Below, piece after piece: positions 1 to 46,448 of a DNA stretch of 46,448 nt. A program made the translations under genes and the position numbers. This stretch comes from Actinomycetes bacterium. Lineage in GTDB: Bacteria; Actinomycetota; Acidimicrobiia; Acidimicrobiales; JAKAOS01. Positions within the stretch are counted from its first letter, which is position 1. Every line of letters starts with the position of its first letter. The stretch is from assembly GCA_021795215.1 (NCBI GenBank), contig JAJYPS010000005.1, positions 1-46,448 of the forward strand, written 5' to 3'. The notes below the pieces were generated by a model. The model worked only from the letters and a program-made list of their open reading frames with translations, was not told the origin of the DNA and searched no databases.

Positions 1-69
1 GAGGAGCAGTTGAGCCGCTGCGTCGAGATGGCCGGCGAGGCCATCGGGTCACTGGCAGCAGGAAGCTAG
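1..69 (+). CDS. C-terminal end of an unidentified protein (partial)
   Basis: An open frame enters from the left edge and ends at a TAG at 67-69. Only about 22 residues are visible (it ends AIGSLAAGS), which is too little to identify the protein. The frame has actinobacterial codon use. Its stop overlaps the stop of the convergent gene that follows by a few bases, which is common in dense genomes. Function unknown. Confidence 0.5.
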   Translation, partial: EEQLSRCVEMAGEAIGSLAAGS

Positions 70-941
70 ACCCGTCGGGGCCATCCCGGCACGCCGCCTT
101 CGCGGCCGGCCGCCGTCGTGCTGGCCTGCCGCGTCAGGCCGGACTCGCCATCGGGTAGCTTCCTGGTGAGCCGCCTCAGCAGCTGGGCATCCTCGTCGTC
201 CAGGCGGGCTCGGGCGTCCGGCCGACGCCTGCCGCTACGCTGGCCGAGCACCTCCAGGTTGTGCTCCGCCGCCGATACTTGAGCTTGGAGCTGGTTGTTT
301 CGCTCCGCCAGCTCCCCCTTTTCCGCCCGAAGCTTCGCAAGCTCGCGCTCCAGCGATGCGACGGTCCGTTCCAGGTTCACGATCTTTCGTTGCGCCATGC
401 CCGCACCGCCAGCCGGACGCTCCTCGCCCCCGAGCCTGCCTGCGAGCGTCCGTGCGACTGCCTTCAGTAAACTGGAAGCCAGTTCGTCGTAGTCGAGCGC
501 ACCCTCCAGCTCGCGGACCGCGCTCTCTCGCGGGGCCGCCGCTTCCTCGCCGGCGTTCCTCTCGCCCCCGTTGCTGCCTGCATTCGCCGTCCGTAGACCT
601 TCCCCGGGGGAATGCGCCCCTTGCGGAGCGAAGCTTGTTTGCGGCTGCGGCGAAGCACTGGGCACGCCAGCAGCAGGTCCCAGCTGGATGCTGTAAGTCC
701 GCCTCCCTCTGACGTGACGTTCAATCAGCTGACCCTGGTCCATTGCGGCAAGCATCTGCGTGAATGCGCCCGTCGAGCCCGAAAAGCCCAACGCATCTCT
801 CAGTTTGCGATTGGCATGACCGCTCGGATCGGTCACGACTCCGGCAGAAGCGAGGTAAGTGAGTATCTGCGCTCGGGTTCTGGACGCGAGCGGCGTAGTT
901 GTGGACAATTCAGTGCTAGCCACGGGCTGACCTCGACTCAT
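66..941 (-). CDS. Winged-helix protein with C-terminal coiled coil
   Basis: A 291-residue protein I cannot assign to a named family. Residues ~20-90 look like a winged helix-turn-helix: helices around RTRAQILTYLASAG, a helix containing NRKLRDALGFSGSTGAF, then a wing near RGRRTYSIQL. Residues ~95-165 are low-complexity and rich in G, A, E and N. Residues ~180-235 form a clear heptad coiled coil (LERTVASLERELAKLRAEK). The tail is basic. The layout suggests a dimeric DNA-binding protein, but that is inference. It stands alone, convergent with the gene at the left edge. The ATG at 941 is the first start before the winged helix. Confidence 0.65.
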   Translation of the reverse strand: MSRGQPVASTELSTTTPLASRTRAQILTYLASAGVVTDPSGHANRKLRDALGFSGSTGAFTQMLAAMDQGQLIERHVRGRRTYSIQLGPAAGVPSASPQPQTSFAPQGAHSPGEGLRTANAGSNGGERNAGEEAAAPRESAVRELEGALDYDELASSLLKAVARTLAGRLGGEERPAGGAGMAQRKIVNLERTVASLERELAKLRAEKGELAERNNQLQAQVSAAEHNLEVLGQRSGRRRPDARARLDDEDAQLLRRLTRKLPDGESGLTRQASTTAAGREGGVPGWPRRV

Positions 942-1235
942 CAGTGTTCTACAAGTGGTTTCCTAGCGTAACCGCTCTTTTGCGATACTCGGCAACGCGG
1001 CAGTGCCGTGGCTCACGTTTAGGAAGGTCACGTTGATGCAATAAGTGTTACCAAACTAGGCTTTGGGCCACCTTGCACCGCAATCATTCGCAATGAATGT
1101 TGCACTTCGGGGGAGCGGTAGGTTGGGAACGGAGCGCAGGAAGCGCAGCTTGGAAGCGCTGCGCGAGAAGCGGAGCGCAGGGAACGGGAGCGTAGGAAGG
1201 GCAACACGACCGTGCCACACCCGGTGGCGAACCGT
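942..1235. other. Intergenic stretch with short inverted and degenerate repeats
   Basis: No gene is visible. Positions 1080-1103 hold an imperfect palindrome (GCAATCATTC, then GAATGTTGC), which could be an operator. Positions 1143-1149 and 1158-1164 form a 7-bp stem (GCGCAGC / GCTGCGC). From ~1128 to 1200 the plus strand is purine-rich, with degenerate copies of GGAGCGCAGG(G)AA. This lies between the upstream end of the winged-helix gene and the 3' end of the phosphatase gene, so it could hold the promoter of the former and a terminator for the latter. Neither is proven. Confidence 0.4.
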
Positions 1236-2537
1236 TTACCGATCGGCGACGCCGATCACCAAGAGGGCAGCGTCGTCGGATTGGACCAGGTGTCCGGTGT
1301 CGAACAGGCTGACCAGGTCGCCGGCCATCGTCTCGGCTGACCGGTGCATGCCGTCGGACAGGAGGCGGTCGAATCCCGACTCTTCCAGCAGCAGGCCCGT
1401 CTCCCTCCGGCGAGCCTCCGGAAACCCGTCGGTGAACATTACGACCGTGTCTCCGTCGTGGAGCCGTTCCGCCGCACCCTCGAAGGTTGCCTCCTGGAAG
1501 AGACCCAGGGCGGTGCCCTTCACGGGGAGAGACCTGCATCGCCCGTCTGCGCCGACGATACGTGGAGCCGGATGGCCACCGCTTGCAGCGTCGACGGTCC
1601 AGACGCCGCCTTCCAACGTGAGCACCGCCAGGCACAGGGTGCAGAACCGGGCCATGCCTTCCGACGAGAGAGGGTCGTCTGCAAACTCGATCATAAGTCC
1701 CTGGTTCACCCGCCGCAGGACTTCCACCGGTTCGGTCTCGTGAACCGCATCGGCCCGGACCGCATAGCGGGCGGCGGCTGTTGCCGCCGCAGCCCGTGGA
1801 CCCTTCCCGCATACGTCCCCCACGACGAACGCCCACTTGCCGTCACCGAGGGGGAACACGTCGTAGAAGTCGCCCCCGACCGCCTCCGGCCCGGCCGGTC
1901 GGTAGGCAGAGGCCAGTGAGAGTCCCCGGATGACGGGAAGCCTGGGAGGCATCAGGCTGGCTTGCAGGGTGGTCGCCAGCGCCTGTGCCTGACGCTGCTC
2001 CTGCTCCGCCCTCAGTACCGTGCGGATCGCCGACAGGCGCAGCTCCATCTCGTCCATGACTACTGCCGCGAGCTCCGAGAGGAGCTCCGTCTCCTTCGGC
2101 CCGATCTGGCGCGGTCGATAGTCCAGCACACAAAGTGTGCCCAGGTTGTGGCCCTCCCGCGTCGTCAGTGGCGCGGCGGCGTAGAACCTGAAGCCCGCTT
2201 CCCCCGCGACCAGTGGGTTGGTCAGAGCCGTGGGGTCCAGTGTGGTGTCCGGCAGGACGTACGGCTTGCCGTGGAGGATCGCAGAGGCGCAGAGTCCGGG
2301 GCTGCGAGGCACCTGTTCGGCATCCACGCCGTACCGGGACTTGAACCAGATCCTGTCCTGGTCCACCAGGCTGACGATGGACACCGGCACGTCGAACAGC
2401 CGGGCGGCCAGGGAGGTGATCCGGTCGAACGCGCCGTCCGGCGGAGTGTCGAGAACTCGATAACGTCGAAGGGCGGCCAGGCGCTCGAGCTCACGGCTGG
2501 TCACGGGATTGTCCGATCCCACGCCCAGACCCGTCAT
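1236..2537 (-). CDS. GAF-domain PP2C/SpoIIE-type serine phosphatase
   Basis: A predicted cytoplasmic phosphatase of the RsbU/SpoIIE class (433 aa). Enzymes of this class act on phosphoserine or phosphothreonine in anti-sigma antagonist proteins. Residues ~30-160 are a GAF sensor domain (LFDVPVSIVSLVDQDRIWFK). Residues ~150-190 are a helical linker. The linker LQASLMPPRLP precedes the PP2C domain, as is usual in RsbU-type proteins. Metal-binding motifs are present: GGDFYDVF (~221), GDVCGKG (~240), MFTDGFPEA and SDDAALLVIG near the end. The ATG at 2537 is preferred because the GAF domain begins soon after it. The open frame further upstream has no domain character and overlaps the divergent small gene. 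No sigma or anti-sigma partner lies next to it. Confidence 0.88.
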   Translation of the reverse strand: MTGLGVGSDNPVTSRELERLAALRRYRVLDTPPDGAFDRITSLAARLFDVPVSIVSLVDQDRIWFKSRYGVDAEQVPRSPGLCASAILHGKPYVLPDTTLDPTALTNPLVAGEAGFRFYAAAPLTTREGHNLGTLCVLDYRPRQIGPKETELLSELAAVVMDEMELRLSAIRTVLRAEQEQRQAQALATTLQASLMPPRLPVIRGLSLASAYRPAGPEAVGGDFYDVFPLGDGKWAFVVGDVCGKGPRAAAATAAARYAVRADAVHETEPVEVLRRVNQGLMIEFADDPLSSEGMARFCTLCLAVLTLEGGVWTVDAASGGHPAPRIVGADGRCRSLPVKGTALGLFQEATFEGAAERLHDGDTVVMFTDGFPEARRRETGLLLEESGFDRLLSDGMHRSAETMAGDLVSLFDTGHLVQSDDAALLVIGVADR

Positions 2538-2633
2538 GGCGCCCCGCTCGACGCTCCGCGGCAGTTCGGGATCCGGCCAAGGGCGCCACCGCACTTCGCG
2601 GAAGTACTGTCGAGTGACGGGGAGGATGGCCAA

Positions 2634-2936
2634 GTGAACGTTCGGATGTTCGTCACCGGAGTGCTGGTGGCCATAGTGGTGCTGGTCGCGGCCGGCTCGG
2701 TGGGAGGCCCGAACGCACTCGCCGCGGGCGCCATAGTCGTGGTCGTCGGTGTGGCCGTCCTTGCGGTGCTGACGGGACTGGGCAAGCTGGGAAGACGAGG
2801 CAAGCCGGGAAAGATGGGCGGTCCCATCGGCGGCACGGGTCCCGGAGGGACCTCCTCCGGACCGACCGGACAAAGCGGCGTGTCCCCCAATGTCCGGCAC
2901 CGCAACGGACGGCGGCCGACACCACCTTCCGATTGA
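2634..2936 (+). CDS. Small two-helix membrane protein, function unknown
   Basis: A 100-residue protein starting at GTG 2634, with a GGAGG ribosome-binding site at 2621-2625. Two hydrophobic segments (VTGVLVAIVVLVAAG and AAGAIVVVVGVAVLAVLTG) are joined by a short loop. A Gly/Pro-rich basic tail follows, with repeats of the GKMGGPIGGTGPGG type. It is divergent from the phosphatase gene, with starts about 97 bp apart. I do not recognise a family. The good ribosome-binding site and clean hydrophobic pattern support a real gene. Confidence 0.6.
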   Translation: MNVRMFVTGVLVAIVVLVAAGSVGGPNALAAGAIVVVVGVAVLAVLTGLGKLGRRGKPGKMGGPIGGTGPGGTSSGPTGQSGVSPNVRHRNGRRPTPPSD

Positions 2937-3102
2937 AGCGAACCGCAACGGGACGATCCTGCTCCGAGGTCGTGCTCGGCTGCTCCCCGTCCGCCATCGG
3001 CTCCGGGGCCGTGCTCGCCCGTTGCCTCGGGTGCCGGCGGCTCCCGTCGAAGGTCCCATCCAACTGCCGACGCACCGGCCCACCGCGGAGCCTGCCGACG
3101 CA

Positions 3103-3858
3103 TCAGACCAGGAATGCCAGGTGTCCGAGTCCGGCGGCTTGGAGCCCGCTCTGCACGGTCACCGTCACGAGCGTCATCTTGTCGAGCATCAGCAGCACAC
3201 CCAGCCCGCCCATCACCAGCGCCGACGAGATCGTGATCGACTGGAAGTGCCGGCGCACCCAGCCGAAGAGAGAAGCCAGCCGCCCTGCGGCAAGACCCGT
3301 CGCCAAGAAGCAGAGGCCCAGCCCCAGGGCGTAACTGGCCAGCAGCGTCGCTCCTCGCAGCGCGTTGCCCGACGTGCCCGCAACCGCCAGCACCGCCGCC
3401 AGCACCGGCCCGCTGCAGGCGGTCCACCCGAAACCGAACGCGGCACCTGCGATCGGGGCCGCGAAGCGGCCGAAGCGTGACGGCGACAAGTGGATGCGCA
3501 GCTCCCCCTGGAGCCAGGGCAGACGGACCACGTTGCCGAGGATCATCACCAGTGCCATCGCGACGACCACAACCCCTGACAGCCTCGTCAGCAGCACCTT
3601 GTCCGACTGCAGCACCCGTCCGACCATCGTCGCCGACAGGCCCAGCAGGACGAACACGGTGCCGAACCCGGCAACGAACAGGGCGGTGCCCGAGACGATC
3701 CGTCGCATCTGCGCGCCGCCCGCTCCGTTGACTTCCGCCACCTCGAGCCCTGTCACGACGGACAGGTAGGCGGGGACCAAGGGCAGGACGCAAGGGGACA
3801 GGAACGAGATGACGCCTCCACCGAAGGCGATGAGATAGGCGAGCAGTCCCGATATCAC
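3103..3858 (-). CDS. ccdA: CcdA-type thiol-disulfide transporter
   Basis: A membrane protein of the CcdA/DsbD transmembrane family (about 251 aa). It passes electrons from cytoplasmic thioredoxin across the membrane, usually for cytochrome c maturation or extracytoplasmic thiol reduction. About six hydrophobic helices are visible. The two signature cysteines lie in SFLSPCVLPLVPAYL near the N-terminus and GWTACSGPVLAAVL in the middle. There is no thioredoxin domain, so it is the short form. GTG 3858 was chosen because it lies just before the first helix. Another GTG at 3894 is in frame, and a GGAGGA at 3881-3886 sits between them, so the start is unsure. No resA or ccsAB genes adjoin it. Confidence 0.88.
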   Translation of the reverse strand: MISGLLAYLIAFGGGVISFLSPCVLPLVPAYLSVVTGLEVAEVNGAGGAQMRRIVSGTALFVAGFGTVFVLLGLSATMVGRVLQSDKVLLTRLSGVVVVAMALVMILGNVVRLPWLQGELRIHLSPSRFGRFAAPIAGAAFGFGWTACSGPVLAAVLAVAGTSGNALRGATLLASYALGLGLCFLATGLAAGRLASLFGWVRRHFQSITISSALVMGGLGVLLMLDKMTLVTVTVQSGLQAAGLGHLAFLV

Positions 3859-3961
3859 GCACAGATCGTATCGAACGGTCTCCTCCGAGAACACCGCGCA
3901 TTCTGGTCTCGAACGGCTGTCGAGGCCGCCGGCCGGCTGGTGGGCCTCGTAGACTGCCGGT

Positions 3962-4567
3962 GTGGGCGTGGCTAAGTACGCAGACGCCGAAAGGCCGATA
4001 GCCGCTCTCCTGACCCTTCCGAACGGAATCTCACTGGTGCGCCTGGGATGCGTTCCTCTCCTGGGATGGTTGCTGCTCGGAGGGGAGCCGATGCACGCGG
4101 CCCTTCTCCTGGGGCTCCTGGGAGCCACCGACTGGGTGGACGGGTACCTGGCTCGCCGGCTGGGGCAGGTGTCGATGGTGGGCAAGGTCCTCGATCCCGC
4201 CGCAGACCGGGCTCTGCTGGGAGTGGCGCTGATCGGGTCGCTCCTGACCGGCTACGTCCCCATGTGGCTGGGGGAGCTGATGCTGGCGAGAGAGAGCCTG
4301 GTGTCGGCGGGGACCGTCACGCTGGCGTTCGTGAGGGCGCCGCGGGTGGACGTGGTGTGGGAGGGGAAAGCCGGTACGTTTGCTCTGATGGTGGCGTTGC
4401 CCCTCTTCCTGGTCGCGCATTCTGCGGTGTCCTGGAGCCGGACGGCCGGGTCCCTGGCGTGGGTGGCAACGGCAGTGGGGCTGACCATGGGCTGGGCCGC
4501 CGTCGCGGCGTATATTCCGAGAGCGCTCCGATCGTTGGGGCAGGCACAGATCTGGAGGGGTCGATGA
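3962..4567 (+). CDS. CDP-alcohol phosphatidyltransferase (PgsA-like)
   Basis: An integral membrane enzyme of about 201 aa that joins a CDP-activated lipid to an alcohol. The family signature DG-x2-AR-x8-G-x3-D-x3-D is complete: DGYLARRLGQ, then GKVLDPAAD. Several hydrophobic helices follow. Substrate choice (glycerol-3-phosphate, inositol phosphate or another alcohol) cannot be read from the sequence. The GTG start lies about 103 bp from the divergent ccdA start. Its TGA overlaps the ATG of the nucleotidyltransferase fusion gene (ATGA), so the two are probably translationally coupled. That suggests work in envelope lipid or glycolipid synthesis. Confidence 0.85.
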   Translation: MGVAKYADAERPIAALLTLPNGISLVRLGCVPLLGWLLLGGEPMHAALLLGLLGATDWVDGYLARRLGQVSMVGKVLDPAADRALLGVALIGSLLTGYVPMWLGELMLARESLVSAGTVTLAFVRAPRVDVVWEGKAGTFALMVALPLFLVAHSAVSWSRTAGSLAWVATAVGLTMGWAAVAAYIPRALRSLGQAQIWRGR

Positions 4568-7089
4568 AGGCGGTGATCATGGCGGGGGGAGAGGGCACGA
4601 GACTGCGCCCGCTCACCTCCAACCAGCCGAAGCCGATGATCCCGATCGCGAACCGCCCCATGATGGAGCACGTCGTCCATCTGCTGGCTGCGAACGGGTT
4701 CGACGACATAGTCGTAACCGTCGCCTTCCTGGCCGACGCGGTCCGTAACTACTTCGGCGACGGCAGGGAGTTCGGTGTGAAGATGTCGTACGCCACCGAA
4801 GAGAGCCCTCTCGGGACGGCCGGCTCGGTGTTGAATGCGCGGGACCAGCTCACCGAGCGGTTCCTTGTCATCTCGGGCGACGTGGTGACCGACATCGACC
4901 TCTCGTCGGTGCTGGCGTTCCACGACGCCAACGACGCCATGGCGACGATCGCGCTGAAGGCCATGGAGAACCCTCTCGAGTTCGGGATCGTGATCACCCG
5001 TCCGGACGGGTCCATAGAGCGGTTCTTGGAGAAGCCGACGTGGGGACAGGTGTTCAGCGACACCGTCAACACCGGGGTGTACGTGCTGGAGCCGGAGGTG
5101 TTCGACTTCATCCCGGCGGGACGACCGGTCGACTTCTCGTCGGAGGTCTTCCCGGCGCTCCTCGACGCGGGGAAGCGGCTCTTCGGCTGCGTGGTGGAGG
5201 GCTACTGGGAGGATGTCGGTACGCTCGGCGCCTACCTCGCGGCCCATACGGACGTGCTGGACTCGAAAGCGGAGGTGGACATTCCCGGGTTCCGCCTCCG
5301 CCCGGGCGTGTGGTTGGGCGAAGGGGTCGAAGTCGATCCCAGTGCGGTCATCGAGGGTCCTGCGGTCATAGGCGACTATGCCCGCATAGGCGCCGGAGCC
5401 CGGCTCGGTCCGTACTCGGTGCTGGGGGCGAACGTGCGGGTGGGCCCCGAGGCAACTCTCGAACGATCGGTGGTTCACGACAACTGCCTGGTCGGACCCG
5501 CGGTGTCGCTCAGGGGATGCGTGATAGGGCGGTCGAGCGACCTGCGTCGCGGCGCTCGCTGCGAAGAGGGGGTCGTCCTCGGTGACCGCTGCCGGGTGGG
5601 AGCCGACGCGCTTCTGTCCGAGGGCGTGAAGGTCTACCCGTCGAAGACGGTCGAGAGGGGTGCGGTCGTCAACTCGTCCATCATCTGGGAGACGCGAGCG
5701 GCACGGAACCTCTTCGGCATGGGGGGCAGCGTTTCGGGTCTGGCGAACGTGGACATCAGCCCGGAGCTGGCGGTGCGCCTGTCGATGGCGTACGCGGCGA
5801 CGTTGCCGAAGGGCAGCCACGTGGTCACCTCTCGGGACACGAGCAGGGCGGCAAGGGTTCTCAAGCGGGCGATCATGGTGGGGCTGAACTGTTCGGGGGT
5901 GGACGTGGACGACCTCGAGGCCACGTCCATGCCGGTGACGCGGTTCGCCATACGCACCACTCGCGCGCAGGGCGGAGTGAGCGTGCGGCTGGCCCACGAG
6001 GACGCCCAGTCGGTCGTGATCCGGTTCCTGGACCCCGACGGCCTGGACATAGACGAGTCGGCTCAGCGCAAGATCGAGCGCCTGCTGAGCCGGGAGGACT
6101 TCAGGAGGGCACTGGCAGGGGAGATCGGGGACCTGGAGTTCCCGGCTCGCGTCCTGGAGCGGTACGTCGCGACCATAACTTCGGCGGTCGATCTTGCGCC
6201 GGTCAGGTCGGCCCGGTTCAAGCTGGTCGTCGACTACGCCTACGGCACGTCCAGCTTCGTGATGCCGAACGTGCTGGCGAAGCTGACGGCCGATGTGCTG
6301 GCGGTCAATCCCTATGCGGCGACGGCGCAGGCGATGGGCTTCGACAGGGGGGTTCAGACGGAGCGCGTCTCGGAGCTCGTGCGTTCCTCGGGAGCCCACG
6401 TCGGCGCCGTGATCGAGCCCGGGGGAGAGACCGTGGCGTTGGTGGACGACCTGGGGCGAGTGCTGAGCGACCGGGCTGCAGCTTTTGCGATGCTGCAGCT
6501 GGTTCTGGCCACCAGCGATTCTCCCAGGATCGCTTTTCCAGTCAGTGCCCCGGCGGCTGCGGCCGCCATGTGCGAGGCCGTCGGGGCGAAGGTGGTGTGG
6601 GCCAAGATGTCCACGTCACACCTCATGGAGCTTGCGACCAGCGGTGAAGTGGACTTCGCCGTCGGCCTGGACGGCGGCTTCATCTTCGCGGACGTACTGC
6701 CCGCTTACGACGCAGCGACCACGCTGGTCAAGCTGCTGTCGATGTCGGCGGAGACCGGTCTGAGGCTTTCGAAGCTGGCGGACATGGCGCCGGAGACGCA
6801 TCTGGTCCATCGCCGGGTCGGTACGCCGTGGGAGGCCAAGGGTCTCGTGATGCGGAGCGTGGTGGAGCTGGTCCACGGCGCCGAGCTGATCCTGATCGAC
6901 GGCGTGAAGATCCCCTTGGACGGTGGTTGGGTGCTCGTCATGCCGGACCCGGACGATCCCTACACGCATCTCTGGGTGGAGGCGGCGACCGCCGAAGCAG
7001 CCGCCGCAAGGGCCGTCGAATGGGCGTCCCGCATAGAAGGGATCATTTCTCCCTGGGCAAGTGGCGGACGTGCCGGTGCTCTGAGCTAG
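4564..7089 (+). CDS. Sugar-1-phosphate nucleotidyltransferase fused to a degenerate phosphomannomutase domain
   Basis: An 841-aa fusion. Residues 1-~235 are a nucleotidyltransferase of the mannose-1-phosphate guanylyltransferase type, with the nucleotide loop MAGGEGTRLRPLT and GEGTRLRPLTSNQPKPMIP. Residues ~250-370 are left-handed beta-helix hexapeptide repeats (VIEGPAVIGDYARIGAGA). Residues ~375-840 have the fold and length of a phosphohexomutase. However, the TASHNP serine loop, the DGDxDR metal loop and the RPSGTEP phosphate loop are not present: the matching places read GGVSVRLAHED, VGLDGGFIFAD and MPDPDDPYTH. The first domain is probably active and the mutase half is probably structural or regulatory. 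The start is ATG 4564, overlapping the previous stop. Confidence 0.88.
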   Translation: MKAVIMAGGEGTRLRPLTSNQPKPMIPIANRPMMEHVVHLLAANGFDDIVVTVAFLADAVRNYFGDGREFGVKMSYATEESPLGTAGSVLNARDQLTERFLVISGDVVTDIDLSSVLAFHDANDAMATIALKAMENPLEFGIVITRPDGSIERFLEKPTWGQVFSDTVNTGVYVLEPEVFDFIPAGRPVDFSSEVFPALLDAGKRLFGCVVEGYWEDVGTLGAYLAAHTDVLDSKAEVDIPGFRLRPGVWLGEGVEVDPSAVIEGPAVIGDYARIGAGARLGPYSVLGANVRVGPEATLERSVVHDNCLVGPAVSLRGCVIGRSSDLRRGARCEEGVVLGDRCRVGADALLSEGVKVYPSKTVERGAVVNSSIIWETRAARNLFGMGGSVSGLANVDISPELAVRLSMAYAATLPKGSHVVTSRDTSRAARVLKRAIMVGLNCSGVDVDDLEATSMPVTRFAIRTTRAQGGVSVRLAHEDAQSVVIRFLDPDGLDIDESAQRKIERLLSREDFRRALAGEIGDLEFPARVLERYVATITSAVDLAPVRSARFKLVVDYAYGTSSFVMPNVLAKLTADVLAVNPYAATAQAMGFDRGVQTERVSELVRSSGAHVGAVIEPGGETVALVDDLGRVLSDRAAAFAMLQLVLATSDSPRIAFPVSAPAAAAAMCEAVGAKVVWAKMSTSHLMELATSGEVDFAVGLDGGFIFADVLPAYDAATTLVKLLSMSAETGLRLSKLADMAPETHLVHRRVGTPWEAKGLVMRSVVELVHGAELILIDGVKIPLDGGWVLVMPDPDDPYTHLWVEAATAEAAAARAVEWASRIEGIISPWASGGRAGALS

Positions 7090-7099
7090 GGTGCCGCCG

Positions 7100-7480
7100 A
7101 TGAACGTGCCCGAAGGTCTCCGCTACACGTCTGATCACGAATGGAGCCGGATCGAGGACGGCAGGATACGAGTCGGCATCACCGACTACGCCCAGGACGC
7201 CCTCGGCGACGTGGTGTTCGTGCAACTGCCCAACGTGGGCGACAGCGTGGCCACATCGGCGGTCGTCGGAGAAGTCGAGTCCACGAAGTCCGTCTCGGAT
7301 CTCTATTCGCCTGTCGCCGGGGTGGTGGTGGAGGTCAACGCGAGCCTGGCGGACTCTCCGCAGCTGCTCAACGAGGACCCTTACGGAGAGGGTTGGGTCT
7401 GTGTCGTCGAGCCGTCCGATCCAGCCGAGGTGGAGGGCTTGCTCGACGCCGAGTCCTACCGTCAGCTGACTGCCGACTGA
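7100..7480 (+). CDS. gcvH: Glycine cleavage system H protein
   Basis: A lipoyl-carrier protein of about 126 aa. It shuttles the aminomethyl group between the P, T and L proteins of glycine cleavage. The lipoylated lysine is in VESTKSVSDLYSP, and the flanking strands (GITDYAQDALGDVVFVQLP, PYGEGWVCVVEP) match the family along the full length. ATG 7100 starts just before VPEGLRYTSDHEW; GTG 7091 is also in frame. No gcvP or gcvT is nearby. As in mycobacteria (Rv1826), the gene heads the garA-ftsR block, so its position is conserved rather than functional. Confidence 0.93.
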   Translation: MNVPEGLRYTSDHEWSRIEDGRIRVGITDYAQDALGDVVFVQLPNVGDSVATSAVVGEVESTKSVSDLYSPVAGVVVEVNASLADSPQLLNEDPYGEGWVCVVEPSDPAEVEGLLDAESYRQLTAD

Positions 7481-7531
7481 AGCGGTGCCCGAAGAAGCCC
7501 TTGCCCTGCCCGATCTCGATTCGGTACTACG

Positions 7532-8017
7532 GTGACTGACGTGTTCTGCAACAACTGTGGCCACCGGAATCCGGTCGATGCCAACTTCTGCTCCTCCTGT
7601 GGTGCTTCGCTCGCACTGGGTTCCGAGGACACGACGGTTACTTTCCAGCCGGTCGAGGGCGGCTTGGAGGGTGCCGAGGAGGAGCTGTCGGTGGCGGTCC
7701 CCGAGCTCGCGCCGGGCACCGGCATGCTGCTGGTCAAGAGAGGCCCGAACGCCGGATCCCGGTACGGGCTCGAGTCGTCCGTGACTCGGGCCGGTCGCCA
7801 TCCGGAGAGCGACATCTTCCTCGACGACATCACGGTGTCACGCCGTCATGCCGAGTTCCTGCGGAGCGGGGAGGGATACGTCGTCAAGGACGTAGGATCG
7901 TTGAACGGCACCTACCTGAACCGGGAGCGGATAGAGCAGGCCCCGCTCTCCGCTGGCGACGAGGTGCAGATCGGCAAGTTCAAGCTGGTGTTCATAGTTT
8001 CATCCCCGGAAGGGTGA
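7532..8017 (+). CDS. garA: GarA/OdhI-type FHA protein with N-terminal zinc ribbon
   Basis: A 161-aa regulator. Residues ~70-155 are a forkhead-associated domain almost collinear with mycobacterial Gar[53 protein letters not shown]. The N-terminal DTTVTF (Thr34/Thr35) matches the ETTSVF motif of GarA, which PknB/PknG phosphorylate. In the family, the unphosphorylated protein inhibits 2-oxoglutarate decarboxylase and glutamate dehydrogenase and stimulates glutamate synthase. The extra feature is a zinc ribbon with Cys6, Cys9, Cys20 and Cys23 (CNNCGH, FCSSCG), which M. tuberculosis GarA lacks. The start is GTG 7532. It lies between gcvH and ftsR, as in Rv1827. Confidence 0.92.
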
Positions 8018-8021
8018 CACG

Positions 8022-9053
8022 GTGGGCGAGCGTACGTACATGTCCATAGGCGACGTGCTGGCACTGTTGAAGGCGGAGTTCCCCGACGTGACCATCTCGA
8101 AGATCCGCTTCCTCGAGAGCCAAGGTCTCATCTCGCCGGAGCGGACGCCGTCGGGGTATCGCAAGTTCTACGAAGCGGATGTAGCACGCCTGCGGTGGAT
8201 CCTGGAGCAGCAGAGGGAGCATTTCCTACCGCTGAAGGTCATCAAGGACCGCCTCGGCGAAGGTACGGTTCCCTACGACGCCCCCGGTTCTGCTTCCGGC
8301 CTGGGCGAAGCGACGGCGCCCGGCGGGGAGGAGGAACCGGTGCTGCCGCCCGGCCACGAAGGGGGAGGCGCGGACCCGCTCTCCAGCAGCCCCGGCTCAG
8401 CCAGCAAGCCCAGCATCGCCGCCGAGCCCTACGGCAATGACGCCGATGCTGACGCCTATGCCGGAGCCGGAGCCGGAGCGGAGATCCGCTCCGCGGCCGC
8501 TTCCGTCGGCAACGTTGCCGCCGAAGAGAACGAGCATCGTCGCGAAGGGGGTTCCGGGAGCCTTGTGGCCGTCCTCGAGACGGCGGAGACCGAAGGCGCC
8601 CCCGCCGTGGCGGTTGCGGCGGGGAGGGAGTCTTCCGCCGGACCGGCGGTGGCCGAGGAGGGCACTGCGGCCAGCCGGGTGTTCACCAGGAGGGAGCTGG
8701 CGAACGCCAGCGGTTTGTCCGACCGGGAAGTGGACTCCCTGGAGCAGTACGGGCTGATCCGGAGCCACGATCGCGAGGGAAGCCGGTACTACGACTACAA
8801 GGCGAAGGTGGTAGCCGACATTGCGGCCCGTTTCGCCGCCTACGGCCTCGAGGCCAGGCACCTGCGCACCTACCGGAGCAGTGTGGACAGAGAGGTGAAC
8901 CTGTTCGGTCAAGCGGTCAGCTCCCAGTTGCGCCTGCGGAACCCCGAGGCGGCGGCTGCAGCAGCGGTTGCCCTCGACGACCTTTGTGCCCTTGCCGCCG
9001 AGCTGCGTTCTGCGTTGCTCAAGTGGGAGCTGGCGGAGCTCAAAGGCAGCTGA
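8022..9053 (+). CDS. ftsR: FtsR-like MerR-family regulator
   Basis: A 343-aa homolog of the actinobacterial FtsR/Rv1828 regulator, which activates ftsZ in Corynebacterium. Residues ~6-75 are the MerR helix-turn-helix ([20 protein letters not shown], then [16 protein letters not shown]). Residues ~85-215 are a long low-complexity linker rich in A, G, E and P, with [15 protein letters not shown]-type repeats. Residues ~220-340 form a second MerR-like region ([17 protein letters not shown], ending in a helical dimerisation segment). The protein is about 100 aa longer than Rv1828, apparently because of the linker. The GTG start lies 4 nt after the garA stop with GGAAGGG upstream, so the two are probably cotranscribed. 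Confidence 0.85.
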
Positions 9054-9197
9054 GACGCATCTGGAACGTACTTGCCCAGGCGTCGGCGCTCGACTGGGAG
9101 CCGTTACCGCGGCCGCTCGCGGGCGTATACGCCTCGCGGCGTCCCGAGTCACCTGAACGGTGTGGCCACCCCGCTGGATGGGGATAGGTTTTGTGTT

Positions 9198-9725
9198 GTG
9201 GCCGGCGGCAAGTTCTCGAGAGTGGTAGAGGTCGAGCTGATCGCCGTCCGGGTCGACGTGCGGTCCAACACACCGGTCGTGCTGCTGCAGGAGCCCTCCA
9301 GGTCACGCAGGACGCTGCCGATCTTCATCGGCGCTCCCGAGGCGACAGCGATCGCCTATGCCATCCAGGGCATCGAGACGCCCCGTCCGCTCACGCACGA
9401 CCTGATGCGGGACCTGGTCGGTGCTCTGGGTGCAAAGGTGGACAGGATGGTGGTCACCGAAGTCGTCGACGACACCTACTACTCCGAGCTTCAGCTGCTC
9501 GTCGATGGCCGCGAGATAAGGATTTCCAGCAGGCCCTCGGACGCCATAGCGCTCGCTGCGCGCACCGGGGCCCGGATCTTCGTGACGGAGGAGCTCCTGG
9601 ACGCAGCCGGAGTGGTGCTCGACAACGACGAGCCGGACGAGGACGAGTCGAACCCCGAGGAACTGGTGGACGAGTTCCAGCGATTCCTGGACCAGGTGCG
9701 GCCCGAAGACTTCGGGTCGTCGTAG
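9198..9725 (+). CDS. Bifunctional nuclease family (DUF151) protein
   Basis: About 175 aa, matching the Rv1829-type DUF151 family along its length: VVLLQEPSRSRRTLPIFIG, ATAIAYAIQGIETPRPLTHD, then ISSRPSDAIALAARTGARIF. The C-terminus is acidic and ends FLDQVRPEDFG. The family was described as having DNase and RNase activity in plants; its role in actinobacteria is unsettled. GTG 9198 was chosen because it begins just before the first conserved strand and follows GGGATAGG. A longer frame upstream has no family similarity. It is the fourth gene of the conserved gcvH-garA-ftsR block. Confidence 0.82.
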   Translation: MAGGKFSRVVEVELIAVRVDVRSNTPVVLLQEPSRSRRTLPIFIGAPEATAIAYAIQGIETPRPLTHDLMRDLVGALGAKVDRMVVTEVVDDTYYSELQLLVDGREIRISSRPSDAIALAARTGARIFVTEELLDAAGVVLDNDEPDEDESNPEELVDEFQRFLDQVRPEDFGSS

Positions 9726-9740
9726 CGGGAGCCGCTCCGG

Positions 9741-9797
9741 CCCTCCCCTGATCGACCGGCCTTCCCCTGATCGGGCCGCGCTTCTCTTGATTGACAG
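9741..9797 (+). repeat. Three 19-nt degenerate tandem repeats
   Basis: Three head-to-tail units of exactly 19 nt occupy 9741-9759, 9760-9778 and 9779-9797. They share a core of the form CYTCYCYTGATYG. The third and most diverged unit contains the TTGACA that serves as the -35 box of the next gene. Confidence 0.6.
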
Positions 9798-9819
9798 AGG
9801 ATGCCCGTCACGGTATCCT
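9791..9819 (+). promoter_or_regulatory. Predicted housekeeping sigma promoter for the merR gene
   Basis: TTGACA at 9791-9796 is followed after 17 nt by TATCCT at 9814-9819, a near-ideal -35/-10 pair. The predicted leader to GTG 9885 is about 60 nt. The -10 box would lie inside the coding region if translation began at ATG 9801, which argues for the later GTG. The gene may therefore be expressed separately from the upstream block. Confidence 0.65.
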
Positions 9820-9884
9820 GCTTACAGGAGCGTAACTACGCCAGTGCAGAGGGTACCGGCAAGGTGCCAGTAAGCGGAGGTTCG

Positions 9885-10397
9885 GTGGGCGTCGAGAGCA
9901 GCGAACGGCAGGATCGAGGCTTTCGGGGCCCCCAGGTGTGCTCTATCGTCGGGATCACGTATCGGCAGTTGGACTACTGGGCCAGGACCGGTCTGCTGAC
10001 GCCTTCCCTCGCCGAAGCCAAGGGAAGTGGGACACAAAGGCGGTACTCGTACCGGGACCTGCTGGAGCTGAAGGTGATCAAGCAGCTTCTCGACAGTGGT
10101 GTGTCCCTTCAGACCGCTAGGCGAGCGATCAACTGCCTTCGTACTGACCTCCAGACGGAGACATCCTCCGCCAATCTCGTGCTAGCTGGGTCTCGCTCCG
10201 TGCTCGCCCAGACGGGGGAGGAAGTGGTGGATCTCCTCCGGGGTGGTCAGGGCGTCCTCAACGTAGTCCCTCTGGGCGGAGTGGTGCGGGACCTCGAAGC
10301 CGCGATCGCCGAACTGGATGACGCACGCCCCAAGGGCGGTCGTGAGCTTCCTCGGACTGAGGCAGCAGGCCCCACGCGGTCCCGCAGGCGCGCCTGA
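9885..10397 (+). CDS. MerR-family regulator (Rv1830/ResR-like)
   Basis: About 170 aa. The N-terminal MerR helix-turn-helix is clear (YRQLDYWARTGLLTPSLAEA, then RRYSYRDLLELKVIKQLLDS). A short effector or dimerisation helix follows (DLEAAIAELDDA), then a basic tail ending SRRRA. Position and length match Rv1830 (ResR/McdR), linked in mycobacteria to growth and division control. GTG 9885 has GGAGG at 9876-9880, close but acceptable. GTG 9864 and ATG 9801 are in-frame alternatives, the latter disfavoured by the promoter position. Confidence 0.82.
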   Translation: MGVESSERQDRGFRGPQVCSIVGITYRQLDYWARTGLLTPSLAEAKGSGTQRRYSYRDLLELKVIKQLLDSGVSLQTARRAINCLRTDLQTETSSANLVLAGSRSVLAQTGEEVVDLLRGGQGVLNVVPLGGVVRDLEAAIAELDDARPKGGRELPRTEAAGPTRSRRRA

Positions 10398-10768
10398 GCC
10401 CGAGCGGACGTCCCCACCGGGCGGCTTCGGTCGCCTGTTGGCATATGCACCGGCGGAGCGTTCCGTAAGGGCCAGGGCTTCTCGCCCTTCGCGGTCCAGT
10501 CGAAGATTTACGCCGCCTCCAGCGGGTGGTGGGCGATCCCTACCGGTCGCCGTCGTGTACCGCACCCTTCCGTGGTTCCCGCCCTTCTGGGGACCTTTCC
10601 GGGACCCCTGAGAGCACTCAGGGACCTCTGCGGGGCCCCTGGGACCTCTCTGGGACCCGTTCGGCGACGCGTCTGGATCGCTACACTTGACGCTGACGTT
10701 AACTGCGGCAACTTTGGCCCGTCAGTCGAAAAGAGCGCCACCCCCAGCGACGCTGCAAGGAGATGCCC
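10398..10768 (+). promoter_or_regulatory. Repeat-rich leader region of the MFS gene
   Basis: No gene is evident in these 371 bp. Between ~10590 and 10670 the motif GGGACC(T/C) recurs about six times. The region includes a perfect 7-bp hairpin, CCCTGAG (10606-10612) and CTCAGGG (10617-10623), with an AGCA loop. Further on, TTGACG at 10687-10692 and a GTTAAC nearby could be part of the exporter promoter. A MerR gene follows the exporter, so an operator may be here. Terminator, attenuator and operator roles are all possible. Confidence 0.4.
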
Positions 10769-12565
10769 ATGTCCGGCGAAGTCGAGCAACGCTTGCGCAC
10801 CGAGGAGGAGTCGCGACGCCCTGATCGCTACAAATGGGTGGCCTTGTCCAACACCACCCTCGGCATGCTGATCGGGACGATCAATTTGTCGATAATGCTG
10901 ATAGCGCTCCCGGACGTGTTCCGGGGCATCGGGCTCAATCCGCTGGTGCCGGCAAACAGCGGCTACCTGTTGTGGCTGATAATGAGCTTCATGGTGATGA
11001 CGGCCGTGTTTGTCGTCAGCTTGGGCAAGTTGGGCGACATGGTGGGACGTGTCAGGATCTACAATCTGGGCTTCGCCGTGTTCACCGCATTTTCCGTCCT
11101 GTTGTCCGTCACATGGATGCACGGAGCGGCGGGTGCGCTCTGGCTCATAGGCATGAGGCTCGGTCAGGGCGTGGGCGGAGCGATGCTGTTCGCGAACTCC
11201 TCTGCGATCCTCACCGACGCCTTTCCGGAGAACCAGCGCGGGATGGCACTGGGGATCAACCAGATCGCAGGCATCGCCGGCTCCTTCATAGGCCTCGTCC
11301 TCGGTGGTCTGCTAGGGCCGATCGACTGGCGATTGGTGTTCCTGGTCTCGGTTCCTATAGGAGTGTTCGGCGCCGTGTGGTCCTACATGAAGCTCCAGGA
11401 GCGGGGCGCCCGTGCGCCCGCCAGGATCGACTGGTACGGCAACGTGGCGTTCGCAGTCGGCCTGGTCGTGCTGCTCACCGGCATCACCTATGGGATCATG
11501 CCTTACGGTTCCCATCTGATGGGCTGGACCGATCCGTGGGTGATCGCAGCCTTGGCGGCGGGGATCTCGGTCCTGGGGGTGTTCGCCGCGATCGAGACGA
11601 AGGTGCCCGAACCGATGTTCCATTTGAACCTGTTCCGCATACGGGCGTTCAGCGCCGGCAATGTGGCGAACCTTCTGGCCGCCCTCGGACGGGGCGGGCT
11701 GATGTTCATGTTGATCATCTGGCTGCAGGGCATCTGGCTGCCGCTGCACGGCTACTCGTTCGCCAACACGCCGTTGTGGGCGGGTATCTACATGCTTCCC
11801 CTCACGGTCGGGTTCCTGGTTGCCGGGCCGATCTCCGGCTATCTCTCGGATCGCTTCGGGGCTCGCCCGTTCTCCACTGCCGGAATGGCCATAGCGACTC
11901 TGAGCTTCGTCGGGCTGGCTCTGCTGCCGATCGAGTTCCCCTACGCCTGGTTCGCCGTGGTGCTCTTCGCCAACGGCATCGGGATGGGCCTGTTCGCGTC
12001 GCCGAACCGCGCAGCGATCATGAACAGCCTACCCCCTTCCCAGAGGGGCTCGGGGGCAGGCATGGCGGCCACGTTCCAGAACTCGGCCATGGTGCTGTCC
12101 ATTGGGGTGTTCTTCTCGCTCATGATCGTCGGGATCTCGGGCGGCCTGCAGACCTCGCTCTACCACGGTCTGGTGGCACAGCGGATTCCCGCCGGAGTGG
12201 CGAACAAGGTGTCGCACCTTCCTCCGACGGCGACGCTGTTCGCTTCCCTGCTCGGGTACAACCCGATGCTCAAGCTGCTGGGGCCCGCATTGGCAACCGT
12301 GCCTCACGCCAACGCCGCCTACGTGACCGGGCGGTCGTTCTTTCCCCACGCCATCGAGGGTCCGTTCTCCTCCGGCCTGAGAGACGCCCTCGGGTTCGCG
12401 GTCCTGGCCACGGCCGTCGCCGGCGTCGCATCGGCATTGCGGGGAGGAAAGTTCCACTACACCGAACCGGTTCCTTCCGAAGGTCCCCTGGGGCGGCCAG
12501 CGGCGGACGGCGAGCGCTTCCCCGTAGGTTCCGTCCCAGCAGGCTCGGCCGACAGGAGCGCCTGA
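10769..12565 (+). CDS. MFS exporter of the DHA2 (14-helix) drug:H+ type
   Basis: A membrane transporter of about 598 aa. The hydrophobic pattern gives about 14 helices, as in the EmrB/QacA-like DHA2 branch. The family motif between helices 2 and 3 is present (LGKLGDMVGRVRI), and a helix-5 region with a G-rich antiporter-type motif follows (GIAGSFIGLVLGGLLGP). Substrate unknown; multidrug or metabolite efflux is the usual role. ATG 10769 was chosen over ATG 10763 because AAGGAG at 10757-10762 gives 6 nt spacing to the former and none to the latter. The MerR-family gene follows after one base, so the pair probably forms a self-regulated efflux operon. Confidence 0.88.
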   Translation: MSGEVEQRLRTEEESRRPDRYKWVALSNTTLGMLIGTINLSIMLIALPDVFRGIGLNPLVPANSGYLLWLIMSFMVMTAVFVVSLGKLGDMVGRVRIYNLGFAVFTAFSVLLSVTWMHGAAGALWLIGMRLGQGVGGAMLFANSSAILTDAFPENQRGMALGINQIAGIAGSFIGLVLGGLLGPIDWRLVFLVSVPIGVFGAVWSYMKLQERGARAPARIDWYGNVAFAVGLVVLLTGITYGIMPYGSHLMGWTDPWVIAALAAGISVLGVFAAIETKVPEPMFHLNLFRIRAFSAGNVANLLAALGRGGLMFMLIIWLQGIWLPLHGYSFANTPLWAGIYMLPLTVGFLVAGPISGYLSDRFGARPFSTAGMAIATLSFVGLALLPIEFPYAWFAVVLFANGIGMGLFASPNRAAIMNSLPPSQRGSGAGMAATFQNSAMVLSIGVFFSLMIVGISGGLQTSLYHGLVAQRIPAGVANKVSHLPPTATLFASLLGYNPMLKLLGPALATVPHANAAYVTGRSFFPHAIEGPFSSGLRDALGFAVLATAVAGVASALRGGKFHYTEPVPSEGPLGRPAADGERFPVGSVPAGSADRSA

Positions 12566-12566
12566 G

Positions 12567-13130
12567 ATGGGCAACCGCGACGCCTTGGTGACCCACCGCC
12601 CGACCGGCCAGCCGGAGACGGCCCTGGACGCCACCCGGCGCGCCGCCGGTGCCGGTACGGGTGATGCGGAGAAGGCGGGGGAGAGGGACGACACGGACGA
12701 GACGGACGAAACGGTCAGCATCGGCCAGCTGGCCCGCTCCGCGGGAGTGTCGGAGCGGACACTGCGCTACTACGACGAGATGGGCCTGGTCGTGCCGCGC
12801 GAGCTGGCGGCCGGAGGATGCCGGCGCTACGCCTCGTCGCAGCTGGCCACCGTCCTGCGGATCAGGGAGCTGCAGCAGTTGATGGGCTTGAACCTGGACG
12901 ACATAGCGACAGTCGTGCGCGCCGAGGACCGGCTGGAGTCGCTCCGCAGCGAGTACCGGCGAGGTGGAGAAGACCCCCTGCGAAGGAGGGAGCTGGCCGC
13001 AGACGCCCTGGCGATCGTCGAAGATCTGCGGGACAGAGTGCAGCGGCGCCTGGAGCGGACCGTCGCATTCCGCGACGAGCTCGACAAGCGGGCCGCCCGC
13101 TACCGCGAGATAGCGCAGGACATCACCTGA
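12567..13130 (+). CDS. MerR-family transcriptional regulator
   Basis: About 187 aa. Residues 1-~48 are a disordered, Asp/Glu/Thr-rich leader (DDTDETDETV). The MerR helix-turn-helix follows: SIGQLARSAGVSERTLRYYD, then CRRYASSQLATVLRIRELQQ. A long C-terminal helix (AIVEDLRDRVQRRLERTV) is the dimerisation coil. There are no effector cysteines, so it is unlikely to be a metal sensor. It starts one base after the exporter stop, which suggests cotranscription and control of that exporter (inference). Confidence 0.85.
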   Translation: MGNRDALVTHRPTGQPETALDATRRAAGAGTGDAEKAGERDDTDETDETVSIGQLARSAGVSERTLRYYDEMGLVVPRELAAGGCRRYASSQLATVLRIRELQQLMGLNLDDIATVVRAEDRLESLRSEYRRGGEDPLRRRELAADALAIVEDLRDRVQRRLERTVAFRDELDKRAARYREIAQDIT

Positions 13131-13140
13131 ATCCTGCCGT

Positions 13141-13159
13141 AGCCTTCAGGATGAAGGCT
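13141..13159 (+). terminator. Hairpin after the merR gene
   Basis: AGCCTTC (13141-13147) and GAAGGCT (13153-13159) form a perfect 7-bp stem with an AGGAT loop, 10 nt after the merR stop. There is no T-run, so termination is plausible but not certain. Confidence 0.4.
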
Positions 13160-13179
13160 CGGTTCCCGATGTAGGAGGA

Positions 13180-13866
13180 ATGGAACCTTCGCTCGGGCGG
13201 GGGCCGGCCAGGCTCGGCTTGGCTCTCGCGGCCGCCGCCGCGCCGCTCCTCGCGGCCGCCACTGCGGGGGCGACCGCCGTGCCGGGCGGGTACGACACGG
13301 TCGCAGACGTCGCCTCGGTGCCGGTGACGGGCGGTCAGGCGACGGCGACGGTGGGCGGTGCGCGGGTGGTGGTCGACGTCCCATCTGGGGCGTTCCCGGG
13401 GCCGGTCCAGCTGGTTCTTACTTCGCCGGACCTGGCCGCGATCGGGGACGGGGGTCGGCCGGGGCTCCACGCAGCGGCAGGAGTCGGGGTCGTCGTCGAG
13501 TCGAGAGGCCAGCCGTTGACTGGTCCGTTCGCACGGCCGCTGTCCGTGCTGATAAGTCAGGTAAGTCAGGGCGGGCTGCCGGCTGGCGCCTCGGTGGTCT
13601 CGCTCGGGCCGACGCCCGTGGGAACGGCCGCCCAGGTTGCCGGCGGCGGCGAGCAGGTGACGGTGACGGGCCCGGCGGACCTGGCGGTGCTCGTTCCGGG
13701 CAGTCCGACCGTGGCCGGGGCGACCGCAGCCCAGACCGGCGTCCCCGTCGTCACCGAGTCGGTCGCCGGAGCAGCGTTGATCGCCGGAGGGTCGTCGATC
13801 CTGTGGCGGGCCAGGCGCCGCCGCCGATGGGCGGACGGCTTGGACGGCTGCGCCACCGGGCACTAG
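13180..13866 (+). CDS. Secreted, membrane-anchored protein of unknown function
   Basis: About 228 aa. It has an N-terminal signal peptide (RLGLALAAAAAPLLAAATAG, cleavage near ATA-VPG). A beta-rich, Gly/Val-rich ectodomain follows. Near the C-terminus a hydrophobic helix (AGAALIAGGSSILW) is followed by the basic stop-transfer sequence RARRRRRW. That gives a type I topology with the bulk outside. I do not recognise a family. The ATG at 13180 lies only 1-2 nt from GTAGGAGGA, which is unusually close, so the true start could be leaderless or misplaced. The gene next to it is also envelope-directed. Confidence 0.65.
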   Translation: MEPSLGRGPARLGLALAAAAAPLLAAATAGATAVPGGYDTVADVASVPVTGGQATATVGGARVVVDVPSGAFPGPVQLVLTSPDLAAIGDGGRPGLHAAAGVGVVVESRGQPLTGPFARPLSVLISQVSQGGLPAGASVVSLGPTPVGTAAQVAGGGEQVTVTGPADLAVLVPGSPTVAGATAAQTGVPVVTESVAGAALIAGGSSILWRARRRRRWADGLDGCATGH

Positions 13867-13878
13867 CCTCAACGCGCT

Positions 13879-14058
13879 ATGGGCACTCTCCTGGCCGTGT
13901 TGGCCCTTGTGGTGTTGATAGTTGCGATCATGGCCGGTCTGGTCGCCGGGCTGCTCCTGTTCGTCTACTTCGGTACGGGACGCGGTGGATCGGGACAGCG
14001 CAAGTCCTCCGGCGAGGAACTGTCCCGGGGGGACGCGGTTGCCGGGAGCCACACCTGA
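13879..14058 (+). CDS. 59-aa single-helix membrane protein
   Basis: A short open frame starting at ATG 13879, 12 nt after the preceding stop. It begins MGTLLAVLALVVLIVAIMAG, continues in a long hydrophobic helix (LVAGLLLFVYF) and ends in a hydrophilic Gly/Ser/Glu-rich tail (GQRKSSGEELSRGD). The pattern is that of a small inner-membrane protein. The TGA at 14056 lies close to the possible start of the lipoprotein gene, so the three genes may form one operon. Function unknown. Confidence 0.5.
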   Translation: MGTLLAVLALVVLIVAIMAGLVAGLLLFVYFGTGRGGSGQRKSSGEELSRGDAVAGSHT

Positions 14059-14072
14059 CAGGTCACCGCTGG

Positions 14073-14810
14073 TTGCGGCCGGTGCCGCATCGTCCGCTGC
14101 CGGCAGCGGTGGTGGCGGTTGCAGGAGTGCTTCTTTCCGCCTGCGGGGGTGGAGCTCCAGCGTCTCCGGGGAGCCACGATCGAGCGACCGCTCCCGGCAG
14201 CACGGCGGCCACACCGTCGAAGGTTCCCGCCGCCAAGCGGCCCCCGTCAGGGAAGCCGACGACGACCACCACTACCGATCCGGGACTGCTGCCCCAGACC
14301 ACAGTGCTGCCTTCCACGACCAGCCCCCAGTTCCACGCGGAGATGAACGCTTTGTGGGACGGCATCGTCACCGGCTCGGTCCCCACGGCGATGCGATCCT
14401 TCTTCCCCCGCTCCGCCTACCTGCAGGTGAAGGCGATCTCCAATCCCTCCGCCGACTACGCCAACCGGCTCGTCGCCCACTTCGCGCTGGACGTCGCCGC
14501 CGCGCACGCGCTGCTCGGGCCGCAGGCTGCCGGCGCCAAGCTGCTCCGTGTCACGACCGTCCCCGGCTACGCCACGTGGATCGTCCCCGGCTACTGCTAC
14601 AACCGCATCGGCTACTGGCACCTGCCCGGCTCCCGCATGGTCTACGAAGAGGGCGGCCAGGTGCGGTCGATCGGCATTATGTCGCTCATCTCCTGGCGAG
14701 GCGTGTGGTACGTGGTCCACCTGGGCGGCGTGTCGAGGACATCCGACACCGGCCTGGTCGACTCGCCGTCGATCGGTCCCGGGACGCCCGGTCCGCCGGG
14801 GGGCTGCTAG
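14073..14810 (+). CDS. Predicted lipoprotein of unknown function
   Basis: About 245 aa. The N-terminus carries a signal with lipobox LLSAC and then GGG, so the cysteine is predicted to be lipidated. A Thr/Pro-rich linker follows (GKPTTTTTTDPGLLP). The globular part from ~85 onward contains MNALWDGIVTGSVPTAMRSF, YATWIVPGYCYNRIGYWHLP and ISWRGVWYVVHLGG. The order resembles actinobacterial extracytoplasmic proteins of unknown function. TTG 14073 gives an arginine-containing n-region; GTG 14082 is equally possible. It probably sits in an operon with the two upstream envelope genes. Confidence 0.62.
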   Translation: MRPVPHRPLPAAVVAVAGVLLSACGGGAPASPGSHDRATAPGSTAATPSKVPAAKRPPSGKPTTTTTTDPGLLPQTTVLPSTTSPQFHAEMNALWDGIVTGSVPTAMRSFFPRSAYLQVKAISNPSADYANRLVAHFALDVAAAHALLGPQAAGAKLLRVTTVPGYATWIVPGYCYNRIGYWHLPGSRMVYEEGGQVRSIGIMSLISWRGVWYVVHLGGVSRTSDTGLVDSPSIGPGTPGPPGGC

Positions 14811-14887
14811 CGGGGAACGACCGCGCCGGTCGCCTCGGCCGCTGTGCCCAGCCTTCCGCGTTCATTAGGATGGTCGCGCCGCCCCGC

Positions 14888-14951
14888 TGCGGACCCGATC
14901 AGTGCCCACCCCAGCCATTGCGGACCGAGTCAGTTCTGCGGACCGAGTCAG
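14888..14951 (+). repeat. Three copies of a 15-nt direct repeat before the reductase gene
   Basis: TGCGGACCGAGTCAG occurs exactly at 14919-14933 and 14937-14951 (18-nt period). A diverged copy, TGCGGACCCGATCAG, lies at 14888-14902. The last copy ends within the ribosome-binding site (AGGA at 14950-14953) of the reductase. It may be an operator or translational control site (inference). Confidence 0.55.
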
Positions 14952-14960
14952 GAGCCGAGC

Positions 14961-15785
14961 ATGACCACTCCTCCCGCCCCCAGCTCAGCCGAGGATCGCG
15001 CACAGCGACTGGCTGCATCCCGGGCTGCCCGCCGAGCCGAGCCCAGGCCGCAGTGGCAGACCGCCGAGGTGCAGGAGGTGATCCAGGAGACTCCCGAGAC
15101 GGTCACGCTGCGCATTGCTCTGTCCGACGCGCCGGGCTTCCTGCCCGGCCAGTACTACAACGTCCGTTACCCGGTGGAGGGTAGGCCCCGTCCCATCCAG
15201 CGGGCCTATTCGATCGGATCGTCACCGCTTCCCGACGCGTCGGTGATCGACGTCACCGTCAAGGAGATGGACGGCGGCCTGGTCTCGCCGAAGCTGGTCC
15301 GTCATGTGGCAGCCGGGGACAAGATCGAAGTGAGAGGCCCGCACGGCAACTTCACCTGGACCGAGTCCGAAGGCGGCCCGGTGCTCCTGATTGCCGCCGG
15401 AAGTGGCGTGGTGCCGTTCATGTCGATGATCCGCTACGCAGTCGTCAAGGGCCTCTCGGTGCCGACCCGCCTGCTCTTCTCCTCCAAGTCGGCCGACTTC
15501 GTCATCTACGCAGAGGAGTTGGGCAGGCTGGAACGCCAACACGAATGGCTGGAGGTGGTCCACACCTTCACCCGCTCTCCGGGGCATCCCGGTGCCCGTT
15601 ACCACCGTCGTATAGATCTTCCGATGGTGGCCGACTCGGTAGCCGAGCTGACGGCCAGGGGCAGCGACGTGGTGGCGCTCATCGGCTATGCGTGCGGAGC
15701 GCCCGAGATGGTCGACCTGGCCGAGGCGGCACTGCTGGACTGCGGCCTGGACGCCGACAGGGTCCGCGTCGAGAAGTACGACTGA
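14961..15785 (+). CDS. Flavin-dependent NAD(P)H oxidoreductase (ferredoxin reductase family)
   Basis: A 274-aa protein of the ferredoxin-NADP reductase superfamily. The FAD-binding RAYSIGSS motif and the NAD(P)-binding motif IAAGSGVVPFMSMIR are present, as is the C-terminal YACGAPEMV loop. There is no [2Fe-2S] ferredoxin domain, so it must reduce a separate carrier. The N-terminus has a short basic leader (QRLAASRAARRAEP). ATG 14961 has CAGGAG upstream at good spacing. Its electron acceptor cannot be deduced; no oxygenase or molybdoenzyme gene is adjacent. Confidence 0.82.
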   Translation: MTTPPAPSSAEDRAQRLAASRAARRAEPRPQWQTAEVQEVIQETPETVTLRIALSDAPGFLPGQYYNVRYPVEGRPRPIQRAYSIGSSPLPDASVIDVTVKEMDGGLVSPKLVRHVAAGDKIEVRGPHGNFTWTESEGGPVLLIAAGSGVVPFMSMIRYAVVKGLSVPTRLLFSSKSADFVIYAEELGRLERQHEWLEVVHTFTRSPGHPGARYHRRIDLPMVADSVAELTARGSDVVALIGYACGAPEMVDLAEAALLDCGLDADRVRVEKYD

Positions 15786-15787
15786 TC

Positions 15788-15806
15788 CCGGGGCCCACCG
15801 CCCCGG
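15788..15806 (+). terminator. GC-rich hairpin at the end of the reductase gene
   Basis: CCGGGGC (15788-15794) pairs with GCCCCGG (15800-15806) over a CCACC loop, immediately after the TGA at 15783-15785. It has no T-run, which is common for high-GC actinobacterial terminators. Confidence 0.5.
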
Positions 15807-15898
15807 CAGGTCGGACCTGGCGCTCCGGGGGTCGGGCCCACCGCCCCGGCAGGTCGGACCTGGCGCTCCGGGGGGTCGGACCTGGCGCCCCCCGGTCG
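15791..15898 (+). repeat. 43-bp tandem repeat, about 2.5 copies
   Basis: A 43-bp unit beginning GGGCCCACCG starts at 15791 and again at 15834, the two copies being nearly identical. A partial third unit (GTCGGACCTGGCGC) follows at ~15875-15898. The block fills the gap between the convergent ends of the reductase and cupin genes and can form several GC hairpins. Confidence 0.7.
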
Positions 15899-15905
15899 GA
15901 GCTGG

Positions 15906-16274
15906 TCAGCGGGTCGCACCCATACGAAGCTGCCGGCGCCGGTGGACGCTCAGGTATCGCAGTGGGGCTGCGTCTCCTGCCGCGATGCTTCGCTGAAGAC
16001 CCTTGGGGATCTCCACCAAAACGCCCGAAGCCAACCGATGAGCGGCGACCTCGACTCCTTCCGCCGGTGCTCCGGTCTCGACCATGCCTGACCCGGACAC
16101 CCCGACGAGCAGCACGTCCACTTCGGTGTTCACGTGCATACCGATGGCGGTGGCAGGCGCCAGCTCCACCAGGTTGACGTTCAGGTCCTCGCCGCCACCG
16201 GACCACATGACGCCCGAACCGCCCGCGTTGTCCTGCATCCGCAGCTCCGTCCGGCGAGCAGCAGGGAGCCGCAC
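15906..16274 (-). CDS. Cupin-fold protein
   Basis: A small beta-barrel protein of about 122 aa. The cupin pattern is visible: a first strand pair around NLVELAPATAIGMHVNTEVD (one histidine and one glutamate) and a later PKGLQRSIA, so metal binding is weakly supported. Substrate unknown. GTG 16274 begins 2 nt after the gltD stop and was preferred. ATG 16343 would overlap gltD by 67 nt, and ATG 16238 would shorten the protein. It is probably the last gene of the gltBD operon, but no link to glutamate synthesis is evident. Confidence 0.6.
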   Translation of the reverse strand: MRLPAARRTELRMQDNAGGSGVMWSGGGEDLNVNLVELAPATAIGMHVNTEVDVLLVGVSGSGMVETGAPAEGVEVAAHRLASGVLVEIPKGLQRSIAAGDAAPLRYLSVHRRRQLRMGATR

Positions 16275-16276
16275 GG

Positions 16277-17735
16277 TCAGACCCGCATCGGCGCGTCCGT
16301 CGGCAGCAGTGGGGAAGGCAGCACGGACCGTCCGGTCAGCCACCGGTCACAGGCGGACGCTGCCGAGCGGCCCTCGGCTATGGCCCACACGATCAGGCTC
16401 TGTCCCCGCCCCATGTCGCCGCAGACGAACACTCCTTCCGCTTCGGTCATCCAGGACCGGTCGCGTGAGATGTTGCCTCTCCCGTCCACGCTCAGGCCGA
16501 GCTGGTCCACCATGCCTCCCCGCTCGGGCCCGAGGAACCCCAGGGCCAGCAGCACCATGTCGCACTCCAGGCTCGTCTCGGAGCCCGGCACCGCGTCGAA
16601 CCGCATACGGCCGCCATCGGTGCTGACCAGCACCTCGTGCGCGGCGATGGCTCGCACCCGGCCCCGGTCGTCGCCGAGGAACGAGTCGGTGCTCAAAGCG
16701 AACAGCCTCTCTCCCCCCTCCTCGTGAGCGGGGGAGGCCCTCATGATCAGCGGCCACAGCGGCCACGGCGTCGACGGGTGCGCCACCTCGGGCGGCCGGG
16801 GCATGATCTCCAACTGGTACACCTGCGCCGCACCTTGGCGATGGGCCGTGCCTATGCAGTCGGCGCCTGTGTCGCCACCTCCGATCACCACCACCCGCTT
16901 GGACCGCGCGTCCAACGGAGAGCGATCCAGGTCTCCCGCTCCGACCCGGTTGGCGAGGGGCAGGTACTCCATCGCCTGATGCACGCCGTCGAGATCCCGG
17001 CCCGGTATCGAAAGATCGCGAGGCATCGTCGCACCACCTGCCAGTACGACAGCGTCGAACCCGCTCCTCAGCTCGGCCGCGTCCACGTCTACGCCCACCT
17101 CGATGCCCGTGCGGAACTGCGTTCCCTCCGCCTCCATCTGTGCCAGGCGGCGGTCCAACACCCACTTTTCCAGCTTGAAGTCCGGAATGCCGTAGCGGAG
17201 CAGGCCGCCGGCTCGGTCGGCCCGCTCGAAGACGACCACCCTGTGCCCGGCCCGAGTCAACTGTTGGGCGGCCGCCAGTCCGGACGGCCCGGAGCCGACC
17301 ACCGCCACCGATCGTCCGGTCTGTCGTGATGGGCGCTTTGGCGCCAGCCACCCGGCCTCGAACGCCCGTTCGCCGATCTCCTGCTCGATGGTCTTGATCG
17401 TCACCGGCTGGTCCCCGATCGACAGCACGCACGCCGGCTCGCACGGGGCCGGGCACAGCCGGCCGGTGAAGTCGGGGAAGTTGTTCGTCGCGTGGAGCCG
17501 GTCGGAGGCGTCCATCCACTGGGAGCGGAACACCAGGTCGTTCCATTCGGGGATCAGGTTCCCGAGGGGGCAGCCCTGGTGGCAGAACGGGATGCCGCAG
17601 TCCATGCACCGAGCGGCCTGGATCTCGGTCTGCTGGCGCTCCGGCCTCGTGTAGACGTCCTTCCAGTCGTGCAGCCGTTCGGAAACGGGCCGGCGGGGCG
17701 GCATCTGCCTGCCGTACTTGAGGAACCCTCGAGGA

Positions 17736-17743
<8 letters not shown>
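16277..17743 (-). CDS. gltD: Glutamate synthase small (beta) subunit
   Basis: A 488-aa FAD/NADPH protein that feeds electrons to the large subunit for glutamine plus 2-oxoglutarate to two glutamate. N-terminal iron-sulfur cysteines are present as C46xxC49xxxxC54xxxC58 and C97, C101, C105 (CPAPCEPAC). The FAD loop is [17 protein letters not shown] and the NADPH loop is [14 protein letters not shown]. Length and motif order are full. It starts 8 nt inside the end of gltB (ATG at 17741-17743), as is usual for this operon. In this window its regulator-type partner GarA is also present. Confidence 0.95.
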
Positions 17744-22259
<4,516 letters not shown>

Positions 22260-22358
22260 GTTCTTCGTCCCCCGTAGAGTTGGAGATCCGCTCCACCGGG
22301 ACGACGTTGGCCCGACTGCAGAGGCCCGGTTCAGGACCGAGGCGTAGGACAGATGTTA

Positions 22359-23099
22359 TCAATCCGCCAACGAAGCCAGCGTCGCCGGCCCCCGGACGAA
22401 ATTGTAAGGCGGCCACGGCCCTGTGCAGAACAGCCTGGCTCGTGGGGTCTCCAGGCGGCCCACCAGGTCCACGAAGGCCGCGGTGCCTCCCCTTTGCACC
22501 AGGTAGGCACCTACCAGTGCCCACCGGCCCTCCCCCAGGCGAGGCGGGGCGGCAGCGATCGAAGCGTCCCTCAGCCGCCGGTGAACAACGCTCGCCTGCC
22601 TGCGGATGTCCGCAGCAGTGGGGAGTGGCGCATCCGATGCGGCTGCCCCTCGTCCGGTCGCTGCCGAGACTTCGCTCCCGGAGGACGACGGCTGTCGCAC
22701 GTGGCGTCCCGGGACGAGCATCCTCACGCTCAGTTCCACGCTGCTCGAAATGTGCGCCAGGTCCTCGTACAGAGTGCCCGACGCCGCCTCGAGAGCGGAG
22801 GACGCGGCGGACGACGAGGCGAAACGTACTCCGTAGCGGAGCGGCACGGCGTCCGAAGCGCTGCTGACCGCTTCCACCAGCTGCTCGTGATGCCACAGCT
22901 GCTCCACCGACGGAGGGGAAGGCCCGGCTGCGACGGCTCCGGCCACTTCGGCCACTTCGGTGCCCAGGGCCGCCAGGCCCTTCGCGGTAACCCATTCGGG
23001 GGCCTTCGACGGGTAGGCGTGATCGTGCCGAAGCGACGACAGGGCCTCCTCGGCGGCCTTCATGCCCTGGAGCTCCAGCACAGCTGCCAAGTGGATCAA
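22359..23099 (-). CDS. Gas vesicle GvpF/GvpL-family protein
   Basis: A 246-aa assembly protein. The C-terminus carries the family signature GPWPPYNFV, and a central region (LRYGVRFASSSAASSALEAA) matches GvpF/L spacing. GvpF/L proteins bind nascent GvpA and take part in early vesicle assembly. It starts at ATG 23099, overlapping the stop of gvpS by 4 nt, with GAGGGG upstream. It is the last gene of the minus-strand arm, 99 bp before gltB. It is shorter and more diverged than the other two members of the family in the window. The paralog letter (F or L) is not certain. Confidence 0.82.
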   Translation of the reverse strand: MIHLAAVLELQGMKAAEEALSSLRHDHAYPSKAPEWVTAKGLAALGTEVAEVAGAVAAGPSPPSVEQLWHHEQLVEAVSSASDAVPLRYGVRFASSSAASSALEAASGTLYEDLAHISSSVELSVRMLVPGRHVRQPSSSGSEVSAATGRGAAASDAPLPTAADIRRQASVVHRRLRDASIAAAPPRLGEGRWALVGAYLVQRGGTAAFVDLVGRLETPRARLFCTGPWPPYNFVRGPATLASLAD

Positions 23100-23329
23100 G
23101 GCCCCTCTTCGCGCTCCACCAGCGTCTGCACCGACGAGAGAAGCAGCCGGAGGTCCAAGTAGAGCAGCTCCACGTCGGCCACCGACACGATCGCCTGGCC
23201 ACTCAGCACCACTCCCGTGTCGACCAGGCGGTCGATCAGGTCGACCAGGGTCAGCGCGTCCAGGCCGCCGGCCACGACCTGCGGTCGGTCCTGCTTGCCG
23301 GCGTGCGACGAGGACGAGGCTTCACTCAC
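23096..23329 (-). CDS. gvpS: Gas vesicle GvpS (GvpA-like minor protein)
   Basis: A 77-aa protein of the GvpA/J/M/S family. The conserved amphipathic core is VDLIDRLVDTGVVLSGQAIV, then VADVELLYLDLRLLLSSV. The N-terminus is short and hydrophilic. GvpS-type proteins are minor shell or tip components in Streptomyces-type clusters. The GTG at 23327-23329 overlaps the gvpL stop by 4 nt, and its own stop overlaps the next GvpF/L start. Order J-L-S is the same as in Streptomyces. Confidence 0.82.
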   Translation of the reverse strand: MSEASSSSHAGKQDRPQVVAGGLDALTLVDLIDRLVDTGVVLSGQAIVSVADVELLYLDLRLLLSSVQTLVEREEGP

Positions 23330-24819
23330 CGCCCGCCCCCGCCGGTATCCCCGGGCCGCTCCTCCGGCGCCACTGCGAAGTGGTAGGGGGGCCAGGGCCC
23401 CGTGCGTATCACGTCGCCGTCCTGCAGTTCGGGCCTGCGTCGCCACCGGTCGAGCACGTCCGCGAGGGGACCCGCACCTGTGGCCTCCACCAGGACAGCC
23501 GAGTTGAACACCATCCGCCCCCCGTCGGTGCTCGTAGCGGGGATTCGCCTCAGGGCGGAACAGCAGCACCTCAGCTCCTGCTCGAACGTCGCCAGGGCGG
23601 CGGTCAGGTCGCTCAGCCGCCCCCGACGTTCGCCGAGGCTGTGCTGCTTCGCCTCCAGATAGGACCGGCCGCTGCCGTTCGGGGTGCCTTCGGCCGGAAC
23701 CGAGGGGCCTCGCCGGCTCTCCGGGGCCTCCGGAGCCGGGTCCGACCTATCCGGCAGCACGACCTTCACTCCCCACTCCTGTCGGCCCCGCAGGTCTTCC
23801 AGCGAAGCGCGGATCTCGTCCCTGTTCTCCTGCAGGTAGAGCTCCAGCGACTCCACCCCGGTGAAGATGGTCCCGAAGCGCATGGGCAGCACCGGCCCGA
23901 CCTCGAACGCTGCCTTCACCATCGCGTCGTGAGCGGTTGCCGCCTTCGCCAGAAGCGACCCCGGGTCCACCGATGACGTCGTCCGCAGGCTCTCGGCCAG
24001 TTCGGCCATGCTGCCGGGCAACACCTCGGCCACTACGGCCGCTACATCCCCCACCGTCACCAGGCGCGCCCCCGCCGCGCCTTGGACCGGGGCCGCCTCG
24101 GAGATGCCCTTCTCCAGGAGAGCCTTCTCGGAAGGGCCGCTATCGGGAGCGAGCACGATGGCGTACGCGTAGAGCGCCGTCCGCCCGCTGGCGGGGCCGT
24201 CTTGCGCCCCCCGCCACCTCTCCGCGTTCGCGTCGGTTGGGCCGGTTGTGTCGGTTGGGCCGGTTGTGTCGGTTGGGGCGGTTGGGCCGGTTGGGTGGTC
24301 TGTGTCGGTTGGGTGGTCTGTGTCGGTTGGGTGGTCTGTGTCGGTTGGGACGGTTGTGTCGGTTGGGACGGTTGTGTCGGTTGGGACGGTTGGCAGGGCG
24401 GCCCCCCTCTCGACAGGGAACCGGGTGGTGTGGGGGGCGTCCAGCTCCCGTACCGCTTCCTCCGGCGTCACCTGTGCCGTCCGGGCCTCGGCTCGCCGGG
24501 AAGGATCACCGGACAGCTCGGCCAGCATCTGAGCGGTGGCCGCGTCCGCCAGGGCACGGGTCACGCGGGCTCTGGCCACTCGCAGCGCTTCCTCCACCAT
24601 GTCCCTGCCTTCGGATCGGACGAGGCGTGAAACGGCGGCGCAGACGACCGATTCCAGCCGGTGCCGTTCCTCGTCCCCGAACGTCTCCTCGTCCCCCCGG
24701 TGCCTTTCCTCGTCGCCGAACGGCTGCCGGTGCTCGCTGCGTTCCCGTCGTCCGAGCGGTGTCGGATCGGTCACCGGTCCACCGTCTCTCTCGTGGGCGT
24801 CACCGCCCCTCCCCGGCAT
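23326..24819 (-). CDS. gvpL: Gas vesicle GvpL-family protein with N-terminal extension
   Basis: About 497 aa, almost twice the usual length. Residues ~215-495 are a normal GvpF/L domain: ALYAYAIVLAP, HDAMVKAAFEVGPVLPMRFG, ending IRTGPWPPYHFAV. The first ~150 residues include a helical region (VVCAAVSRLVRSEGRDMVEE, ALRVARARVTRALADAATAQ) that I do not recognise. The two parts are joined by a 6-residue Pro-Thr-Asp repeat linker (PTDTTV, PTDTDH, PTDTTG). The frame is uninterrupted through the repeats, so this is a real extension. ATG 24819 and GTG 24774 are both possible starts. It lies between gvpJ and gvpS, the normal place for gvpL. Confidence 0.8.
   Translation of the reverse strand: MPGRGGDAHERDGGPVTDPTPLGRRERSEHRQPFGDEERHRGDEETFGDEERHRLESVVCAAVSRLVRSEGRDMVEEALRVARARVTRALADAATAQMLAELSGDPSRRAEARTAQVTPEEAVRELDAPHTTRFPVERGAALPTVPTDTTVPTDTTVPTDTDHPTDTDHPTDTDHPTGPTAPTDTTGPTDTTGPTDANAERWRGAQDGPASGRTALYAYAIVLAPDSGPSEKALLEKGISEAAPVQGAAGARLVTVGDVAAVVAEVLPGSMAELAESLRTTSSVDPGSLLAKAATAHDAMVKAAFEVGPVLPMRFGTIFTGVESLELYLQENRDEIRASLEDLRGRQEWGVKVVLPDRSDPAPEAPESRRGPSVPAEGTPNGSGRSYLEAKQHSLGERRGRLSDLTAALATFEQELRCCCSALRRIPATSTDGGRMVFNSAVLVEATGAGPLADVLDRWRRRPELQDGDVIRTGPWPPYHFAVAPEERPGDTGGGGR
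24231..24393 (-). repeat. 18-bp tandem repeats coding for a PTDT linker in gvpL
   Basis: About nine 18-bp units (with one shortened unit) based on GGTTGGGACGGTTGTGTC. They are in frame and encode the hexapeptide PTDTTV and its variants. Variants are locally grouped (three PTDTDH, two PTDTTV, two PTDTTG), as expected from slippage or unequal crossing-over. Unit number is likely to vary between strains. Confidence 0.8.
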
Positions 24820-25333
24820 CGTCGCCCAACCCATCTCGTGCGCCGTCGTTGCCCTCCCCGGAAGGCCCGAGGGCCGGCGATGCCTCCGGCCGGTTCGAGG
24901 CGACAAGGCTCTCGAGCAGGCCCTCCAGTCTGTCCATCCTCGACCGGAGGTCGTCCAGGCCGCCCTGTCCCAGGCCGGGAGCTTCACCGTCGCCCAGCTG
25001 GCCACTCCGGCCAACCTCCGGCCGATCCCCTGCTGTGCTCCGGTCGGACGAGGTGCCTCTCGCAGTCGAGGAGAGGAACGGATCGTCGGTCCACCAGTCG
25101 ATCCCCATCTCCTTGGCGGTGTCGGCGGAGGCGATCAGCAGCCGGATCTTGAGAGTCAGCAACTCGATGTCCAACAGCTTCACCACTACGTCACCTGCCA
25201 CTACGACGCCCTTGTCGAGCACCCTTTCCAGCAGGTCGGCCAAGGTGGACGGGGCCCCCGAGGAGGGCGCAGCCGGGGCTGCGTTGCGGCGATAGGGAGA
25301 GGGATAACCGCCAGGCCGATCGTCAGAACTCAT
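24800..25333 (-). CDS. gvpJ: Gas vesicle GvpJ (GvpA-family minor protein)
   Basis: A 177-aa protein. Residues ~25-85 hold the GvpA-family core: LADLLERVLDKGVVVAGDVV, LLDIELLTLKIRLLIASADT, and the GvpJ-specific MGIDWWTDDPFL. The ~90-residue C-terminal extension is hydrophilic, with a short coiled-coil segment (DLRSRMDRLEGLLESLV). In Streptomyces, GvpJ carries the same DWW motif. ATG 25333 overlaps the gvpO stop by 11 nt. Minor shell or tip protein of the vesicle. Confidence 0.88.
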   Translation of the reverse strand: MSSDDRPGGYPSPYRRNAAPAAPSSGAPSTLADLLERVLDKGVVVAGDVVVKLLDIELLTLKIRLLIASADTAKEMGIDWWTDDPFLSSTARGTSSDRSTAGDRPEVGRSGQLGDGEAPGLGQGGLDDLRSRMDRLEGLLESLVASNRPEASPALGPSGEGNDGARDGLGDDAGEGR

Positions 25334-25793
25334 CGGCCTGCCCCCGATGATAGCGGCGGATCCTCTCGTAGGACATGAGGTTTCCCTCTTCATCGAGCTC
25401 TGCGTCGTAGCTGCCCAGAAGGTTGGTCGACGCGGGGATGCGCTCCAGTTCCACCAGCTCCACGGTCAGGTGCCAACCGTCGTCCAGTCGCTCTATGGAC
25501 GTCACCGTGTCAGGCGACCTGCCTGTCAGCTCCACGAGCTGTTCGATCGCCCTGCGGGCCACTTCGACCGCGCCCACCCTCTTGCGCCGCTGCTCACCGT
25601 GGCCGCCCCCGTCACTGTCCCCGTCGCCGTCCCGAGTGTGCCGGTCGCCTTCCCCTTCCCCGCCTCGGGCACGAGAGTCGCCGTGCCGGTCGCCGTCCCG
25701 GTTGTGCCGGTCGCCTTCCCGGTGACCCTGCGACGGGTCCTTCCCGTCGCGATCGCTGCGTCGGTCGTGAGCCGTTTCCTCGCTCTGAGCCAT
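25323..25793 (-). CDS. gvpO: Gas vesicle protein GvpO
   Basis: A 156-aa protein. The C-terminal ~85 residues are the GvpO domain (VEVARRAIEQLVELTGRSPD, then SYERIRRYHRGQ). GvpO is essential in haloarchaea and is the first gene in Streptomyces clusters. The first ~65 residues are a low-complexity, charged tract rich in D, R, H and G with RDGDRH-type repeats, longer than usual. ATG 25793 has GGAGG at good spacing. It heads the minus arm and is divergent from gvpK. Confidence 0.88.
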   Translation of the reverse strand: MAQSEETAHDRRSDRDGKDPSQGHREGDRHNRDGDRHGDSRARGGEGEGDRHTRDGDGDSDGGGHGEQRRKRVGAVEVARRAIEQLVELTGRSPDTVTSIERLDDGWHLTVELVELERIPASTNLLGSYDAELDEEGNLMSYERIRRYHRGQADEF

Positions 25794-26013
25794 CCTGTCC
25801 TCCGTTCGGTACGGCGCCGCTCGCCTGGCAGTCTGCCTCGCTGGGATCGGTTTACTCAGTGGCGCCCCCGGAAACGGTTGCTACCACCCGGACAGTGACA
25901 GTTCCCGCAACTGCGGGTCGGCAATCAGGAACGTGACAGCGGCATCCTCCCGCGGCTGCAGAGGCCAGGACGGAAGCGACCTAGGGCATCGAACGACAAG
26001 GAAATTGGCCGAG
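25794..26013. promoter_or_regulatory. Divergent control region of the gas vesicle cluster
   Basis: These 220 bp separate the divergent gvpO and gvpK genes, so both arms must be controlled here. A CCCGCAACTGCGGG hairpin lies at 25904-25917, the only clear symmetry. GTTTAC at ~25848 and GGAAAC at ~25870 resemble SigB-like or ECF -35 elements, but no matching -10 could be confirmed. Its role as promoter is therefore inference from position. Confidence 0.5.
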
Positions 26014-26502
26014 TTGGACACGACGGATAGAACGACAGAAATTGCTGGCGGTCCCTCGGTGTCGCAGCGAGGCAAGGTTCTCTATGGCGATCCGGACGAT
26101 CTGCACGAAATGGGCCTGGTCGACCTGGGGCAGCTGATCGGCGAGGCGGATTTGGCAAGGCCGGCGCGCATCGATCTCTCGTCGCAGAACGTGGAACGGG
26201 GTCTCGCGCAGCTGGTGGTGGGCGTGGTGGAAGTGCTTCGCCAAGTGCTCGAGCGGCAGGCAGTACGCAGGATGGAGGCGGGCGCCCTGGACGAGGGACA
26301 GGTCGAACGCCTAGGCAACGCGCTCATGGCGTTGGAGGAGCGAGTGGGTGAACTGTGCGACGCTCTCGCCCGACCTTCGGATCCCGAGAGCGGCGGTTCG
26401 CCGCAGGATGGTCCGTCCGCGACGGACAGCGAGCTCTACATAGAAAAGCTGCGGGGCACGGTCGGAGTGGCCCAGCACGACAACCGCCAGGAGGCGAGCT
26501 GA
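26014..26502 (+). CDS. gvpK: Gas vesicle protein GvpK
   Basis: About 162 aa. The GvpK core is plain: [55 protein letters not shown]. The N-terminal ~50 residues ([20 protein letters not shown]) are an extension. GvpK is needed for vesicle assembly but its mechanism is not settled. TTG 26014 was chosen for its AAGGAAA at 25998-26004; GTG 26059 is an alternative that gives a protein closer to the family length. It starts the plus-strand arm and is followed one base later by gvpA. Confidence 0.82.
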
Positions 26503-26503
26503 T

Positions 26504-26953
26504 ATGGCAATGACACGATCCGCAATTTCCCGCAGTCAGCCTACGGGCCTTTACGACATCTTGGACCTTATCCTGGACAAGGGCCTCGTGATCGACGCCT
26601 TCGTCCGGGTTTCTGTGATCGGTATCGAGATACTGACGATAGATGCCCGGATCGTGGTGGCGAGCGTCGACACTTATCTGCGGTTCGCCGAGGCTGTCAA
26701 CAGGTTGGACCTGAACGAGGGGAAGAGCGGAGGGCTGCCTGACCTGGCCCAGAACATGACCGAGGGTGGGGCGCACGGAAAGACGAAGGGCGCCCTGTCG
26801 GGGGCCGCCGAGTCGATATCCGACACGCTGCGCGGCGGTGGGGGTCAGGGCGACGATCAGCCTGCTCCGCGCAAGCGGCCGCAGGGGAGCGGCGGCAATC
26901 GCCGTCCGGCGCGAGGCGACGGTGGAAGCCAGGGCGGCAGCAGTGACGAGTGA
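26504..26953 (+). CDS. gvpA: Gas vesicle structural protein GvpA
   Basis: A 149-aa member of the GvpA family. Residues ~14-70 have the hydrophobic rib core: [51 protein letters not shown]. It resembles the Streptomyces type, with a C-terminal tail containing [20 protein letters not shown] that ends in Gly/Arg-rich low complexity. It is therefore twice as long as cyanobacterial GvpA. ATG 26504 lies just after the gvpK stop, with AGGAGG 8 nt upstream. As the best GvpA match, it is the likely main shell protein. Confidence 0.88.
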
Positions 26954-27019
26954 CCGGCGGCACGGGGCCCGGCGAGCCATGCCCGGGCCTGATGTCGGGC
27001 CCTCGAATGGGTGTCGAGG

Positions 27020-28057
27020 ATGACTGCGAGAAGCGACGCAGCCCGTTCGTCCGACCCGTCTCGGCTGCGTAGCAGGCAGAATGCGGGCACGAGGGTCCGC
27101 AGGCGGGCTGGACGGCAACAGCAGCCTGCCTCCTCGGAGCCGCCCTCCGGCCACTTGGAGCAGCTATCCGGCCGATCAGCATCGGCTCTCATGCCTCTGG
27201 CCGTAGTCCACAAGTCGGGGAGCGACAGCCAACTGCCCGAGTTCCCGTACGAGGGCAGCAAGTGGCCTGTCCGGGGCCTCTGCGAAGGTGACCTCTGCAT
27301 GATCGTGGCAGAAGTACCTTCCGACGTGGTCGATCCGCTGTTCGCGCTTCCCGAGCAGCCGACCACCGCCCGGGTCTCCGAAACCGCGGCGTTGGCGGCG
27401 CAGTCGGCGACGGCCGACGCCGATGCTCGGCCGGGCGACTTGGGTCGTCGCCGTCTCGAACTGGCTTTCGCCGAGTTCCTGGTGAGGATCAACGGGCAGC
27501 ACGACGCACTGCTGCCGATGACTTTCGGGATGCTGGCCGACGAAGGGGAGTTGCGGGCTGAGGTCGCATCCGACGCGGCGGTCCTGGGCGACCTCCTGGC
27601 CCGGTTCGAAGCGAAGGACGAGGTGGTCGTGTCGGCTACAGCCGACATGCAGGGATGCCTGGCAGCAGTCGTTGCAGCGGAGCCGAAGCTGAAGTCGCTG
27701 GCCGCTAGAGCAGACGTTGCGCAGGGCCTGCGCCGCCAGCAGATGCAGATGTCGGTGGGGGAGTCGGCCAGTCAAGGCCTGGCCGGCCTGCTGGACCGCG
27801 ATGCCGCGCTCGTCCAGGCCCGGTTGTCTCCTCTCTCCGCAGACCATGCCCAGCTGTATGTCGCTCCGGCGACTCGTTTCGAAGCCCAGTTCGTCGCCTT
27901 CAGGCACTCCTTCCTGGTTCCCCGGAAGAACCTCGACCAGTTCAACGCCGCTGTGGTCGAACTGGGGCGCTCCTTGGAGGGCAGGGCAACGCTGGCCACC
28001 AGCGAACCCATTCCGCCGTTCAGCTACATGCCGGCAAAAGTTGGCGGCCGGTCTTGA
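27020..28057 (+). CDS. gvpF: Gas vesicle GvpF-family protein
   Basis: About 345 aa. The GvpF/L fold is recognisable from ~60 onward: MPLAVVHKSGSD, LAFAEFLVRINGQHDALLPM, TFGMLADEGELRAEV, and a C-terminal IPPFSYMPA in place of the usual PWPPYHF. The first ~55 residues are basic and without family similarity, so the true start may be later (ATG 27191). ATG 27020 and GTG 27011 are the early options. It follows gvpA, the Streptomyces A-F order. Sequence is more diverged than the GvpL protein on the minus arm. Confidence 0.82.
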   Translation: MTARSDAARSSDPSRLRSRQNAGTRVRRRAGRQQQPASSEPPSGHLEQLSGRSASALMPLAVVHKSGSDSQLPEFPYEGSKWPVRGLCEGDLCMIVAEVPSDVVDPLFALPEQPTTARVSETAALAAQSATADADARPGDLGRRRLELAFAEFLVRINGQHDALLPMTFGMLADEGELRAEVASDAAVLGDLLARFEAKDEVVVSATADMQGCLAAVVAAEPKLKSLAARADVAQGLRRQQMQMSVGESASQGLAGLLDRDAALVQARLSPLSADHAQLYVAPATRFEAQFVAFRHSFLVPRKNLDQFNAAVVELGRSLEGRATLATSEPIPPFSYMPAKVGGRS

Positions 28058-28270
28058 GGGAGTCCTACTGCTGGAGGCGAGCCGTCTGTTCAGGGTGCCA
28101 GTGGGGAGTGAGCACCGACAGGGCCTGTCGGGAATTGACGGGGCCTACCCGGGAGAGGACCACTAATTGATCTGGCGATCAGCGCAGCCGGGCAAACCGC
28201 GTTGCCGACTACCTGACCAAGAACACTGCTCGAGCAAGAGCGCCGTTCACGAGAGAATCACGGAGGCGAT

Positions 28271-28984
28271 GTGAAGAAGGGTTTCGAGTTGGGCGCCGGT
28301 GTAGCCACCGGTTACTTCCTCGGCCGGACCAGGAAGCTGAAGCTGGCGCTCGGTATTGCGAGCTGGGTGGCCGGCAAGAAGCTCGGTGTCACGCCGAAAG
28401 AAGCGGTGATGGGACTGGGCAAACGGGTCGTCGAATCGGCGGAGGTGAAACAGGCGCTGGAAGAGCTGGGCGGCGATGCCCGCTCTGCCGCCAAGGATGC
28501 GGTATCGGCAGCGGTGGGCGCCAAGATGGGAAGCCTCGCTCAACGTGTCCATCAGCGCACCGAGAAGTTGCGAACCTCCGGCGACGGAGCCGGAGGAGAC
28601 CAAACCGGGACGGACGAGGCTGGCCAGGACGAACCTGAGCAAGAGGAAGCTGGTGGAGGCCAAGCTTCCTCGGGTAAGGGTTCCGGGCAGCAGGAACGCA
28701 AAGGATCTGGGTCCCCGAGGCCCCGGGACGGCGGTGCCACGCAGGATCGGCGTCACAAGGCTCCGGCTCGGCAAGGGACGGCCAAGAAGCCCGCATCTGC
28801 ACAGTCACCCGGAAAAGCTCCGTCGTCGCAGACGAAGGGAAGGCCGGGAGGCCGGCCTTCCGGCGGTAGCCAGGGAGCCGGCGCCTCTCAAGGAGCCAAC
28901 ACGCCGCGGAAGCGGCCCACCCGTTCCGGCACAGCATCGAAGAGTGGCAACAGAGCTACGGGAAGCAACGGCGAGGGCGCATGA
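28271..28984 (+). CDS. gvpY: GvpY-like gas vesicle accessory protein
   Basis: A 237-aa protein. The N-terminus (LGAGVATGYFLGRTRKLKLA, LGIASWVAGKKLG) matches the GvpY-type protein of Streptomyces clusters, often misnamed DNA primase. Residues ~45-95 are helical (DARSAAKDAVSAAVGAKMGS). The rest is disordered: first a short acidic stretch (DEPEQEEAGG), then about 100 residues with roughly 20 Lys/Arg against 4 Asp/Glu. GTG 28271 follows GGAGG. It overlaps gvpZ by 4 nt. Between gvpF and gvpY, where Streptomyces has gvpG, 213 bp hold no recognisable gene. Confidence 0.72.
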   Translation: MKKGFELGAGVATGYFLGRTRKLKLALGIASWVAGKKLGVTPKEAVMGLGKRVVESAEVKQALEELGGDARSAAKDAVSAAVGAKMGSLAQRVHQRTEKLRTSGDGAGGDQTGTDEAGQDEPEQEEAGGGQASSGKGSGQQERKGSGSPRPRDGGATQDRRHKAPARQGTAKKPASAQSPGKAPSSQTKGRPGGRPSGGSQGAGASQGANTPRKRPTRSGTASKSGNRATGSNGEGA

Positions 28985-30324
28985 GCGACGACCAGGAAGA
29001 CTCGATGGCGGAAGACGAAGTCGAGGAAAACGATCGGCAGGAAGGTTCCGGAGGGAGCGGGAACGGGTCGGGATTGGCAGAGGAGCTGGAGCATTACCTT
29101 TCGGCTCAACTGGCCAGGGGAGTGCGCAGCTTGGCAGGCGGCCTCTCCGGTGCCACGCATTCGCTGTCGGCCGGGGGAGGTTCCGAGGGCAACGACGGAG
29201 GCGGTCTCCTTGCCGGAGTCGCCGGCAAGATCGCCGGGGGCGCCTCACCGGTCAAGGCGGCCGCATCCGCTGGTTTCGAAGGTCTCAAGCAGAAGGTCCC
29301 CGGCTTGGGCAGGACGAAAGACTCCGACGGCGGACAAAGCCAGTCGAAGATCGTCAACATCGTCGAGGACATCGACGTGGGCGTGCCCATCGACGTCGCG
29401 TACAACCAGTGGACGCAGTTCGAGCAGTTCAGCGGCTTCGCCAAGGGCGTGGACGAAGCCGAGCAGGAAGACGACACGACGGTGCGCTGGAAGGGCCATG
29501 TCGGGCCGGTTCGCCGTACTTGGACCGCCAAGATCACCGAGCAGGTCCCGGAGCGACGCATCGCGTGGAACGCTCAGGGAACGAAGGGGACAGTCGAAGG
29601 TGTCGTGACGTTCCACGAGCTGGCGGAGGACTTGACTCGGGTCCTGCTGGTCCTGGAGTACCACCCGAAAGGCATCGTCGAAGGTCTGGGCAACCTGTGG
29701 CGCGCTCAAGGAAGGCGGGCGCGCCTGGACCTCAAGAGTTTTCGCCGCTTCGTCATGATGAGAGGCGACAGCACCGGCGAATGGCGAGGCGAGGTCCACG
29801 ACGGAGAAGTCGGCGAGTCCCCCGGCGGGGAAGCGCGGGACGACTCTGGCGACGAGGAGGACACGGGCGGGTCCGGTTCCGTCGAGGACGGGGACGACTA
29901 CGACGAGGAGGACACCGGCACCGAGGACCCCGGGGATGACGAGGACTCCGTAGACGGGGACGACGTGGACTCCGGAGACGACGAAGATGCCGACTACGAG
30001 GGTGAGGACGCAGACAGCCAGGACGCAGACGAACAGGAGGATGACGACGCCGACCTCGACGAGCAGGAGGATGACGGGGAGCCCGACGAAGAGGCCGACG
30101 CCGACTTCGAAGACGGAGAAGGCGACCAGTCCGAAGGTGGACAGCTCGAGCCGGTAGACGACGACGCCGACAACGACGAGGAGGACGACGCGGAGGCGGA
30201 GGACGTATCCGAGGACGAAGCAGACGAGCCGGACGACCTGGACGAGGTAGACGACGAGGACGAGGTAGACGACGAGGAGGCAGAGGACCCGGACGAGGAG
30301 GAAGACGCCGCCGAGACCAAGTAG
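28981..30324 (+). CDS. gvpZ: GvpZ-like SRPBCC protein with a long acidic tail
   Basis: A 447-aa protein. Residues ~30-110 are helical and Gly-rich. Residues ~122-262 are an SRPBCC/polyketide-cyclase-like helix-grip domain (VGVPIDVAYNQWTQFEQFSG, WTAKITEQVPERRIAW, VTFHELAEDLTRVLLVLEYH), as in the Streptomyces gvp cluster. Residues ~265-447 are a disordered tail that is mostly Asp and Glu (EDTGTEDPGDDEDSVDGDD type). It starts inside the gvpY stop (ATGA). The function is unknown; the tail charge is opposite to that of GvpY. It ends the plus arm, followed by a strong terminator. Confidence 0.78.
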   Translation: MSDDQEDSMAEDEVEENDRQEGSGGSGNGSGLAEELEHYLSAQLARGVRSLAGGLSGATHSLSAGGGSEGNDGGGLLAGVAGKIAGGASPVKAAASAGFEGLKQKVPGLGRTKDSDGGQSQSKIVNIVEDIDVGVPIDVAYNQWTQFEQFSGFAKGVDEAEQEDDTTVRWKGHVGPVRRTWTAKITEQVPERRIAWNAQGTKGTVEGVVTFHELAEDLTRVLLVLEYHPKGIVEGLGNLWRAQGRRARLDLKSFRRFVMMRGDSTGEWRGEVHDGEVGESPGGEARDDSGDEEDTGGSGSVEDGDDYDEEDTGTEDPGDDEDSVDGDDVDSGDDEDADYEGEDADSQDADEQEDDDADLDEQEDDGEPDEEADADFEDGEGDQSEGGQLEPVDDDADNDEEDDAEAEDVSEDEADEPDDLDEVDDEDEVDDEEAEDPDEEEDAAETK

Positions 30325-30347
30325 TAGGCCCCAGGCGATCAACCGAG

Positions 30348-30381
30348 AGACGACCGGCGGCGTGGACGCCGCCGGTCGTCT
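30348..30381. terminator. Strong 15-bp hairpin between gvpZ and the oxidoreductase gene
   Basis: AGACGACCGGCGGCG (30348-30362) pairs perfectly with its complement at 30367-30381 over a TGGA loop, 24 nt after the gvpZ stop. As the next gene is convergent, it can serve both strands. Confidence 0.85.
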
Positions 30382-30436
30382 TGGCATCTAGTCCCTTGTG
30401 CTGGATGCGGTGTTCCCTGGCGAACCAAGGTTGCCG

Positions 30437-31420
30437 TCAGGCGTGCACGTCAACAACCACCCGGCCTCTGATCTGCCCGGCCAGCATCTGCTCCGCAAGA
30501 GCCGGAAGGCGGCTCATGGGCTCGATCCGTGTGATGTCGTCGAGGTTGTGGAGGGGAAGGGCGGACGCGATCAGCCCCCAGGCCTCGGCCCGAGCAGAGG
30601 AGGGACGCCTCACGGAGTCGATCCCGAGCAGAGAGACGTTGCGGAGGATGAACGGCAACATCGTCGCCGGAAGTCGTGTGCCGCCGGCAAGGCCGCATGC
30701 GGCCACTGCACCGCCGTACGCGATACGGGCGAGAAGGTTCGCCAGGGTCGGGCCGCCTACGGAATCGACCGCTCCGGCCCACCGTTCGGGGCCCAGAGCC
30801 GTCTGCTGTCCGCCGGCAAGCTCTTTCCGGTCGACGACTTCGGATGCGCCCAGCGCCGCCAAGTATTGGTATGAGTCGGCTTTGCCCGTCGACGCAGTGA
30901 CCGGATAGCCGCTGGCGGAGAGAAGAGCGACGGCGACGCTGCCCACTCCGCCCGTGGCTCCCGTGACCGCTACATCGGCCCCGCTCGACAATCCCGCCTT
31001 TTGCAGCGCCAGAACGCAGAGCGCCGCAGTCAGCCCGGCCGTACCCACCGCCATCGTCTGGCTCAGGCTCATGGACGACGGCTTTTCCATCAGCCATTCC
31101 GACCGGAGCCTCTGCACCGTCGTGTACCCGCCGGGGTGGGTCTCGGACAGTCCCCAGCCGGTGACCACCACCTCGTCGCCCGGGCACCACCGGGGGTGTT
31201 GGGATGCGGTGACGGTGCCGGCCAGGTCGATCCCGCAAACCATCGGATAACGGCGAGCGATCCTCGCCCGCCCCGTGACGGCCAGAGCGTCTTTGTAGTT
31301 GAGCGACGAGTACGACACGTCGACCGTCACGTCGCCTTCGGGCAGATCCCCCTCGGACAGATCGGCTACAACGGCCGGACGGTCGTGACCGGTGGTGACG
31401 ACAGCAGGGAAGTTGCCCAT
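30437..31420 (-). CDS. YhdH/AcuI-type quinone or acrylyl-CoA reductase
   Basis: A 327-aa medium-chain dehydrogenase/reductase. The domain order is typical: catalytic part with YSSLNYKDALAVTG and CGIDLAGTV, then the NADPH loop VTGATGGVGSVAVALLSASG and, further on, IDSVRR. The zinc-binding cysteines of alcohol dehydrogenases are absent, as in this branch. Characterised members reduce acrylyl-CoA (AcuI) or act on quinones (YhdH); which applies here cannot be told. ATG 31420 was chosen because it begins MGNFPAVV. It is divergent from the orphan kdpA gene, 252 bp apart. Confidence 0.85.
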   Translation of the reverse strand: MGNFPAVVTTGHDRPAVVADLSEGDLPEGDVTVDVSYSSLNYKDALAVTGRARIARRYPMVCGIDLAGTVTASQHPRWCPGDEVVVTGWGLSETHPGGYTTVQRLRSEWLMEKPSSMSLSQTMAVGTAGLTAALCVLALQKAGLSSGADVAVTGATGGVGSVAVALLSASGYPVTASTGKADSYQYLAALGASEVVDRKELAGGQQTALGPERWAGAVDSVGGPTLANLLARIAYGGAVAACGLAGGTRLPATMLPFILRNVSLLGIDSVRRPSSARAEAWGLIASALPLHNLDDITRIEPMSRLPALAEQMLAGQIRGRVVVDVHA

Positions 31421-31672
31421 GACCGGCCGGTATAGCAGTGTCTCGGCGGACCCGCAGCGGACGGACCGCTGGCGAAGGTGTGCGTACAACGGAAACCCGC
31501 CGGCGGTGCCCCGATTTGATACCGGATTTAGCTGCCGGCCACTCCCGTTAACACTCCATTGAGGCGCGCCTGACAATGATCTGGACGTGACCCCTTCCGT
31601 GCCTGCAAGACCGAATGCGCAGCCCGGGCTCGGCCGGTCGAACGTGCCGAGCAGTTGTGAGGAGGACCTTTC

Positions 31673-33361
31673 GTGTCGTTCGGCTTGACACTGGTTGCGC
31701 TGTTCCTGGCCCTCGCCGTCGCCTGGCGGTTTCTCGGCGCCTATATGGTGGCCGTGCTGGACGGTCGGGTCCACTGGCTGGCGTTCGTCGAGCGGCCGCT
31801 GTATCGCCTCCTGAAGGTCGACCCCGAGTCGGAACAGAGCTGGCAGCAGTACTCCGTGAGCCTTTTGCTGTTCTCGGGCGTATCGATCCTCGTCACTTAC
31901 GGGTTGCTCAGGCTGCAGGGGCTCCTTCCGTTCAACCCGCAGCGCTTGCCTGCAGTGAGCCCCGCGCTGGCGTGGAACACTTCAGTGGCTTTCGCCACGA
32001 ACACCGACTGGCAGAACTACGTGGGCGAGCAGACGATGTCGTACTTCTCGCAGATGGCCAACCTCGCGGTCCAGAACTTCTTCAGCCCTGCCGTGGCAAT
32101 TGCGGTGGCTGTCGCGCTGATCCGCGGCTTCGCCCGGAAGGGTTCGCCCACCATAGGGAACTTCTGGCTGGACATGATCCGCAGCATCCTGTACCTGTTG
32201 CTGCCGATCTCGTTCGTGATGGCCCTGGTCTTCGTCGGGGAAGGGGGGGTCCAGACGCTCGGCGGGCCGGCCCACGTGCACGACGTGCTCAGCGGAGCCG
32301 CTCAGACGATCCCTCGTGGTCCTGTCGCTTCCCAGGAGGCCATAAAGCAGTTGGGCACCAATGGCGGAGGCTTCTTCAACGCCAACAGCGCGCATCCGTT
32401 CGAGAACCCGACCGGGCTCACCAACTGGCTGACGCTAGTGCTCTTCCTGTCGATCCCGGTCGCACTGACGTATGTGTTCGGCAAGATGGTGGGCAGCCTA
32501 CGGCAAGGGGTGGCGGTGCTGGCTGCCATGGTTTTCTTCTTCGGTACTTGGACGGCGTTCACCACGGCAGCCGAGAAGGGGCCGAACCCCGCCGTGGCCG
32601 CGGCGGGTGTCCTCCAACCGCGGGGAAACACGGTCGGCAAGGAGGCTCGCTTCGGCGTCTCCTCGTCCGCTCTGTTCGGCGTTGCCGCTACGCAGACGTC
32701 GGACGGCTCGGCCAACTCCGCCTACGACTCCTTCACGCCAGTAGGGGGCCTGGGACTGATGACCGGCATGATGCTGGGGGAGGTCTCGCCCGGCGGCGTC
32801 GGCAGCGGCATATACACCATGCTGCTGTACGCGATAGTGGCGGTTTTCGTGGGCGGCCTCATGGTCGGGCGAACTCCGGAGTACCTGGGAAAGAAGATCG
32901 GTGCCAAGGAGGTGAAGCTGGCCGCGATTGCGATCCTCGTCGCCCCGATCACCGTGCTGGTGCTCTCCGGCATAGCCGTGTCGGTCCACGCCGGAAAGGT
33001 GGCACCGCTCAACTCTGGCCCGCACGGGTTCTCGGAGATCCTCTACGCGTTCACTTCCCAGGCGGAGACCAACGGGTCGGCGTTCGCCGGTCTGACGGGG
33101 AACACTCCCTTCTACAACATCACCGGGGGGATAGCGATACTCCTCGGCAGGTACGCCGTGATCGTCCCGGTACTGGCGCTGGCCGGCACGCTGGCGGCCA
33201 AGGGTATCGTGCCCGCCAGCGCCGGTACGGTCCGCACCGACACACCCATGTTCGTCGGACTGCTGATAGCCGTCGTGCTGATAGTCGGTGGCCTGACGTT
33301 CTTCCCGGCCGTGTCATTGGGGCCGGTGGTGGAGGCCCTCAGTCATGGCAAGTTGTACTGA
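31673..33361 (+). CDS. kdpA: KdpA paralog, orphan copy with altered pore-loop residues
   Basis: A full-length 562-aa homolog of the potassium-binding subunit of KdpFABC, about as long as the second copy and very similar to it. It retains [19 protein letters not shown] and [11 protein letters not shown]. It differs in the first loop (TNTDWQ, with Asp112 for the normal Asn) and the fourth loop (AETNGSAFAG, with Glu465-Thr466 for NN). No kdpF, kdpB or kdpC follows it; the next gene is on the other strand. GTG 31673 has GAGGAGGACC upstream. It could form a hybrid complex with KdpB/KdpC or act alone; neither is known. Confidence 0.93.
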   Translation: MSFGLTLVALFLALAVAWRFLGAYMVAVLDGRVHWLAFVERPLYRLLKVDPESEQSWQQYSVSLLLFSGVSILVTYGLLRLQGLLPFNPQRLPAVSPALAWNTSVAFATNTDWQNYVGEQTMSYFSQMANLAVQNFFSPAVAIAVAVALIRGFARKGSPTIGNFWLDMIRSILYLLLPISFVMALVFVGEGGVQTLGGPAHVHDVLSGAAQTIPRGPVASQEAIKQLGTNGGGFFNANSAHPFENPTGLTNWLTLVLFLSIPVALTYVFGKMVGSLRQGVAVLAAMVFFFGTWTAFTTAAEKGPNPAVAAAGVLQPRGNTVGKEARFGVSSSALFGVAATQTSDGSANSAYDSFTPVGGLGLMTGMMLGEVSPGGVGSGIYTMLLYAIVAVFVGGLMVGRTPEYLGKKIGAKEVKLAAIAILVAPITVLVLSGIAVSVHAGKVAPLNSGPHGFSEILYAFTSQAETNGSAFAGLTGNTPFYNITGGIAILLGRYAVIVPVLALAGTLAAKGIVPASAGTVRTDTPMFVGLLIAVVLIVGGLTFFPAVSLGPVVEALSHGKLY

Positions 33362-33461
33362 CGGACCGCAGCAGCCAGTGGGTCGGGTCGGGCTTCGGGC
33401 CGAGGCTCGCCACGGCTGCGAACCGCCTCCCGGTCCCGGCTCGGCCGTCCTCACCGTCGCC

Positions 33462-33785
33462 TCAGAGCTGCTCGAGAAGGGCCTCGTCCGCGCCCAGTTC
33501 GGTGAGCACCCGGACCAGGTCCGACTTTCTCATCAGCGTCTCGTAGTCGTCGTCTCTCCGCACCGTCGGCACGTTGCTGACTCCCAGCGAGTCGGCTCGT
33601 TCCCGGCCCTTCGCAGTGCCGAGGTTGCACATCTGCAGGGTTATCAGTCCGGCGTGCTCCAGCTTCCGCAGACCGTTGACCGCCTCCTGACAGCCGCTGC
33701 AGATCGGGTGGGTGAACAGCTCCACCACCCTCGGCTGGCAACCGCCGGTCGTCCCGCCCTCTTCGACCTGGCTCGTCTGCGTCAT
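33462..33785 (-). CDS. Thioredoxin-fold protein with CSGC motif
   Basis: A 107-aa protein. Residues ~18-80 have a glutaredoxin/thioredoxin-like fold with the dithiol Cys29-Ser-Gly-Cys32 (FTHPICSGCQEAV) and a cis-proline loop (VSNVPTV). An extra cysteine (Cys16) lies just before. It has the form of a small redox partner or a chaperone-like thiol protein. It is on the minus strand, directly downstream of the lipoyl carrier and thioredoxin genes, so the three genes run in the same direction. Confident on fold, not on partner. Confidence 0.75.
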   Translation of the reverse strand: MTQTSQVEEGGTTGGCQPRVVELFTHPICSGCQEAVNGLRKLEHAGLITLQMCNLGTAKGRERADSLGVSNVPTVRRDDDYETLMRKSDLVRVLTELGADEALLEQL

Positions 33786-33792
33786 GCCGCCA

Positions 33793-33828
33793 CCTTTCTG
33801 GCTCCCCGGACCTTTCTGGCTCCCCGGA
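33793..33828. repeat. Perfect 18-bp tandem duplication
   Basis: CCTTTCTGGCTCCCCGGA occurs twice without a gap, at 33793-33810 and 33811-33828. It lies just before the start of the CSGC protein gene and contains its candidate ribosome-binding region (AGAAAGG on the minus strand). Confidence 0.7.
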
Positions 33829-33882
33829 CCCTGGTGCTCCGGCCGGGGCCGTGTCCGGATCGCCGGCCAGACCCGCTCCTGC

Positions 33883-34449
33883 TCAAAGGTCGTCCCAGTC
33901 GTTGCAGTGGACGCACCAGAAGTCGTCGTTCACTCCCGCCACCGAGCGGAACGTGCGTCCGATCCGCTCCCGGTAGGCGTCCTGAGCCTCCTTGCCGGAC
34001 AGCCACGGGACGGCGGACTCCGGTCGGAACGCCACCACCCATCCTCGCCCGTACGGCTCCAGGTTCACCCAGAGGGGATGGGGTACCAGGTCGGCGTTCA
34101 CCTCGACCAGCTCGGCATCCACAGGCAGCCGGATCGGCCCCACCCACTTGGCGCTCTCCAGAAGAGCTACCGTCTTGCCTGCCGCCACCCGCTTTCCCAG
34201 CCTCTGCTCCGACCGGGGAAAGGAGATCGCCTGGAGCTTTCCCCCCGCTGTCTGCCCCACGTCCGTCAGGCCGACGCGCACCACTCCCGACTCCTCCACC
34301 CTCGCCCACAAGTCGTGCTCCACGTCGTACATCAGGTTCGTCGGCAGCACGCAGTTCTTGAACACCCAGGGTTGGTCGGCCGGGGACCCGGAGGAGTCCG
34401 GCCGACCGTTCGTTTCCTCGCCCCCCTCGTTTGCCGCTGGTTCGCCCAC
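33883..34449 (-). CDS. GcvH-like lipoyl-carrier protein, non-glycine-cleavage type
   Basis: About 188 aa. Residues ~28-145 follow the GcvH fold (YDVEHDLWARVEESGVVRVG, LTDVGQTAGGKLQAISFP). The lipoylation lysine is kept in LLESAKWVGPIRLPVDAELV, but the surrounding residues differ from true GcvH. The C-terminus adds ~45 residues ending FWCVHCNDWDDL, with a CVHC pair. It resembles the lipoate-binding proteins of the sulfur-oxidising sHdr systems only in general form; no hdr genes are nearby. GTG 34449 has GGGAGG at about 5 nt. It lies between two thioredoxin-fold genes. Confidence 0.75.
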   Translation of the reverse strand: MGEPAANEGGEETNGRPDSSGSPADQPWVFKNCVLPTNLMYDVEHDLWARVEESGVVRVGLTDVGQTAGGKLQAISFPRSEQRLGKRVAAGKTVALLESAKWVGPIRLPVDAELVEVNADLVPHPLWVNLEPYGRGWVVAFRPESAVPWLSGKEAQDAYRERIGRTFRSVAGVNDDFWCVHCNDWDDL

Positions 34450-34532
34450 GCCAACCTCCCAATATCCGCTGCTCCGTAGAGTAACCGCGGCGGGTCGTCC
34501 CGGCGTGGTTCTCCTTCGTGTGGCCCAATCGG

Positions 34533-34964
34533 TCAAGAGCCCAGCTTCGACTGGACCCACCTCGCCAGGGTCGCTTCGGGCAGAGCACCGACTTGACGAT
34601 CCGTCACTCTGCCGCCGTCCAGCAGCAGCAGGGTCGGTATCCCCTGGACTCCGAAGCGAGCGCTCAGGGCGGGGGCCTGGTCCACGTTCACCTTGACCAC
34701 CTTCAACCTGCCGGCGAACTGGCCGGCCATCTTCTGTACCGCCGGCGACAGGACGCGGCAGGGCCCGCACCATGGTGCCCAGAGGTCGACCAGCACCGGC
34801 ACGGGTGACTTCGCCGTGATCTCGTCGAAGTCGGCCTCGGTCGCGTCGACGGACCACGGGAGCCATGCCTGGCATCGCCCGCACCGGGGCTTGCCGCCCG
34901 CGGTGGTGGGCACACGGTTGCGTCCCCCGCACTCCTGACACGTCAGTACCGAAAAGGAGCCCAC
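34533..34964 (-). CDS. Thioredoxin-2-type protein with zinc ribbon
   Basis: A 143-aa thioredoxin. The N-terminal ~35 residues have two CxxC pairs (CQECGG, CGRCQAW) as in TrxC-type thioredoxin 2. The thioredoxin domain has WAPWCGPCRVL, and the cis-proline is in GIPTLLLL. It reduces disulfides in cytoplasmic proteins; the zinc ribbon is thought to tune redox sensing. GTG 34964 begins VGSFSVLTCQEC. It is the first gene of a three-gene minus-strand group followed by the lipoyl carrier and CSGC protein. Confidence 0.9.
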   Translation of the reverse strand: MGSFSVLTCQECGGRNRVPTTAGGKPRCGRCQAWLPWSVDATEADFDEITAKSPVPVLVDLWAPWCGPCRVLSPAVQKMAGQFAGRLKVVKVNVDQAPALSARFGVQGIPTLLLLDGGRVTDRQVGALPEATLARWVQSKLGS

Positions 34965-35015
34965 CGAACCTTCTTACCCCCTTCGTCCACTTCCCGGCAC
35001 CCGGTACGCCGGATC

Positions 35016-35033
35016 TGTTGACGATTTGTTGAC
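35016..35033 (+). promoter_or_regulatory. Candidate response-regulator box upstream of kdpF
   Basis: TGTTGAC occurs at 35016-35022 and 35027-35033, starts 11 bp apart (about one helical turn). Head-to-tail repeats at this spacing are typical of OmpR-family sites, and KdpE is of that family. It lies 56 nt before the first small gene of the kdp operon. A TTGACG or TTGACC in it could also be a -35 box, but no fitting -10 is seen. Confidence 0.4.
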
Positions 35034-35088
35034 CCCTTGGCGCCCCGCGTCGATGCCCTGTTTAGCAGGCGCCCGGCACGCTGGAGTC

Positions 35089-35172
35089 ATGCCTGATCTG
35101 CTCTCGGTAGTTGGGACAGTGGTGTTCATCGTGGCGATGCTCGGCATGAGCCGCGGAATGGAGAAGCTGTGA
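35089..35172 (+). CDS. 27-aa membrane peptide before kdpF
   Basis: A tiny gene, MPDLLSVVGTVVFIVAMLGM then SRGMEKL. It is one transmembrane helix followed by a short charged end. It overlaps the KdpF start by 4 nt (GTGA). Its EKL ending also matches that of KdpF (RPEKL), so it may be a KdpF-like paralog or an accessory peptide. GGAG lies only 2 nt before the ATG, so translation strength is unclear. Confidence 0.5.
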   Translation: MPDLLSVVGTVVFIVAMLGMSRGMEKL

Positions 35173-35258
35173 CAATCAACGACGTCGTCCTGCTGGCCCT
35201 CTCGGTCGCCATGATGGGCTATCTGGGCTTCGCCCTCATACGGCCGGAGAAGCTGTAG
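35169..35258 (+). CDS. kdpF: KdpF small stabilising subunit
   Basis: A 29-aa peptide (VTINDVVLLALSVAMMGYLG, ending FALIRPEKL). The single helix and the PEK(L/F) end are typical of KdpF, which stabilises the KdpABC complex in the membrane. The GTG at 35169 overlaps the 27-aa peptide's stop; its TAG overlaps the kdpA2 GTG by one base. Too short for most gene finders. Confidence 0.85.
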   Translation: MTINDVVLLALSVAMMGYLGFALIRPEKL

Positions 35259-36946
35259 TGGCCTACGCGCTCACCATCGTGGCCCTCGTCGTGGCGCTCG
35301 GCTTGACGTGGCGCTTCCTCGGGGCCTACATGGTCGCCGTTCTCGAAGGTCGTATGCGCTGGCTGGGCTTCATCGAGAAGCCCCTCTACCGGCTGCTCGG
35401 CATCGAGCCCGACGCGGAGCAGAGCTGGCAGCGGTACTCCATAAGCCTGCTGGTCTTCTCGGGGGTCTCCATCCTGGTGACCTACGCGATCATGCGCCTG
35501 CAGCAGTTCCTTCCGCTGAACCCCCAGCACATGGGGGCCGTCACGCCGGCATTGGCCTGGAACACCGCCGTGTCGTTCGTGACCAACACCAACTGGCAGA
35601 ACTACCTGGGCGAGCAGACCATGTCCTACTTCACCCAGATGAACGCTCTTGTCGTCCAGATGTTCATCAGTCCCGCAGTAGGTATCGCCGTGGCGGTGGC
35701 CCTCATCCGCGGGTTCGCGCGCAAGGGCTCGCCCACCATCGGAAACTTCTGGCTGGACCTCATCCGTAGCACGCTGTACGTCCTGCTGCCCATCTCGTTC
35801 GTCTTCGCGCTGATATTCGTCGGCCAGGGTGCGCTGCAGACCTTGGGCGGACCGGTCCACGTCCACAATGCCCTCAACGGCACGACTCAGACCATCCCCC
35901 GGGGGCCGGTGGCGTCCCAGGAGGCGATCAAGCAGTTCGGCACCAACGGAGGCGGCTTCTTCAACGCCAACAGCGCCCACCCCTTCGAGAGCCCCACCGG
36001 GCTGACCAACTTCCTGTCGATCTTCCTTTTGCTCTCGATCCCCGTGACACTGACCTATGTGTTCGGCAAGATGGTGGGCAGCGTGCGCCAGGGAGTGGCG
36101 GTGCTCGCGGCGATGATCTTCTTCTTCGGCGTCTGGACGACGTACACCACCGTCGCCGAGAAGGGGCCGAACCCCGCGGTGGCGGCGGCAGGCGTCGCCC
36201 AGCCTCGCGGGAACACAGTCGGAAAGGAAGCGCGTTTCGGCGTGTCCTCGTCAGCACTATTTGGAGTGTCGGCAACCCAGACCTCCACCGGGGCAGCAAA
36301 CTCTGCTTACGACTCCTACACCCCGGTAGGGGGGATGGGACTGCTGACCGGCATGATGCTCGGTGAGGTATCGCCGGGCGGCGTGGGCAGCGGCATGTAC
36401 ACCATCCTGCTGTTCGCTATCGTGACCGTTTTCATCGGCGGACTGATGGTCGGACGAACGCCCGAGTATCTGGGAAAGAAGATTCAGGCCAGGGAGGTGA
36501 AGCTGGCCGGGATCGGCGTGCTGGTGATGCCGGTCACCGTCCTGGTGCTGTCGGGGATAGCGGTATCGGTTCACGCCGGCCAGGCGGGGCCGCTCAATGC
36601 CGGGCCACACGGGTTCTCCGAGATCCTCTACGCGTACACATCTATGAGCAACAACAACGGCTCGGCGTTTGCGGGATTGACCGGCGACACGCCCTTCTAC
36701 AACATCACCGGCGGAATAGCGATGCTGCTCGGCCGGTTCGCCATCATGGTCCCGGTCCTGGCACTCGCCGGCACGCTGGCAGCCAAAGGCGTCGTCCCCG
36801 CCACGGCCGGTACGGTCCGCACCGACACGCCTCTGTTCGTAGGCCTCCTGATCGGCGTCGTGCTGATCGTCGGCGGCCTCACATTCTTCCCGGCCGTATC
36901 CCTCGGACCGGTCGTGGAAGCCCTTACTCACGGGAGGTTGTACTGA
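35258..36946 (+). CDS. kdpA: KdpA potassium-binding subunit (operon copy)
   Basis: A 562-aa integral membrane subunit with about ten helices and four pore loops. All loop motifs are canonical: TNTNWQNY (Asn112), LGTNGGGF-type ([21 protein letters not shown]), [11 protein letters not shown] and [10 protein letters not shown]. It starts with GTG overlapping the kdpF stop and ends overlapping kdpB by one base (TGATG). This is the likely functional copy of the KdpFABC complex for high-affinity K+ uptake. The orphan paralog lies 3.6 kb upstream. Confidence 0.96.
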
Positions 36947-38976
36947 TGGCCCAGGCACGCGGAGTCGCGACCAGCCGCAGCCTGTTCGACCCGGCCATAC
37001 TGAGCCGGGCCAGCGTGGACGCGTTCAAGAAGCTGGACCCGCGGGTGCAGTTCCGAAACCCGGTCATGTTCGTGGTCCTCGTGGGCACCGTCGTCACGTT
37101 CGCCGAGTCGATCCGGCGCCCCAGCTTCTTCAGTTGGGCGATAACCGTATGGCTGCTGCTCACGGTGCTGTTCGCCAACCTCGCCGAGGCTATGGCGGAA
37201 GGCAGAGGCAAGGCCCAGGCCGACACTCTGCGCAAGATGCGGACCGAGACGGACGCCCGCAGGCTGACCCCGGACGGCAGCGAGTTACGGGTTCCCGCCT
37301 CGGATCTGAGCCAGGGCGACACGGTCGTCTGCGAGAGCGGCGACGTGATCCCCTCCGACGGGGAGATAATCGAGGGCGTCGCGTCGGTCGACGAGTCGGC
37401 TATCACCGGGGAGTCGGCGCCGGTGATCCGGGAGTCCGGAGGCGACCGCTCGGCCGTCACCGGAGGCACCAAGGTGCTGTCCGACCGCATCGTGGTCAAG
37501 ATCACCGCGGAGCGGGGCAAGACCTTCATGGACCGCATGATCAACCTGGTGGAAGGTGCGAGCCGACAGAAGACTCCCAACGAGATCGCTCTGGACATCC
37601 TGCTCGCCGCCCTGACCATCGTCTTCCTGCCGGTGGTGGTGGTCCTGGACCCGTACTCGCTGTTCGCGCACGGCACGGTCAACGTGATCATCCTCGTCGG
37701 GCTGCTGGTCTGCCTTATTCCGACCACCATCGGAGCACTGCTGTCCGCTATCGGGATCGCCGGCATGGACCGCTTGGTGCAGAGGAACGTGCTGGCCATG
37801 AGCGGCCGGTCGGTGGAGGCGGCGGGCGACGTCAGCACGCTGCTGCTGGACAAGACGGGCACGATAACTCTCGGCAACAGGATGGCTTCGGCCTTCCTGC
37901 CCGTGGGCGGCCACGACGAGAAGGAGCTGGCCGACGCGGCACAGCTCGCGTCCCTGGCCGACGAGACCCCCGAAGGGCGCTCGATCGTGGTGCTGGCCAA
38001 GGAGCGGTTCGACCTGCGGGGACGGGAGGTGGGGGGCGACCACTCCTTCGTGCCGTTCTCCGCCCAGACCCGGATGTCGGGTCTCGACATGGGCTCGCGC
38101 CACCTCCGCAAGGGCGCCGCGGAAGCGGTCAAGCGCTGGTCGGTGGAGCAGGGAGGCTCCGCACCTGCCGAGCTGGACTCGGTCGTGGAGCGTGTCGCCA
38201 AGGCCGGTTCGACTCCGCTCGTCGTAGCCGACGGCCCCACCATCCTCGGCGTCGTCGAGCTGAGGGACATGGTCAAGGAGGGCATCCGGGAGCGCTTCGA
38301 CCAGCTCCGCACGATGGGCATCCGGACTGTCATGATCACCGGTGACAACCCTCTGACCGCGGCGGCCATCGCCGAGGAGGCCGGCGTCGCCGACTACCTG
38401 GCCGAGGCAACTCCGGAGAACAAGCTTGAGCTGATCCGCAAGGAGCAGGCCGGAGGCCACCTGGTGGCCATGACGGGGGACGGCACCAACGACGCTCCCG
38501 CTCTGGCCCAGGCCGATGTGGGTGTGGCCATGAACACCGGCACCAACGCGGCGAAGGAAGCAGGGAACATGGTGGACTTGGACTCCAATCCGACCAAGCT
38601 GATCGACATCGTCGAGATCGGCAAGCAGCTGCTGATCACCAGGGGCGCGCTGACGACGTTCTCGATAGCGAACGACGTAGCCAAGTACTTCGCCATCATC
38701 CCCGCACTGTTCGCTGCGACTTATCCGCAGCTGGGGGCCCTCAACATCATGGGGCTCCACAGTCCGACCTCCGCGGTGCTGTCGGCGGTCATCTTCAACG
38801 CTCTCATCATCGTGGCGCTCATACCGCTGGCCCTCCGTGGCGTCCAGTTCAGGCCGGCCTCGGCAACCTCGATACTGCGTCGGAACGTCGCCATCTACGG
38901 CGTGGGCGGGATAATCCTGCCGTTCATAGGCATAAAGCTGATCGACTTGATCCTTACCGCAACGGGGCTCTACTGA
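36946..38976 (+). CDS. kdpB: KdpB P-type ATPase subunit
   Basis: A 676-aa ATPase that hydrolyses ATP to move K+ bound by KdpA. The phosphorylated aspartate is Asp302 in [13 protein letters not shown]. The actuator loop (ITGESAPV), the hinge ([16 protein letters not shown]) and nucleotide-binding residues are present. Full length. It overlaps kdpA and kdpC by one base each, so translation is coupled. Confidence 0.97.
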
Positions 38977-39506
38977 TGCTTATACAACTACGTCGCTCGC
39001 TGGTCGTGGTCGTCTTCTCGATCCTTCTGCTGGGCCTGGCCTACCCTCTGGCCACTACCGGCGTGGCCCAACTGATCTTTCCCCACCAGGCAAACGGCTC
39101 GCTGGGTCCGAACGGGTCGGCTCTGATCGGCCAGAAGTGGACCGGGACCAAGTGGTTCCACGGCCGCCCGGGCTCCTACAACGCCATGGCCAGCGGTGCT
39201 TCCAACCTGGGACCGCTCTCCAAGACCCTGGAGGCGCACGTGGCCAAGCGGGTCGCCGCCTGGCACAAGGTCGGCGTAACGCCCACGGCAGAGCTGGTCA
39301 CCAGCTCTGCCAGCGGTCTCGATCCGGACATCAGCCCTGCGTCAGCGTACGCGCAGATACCGATGGTGGCCAAGGCTCGGCACCTCTCGCCGTCCGTCCT
39401 GCACCACCTCATATCGTCTCAGGTCCACGGCCGCCAGTTCGGGTTCCTGGGGGCTCCTTACGTGAACGTGCTCTCGCTCAACGAGGCACTGGCTCACCTC
39501 CACTGA
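38976..39506 (+). CDS. kdpC: KdpC subunit
   Basis: A 176-aa subunit with one N-terminal helix (SLVVVVFSILLLGLAYPLAT) and a soluble domain outside. Conserved parts include FHGRPGSYNAMASGASNLGP and SGLDPDISPASAYAQIP, as in the family. KdpC acts as a catalytic chaperone for ATP binding in KdpB. It ends the operon, and a hairpin follows before the convergent LCP gene. Confidence 0.95.
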   Translation: MLIQLRRSLVVVVFSILLLGLAYPLATTGVAQLIFPHQANGSLGPNGSALIGQKWTGTKWFHGRPGSYNAMASGASNLGPLSKTLEAHVAKRVAAWHKVGVTPTAELVTSSASGLDPDISPASAYAQIPMVAKARHLSPSVLHHLISSQVHGRQFGFLGAPYVNVLSLNEALAHLH

Positions 39507-39569
39507 TCCACCGCCTTGGCCTCCCGCAGGCTTGGCCTCCGTGGCGGTTGCGATCGCCACGGGCAGGTG

Positions 39570-39609
39570 CCGGCCGCTGGCAAGTCCCCCTCCCCGCGCC
39601 AGCGGCCGG
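39570..39609. terminator. Terminator-like hairpin between kdpC and the LCP gene
   Basis: CCGGCCGCTGG (39570-39580) pairs with CCAGCGGCCGG (39599-39609): an 11-bp stem with an 18-nt loop. It lies between the convergent ends of kdpC and the LCP gene and can serve both. No T-run is present. Confidence 0.65.
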
Positions 39610-39645
39610 TGGCGGTGCCGAGAGCTTCGTGGCGGTGCCGAGAGC
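39609..39645 (+). repeat. Two 17-bp direct repeats (20-bp period)
   Basis: GTGGCGGTGCCGAGAGC occurs at 39609-39625 and 39629-39645, just after the hairpin. It has no evident function. Confidence 0.55.
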
Positions 39646-39726
39646 CGAGTGCTGGTGTCCCTGGTCGAGCGGGCGGACCGGCGTTTCTCGTCCGGAGCGG
39701 CGATGCCGACCCGACGAGTGTCGCGG

Positions 39727-40848
39727 TCAGCAGGCGAACGGGTCGAAGCTGGGCGCCTTGGTGTTGCCCACGATCGACCCGGCGTTTGCCGGAACCTGGT
39801 GCGGGGTCGCCACGGCAGTCGAAGGACTGGCTGGAGCGGAAGGCTTCGCCGCCCCTGGTCGGGGAGCCGACTGGCCGACCGACTGCAGGAACTGAGAGAT
39901 CACTCTCCCGTCCTGACTGGGCACGGGGAACAGTACGTCCCCGTATGAGCCGTAGTTGTTGACAATTTGAGTAGGCAGAGTGAATCCGACCATGTGACCG
40001 GAGGCCACCTTCCGCAGCTGCGAGGCCAGGTGCGCCAAGCTGGTCAAGCTCAACTTGTTGTCGACCGTCAGGTTCTTTGCAGCTACCGCGAGCAGGTTGT
40101 TGAGCGCGATCGGGTTCGTGAGGACCGTCGAGCGCACTCTTGCCACCGCTGCCTGTAAGAAAGCATGTTGGCGATGGATACGTCCGAAGTCGGCCGTACC
40201 GTCGAAGTGCCAGCTGCCGTTCTTGTAGTAGGAAAAGTATCGGCTCCTTGCCAGCGCCAGCGCTTGTTTGCCGTTCAGGAGTTGACAACCTGCAGTAGGA
40301 ACGTTGAGGCCCGACATCGTGTCCCGAGACGGATAGGGGAAGTCCACTTTCACCCCCCCAATGGCGTTGACGATGTTGATCAGCCCGCCGAAGTTGACCT
40401 CTACGTAGTCGCTTATCGGTATGTGAAGGTCTTGCTGTACCGTAGCGACGAGTTGATTGGGTCCGGCATTGAGTGCGTTGCCGATACGATTCGAATGAGA
40501 AGCCCCCGCAATGGGAGCGAAGTAGTCGTAAGGAATAGACAGAAGAGCTGCTTTCCCAGTTACGGGGTCGATTCGGACTATGACCATCGTATCGGCGCGT
40601 TTTCCGCCTACTTGCGAAGCGGAGCCGTAGCTGGACTGTTGCTGCGGAGTCAAGCCGCTGCGCGAATCGGACCCGACGAGTAGGACGTTGAACGGCTTAC
40701 GCGGGGAGAGAGCGCCGCGGGCTGCCGGCAGCGGAACTTTCGATATCTGACTGTACCGGTAACGAACGTAGGCGTAGGCACCTCCTGCGATCAGCAGAAG
40801 TACGAGAAGTAGCGAAGACAGCCATATGGCGATTCGCCTCAAGATCAA
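39727..40848 (-). CDS. LytR-CpsA-Psr (LCP) family cell-wall ligase
   Basis: A 373-aa membrane-anchored protein. Residues ~7-28 are a transmembrane anchor (LSSLLLVLLLIAGGAYAYVR). The extracytoplasmic LCP domain has LLVGSDSRSG, ADTMVIVRIDP, NRIGNALNAGPNQLV and GKQALALARSRYF, with the conserved Arg and Asp residues. Family members attach teichoic acids, arabinogalactan or capsule to peptidoglycan. The C-terminal ~50 residues are Pro/Ala-rich and disordered. The TTG start has GGGAGGA 5 nt upstream. It is divergent from the small phosphatase gene. Confidence 0.9.
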   Translation of the reverse strand: MILRRIAIWLSSLLLVLLLIAGGAYAYVRYRYSQISKVPLPAARGALSPRKPFNVLLVGSDSRSGLTPQQQSSYGSASQVGGKRADTMVIVRIDPVTGKAALLSIPYDYFAPIAGASHSNRIGNALNAGPNQLVATVQQDLHIPISDYVEVNFGGLINIVNAIGGVKVDFPYPSRDTMSGLNVPTAGCQLLNGKQALALARSRYFSYYKNGSWHFDGTADFGRIHRQHAFLQAAVARVRSTVLTNPIALNNLLAVAAKNLTVDNKLSLTSLAHLASQLRKVASGHMVGFTLPTQIVNNYGSYGDVLFPVPSQDGRVISQFLQSVGQSAPRPGAAKPSAPASPSTAVATPHQVPANAGSIVGNTKAPSFDPFAC

Positions 40849-41120
40849 CTAGTTCCTCCCTGGAGTGACGCGTTGCGGAAGGGAGCAGAGTCGACGTCGT
40901 CCGGCGGGTGCAGGGCACAAAGTGGGAAAGATGTCCGCAGGGGTCACCCCGAGAAGTTATCAGGCATCCAGAACCTGGTGGGAGCGCACGACTTTCGCCT
41001 CTGGTCCGCGGTGCTGGACAGTGTTCTCCCGTCCCCGTTCCCCGTTCCCCTCCAGTGGACGGATCTCACCCACCTGGGCGTCGGTCACGTCGCTCCTCGC
41101 CGCTGGGCCATCATGGCGGG

Positions 41121-41570
41121 ATGGGTGCGGAGCCTTGGCCGTGGCCTTCCAAGGGAGTGCTGCAGCTTCCGTCCGGCCGCCTCGTGCGAGGCCGTGGGCT
41201 GCGGAGGAGCGACGGCCCCCGGCCGTCACCCGAGTTCGGGCTGTACCTACTGGGGCGAACGCCGCCGGAGATGGGATGGGAGGCACGCTGGGTCCGTTGG
41301 CCGGACTGGTGGCTTCCCCTGGACCGACGGGACGCTCGGGAGGCGCTTGTCGACGCCTGGGAGCGGGCGGCGAGCCAGCGCGTGGAGATCGCCTGTGGAG
41401 GAGGAAGCGGCCGCACCGGGACTGCGCTGGCTTGTCTCGCCGTGCTGGACGGCCTGCCGCCACGTCGGGCCGTGGCCTTCGTACGCCGTCACTACAGGGC
41501 CGGGGCAGTCGAGATGCCTTGGCAGAGCCGGTATGTACGGAACTTTGGCGAGAGCCCGCTCGCCCCGTAG
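41121..41570 (+). CDS. Small protein-tyrosine/dual-specificity phosphatase
   Basis: About 149 aa. The phosphatase loop Cys-x5-Arg is visible in EIACGGGSGRTGTALACLAV. The N-terminal PSGRLVRGRGLRR and C-terminal PWQSRYVRNF are features of a small actinobacterial protein-phosphatase family. The general acid could not be placed with certainty. ATG 41121 was chosen because the conserved VLQLPSGRLVRGRG follows; upstream sequence has no similarity. It lies between an LCP gene and kdpE, on the other strand to both. Confidence 0.72.
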   Translation: MGAEPWPWPSKGVLQLPSGRLVRGRGLRRSDGPRPSPEFGLYLLGRTPPEMGWEARWVRWPDWWLPLDRRDAREALVDAWERAASQRVEIACGGGSGRTGTALACLAVLDGLPPRRAVAFVRRHYRAGAVEMPWQSRYVRNFGESPLAP

Positions 41571-41661
41571 GTGTCGCGGGCGTCGTTCGCCTCGTGGGCC
41601 CCGCTCGTCCCGTAGGCCCCGTGTGCCTGGCGCCTGCAGCGGAGCTGCCCGGCGCTCGGAC

Positions 41662-42354
41662 TCAGCCGTCCCCCTCCTCGACCAGCTGGTAGCCGACGCC
41701 CGGGTTCGTCCGAAGGAGCCGGCCCTCGTCGTCCCCCAGCTTCTTTCGCAACCTGTTGGCGTACACCCTCAGGTAGTGCACCTCGTGTCCGTACCCCGCT
41801 CCCCAGACGCTCTCCAGGATCAGGCGGTGCGTGCAGACTTTGCCCGCGTTGGCCGCCAGGAAGCCCAGCAGGTCGAACTCCCTCGCGGTCAGCTCCACCG
41901 GCTGCCCGTTCCGGCTCACCTGGCGGCTGGGAAAGTCGATCCGGATCGTTCCCAGCTCTATCACCGACGGTTGCTCCTCTGTGCGCGACGCCTTGCGATG
42001 GCGAAGCGCAACCCTGATCCTCGCTTCCAGCTCCGCCATCCCGAAAGGCTTGGTGACGTAGTCGTCGGCCCCGCCGTCCAGTGCCGCGACCTTGCGGTCC
42101 TCGGCACCGAGCGCCGACAAGACGATCACCGGGATGTCCGTCCACTGGCGGATCCGGCGGCACACCTCCAACCCGTCCATGTCCGGAAGGCCCAGGTCCA
42201 ACAGGACCACGTCGGGTGCGTTCAGTGCAGCCTCCGACAGGGCATCGTGGCCGTTGCGGGCCGTCGACACGTCGTAGCCGCGGGCGGACAGCCCGATGCG
42301 CAGCGCTCTGATGAGCGAGTGGTCGTCGTCGACCACCAGCAGTTTGGCCGTCAC
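41662..42354 (-). CDS. kdpE: KdpE response regulator
   Basis: A 230-aa OmpR-family regulator. The receiver has VVDDDHSLIRAL, the phosphoacceptor Asp in VVLLDLGLPDMDG, and the Lys in YVTKPF. The C-terminal winged helix (LTAREFDLLGFLAANAGKVC, LRVYANRLRKKLGDD, GVGYQLV) binds promoter DNA. KdpE activates the kdp operon at low K+. ATG 42354 overlaps the sensor-kinase stop by 4 nt. Confidence 0.93.
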   Translation of the reverse strand: MTAKLLVVDDDHSLIRALRIGLSARGYDVSTARNGHDALSEAALNAPDVVLLDLGLPDMDGLEVCRRIRQWTDIPVIVLSALGAEDRKVAALDGGADDYVTKPFGMAELEARIRVALRHRKASRTEEQPSVIELGTIRIDFPSRQVSRNGQPVELTAREFDLLGFLAANAGKVCTHRLILESVWGAGYGHEVHYLRVYANRLRKKLGDDEGRLLRTNPGVGYQLVEEGDG

Positions 42355-43892
42355 GTCATCTCCGGGTTGCCGTAGGCGAGGGGCAGGTCGAACACGAACC
42401 GGGCGCCGCGAGGGCGCCCATCCTCCACCCGCAGCCGGCCGCCGTGTGCCTCCACGAACGCCTTCGCTATCGCCAGCCCCAGACCGGCCCTGCCACCTCC
42501 GTCACGGCTGTCGAACATCTGGAGGATCCGCTGGCGATCAACCGCCGACACCCCCGGTCCCTCGTCGGTGACGGCCACCTCCAGCTGATCGCCCCGTACC
42601 TGCGCGTCCACTTCGATGGACGTGCCCGGCGGCGCGTGACGGGAAGCGTTGTCGAGCAGGTTGGCCAGGACTTGCGCCACGAGAACATGGTCGACGTCCA
42701 CTAGAGGAAGCGACCCGGGGCGCGGCCGCCGCACCGCCTCGTTCCGCACCGCACTGCCCAGCGAGCTCAGTGCTTCGGCGACGAGATCGTCGATAGATAT
42801 GGGTTGACGACGAGGTTTCAGCACACCCGCGTCGATTCGAGACATGTCGAGCAGGTTGGTGACCAACCTGCTCAGGTGGTCGGTCTGAGCCTCGATCATC
42901 TCCAGAAGCTCGTCCTGTTGAGCGGCCGGAAGGTCGACGGACGGGTCCCGCAGATCGGACACGGCCGCTTTCACCGACGACAACGGAGTGCGGAGGTCGT
43001 GCGACACGCTCCCCACCAGGGCGTTGCGCCAGCGGTCGACCTCCTCCAGCAGTTCGGCGCGCATCGCCTGCTCCCTGAGCTGCGTCCGTTCGATCGCCAT
43101 CGCGACGTGGTTCGCGAAAGCTCCCAGCAGCTCCTGGTCCGCCTCGGACTCCAGTGCGCCTTTCACCACCAGTAGACCGACCGGCCCCCCCCTTGCCGCT
43201 CTCAGAGCGAAGCTCCGCAGGACCGTGCCGGATGCCGGGTCATCCACCCGCAATGCCGCCAGCGCTCCTGCCGCCGGCAGAACTGCAGCCAGATCTGCCT
43301 CTTGCAGTGGTGGGCCTGCCGACGCCACCACCTCCAGACCGCCGTCGCCCGGCATCACGACAGCAGCGGTCGTGGCGGACCCGAAAGCGTCCAGCACGGA
43401 GTCGGCCACAAGCTGGCAGAGGTCTGCCAGCCGCCGCTCCTCGATCAGCATGTCGGATAGGCGGAACAGCCGCCGCGCATCGGATTCTCGCCGCTGCGCC
43501 GCCCGGCGCGCATGCTGCATCGACGACACCACTTTGGCCAGCACAATCATCACGGTCGTATAGATCGCCAACGCCACCCAGTCCAGCGGGCGGTTGACCG
43601 TCAGCGAGTAATAGGGCGGCACGAACAGAAGGTCGTAGGCCAAGAAGCCTGCCACAACGGCAACGAATCCGGCCGCCAGGCCTGCCGTCACCACACCCAC
43701 CAGTACCGGGATCACCAGTACCAGCCCCGCCGTCGCCGGCGTCACGTCGGGACGGACCGCCAGCATGACGATGCTCAGAAGGGCGACGGTTCCGAGCGTC
43801 GCCCCTGTACCTGCGATGCGTCTGCCGAGGGGCACCAAGGCCTCTTTCACCCGATCCTCTGCCGACGTCCATCGTGGAGCGGGCAGAATCAT
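42351..43892 (-). CDS. kdpD: KdpD C-terminal half: membrane sensor histidine kinase
   Basis: A 513-aa protein equal to the second half of a normal KdpD. It has the four-helix DUF4118 region (residues ~30-130, TLGTVALLSIVMLAVRP, DYTTVMIVLAKVV-like), a GAF region, the HisKA box with His298 (SVSHDLRTPLSSVK) and an ATPase domain (ANLLDNASRHAPPG, DEGPGVS, GLGLAIAKAFVEAHGG). It has no N-terminal KdpD/Usp part; that is a separate divergent gene. The ATG at 43892 has AGAGGG 8 nt upstream, which lies in the other gene's coding DNA. Partner of KdpE by overlap. Confidence 0.93.
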   Translation of the reverse strand: MILPAPRWTSAEDRVKEALVPLGRRIAGTGATLGTVALLSIVMLAVRPDVTPATAGLVLVIPVLVGVVTAGLAAGFVAVVAGFLAYDLLFVPPYYSLTVNRPLDWVALAIYTTVMIVLAKVVSSMQHARRAAQRRESDARRLFRLSDMLIEERRLADLCQLVADSVLDAFGSATTAAVVMPGDGGLEVVASAGPPLQEADLAAVLPAAGALAALRVDDPASGTVLRSFALRAARGGPVGLLVVKGALESEADQELLGAFANHVAMAIERTQLREQAMRAELLEEVDRWRNALVGSVSHDLRTPLSSVKAAVSDLRDPSVDLPAAQQDELLEMIEAQTDHLSRLVTNLLDMSRIDAGVLKPRRQPISIDDLVAEALSSLGSAVRNEAVRRPRPGSLPLVDVDHVLVAQVLANLLDNASRHAPPGTSIEVDAQVRGDQLEVAVTDEGPGVSAVDRQRILQMFDSRDGGGRAGLGLAIAKAFVEAHGGRLRVEDGRPRGARFVFDLPLAYGNPEMT

Positions 43893-43895
43893 TGT

Positions 43896-45032
43896 ATGGA
43901 CCCTCTAGCGGTGTCTGACGAAGCCGAGTCCACTGTCGCGCCGGCCGGCCGATTCCGCCTGTATCTGGGAGCCGCCGCAGGCGTGGGAAAGACCTGCGCG
44001 ATGCTGGACGAGGGACAGAGGCGTCGGCAGAGGGGTACCGACATCGTCGCCGCCTTCGTCGAGACTCACGGCCGGCCGCGCACACAGGAGCTCGCCGCCG
44101 GGTTGGAGGTCGTGCCGCGCAAGGTGGTGGAGTACCGCGGAAGCACCTTCGAGGAGATGGACCTCGAAGCAGTGCTGGCCCGCAAGCCCGAAGTCGCCCT
44201 GGTGGACGAGCTCGCCCACACCAACGTGCCTGGTTCCGGTCCTCACGAAAAGCGGTGGCAGGATGTCATGACGCTGCTCGAGGCCGGGATAAGCGTCGTG
44301 TCGACGGTCAACATCCAGCACCTGGAGAGCCTTGCCGACGCCGTCGAGCGGATCACCGGTGTGGCGGTCAGGGAGCGGGTGCCCGACTGGGTCGTGCGGG
44401 AAGCCGACCAACTGGAGCTGATCGACTCCTCGCCCGAGCAACTCCGCCGACGGATGGTCCACGGCAACATCTATCCCCGCGAGAAGGTGCCCGAGGCCCT
44501 GTCCCACTTCTTCCGTCCCGAGAACCTGACGGCACTGCGGGAGCTGGCGTTGCGGTTCGTCGCAGACGAGACCGAGGACGAGCTTCTCGAGTACCTGGCT
44601 CAACTACAGCCGAAGGAGGTGTGGGAGACCACCGAGCGGTTCATGGCCGCAGTGTCGGACGCCGAGTGGACGGAGGGGGTTCTGAGAAGGGCTGCCCGGA
44701 TGGCGGCCAGATCCAAGGCGGACCTGCTGGCGGTGCACGTCCGGGCGAGTGACTCGATGCGCCAGCCGGACGAGAAGGCGCTGGCCCACCTCCGGTCGCT
44801 GGCGGCCGACCTGGGCGCTCGCTGGTTCGAGGTGAAGGCCGACGAGTCGACTCAGGCGCTGGTCAATTTCGCCCGGTCGCATCAGGTCACCCAGATCGTG
44901 CTGGGGTCCAGCCGCAGGAGCCGCTGGGAGGAGCTGACCAGGGGCTCGATCGTCACACGCCTGCTGCGGGCAGCGGCCGAGTCCGGCCTCGACGTGCACA
45001 TCATCGCCCGCCGGGAGCGGGAGATGGAGTGA
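43896..45032 (+). CDS. KdpD N-terminal half: ATP-binding KdpD and Usp domains
   Basis: A 378-aa soluble protein equal to the first part of a normal KdpD. The KdpD domain has a Walker A motif (YLGAAAGVGKTCAMLDEG), VDELAHTNVPGS and STVNIQHLESLADAVERITG. The C-terminal ~120 residues are a universal-stress domain (KADLLAVHVRASD, VTQIVLGSSRRSRWEELTRG, SIVTRLLRAA). No membrane or kinase domain follows. The start ATG 43896 lies only 3 bp from the divergent histidine kinase start. GTG 43911 is an alternative. Standalone KdpD-N proteins are known in cyanobacteria. Confidence 0.9.
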   Translation: MDPLAVSDEAESTVAPAGRFRLYLGAAAGVGKTCAMLDEGQRRRQRGTDIVAAFVETHGRPRTQELAAGLEVVPRKVVEYRGSTFEEMDLEAVLARKPEVALVDELAHTNVPGSGPHEKRWQDVMTLLEAGISVVSTVNIQHLESLADAVERITGVAVRERVPDWVVREADQLELIDSSPEQLRRRMVHGNIYPREKVPEALSHFFRPENLTALRELALRFVADETEDELLEYLAQLQPKEVWETTERFMAAVSDAEWTEGVLRRAARMAARSKADLLAVHVRASDSMRQPDEKALAHLRSLAADLGARWFEVKADESTQALVNFARSHQVTQIVLGSSRRSRWEELTRGSIVTRLLRAAAESGLDVHIIARREREME

Positions 45033-45593
45033 GACCGGCAAATTGCGACTTCAGTCAAGCCTGTTTGTCTCTTCGGACGCTTCGCAATGCAGCGTGATCG
45101 GTCGTTCTGTAGAGAGCCAAGGCGGGAGGTGTGTTCCTTGCCACTCTGCCGGCACACAAGCGAAACCGAGGACAGCCCGGCAAGCCCTGGAAGCGACATC
45201 GGCAATCGACGATTATCAAAGTAGGGCCTATCGATCACATTGGCCGAACGCGGAGACCCACATCCTCGCTACGCACGACCATAGCGAGCACACCTGAGCC
45301 TAGTGCCGCCCGACGACATTCGTCGGGCGGCACATACTTCCAATTCAGACCGCATTAGCGTACCATCAGGCTCTTCAGGACTCTACCCGCGGCACTTCAC
45401 ATGTCCTCCAGCCGCCGAGATCGCTTCACCGGCACGAGAATTGGTGCAGGCCGCAAACCATACCGGATAGAAAGCGGGCTGACAATGTACCTACTCGATG
45501 CCAAAGCAACATACATTCTGGACAACCTTGACTGAACACGGCCCGCCGGGGAAGACAATCCCGACAGGAAGCTCCGCCGTACCATCACCCTTC
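45033..45593. other. Non-coding stretch of AT-richer DNA
   Basis: No gene I can support lies here. Base composition falls from the high-GC norm and the open frames present are short and of no recognisable family. The only clear structure is the hairpin at 45303-45333. The short plus frame 45043-45297 ends just before that hairpin, but has no ribosome-binding site and no similarity I know. Confidence 0.45.
45303..45333. terminator. Perfect 14-bp hairpin with 3-nt loop
   Basis: GTGCCGCCCGACGA (45303-45316) and TCGTCGGGCGGCAC (45320-45333) pair fully over a CAT loop. The stem is very stable. It lies about 270 nt after kdpD-N, so it may end that transcript; it is also the only symmetric element near the composition shift. 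Confidence 0.6.
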
Positions 45594-46448
45594 TCAACTG
45601 GCCGAACCGCACAGTACCGGCTGAAAGTAGATCGTCGGGGAACCGTTGGCCACGATCTGCTTACTGCTACCAAAGTGGACGTTCACATACCATCCCGTCT
45701 TCGGCAAGGGACTTGTCACATTATGAAAGACTGTCTTCGATACTCCCGACCCGGTGCTCCCGACCACAATATCCTTCAGGTCATACTTAATAGAACCTTG
45801 CGATGCACAGCTCCCCAAGTGTACATGCGCCGCATGACTGGTATTAGGCGGCAATCCAGTTGCACGCACAGTAACAGACAGCATCTTAGCAGAGCGACTA
45901 TATGTTACTTTAGCAGAACCAGAGGGATGGAGTCCGCTCTGAGGTGGAGCGGAGACAGTCAGCATATCCGACGCTGTCGAAGAACCAGCCAGAATATTGG
46001 CACAGCCGAGCGGTGTAAAACCCAATGCACTACTTATCTGGGAACTATTCCCAAGATGTATATTAAAGTAACTATGTGCGGTCGGTATACCAGCTGGGCT
46101 AGGCACCGCTGCAGTCACAGACTCATTGATAGCGCCAACTGCGTTAGCAGTCACATCAGGAAAGTCGACGGCGACGGGACCCTGGCTACTGCACGAGCCC
46201 TGATGAATATGGAGCGCATGAGAGCTACCAGGAGTGAAGTCGCTCATGGCAACGTGGGCAGTGATCTTGTGTGTCGAGCTACTCCAGGAGAGGTTTACAG
46301 TGCCTGTTGGTGCATGACTGAGCGGAACCGTTACCGTCGAAGAGGTCCCTGAGGGAGTAGAGCTACCGGAACCATTAGAAGGGGGCCGAGTAGGGCCACA
46401 AGCCGCTAGCGAGGCCCGCGGTCCAAGCGCTGCAACGCGCGTCAAGCC
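45594..46448 (-). CDS. Predicted lipoprotein with two CHRD-like repeats (partial at the right edge)
   Basis: At least 284 residues, with the N-terminus probably outside the window. A lipobox-like LAACG lies near the visible start, followed by a Ser/Thr/Gly linker. Two similar domains follow: HALHIHQGSCSSQGPVAVDF with SYFNIHLGNSSQI, and HAAHVHLGSCASQGSIKYDL with WYVNVHFGSSKQI. The His-x-His and Gly-Ser-Cys pattern is that of CHRD/superoxide-dismutase-like extracytoplasmic domains. Each carries a pair of cysteines. The gene has many A/T-ending codons (TTA, AGA, ATA) and lower GC than its neighbours, a sign of recent transfer. Confidence 0.72.
   Translation of the reverse strand, partial: GLTRVAALGPRASLAACGPTRPPSNGSGSSTPSGTSSTVTVPLSHAPTGTVNLSWSSSTHKITAHVAMSDFTPGSSHALHIHQGSCSSQGPVAVDFPDVTANAVGAINESVTAAVPSPAGIPTAHSYFNIHLGNSSQISSALGFTPLGCANILAGSSTASDMLTVSAPPQSGLHPSGSAKVTYSRSAKMLSVTVRATGLPPNTSHAAHVHLGSCASQGSIKYDLKDIVVGSTGSGVSKTVFHNVTSPLPKTGWYVNVHFGSSKQIVANGSPTIYFQPVLCGSAS

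Follow-up and report, generated by a model that had tools for sequence, protein, structure and literature searches.

What task could a lipoyl carrier have outside glycine cleavage, when its gene lies between genes for two dithiol proteins and the same DNA carries a separate gcvH? This question is raised by a stretch of 46,448 bp from an Actinomycetes bacterium (contig JAJYPS010000005.1), hereafter the window, in which three minus-strand genes are enclosed by two copies of kdpA. The original prediction, made from the sequence alone, had interpreted the three genes as a single thiol-transfer cassette, with the lipoyl dithiol as shuttle and the thioredoxins as reductant and recipient, and had singled out the duplicated kdpA as part of its context. 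The coordinates confirmed that the three genes lie on the same strand between the two kdpA copies, both of which scored above the TIGR00680 cut-off and encode proteins that are 80% identical; kdpB and kdpC, named by eye, occur downstream of copy 2 only. The features relevant to our analysis are the following:

7100-7480, plus strand: true gcvH (TIGR00527, 156.9 bits; cut-off 115.85)
31673-33361, plus strand: kdpA copy 1 (TIGR00680, 670.5 bits)
33462-33785, minus strand: small CSGC protein of 107 amino acids with a predicted thioredoxin fold (AlphaFold pLDDT 90.1)
33786-33882, minus strand: 97-bp spacer between LbpX and the CSGC gene, with a short tandem duplication containing GGTCCGGGGAGCCAGAAA twice
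33883-34449, minus strand: LbpX, predicted GcvH-like lipoyl carrier of the LbpA kind (PF01597, 84.8 bits)
34533-34964, minus strand: Trx2/TrxC-type thioredoxin (TIGR01068, 107.2 bits; cut-off 96.8)
35258-36946, plus strand: kdpA copy 2 (TIGR00680, 688.2 bits)

The most upstream of the three genes, separated from LbpX by 83 bp, encodes a thioredoxin of the expected type with a WCGPC motif, although the zinc ribbon that had been claimed for it, visible as the N-terminal pairs CQEC and CGRC, matched PF21352 weakly (18.8 bits; cut-off 27.1); its score against NF008229 (110.9 bits) was under the cut-off of 125. LbpX (188 amino acids) starts with a GTG codon preceded by GGAGG and contains the lysine expected for lipoylation in the motif ESAKWVG (codon 34147-34149), an N-terminal cysteine inside KNCVLP and the C-terminal end DDFWCVHCNDWDDL; the extra CVHC noted in the original prediction is encoded at 33904-33915. 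The gcvH at 7.1 kb, correctly recognised as the genuine one and used here as a control, shares with LbpX the PF01597 domain and the position of the lysine (motif ESTKSVS) but has none of its cysteines, being entirely devoid of this residue. The frame at 4048-7089 corresponds to a nucleotidyltransferase/phosphomutase and not to gcvP. A promoter scan of the region found none, and the two terminator-like sites detected lie on the opposite strand, a count near chance expectation.

Within the GcvH family, to which LbpX belongs, the LbpA proteins of the sHdr sulfur-oxidation system carry two conserved cysteines, one close to the N-terminus and one close to the C-terminus, that GcvH lacks (Cao et al. 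2018, eLife, PMC6067878). Likewise, these extra cysteines were absent from the GcvH proteins that we compared and present in the LbpA ones. Among the neighbour proteins, LbpA1 ends with a single cysteine (e.g., GISC) and LbpA2 with a CxxC (e.g., IRCFRC), and the ligase-linked LbpA0 has, as GcvH, no C-terminal cysteine. In all eight genomes where we found LbpX (see below), we saw no substitution of the lysine, of the cysteine near the N-terminus or of either tail cysteine of FWCxHC (the cysteines being C10, C156 and C159 in alignment A6), and invariant columns make up 12 of the 22 positions at the C-terminal end versus 35 of the 144 elsewhere. Against the gcvH equivalog model, LbpX of the window scored 56.5 bits, and the seven members scanned (all except that of G002) ranged from 43.5 to 59.9 bits, all below the cut-off of 115.85. 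A phylogenetic tree of 55 of 58 rows (rows shorter than 120 amino acids and one fused double-ORF row of L056 were dropped), in which the LbpA rows are actinobacterial only, recovered separate clades for LbpX (support 99/92), LbpA1 (96/86), LbpA2 (96/93), LbpA0 (100/100) and GcvH (19 rows, 100/100); the branching order of LbpX, LbpA1, LbpA2 and GcvH is unsettled in this tree (91/65, drawn open). We thus rejected the identification of LbpX as a GcvH, by both the equivalog cut-off and its exclusion from the GcvH clade, and also as LbpA1 or LbpA2 proper, since it falls outside both of these clades in one of its own. Judged by its sequence, LbpX is an LbpA-kind lipoate-binding GcvH-like protein, a new variant of this kind of lipoyl carrier and the off-cluster fourth member in the genome of the window, which agrees with the earlier claim of a lipoyl carrier acting outside glycine cleavage.

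A lipoyl carrier with a redox task outside glycine cleavage has also been described in the SirTM/macrodomain operons (GcvH-L; Mol Cell 2015, PMC4518038), and LbpX might by this similarity be regarded as a GcvH-L-type target of a SirTM/Zn-macrodomain oxidative-stress system. We find this scarcely conceivable, because LbpX has the cysteines of LbpA and its KWVG motif, and by eye we recognised no sirtuin or macrodomain genes among the called genes of the eight loci. The same KWVG context surrounds the lipoyl lysine of the actinobacterial LbpA1 and LbpA2 proteins compared here. As for LbpA2 from Group III shdr clusters of actinobacteria, the one in the window's own genome (L021:16337-16819) combines ESAKWVG with IRCFRC. 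It differs in that it is 33% identical to LbpX over the alignment, the tail of LbpX is longer and rich in tryptophan and aspartate, and we saw no thioredoxin gene beside LbpA2. The actinobacterial LbpA2 proteins end in CxxC variants (CFRC, CYRC, CMRC) in 12 rows, a class that is defined by the CxxC itself. Their C-terminal dithiol thus comes in addition to the lipoyl dithiol; the available sections of PMC6067878 speak of one C-terminal cysteine.

The partner of LbpX is less easily recognised, as no family in Pfam or NCBIfam matched the CSGC protein above cut-off, with scores of 12.6 bits against PF00085 (cut-off 23.5) and 21.5 bits against TIGR00411 (cut-off 92.75). In its predicted structure, the first helix begins at residue 30, and C29 and C32 form a CxxC at the helix start (CSGC encoded at 33690-33701); VPTV, encoded at 33561-33572, presumably provides, by analogy, the cis-proline position. 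Structure comparisons retrieved thioredoxins, NrdH and other thioredoxin-fold proteins with similar Z scores of about 9–10 (e.g., thioredoxin 1v98: Z 10.3, rmsd 2.3, 80 residues). In the profile search, where the top row was an engineered protein (4rzp), the best natural sequence match was 1fo5 (E 7.8e-6), which we take to be an MJ0307-type thioredoxin. With MJ0307-type and other small archaeal thioredoxins and with NrdH/glutaredoxin-like proteins the CSGC protein shares the fold and a CxxC where helix 1 begins, but it differs from them by its low TIGR00411 score and by a signature of its own, VELFTHPxCxGCQxA, which is invariant except at the x positions in all eight genomes (we therefore call the group CxGC proteins). 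We are confident, on the basis of the model, that it adopts a thioredoxin fold, in line with the dithiol thioredoxin-fold protein of the original prediction.

Do the three genes form a unit? A scan for the tail patterns in one genome per species across 84,980 species yielded seven loci which, with the window's own, make eight genomes; two of them (G002 and G038) had already come from a search of 59 relatives, and two pairs of identical assemblies recognised by the position of the gene pair (G103 = G399 and G279 = G400) were each counted once. In all eight, LbpX and the CxGC gene are adjacent on the same strand with the CxGC gene second, and in six they overlap, by 4 nt in G002, G038, L033, L036 and L034 (taking the ATG at 8447 in L034) and by 1 nt in L032, with spacers of 96 bp in L030 and 97 bp in the window. 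The recurrence of this arrangement in the same order is more than chance would explain, and the LbpX clade spans at least four families (f1, f9, f33 and f37). By contrast, none of the other seven loci had a Trx2 (phmmer with the window's protein, ORFs of at least 70 codons). We consequently rejected the three-gene cassette as a unit: the conserved unit consists of two genes. The refuting outcome named in the original prediction, a lack of joint recurrence in related genomes, thus applies to the set of three (0/7) but not to the two-gene core.

The gene pair is real, conserved and rare. Among 397 genomes of the order, LbpX matched five with 276–302 bits (next best, 106 bits) and the CSGC protein matched the same five; together with the constant adjacency, this means that neither gene was found alone, although the wide scan depended on the tail patterns. 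Among 395 genomes of the class the window was the sole match of the CSGC protein, and among the relatives of G401 (1/121) and G398 (1/118) only the query genomes matched. The LbpX and CSGC protein distances were not significantly correlated across the eight genomes (rho 0.23, p 0.21), so that co-divergence is unsupported beyond shared presence. These data also bear on a reading of LbpX as a plain duplicate of LbpA2 with no task of its own, and of its neighbour as a hitch-hiker. The ESAKWVG motif and C-terminal CxxC (CFRC) of the LbpA2 in the same genome are what such a duplicate would show, but the constant neighbour in 8/8 genomes largely refutes this reading, as do the well-supported clade in several families and the near-invariant tail, and we regard it as highly improbable.

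The duplicated kdpA beside the pair looks incidental. A kdp neighbourhood (kdpE, kdpD and kdpA on one contig, named by eye) is shared only with G002, a member of the same family, and we recognised by eye no kdp genes among the called genes of L023, L030, L032, L033, L034 and L036, so that a functional tie to kdp was rejected and the duplication lost the significance initially attached to it. At two loci in genomes of different families, the pair adjoins genes for HTH regulators that are distant relatives (L023:179-817 and L033:2401-3063; 22% identity, E 1e-16); they have in common a C-terminal CPFxD...ICxLH and could be cysteine- or cluster-based sensors. Elsewhere in the window, positions 22359-28057 hold a gas-vesicle cluster in two divergent blocks (by Pfam, three GvpL/F, three Gas_vesicle proteins of the GvpA/J type, GvpO and GvpK), a find not expected alongside a sulfur-oxidation locus. 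Next to it, 28981-30324 encodes a protein of the SRPBCC type (PF03364, 63.2 bits) whose C-terminal half is very long and rich in Asp and Glu, and a member of the acrylyl-CoA reductase family (30437-31420, minus strand; TIGR02823, 398 bits) adjoins kdpA copy 1.

LbpA proteins are essential for sulfur oxidation by sHdr, are lipoylated by their own ligase together with LipS1/LipS2, and have been proposed to carry sulfur or electrons (PMC6067878, PMC10332631). Searching the window's genome with LbpX, we found five GcvH-like places: LbpX itself, the true gcvH and three on another contig (C8, locus L021), within an ordered and full sHdr locus that encodes:

TusA (identified by eye in a single frame)
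DsrE-like protein (PF02635)
HdrC1, HdrB1 and HdrA-like proteins (NCBIfam Hdr models)
second HdrC/B-like protein
two LplA-like ligases (PF21948)
LipS1 (NF053742, 223.6 bits; cut-off 230)
LipS2 (NF053743, 183.4 bits; cut-off 270)
EtfB- and EtfA-like proteins (named by eye)
three LbpA-like proteins
DsrE2 (NF047629, 102.7 bits; cut-off 210)
ArsR-like regulator (named by eye)

Several of these proteins scored below the curated cut-offs; the organism is nevertheless likely a sulfur oxidiser using sHdr. The lipoate ligase that the original prediction proposed to look for is thus encoded in this genome, as two LplA-like genes accompanied by LipS1/LipS2; it had hinted at sLpl(AB) without naming the sulfur-oxidation system.

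Like LbpA, LbpX occurs in sHdr genomes with sLpl, LipS1 and LipS2. sHdrB1 is present in seven of the eight LbpX genomes versus 24 of the 397 of the order, and within this order sample LbpX was found in 4/24 genomes with sHdrB1 versus 1/373 without it (Fisher 5e-5, uncorrected for kinship). It is absent from the other 20 of these 24 sHdr genomes, which implies that LbpX is accessory and not needed for sHdr. A comparison of LbpX and HdrB1 distances, based on six of the seven sHdr genomes with LbpX (G038 left out), was marginal (41/720 permutations), and one genome with sHdrB1 (G397) had no LipS1 match at E 1e-20. Unlike LbpA, LbpX has its constant thioredoxin-fold partner and mostly lies outside the shdr cluster: the pair is beside it in one genome of the eight (L032/L077) and elsewhere in six genomes with shdr. 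At L032 the pair is divergent from the shdr operon (TusA, DsrE, HdrC1...), with one small gene in between; in G401 a similar small gene adjoins TusA (by eye) and the pair is on another contig. The small cysteine-rich protein adjoining TusA of the shdr operon in these two actinobacterial genomes (L032:7347-7781 and L076:2977-3369) starts with MTISDL and, at L032, shows a weak double zinc-ribbon match (20 bits, below cut-off).

The one LbpX genome without detected sHdr (G399, locus L033) had matches to none of sHdrB1, LbpA1, LbpA2, LbpA0 and LipS1, and its GcvH-like proteins are LbpX and GcvH only. Together with the off-cluster position of the pair in 7/8 genomes, it would fit an sHdr-independent lipoyl-thioredoxin couple serving general redox defence, which would be enriched in sHdr genomes simply because these possess the LbpA-specific lipoylation enzymes. 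However, this genome is 74% complete, making one missing locus plausible, and the strong enrichment in the other seven genomes and in the order sample argues against such independence, which we consider quite unlikely. The constant adjacency of the pair in some sulfur-oxidising actinobacteria suggests a dedicated thiol-exchange pair for sHdr.

We therefore favour, as the probable role of LbpX, that of an extra off-cluster LbpA-kind carrier serving sHdr with a dedicated small thioredoxin-like partner. LbpX would be lipoylated on the lysine of ESAKWVG by the sHdr-linked sLpl ligase and LipS1/LipS2, and its lipoyl dithiol and CVHC tail would, as inferred from LbpA, accept reducing equivalents or sulfane sulfur from sHdr. 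The CxGC partner, presumably translated right after LbpX, might then engage either the lipoyl arm or the CVHC tail by exchange of a disulfide or persulfide, which would reset LbpX and tie it to the thioredoxin pool of the cell. In its most specific form this becomes a private relay running from sHdr to the LbpX lipoyl dithiol, then to the CVHC tail, the CxGC partner and the thioredoxin pool, which we propose tentatively, as a doubtful but possible route. The structural model of LbpX has a good lipoyl domain and an undefined CVHC tail (pLDDT under 50), so that contact with the partner is unsupported by the model geometry. The Trx2 of the window may act as a general reductant, though not as a conserved part of the system. 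Far from the pair, the window also encodes a CcdA/DsbD-like transmembrane thiol-electron carrier (3103-3894; PF02683, 51.8 bits), possibly a further part of the thiol traffic; in G002 a comparable gene, recognised by eye, lies upstream of gcvH.

The main rival explanation is persulfide removal. The CxGC protein would reductively remove sulfane sulfur from over-loaded LbpX, with release of sulfide, or, in a variant, sulfur would be stripped from the LbpA proteins via LbpX, the pair being a safety valve outside the energy-yielding route. An accessory task of this type fits the optional presence of the pair, in 4 of 24 sHdr genomes, and has a parallel in Staphylococcus aureus, where TrxP/TrxQ reduce protein persulfides (PMC6196236); the ArsR/IclR-type HTH genes adjoining the pair in two of the eight loci also speak in its favour. 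Nonetheless, the lipoyl lysine of LbpX is strictly conserved, so that the carrier function seems to be kept, and on balance we hold clean-up to be rather unlikely. Overall, the original prediction is partly supported: its chemistry was right in outline and its borders were too wide.

To our search of the literature, which covered papers readable without subscription, an LbpA with a thioredoxin partner had no description. If the relay from sHdr to the CxGC partner is true, sulfane sulfur or electrons of an energy-yielding sulfur oxidation would reach the thioredoxin pool, through a lipoyl-thioredoxin couple without precedent in that literature. The role of lipoate in sHdr turns on whether the cargo of LbpA is sulfur, electrons or both and on what re-oxidises or reduces it, and the available text of PMC6067878 states as unexplained why organisms keep several LbpA proteins. 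LbpX and its one small partner would offer a two-protein system suited to testing thiol exchange by a lipoyl carrier.

Follow-up and report, generated by a model that had tools for sequence, protein, structure and literature searches.

A KdpD sensor split into two head-to-head genes in Acidimicrobiales, with predicted back-to-back promoters

Introduction

KdpD combines a serine kinase and a histidine kinase in tandem, and in some species the two activities reside on separate chains. The commonest published split comprises a KdpD/Usp chain and a chain with the transmembrane (TM), GAF and DHp/CA parts, and in Escherichia coli KdpD, K+ sensing has been assigned to sites within TM/GAF (PMC11018627, Nat Commun 2024). 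For the Usp domains of KdpD, an (A/G/C)xSxSx2N(Y/F) motif has been described in c-di-AMP binding (PMC8214093). Two further lines of work bear on closely spaced divergent genes: bidirectional promoters are defined by start points 7-25 bp apart (PMC10268837), and in leaderless actinobacterial genes, the start codon follows a -10-like hexamer that lies about 12 nt upstream (PMC3160421).

Here we describe a kdp locus on a 46,448-nucleotide stretch of an Acidimicrobiales genome (the window: assembly GCA_021795215.1, contig JAJYPS010000005.1), where the two parts of kdpD are divergent genes. A split KdpD is already published (PMC11018627), and the conservation of the head-to-head layout, of which we found no description in the literature searched, is the new information.

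Results

Two genes that together cover KdpD

In the window, KdpD is split into two separate genes, and this arrangement is real, intact and conserved. Both open reading frames are intact (Table 1) and, together with their Pfam domains, they bear out the preliminary description of this DNA, which held that kdpD is divided into two intact divergent genes. The kinase aligns to positions 399-883 of full-length KdpD (PRK10490), so that the kinase gene and kdpN, as we label the gene for the stand-alone KdpD/Usp protein, together cover KdpD; the kinase gene also shares 4 bp (42351-42354) with kdpE. A profile search of the genome, a 92.7%-complete assembly of 2.6 Mb in 152 contigs, returned one PF02702 and one DUF4118 match, both within the window, and the remaining histidine kinases match mainly to the kinase end. 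Neither a second KdpD-domain or DUF4118 gene nor a full-length kdpD elsewhere, the finding to which the preliminary description had pointed as speaking against a split, was found in this 92.7%-complete genome. No riboswitch or other Rfam RNA reached the gathering score in 30000-46448.

Table 1. Features of the kdp locus in the window
Feature	Coordinates	Strand	Domains or basis
kdpF-kdpA-kdpB-kdpC pump operon	35170..39506	+	
Candidate KdpE box TTGAC-N6-TTGAC, upstream of kdpF	35018..35033	+	Repeat recurrence in relatives
LytR-CpsA-Psr gene	between kdpC and kdpE	-	
kdpE response regulator	41662..42354	-	Response_reg and Trans_reg_C; NCBIfam best match KdpE
Membrane histidine kinase half	42351..43892	-	DUF4118, weak GAF, HisKA, HATPase_c; longest ORF 513 aa
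Likelier kinase start codon GTG, codon 20 of the longest ORF	43833..43835	-	Orthologue N-termini
Predicted kdpN -10, CAGAAT	43884..43889	+	Spacing conserved in relatives
Predicted -10 of the kinase-kdpE operon, TACAAT	43891..43896	-	TAnnnT enrichment
kdpN (label of the present analysis), stand-alone KdpD + Usp protein	43896..45032	+	378 aa

KdpN matches the Pfam KdpD domain PF02702 (E 2.4e-93) and Usp (E 1e-8) and, aligned with E. coli KdpD, conserves the Walker A GKT (31-33), Walker B D104/E105, and R186 (E. coli R190); Walker A, E110 and R190 are retained in 88 of 89 split relatives. The adenine-stacking W39 of E. coli KdpD is C34 in KdpN, at a position that is also variable among full-length KdpDs. 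By these features, KdpN is a putative atypical serine kinase half. Its score against NF038185 (KdpD_non_kinase), 382.9 bits, is below the NCBI cut-off of 550. The c-di-AMP motif is absent from KdpN, which has AVSDAEWTE, and is matched by none of the 108 sequences tested (89 split and 19 full-length). The genome itself encodes a diadenylate cyclase (PF02457, G000:C98:11261-11596).

In the kinase half, DUF4118 (E 4e-16), HisKA and HATPase_c were recovered as expected, but the GAF domain that had also been assigned to it scores far under the Pfam cut-offs (GAF_2 E 0.008, 16.8 vs 28.6 bits; GAF_3 E 0.035). The phospho-acceptor H298 aligns with H673 of E. coli KdpD, D53 of KdpE aligns with E. coli D52, and KdpB retains E156-S157, equivalent to E161-S162 of E. 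coli, the target pair of the serine kinase. Conservation of the catalytic residues of both kinases and of both substrates, as judged by alignment, supports the view that the two halves are functional.

Recurrence and descent of the layout

Related loci were collected from whole genomes of the order and from named genome contigs, mostly of Acidimicrobiales. The kinase gene and kdpN stand head-to-head in 56 loci including the window, or 50 after the removal of near-copies, nearly all from Acidimicrobiales; this is the recurrence that the preliminary description had suggested looking for, and it shows that the arrangement is not due to chance. From the first conserved residue of the kinase to that of KdpN, the estimated distance spans 83-404 bp, and the window, with 130 bp, ranks 11th of the 56. 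In an even draw of genomes of the order, 13 of the 29 best-matching loci besides the window (L140-L168) are head-to-head. Roughly half of the split relatives have kdpN elsewhere, often after kdpC, so the head-to-head layout is not required; other layouts place kdpN beside kdpA or, in two cases (L108, L155), in a colinear kdpN-kinase pair.

A single KdpN clade (support 98) unites 90 split proteins to the exclusion of full-length KdpD; outside it lie three more divergent short KdpDs from the order. The stand-alone kinases, 61 in number, all separate from the kinases of full-length KdpD (97/83). Because the stand-alone KdpD/Usp proteins of the order form one clade, the head-to-head layout is, on the phylogenetic evidence, an inherited arrangement of Acidimicrobiales. 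In the KdpN tree, the window groups with mostly relocated relatives (support 83), and in the kinase tree, it pairs with a family member, L044, that is not head-to-head (97/90). With its tree neighbors mostly in other layouts, the window may have either retained an old layout or regained it. The simplest reading of the trees and layouts would be that KdpD was split once, that the genes came to stand head-to-head early, and that several relocations followed. In L043, L048, L083, L084 and L118, a KdpD-like frame of 741-816 residues lies beside kdpE, with a stand-alone KdpN a few kb away.

Start codons and predicted promoters

Upstream of kdpN, the window reads CAGAAT-CATTGT-ATG, with the -10-like CAGAAT ending exactly 6 nt before ATG 43896. 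In 18 of the 50 divergent loci, 6 or 7 nt separate the end of a -10-like hexamer from the KdpN start, against 0-6 loci at other spacings, and the typical sequence in the relatives is CACAAT or GAGAAT, N6, ATG/GTG. Since the first base of CAGAAT lies 12 nt before ATG 43896, the spacing agrees, at the level of sequence, with that of leaderless genes, which supports this ATG as the KdpN start. The kdpN transcript is accordingly predicted to be leaderless, starting at 43896, with no need for a ribosome-binding site.

On the opposite strand, the N-termini of orthologous kinases lie about 4-5 residues ahead of a conserved RR, a position that corresponds to GTG 43835 in the window. Residues 1-19 of the longest kinase ORF have no counterpart in the orthologues, and the GC3 of these first 19 codons is 0.63 vs 0.80 for the remaining ones. 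The orthologue N-termini and the low GC3 together indicate GTG 43835 or GTG 43850 as the kinase start, so that ATG 43892 is probably not the true one; AAAGAGG precedes GTG 43835 by 5 nt, and Shine-Dalgarno energies, nearly equal across the candidates, do not discriminate between them. The gap between the kdpN and kinase starts is then probably about 60 bp (GTG 43835) or 42-45 bp (GTG 43850). The preliminary description had placed the two start codons 3 bp apart: TGT alone does lie between the ATGs, and the kdpN start stands, but this spacing holds only for the longest kinase ORF.

Minus-strand TAnnnT motifs are enriched in the interval, with 41 occurrences in 36 of the 50 loci, compared with a mean of 14.5 and a maximum of 25 in 200 shuffles and with 9 and 7 in flanking coding controls. 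The one in the window, TACAAT (43896-43891), covers the start base of kdpN and the kinase ATG, and from it the start point of kinase-kdpE is predicted at about 43884, downstream of ATG 43892. The predicted picture is one of two back-to-back promoters with start points at 43896 (plus) and about 43884 (minus), some 12 bp apart, a predicted distance that falls within the 7-25 bp of bidirectional promoters (PMC10268837). The earlier expectation that the ribosome-binding site and promoter of each gene lie inside its neighbor agrees with the kinase -10, which overlaps the kdpN start codon, but not with kdpN, which is apparently leaderless and would need no such site. No -35-like match was found near either -10, and a consensus sigma-70 scan found no site with both hexamers. 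Among the relatives, the distance between the two -10s varies, reaching about 90 bp. In L051 (near 9155) and L125 (near 4493), the -10s in TACGATCCTACCGATG, TACGAT on the plus strand and TAGGAT on the minus strand, overlap nearly fully, and this is the tightest bidirectional promoter in the set.

A candidate KdpE box at the pump operon

About 240 bp ahead of kdpA (35018) is a TTGAC-N6-TTGAC direct repeat whose period is 11 bp, the sole exact match in the window; with at most one mismatch, the box occurs in 31 of 48 kdpA upstream regions. OmpR-family regulators habitually bind direct repeats, and by analogy with that habit we regard the repeat as a candidate KdpE site. The box is absent from the kdpN-kinase region of the window and occurs in 2 of the 50 divergent regions in what is a loose test. 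Its absence there suggests that kdpN and the kinase gene are outside KdpE feedback, and the coupling of the two halves that had been envisaged is thus not supported so far as it would act via KdpE.

Several other features of this part of the window deserve mention. A second kdpA at 31673-33361 (+), 80% identical to the operonic copy, has no adjoining kdpB or kdpC, and kdpC is single in the genome; upstream of the second kdpA, at 31548-31574, are three degenerate 11-bp-spaced repeats that resemble the candidate box. A 27-codon ORF at 35090-35173 (+), MPDLLSVVGTVVFIVAMLGMSRGMEKL, directly upstream of and overlapping kdpF, likewise ends in EKL and is possibly a second KdpF-like small membrane subunit. 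The C-terminal half of an ORF at 28981-30324 (+) is an extremely acidic low-complexity tail.

Discussion

The split, the retained residues, the conserved layout and the -10-like motifs at conserved spacings are the observations from which we propose that KdpD was split once in this lineage to yield two functional, co-expressed proteins, a serine kinase that inhibits KdpB and a histidine kinase that drives KdpE. At high K+, the soluble KdpN would phosphorylate KdpB at the serine of the TGES motif (S157) and shut off the pump; at low K+, the membrane histidine kinase would phosphorylate KdpE, and KdpE-P would turn on kdpFABC via the TTGAC-N6-TTGAC box. For K+ sensing, the kinase half would work as in E. 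coli (PMC11018627). The back-to-back promoters would transcribe kdpN, leaderless, from 43896 and kinase-kdpE from about 43884, such that the two halves would be produced in roughly matched basal amounts without dependence on KdpE. In this model, the activities, the start points and the co-expression are read from sequence. The published split and serine-kinase biochemistry (PMC11018627) agree with it; C34 in place of W39, the missing c-di-AMP motif, the lack of -35-like matches, the uncertain kinase start and the frequent placement of kdpN elsewhere count against it. We consider the model as a whole rather probable. Its extension, in which one compact bidirectional promoter with an order-wide layout sets matched basal amounts of a pump-inhibiting serine kinase and an inducing kinase-regulator pair, free of KdpE feedback, is offered tentatively, as possible but on the whole unlikely; if it were true, the on-switch and the off-switch of one pump would be balanced at the DNA level.

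The two chains might, on the other hand, re-assemble into one sensor, with KdpN docking on the kinase and setting its kinase/phosphatase balance, which is compatible with the two-job model and does not exclude it. The two halves of E. coli KdpD contact each other (PMC2714519), and there is an analogy with the N-terminal domain of that protein, which contacts the C-terminal part and stabilizes KdpE-P on DNA; kdpN and the kinase gene adjoin in many genomes, but relatives often have kdpN away from the kinase pair. By partial distance correlation, KdpN is tied to KdpB at 0.33 and to the kinase at 0.17, in a test that is weak and confounded by shared ancestry. The preliminary description had seen in the locus a K+ sensor made of two components. 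The two chains are upheld by the conserved residues, the lack of another KdpD and the published split (PMC11018627), but their union in one assembly remains a conjecture; in this weak test, the ties of KdpN to KdpB are at least as strong as those to the kinase. We rate re-assembly as doubtful.

Mutually exclusive transcription, another suggestion of the preliminary description, would let the cell choose one half through polymerase competition or an excludon-like antisense switch. With predicted -10s that abut and start points about 12 bp apart, two polymerases cannot sit together; yet the predicted kdpN and kinase transcripts do not overlap, the -10 spacing in relatives is far from fixed, and E. 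coli bidirectional promoters fire too rarely at the basal level for such competition (PMC12825309), which makes an exclusive switch improbable. As for a decayed or mis-assembled kdpD, with one gene broken by inversion or assembly error, the window does come from a fragmented assembly of 152 contigs, but the layout recurs in dozens of other assemblies, including that of Aciditerrimonas ferrireducens MV1 (L076), both ORFs are intact with catalytic residues, and the split has a single-clade origin. Recurrence and intact catalytic residues rule out error or decay, and the residual probability is practically negligible.

Under the two-job model, the locus is of interest in several respects. The serine and histidine kinase activities, both recently found in a single E. 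coli protein, would naturally be on separate genes and so could be deleted one by one, and this separation makes the identity of the K+ sensor and the mutual dependence of the halves directly testable. The locus would also be a conserved natural case of two genes of one pathway served by nearly overlapping promoters, one of them predicted to be leaderless.

Comparison with known systems

Among described systems, the published split KdpD (PMC11018627) comes closest. The locus shares with it the division of domains, the presence of kdpE, the Walker A and B motifs and the KdpB target serine; a separate chain with the TM domain, DHp/CA and phospho-acceptor histidine; and a genome (92.7% complete) that has a pump with the target serine and lacks a full-length KdpD. 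It differs in that its two genes diverge head-to-head from a short promoter region common to both, whereas the text of that paper, so far as it was available, gives neither gene order nor promoters. KdpN resembles the Deinococcus DgKdpD and the NF038185 short KdpDs in consisting of KdpD and Usp domains only, in about 375 aa, but unlike these, it is accompanied by a separate kinase and kdpE, and the c-di-AMP motif is missing. The single-chain KdpD of E. coli and actinobacteria has the same domains and the same KdpE partner; here, however, there are two polypeptides, and the full-length copies of the order form a separate branch. Finally, the predicted promoters are akin to known bidirectional promoters (Warman et al. 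2021; PMC10268837, PMC12825309) in having predicted -10s on both strands and start points that, by prediction, are about 12 bp apart, but differ from these in that both directions would yield mRNAs of one pathway.
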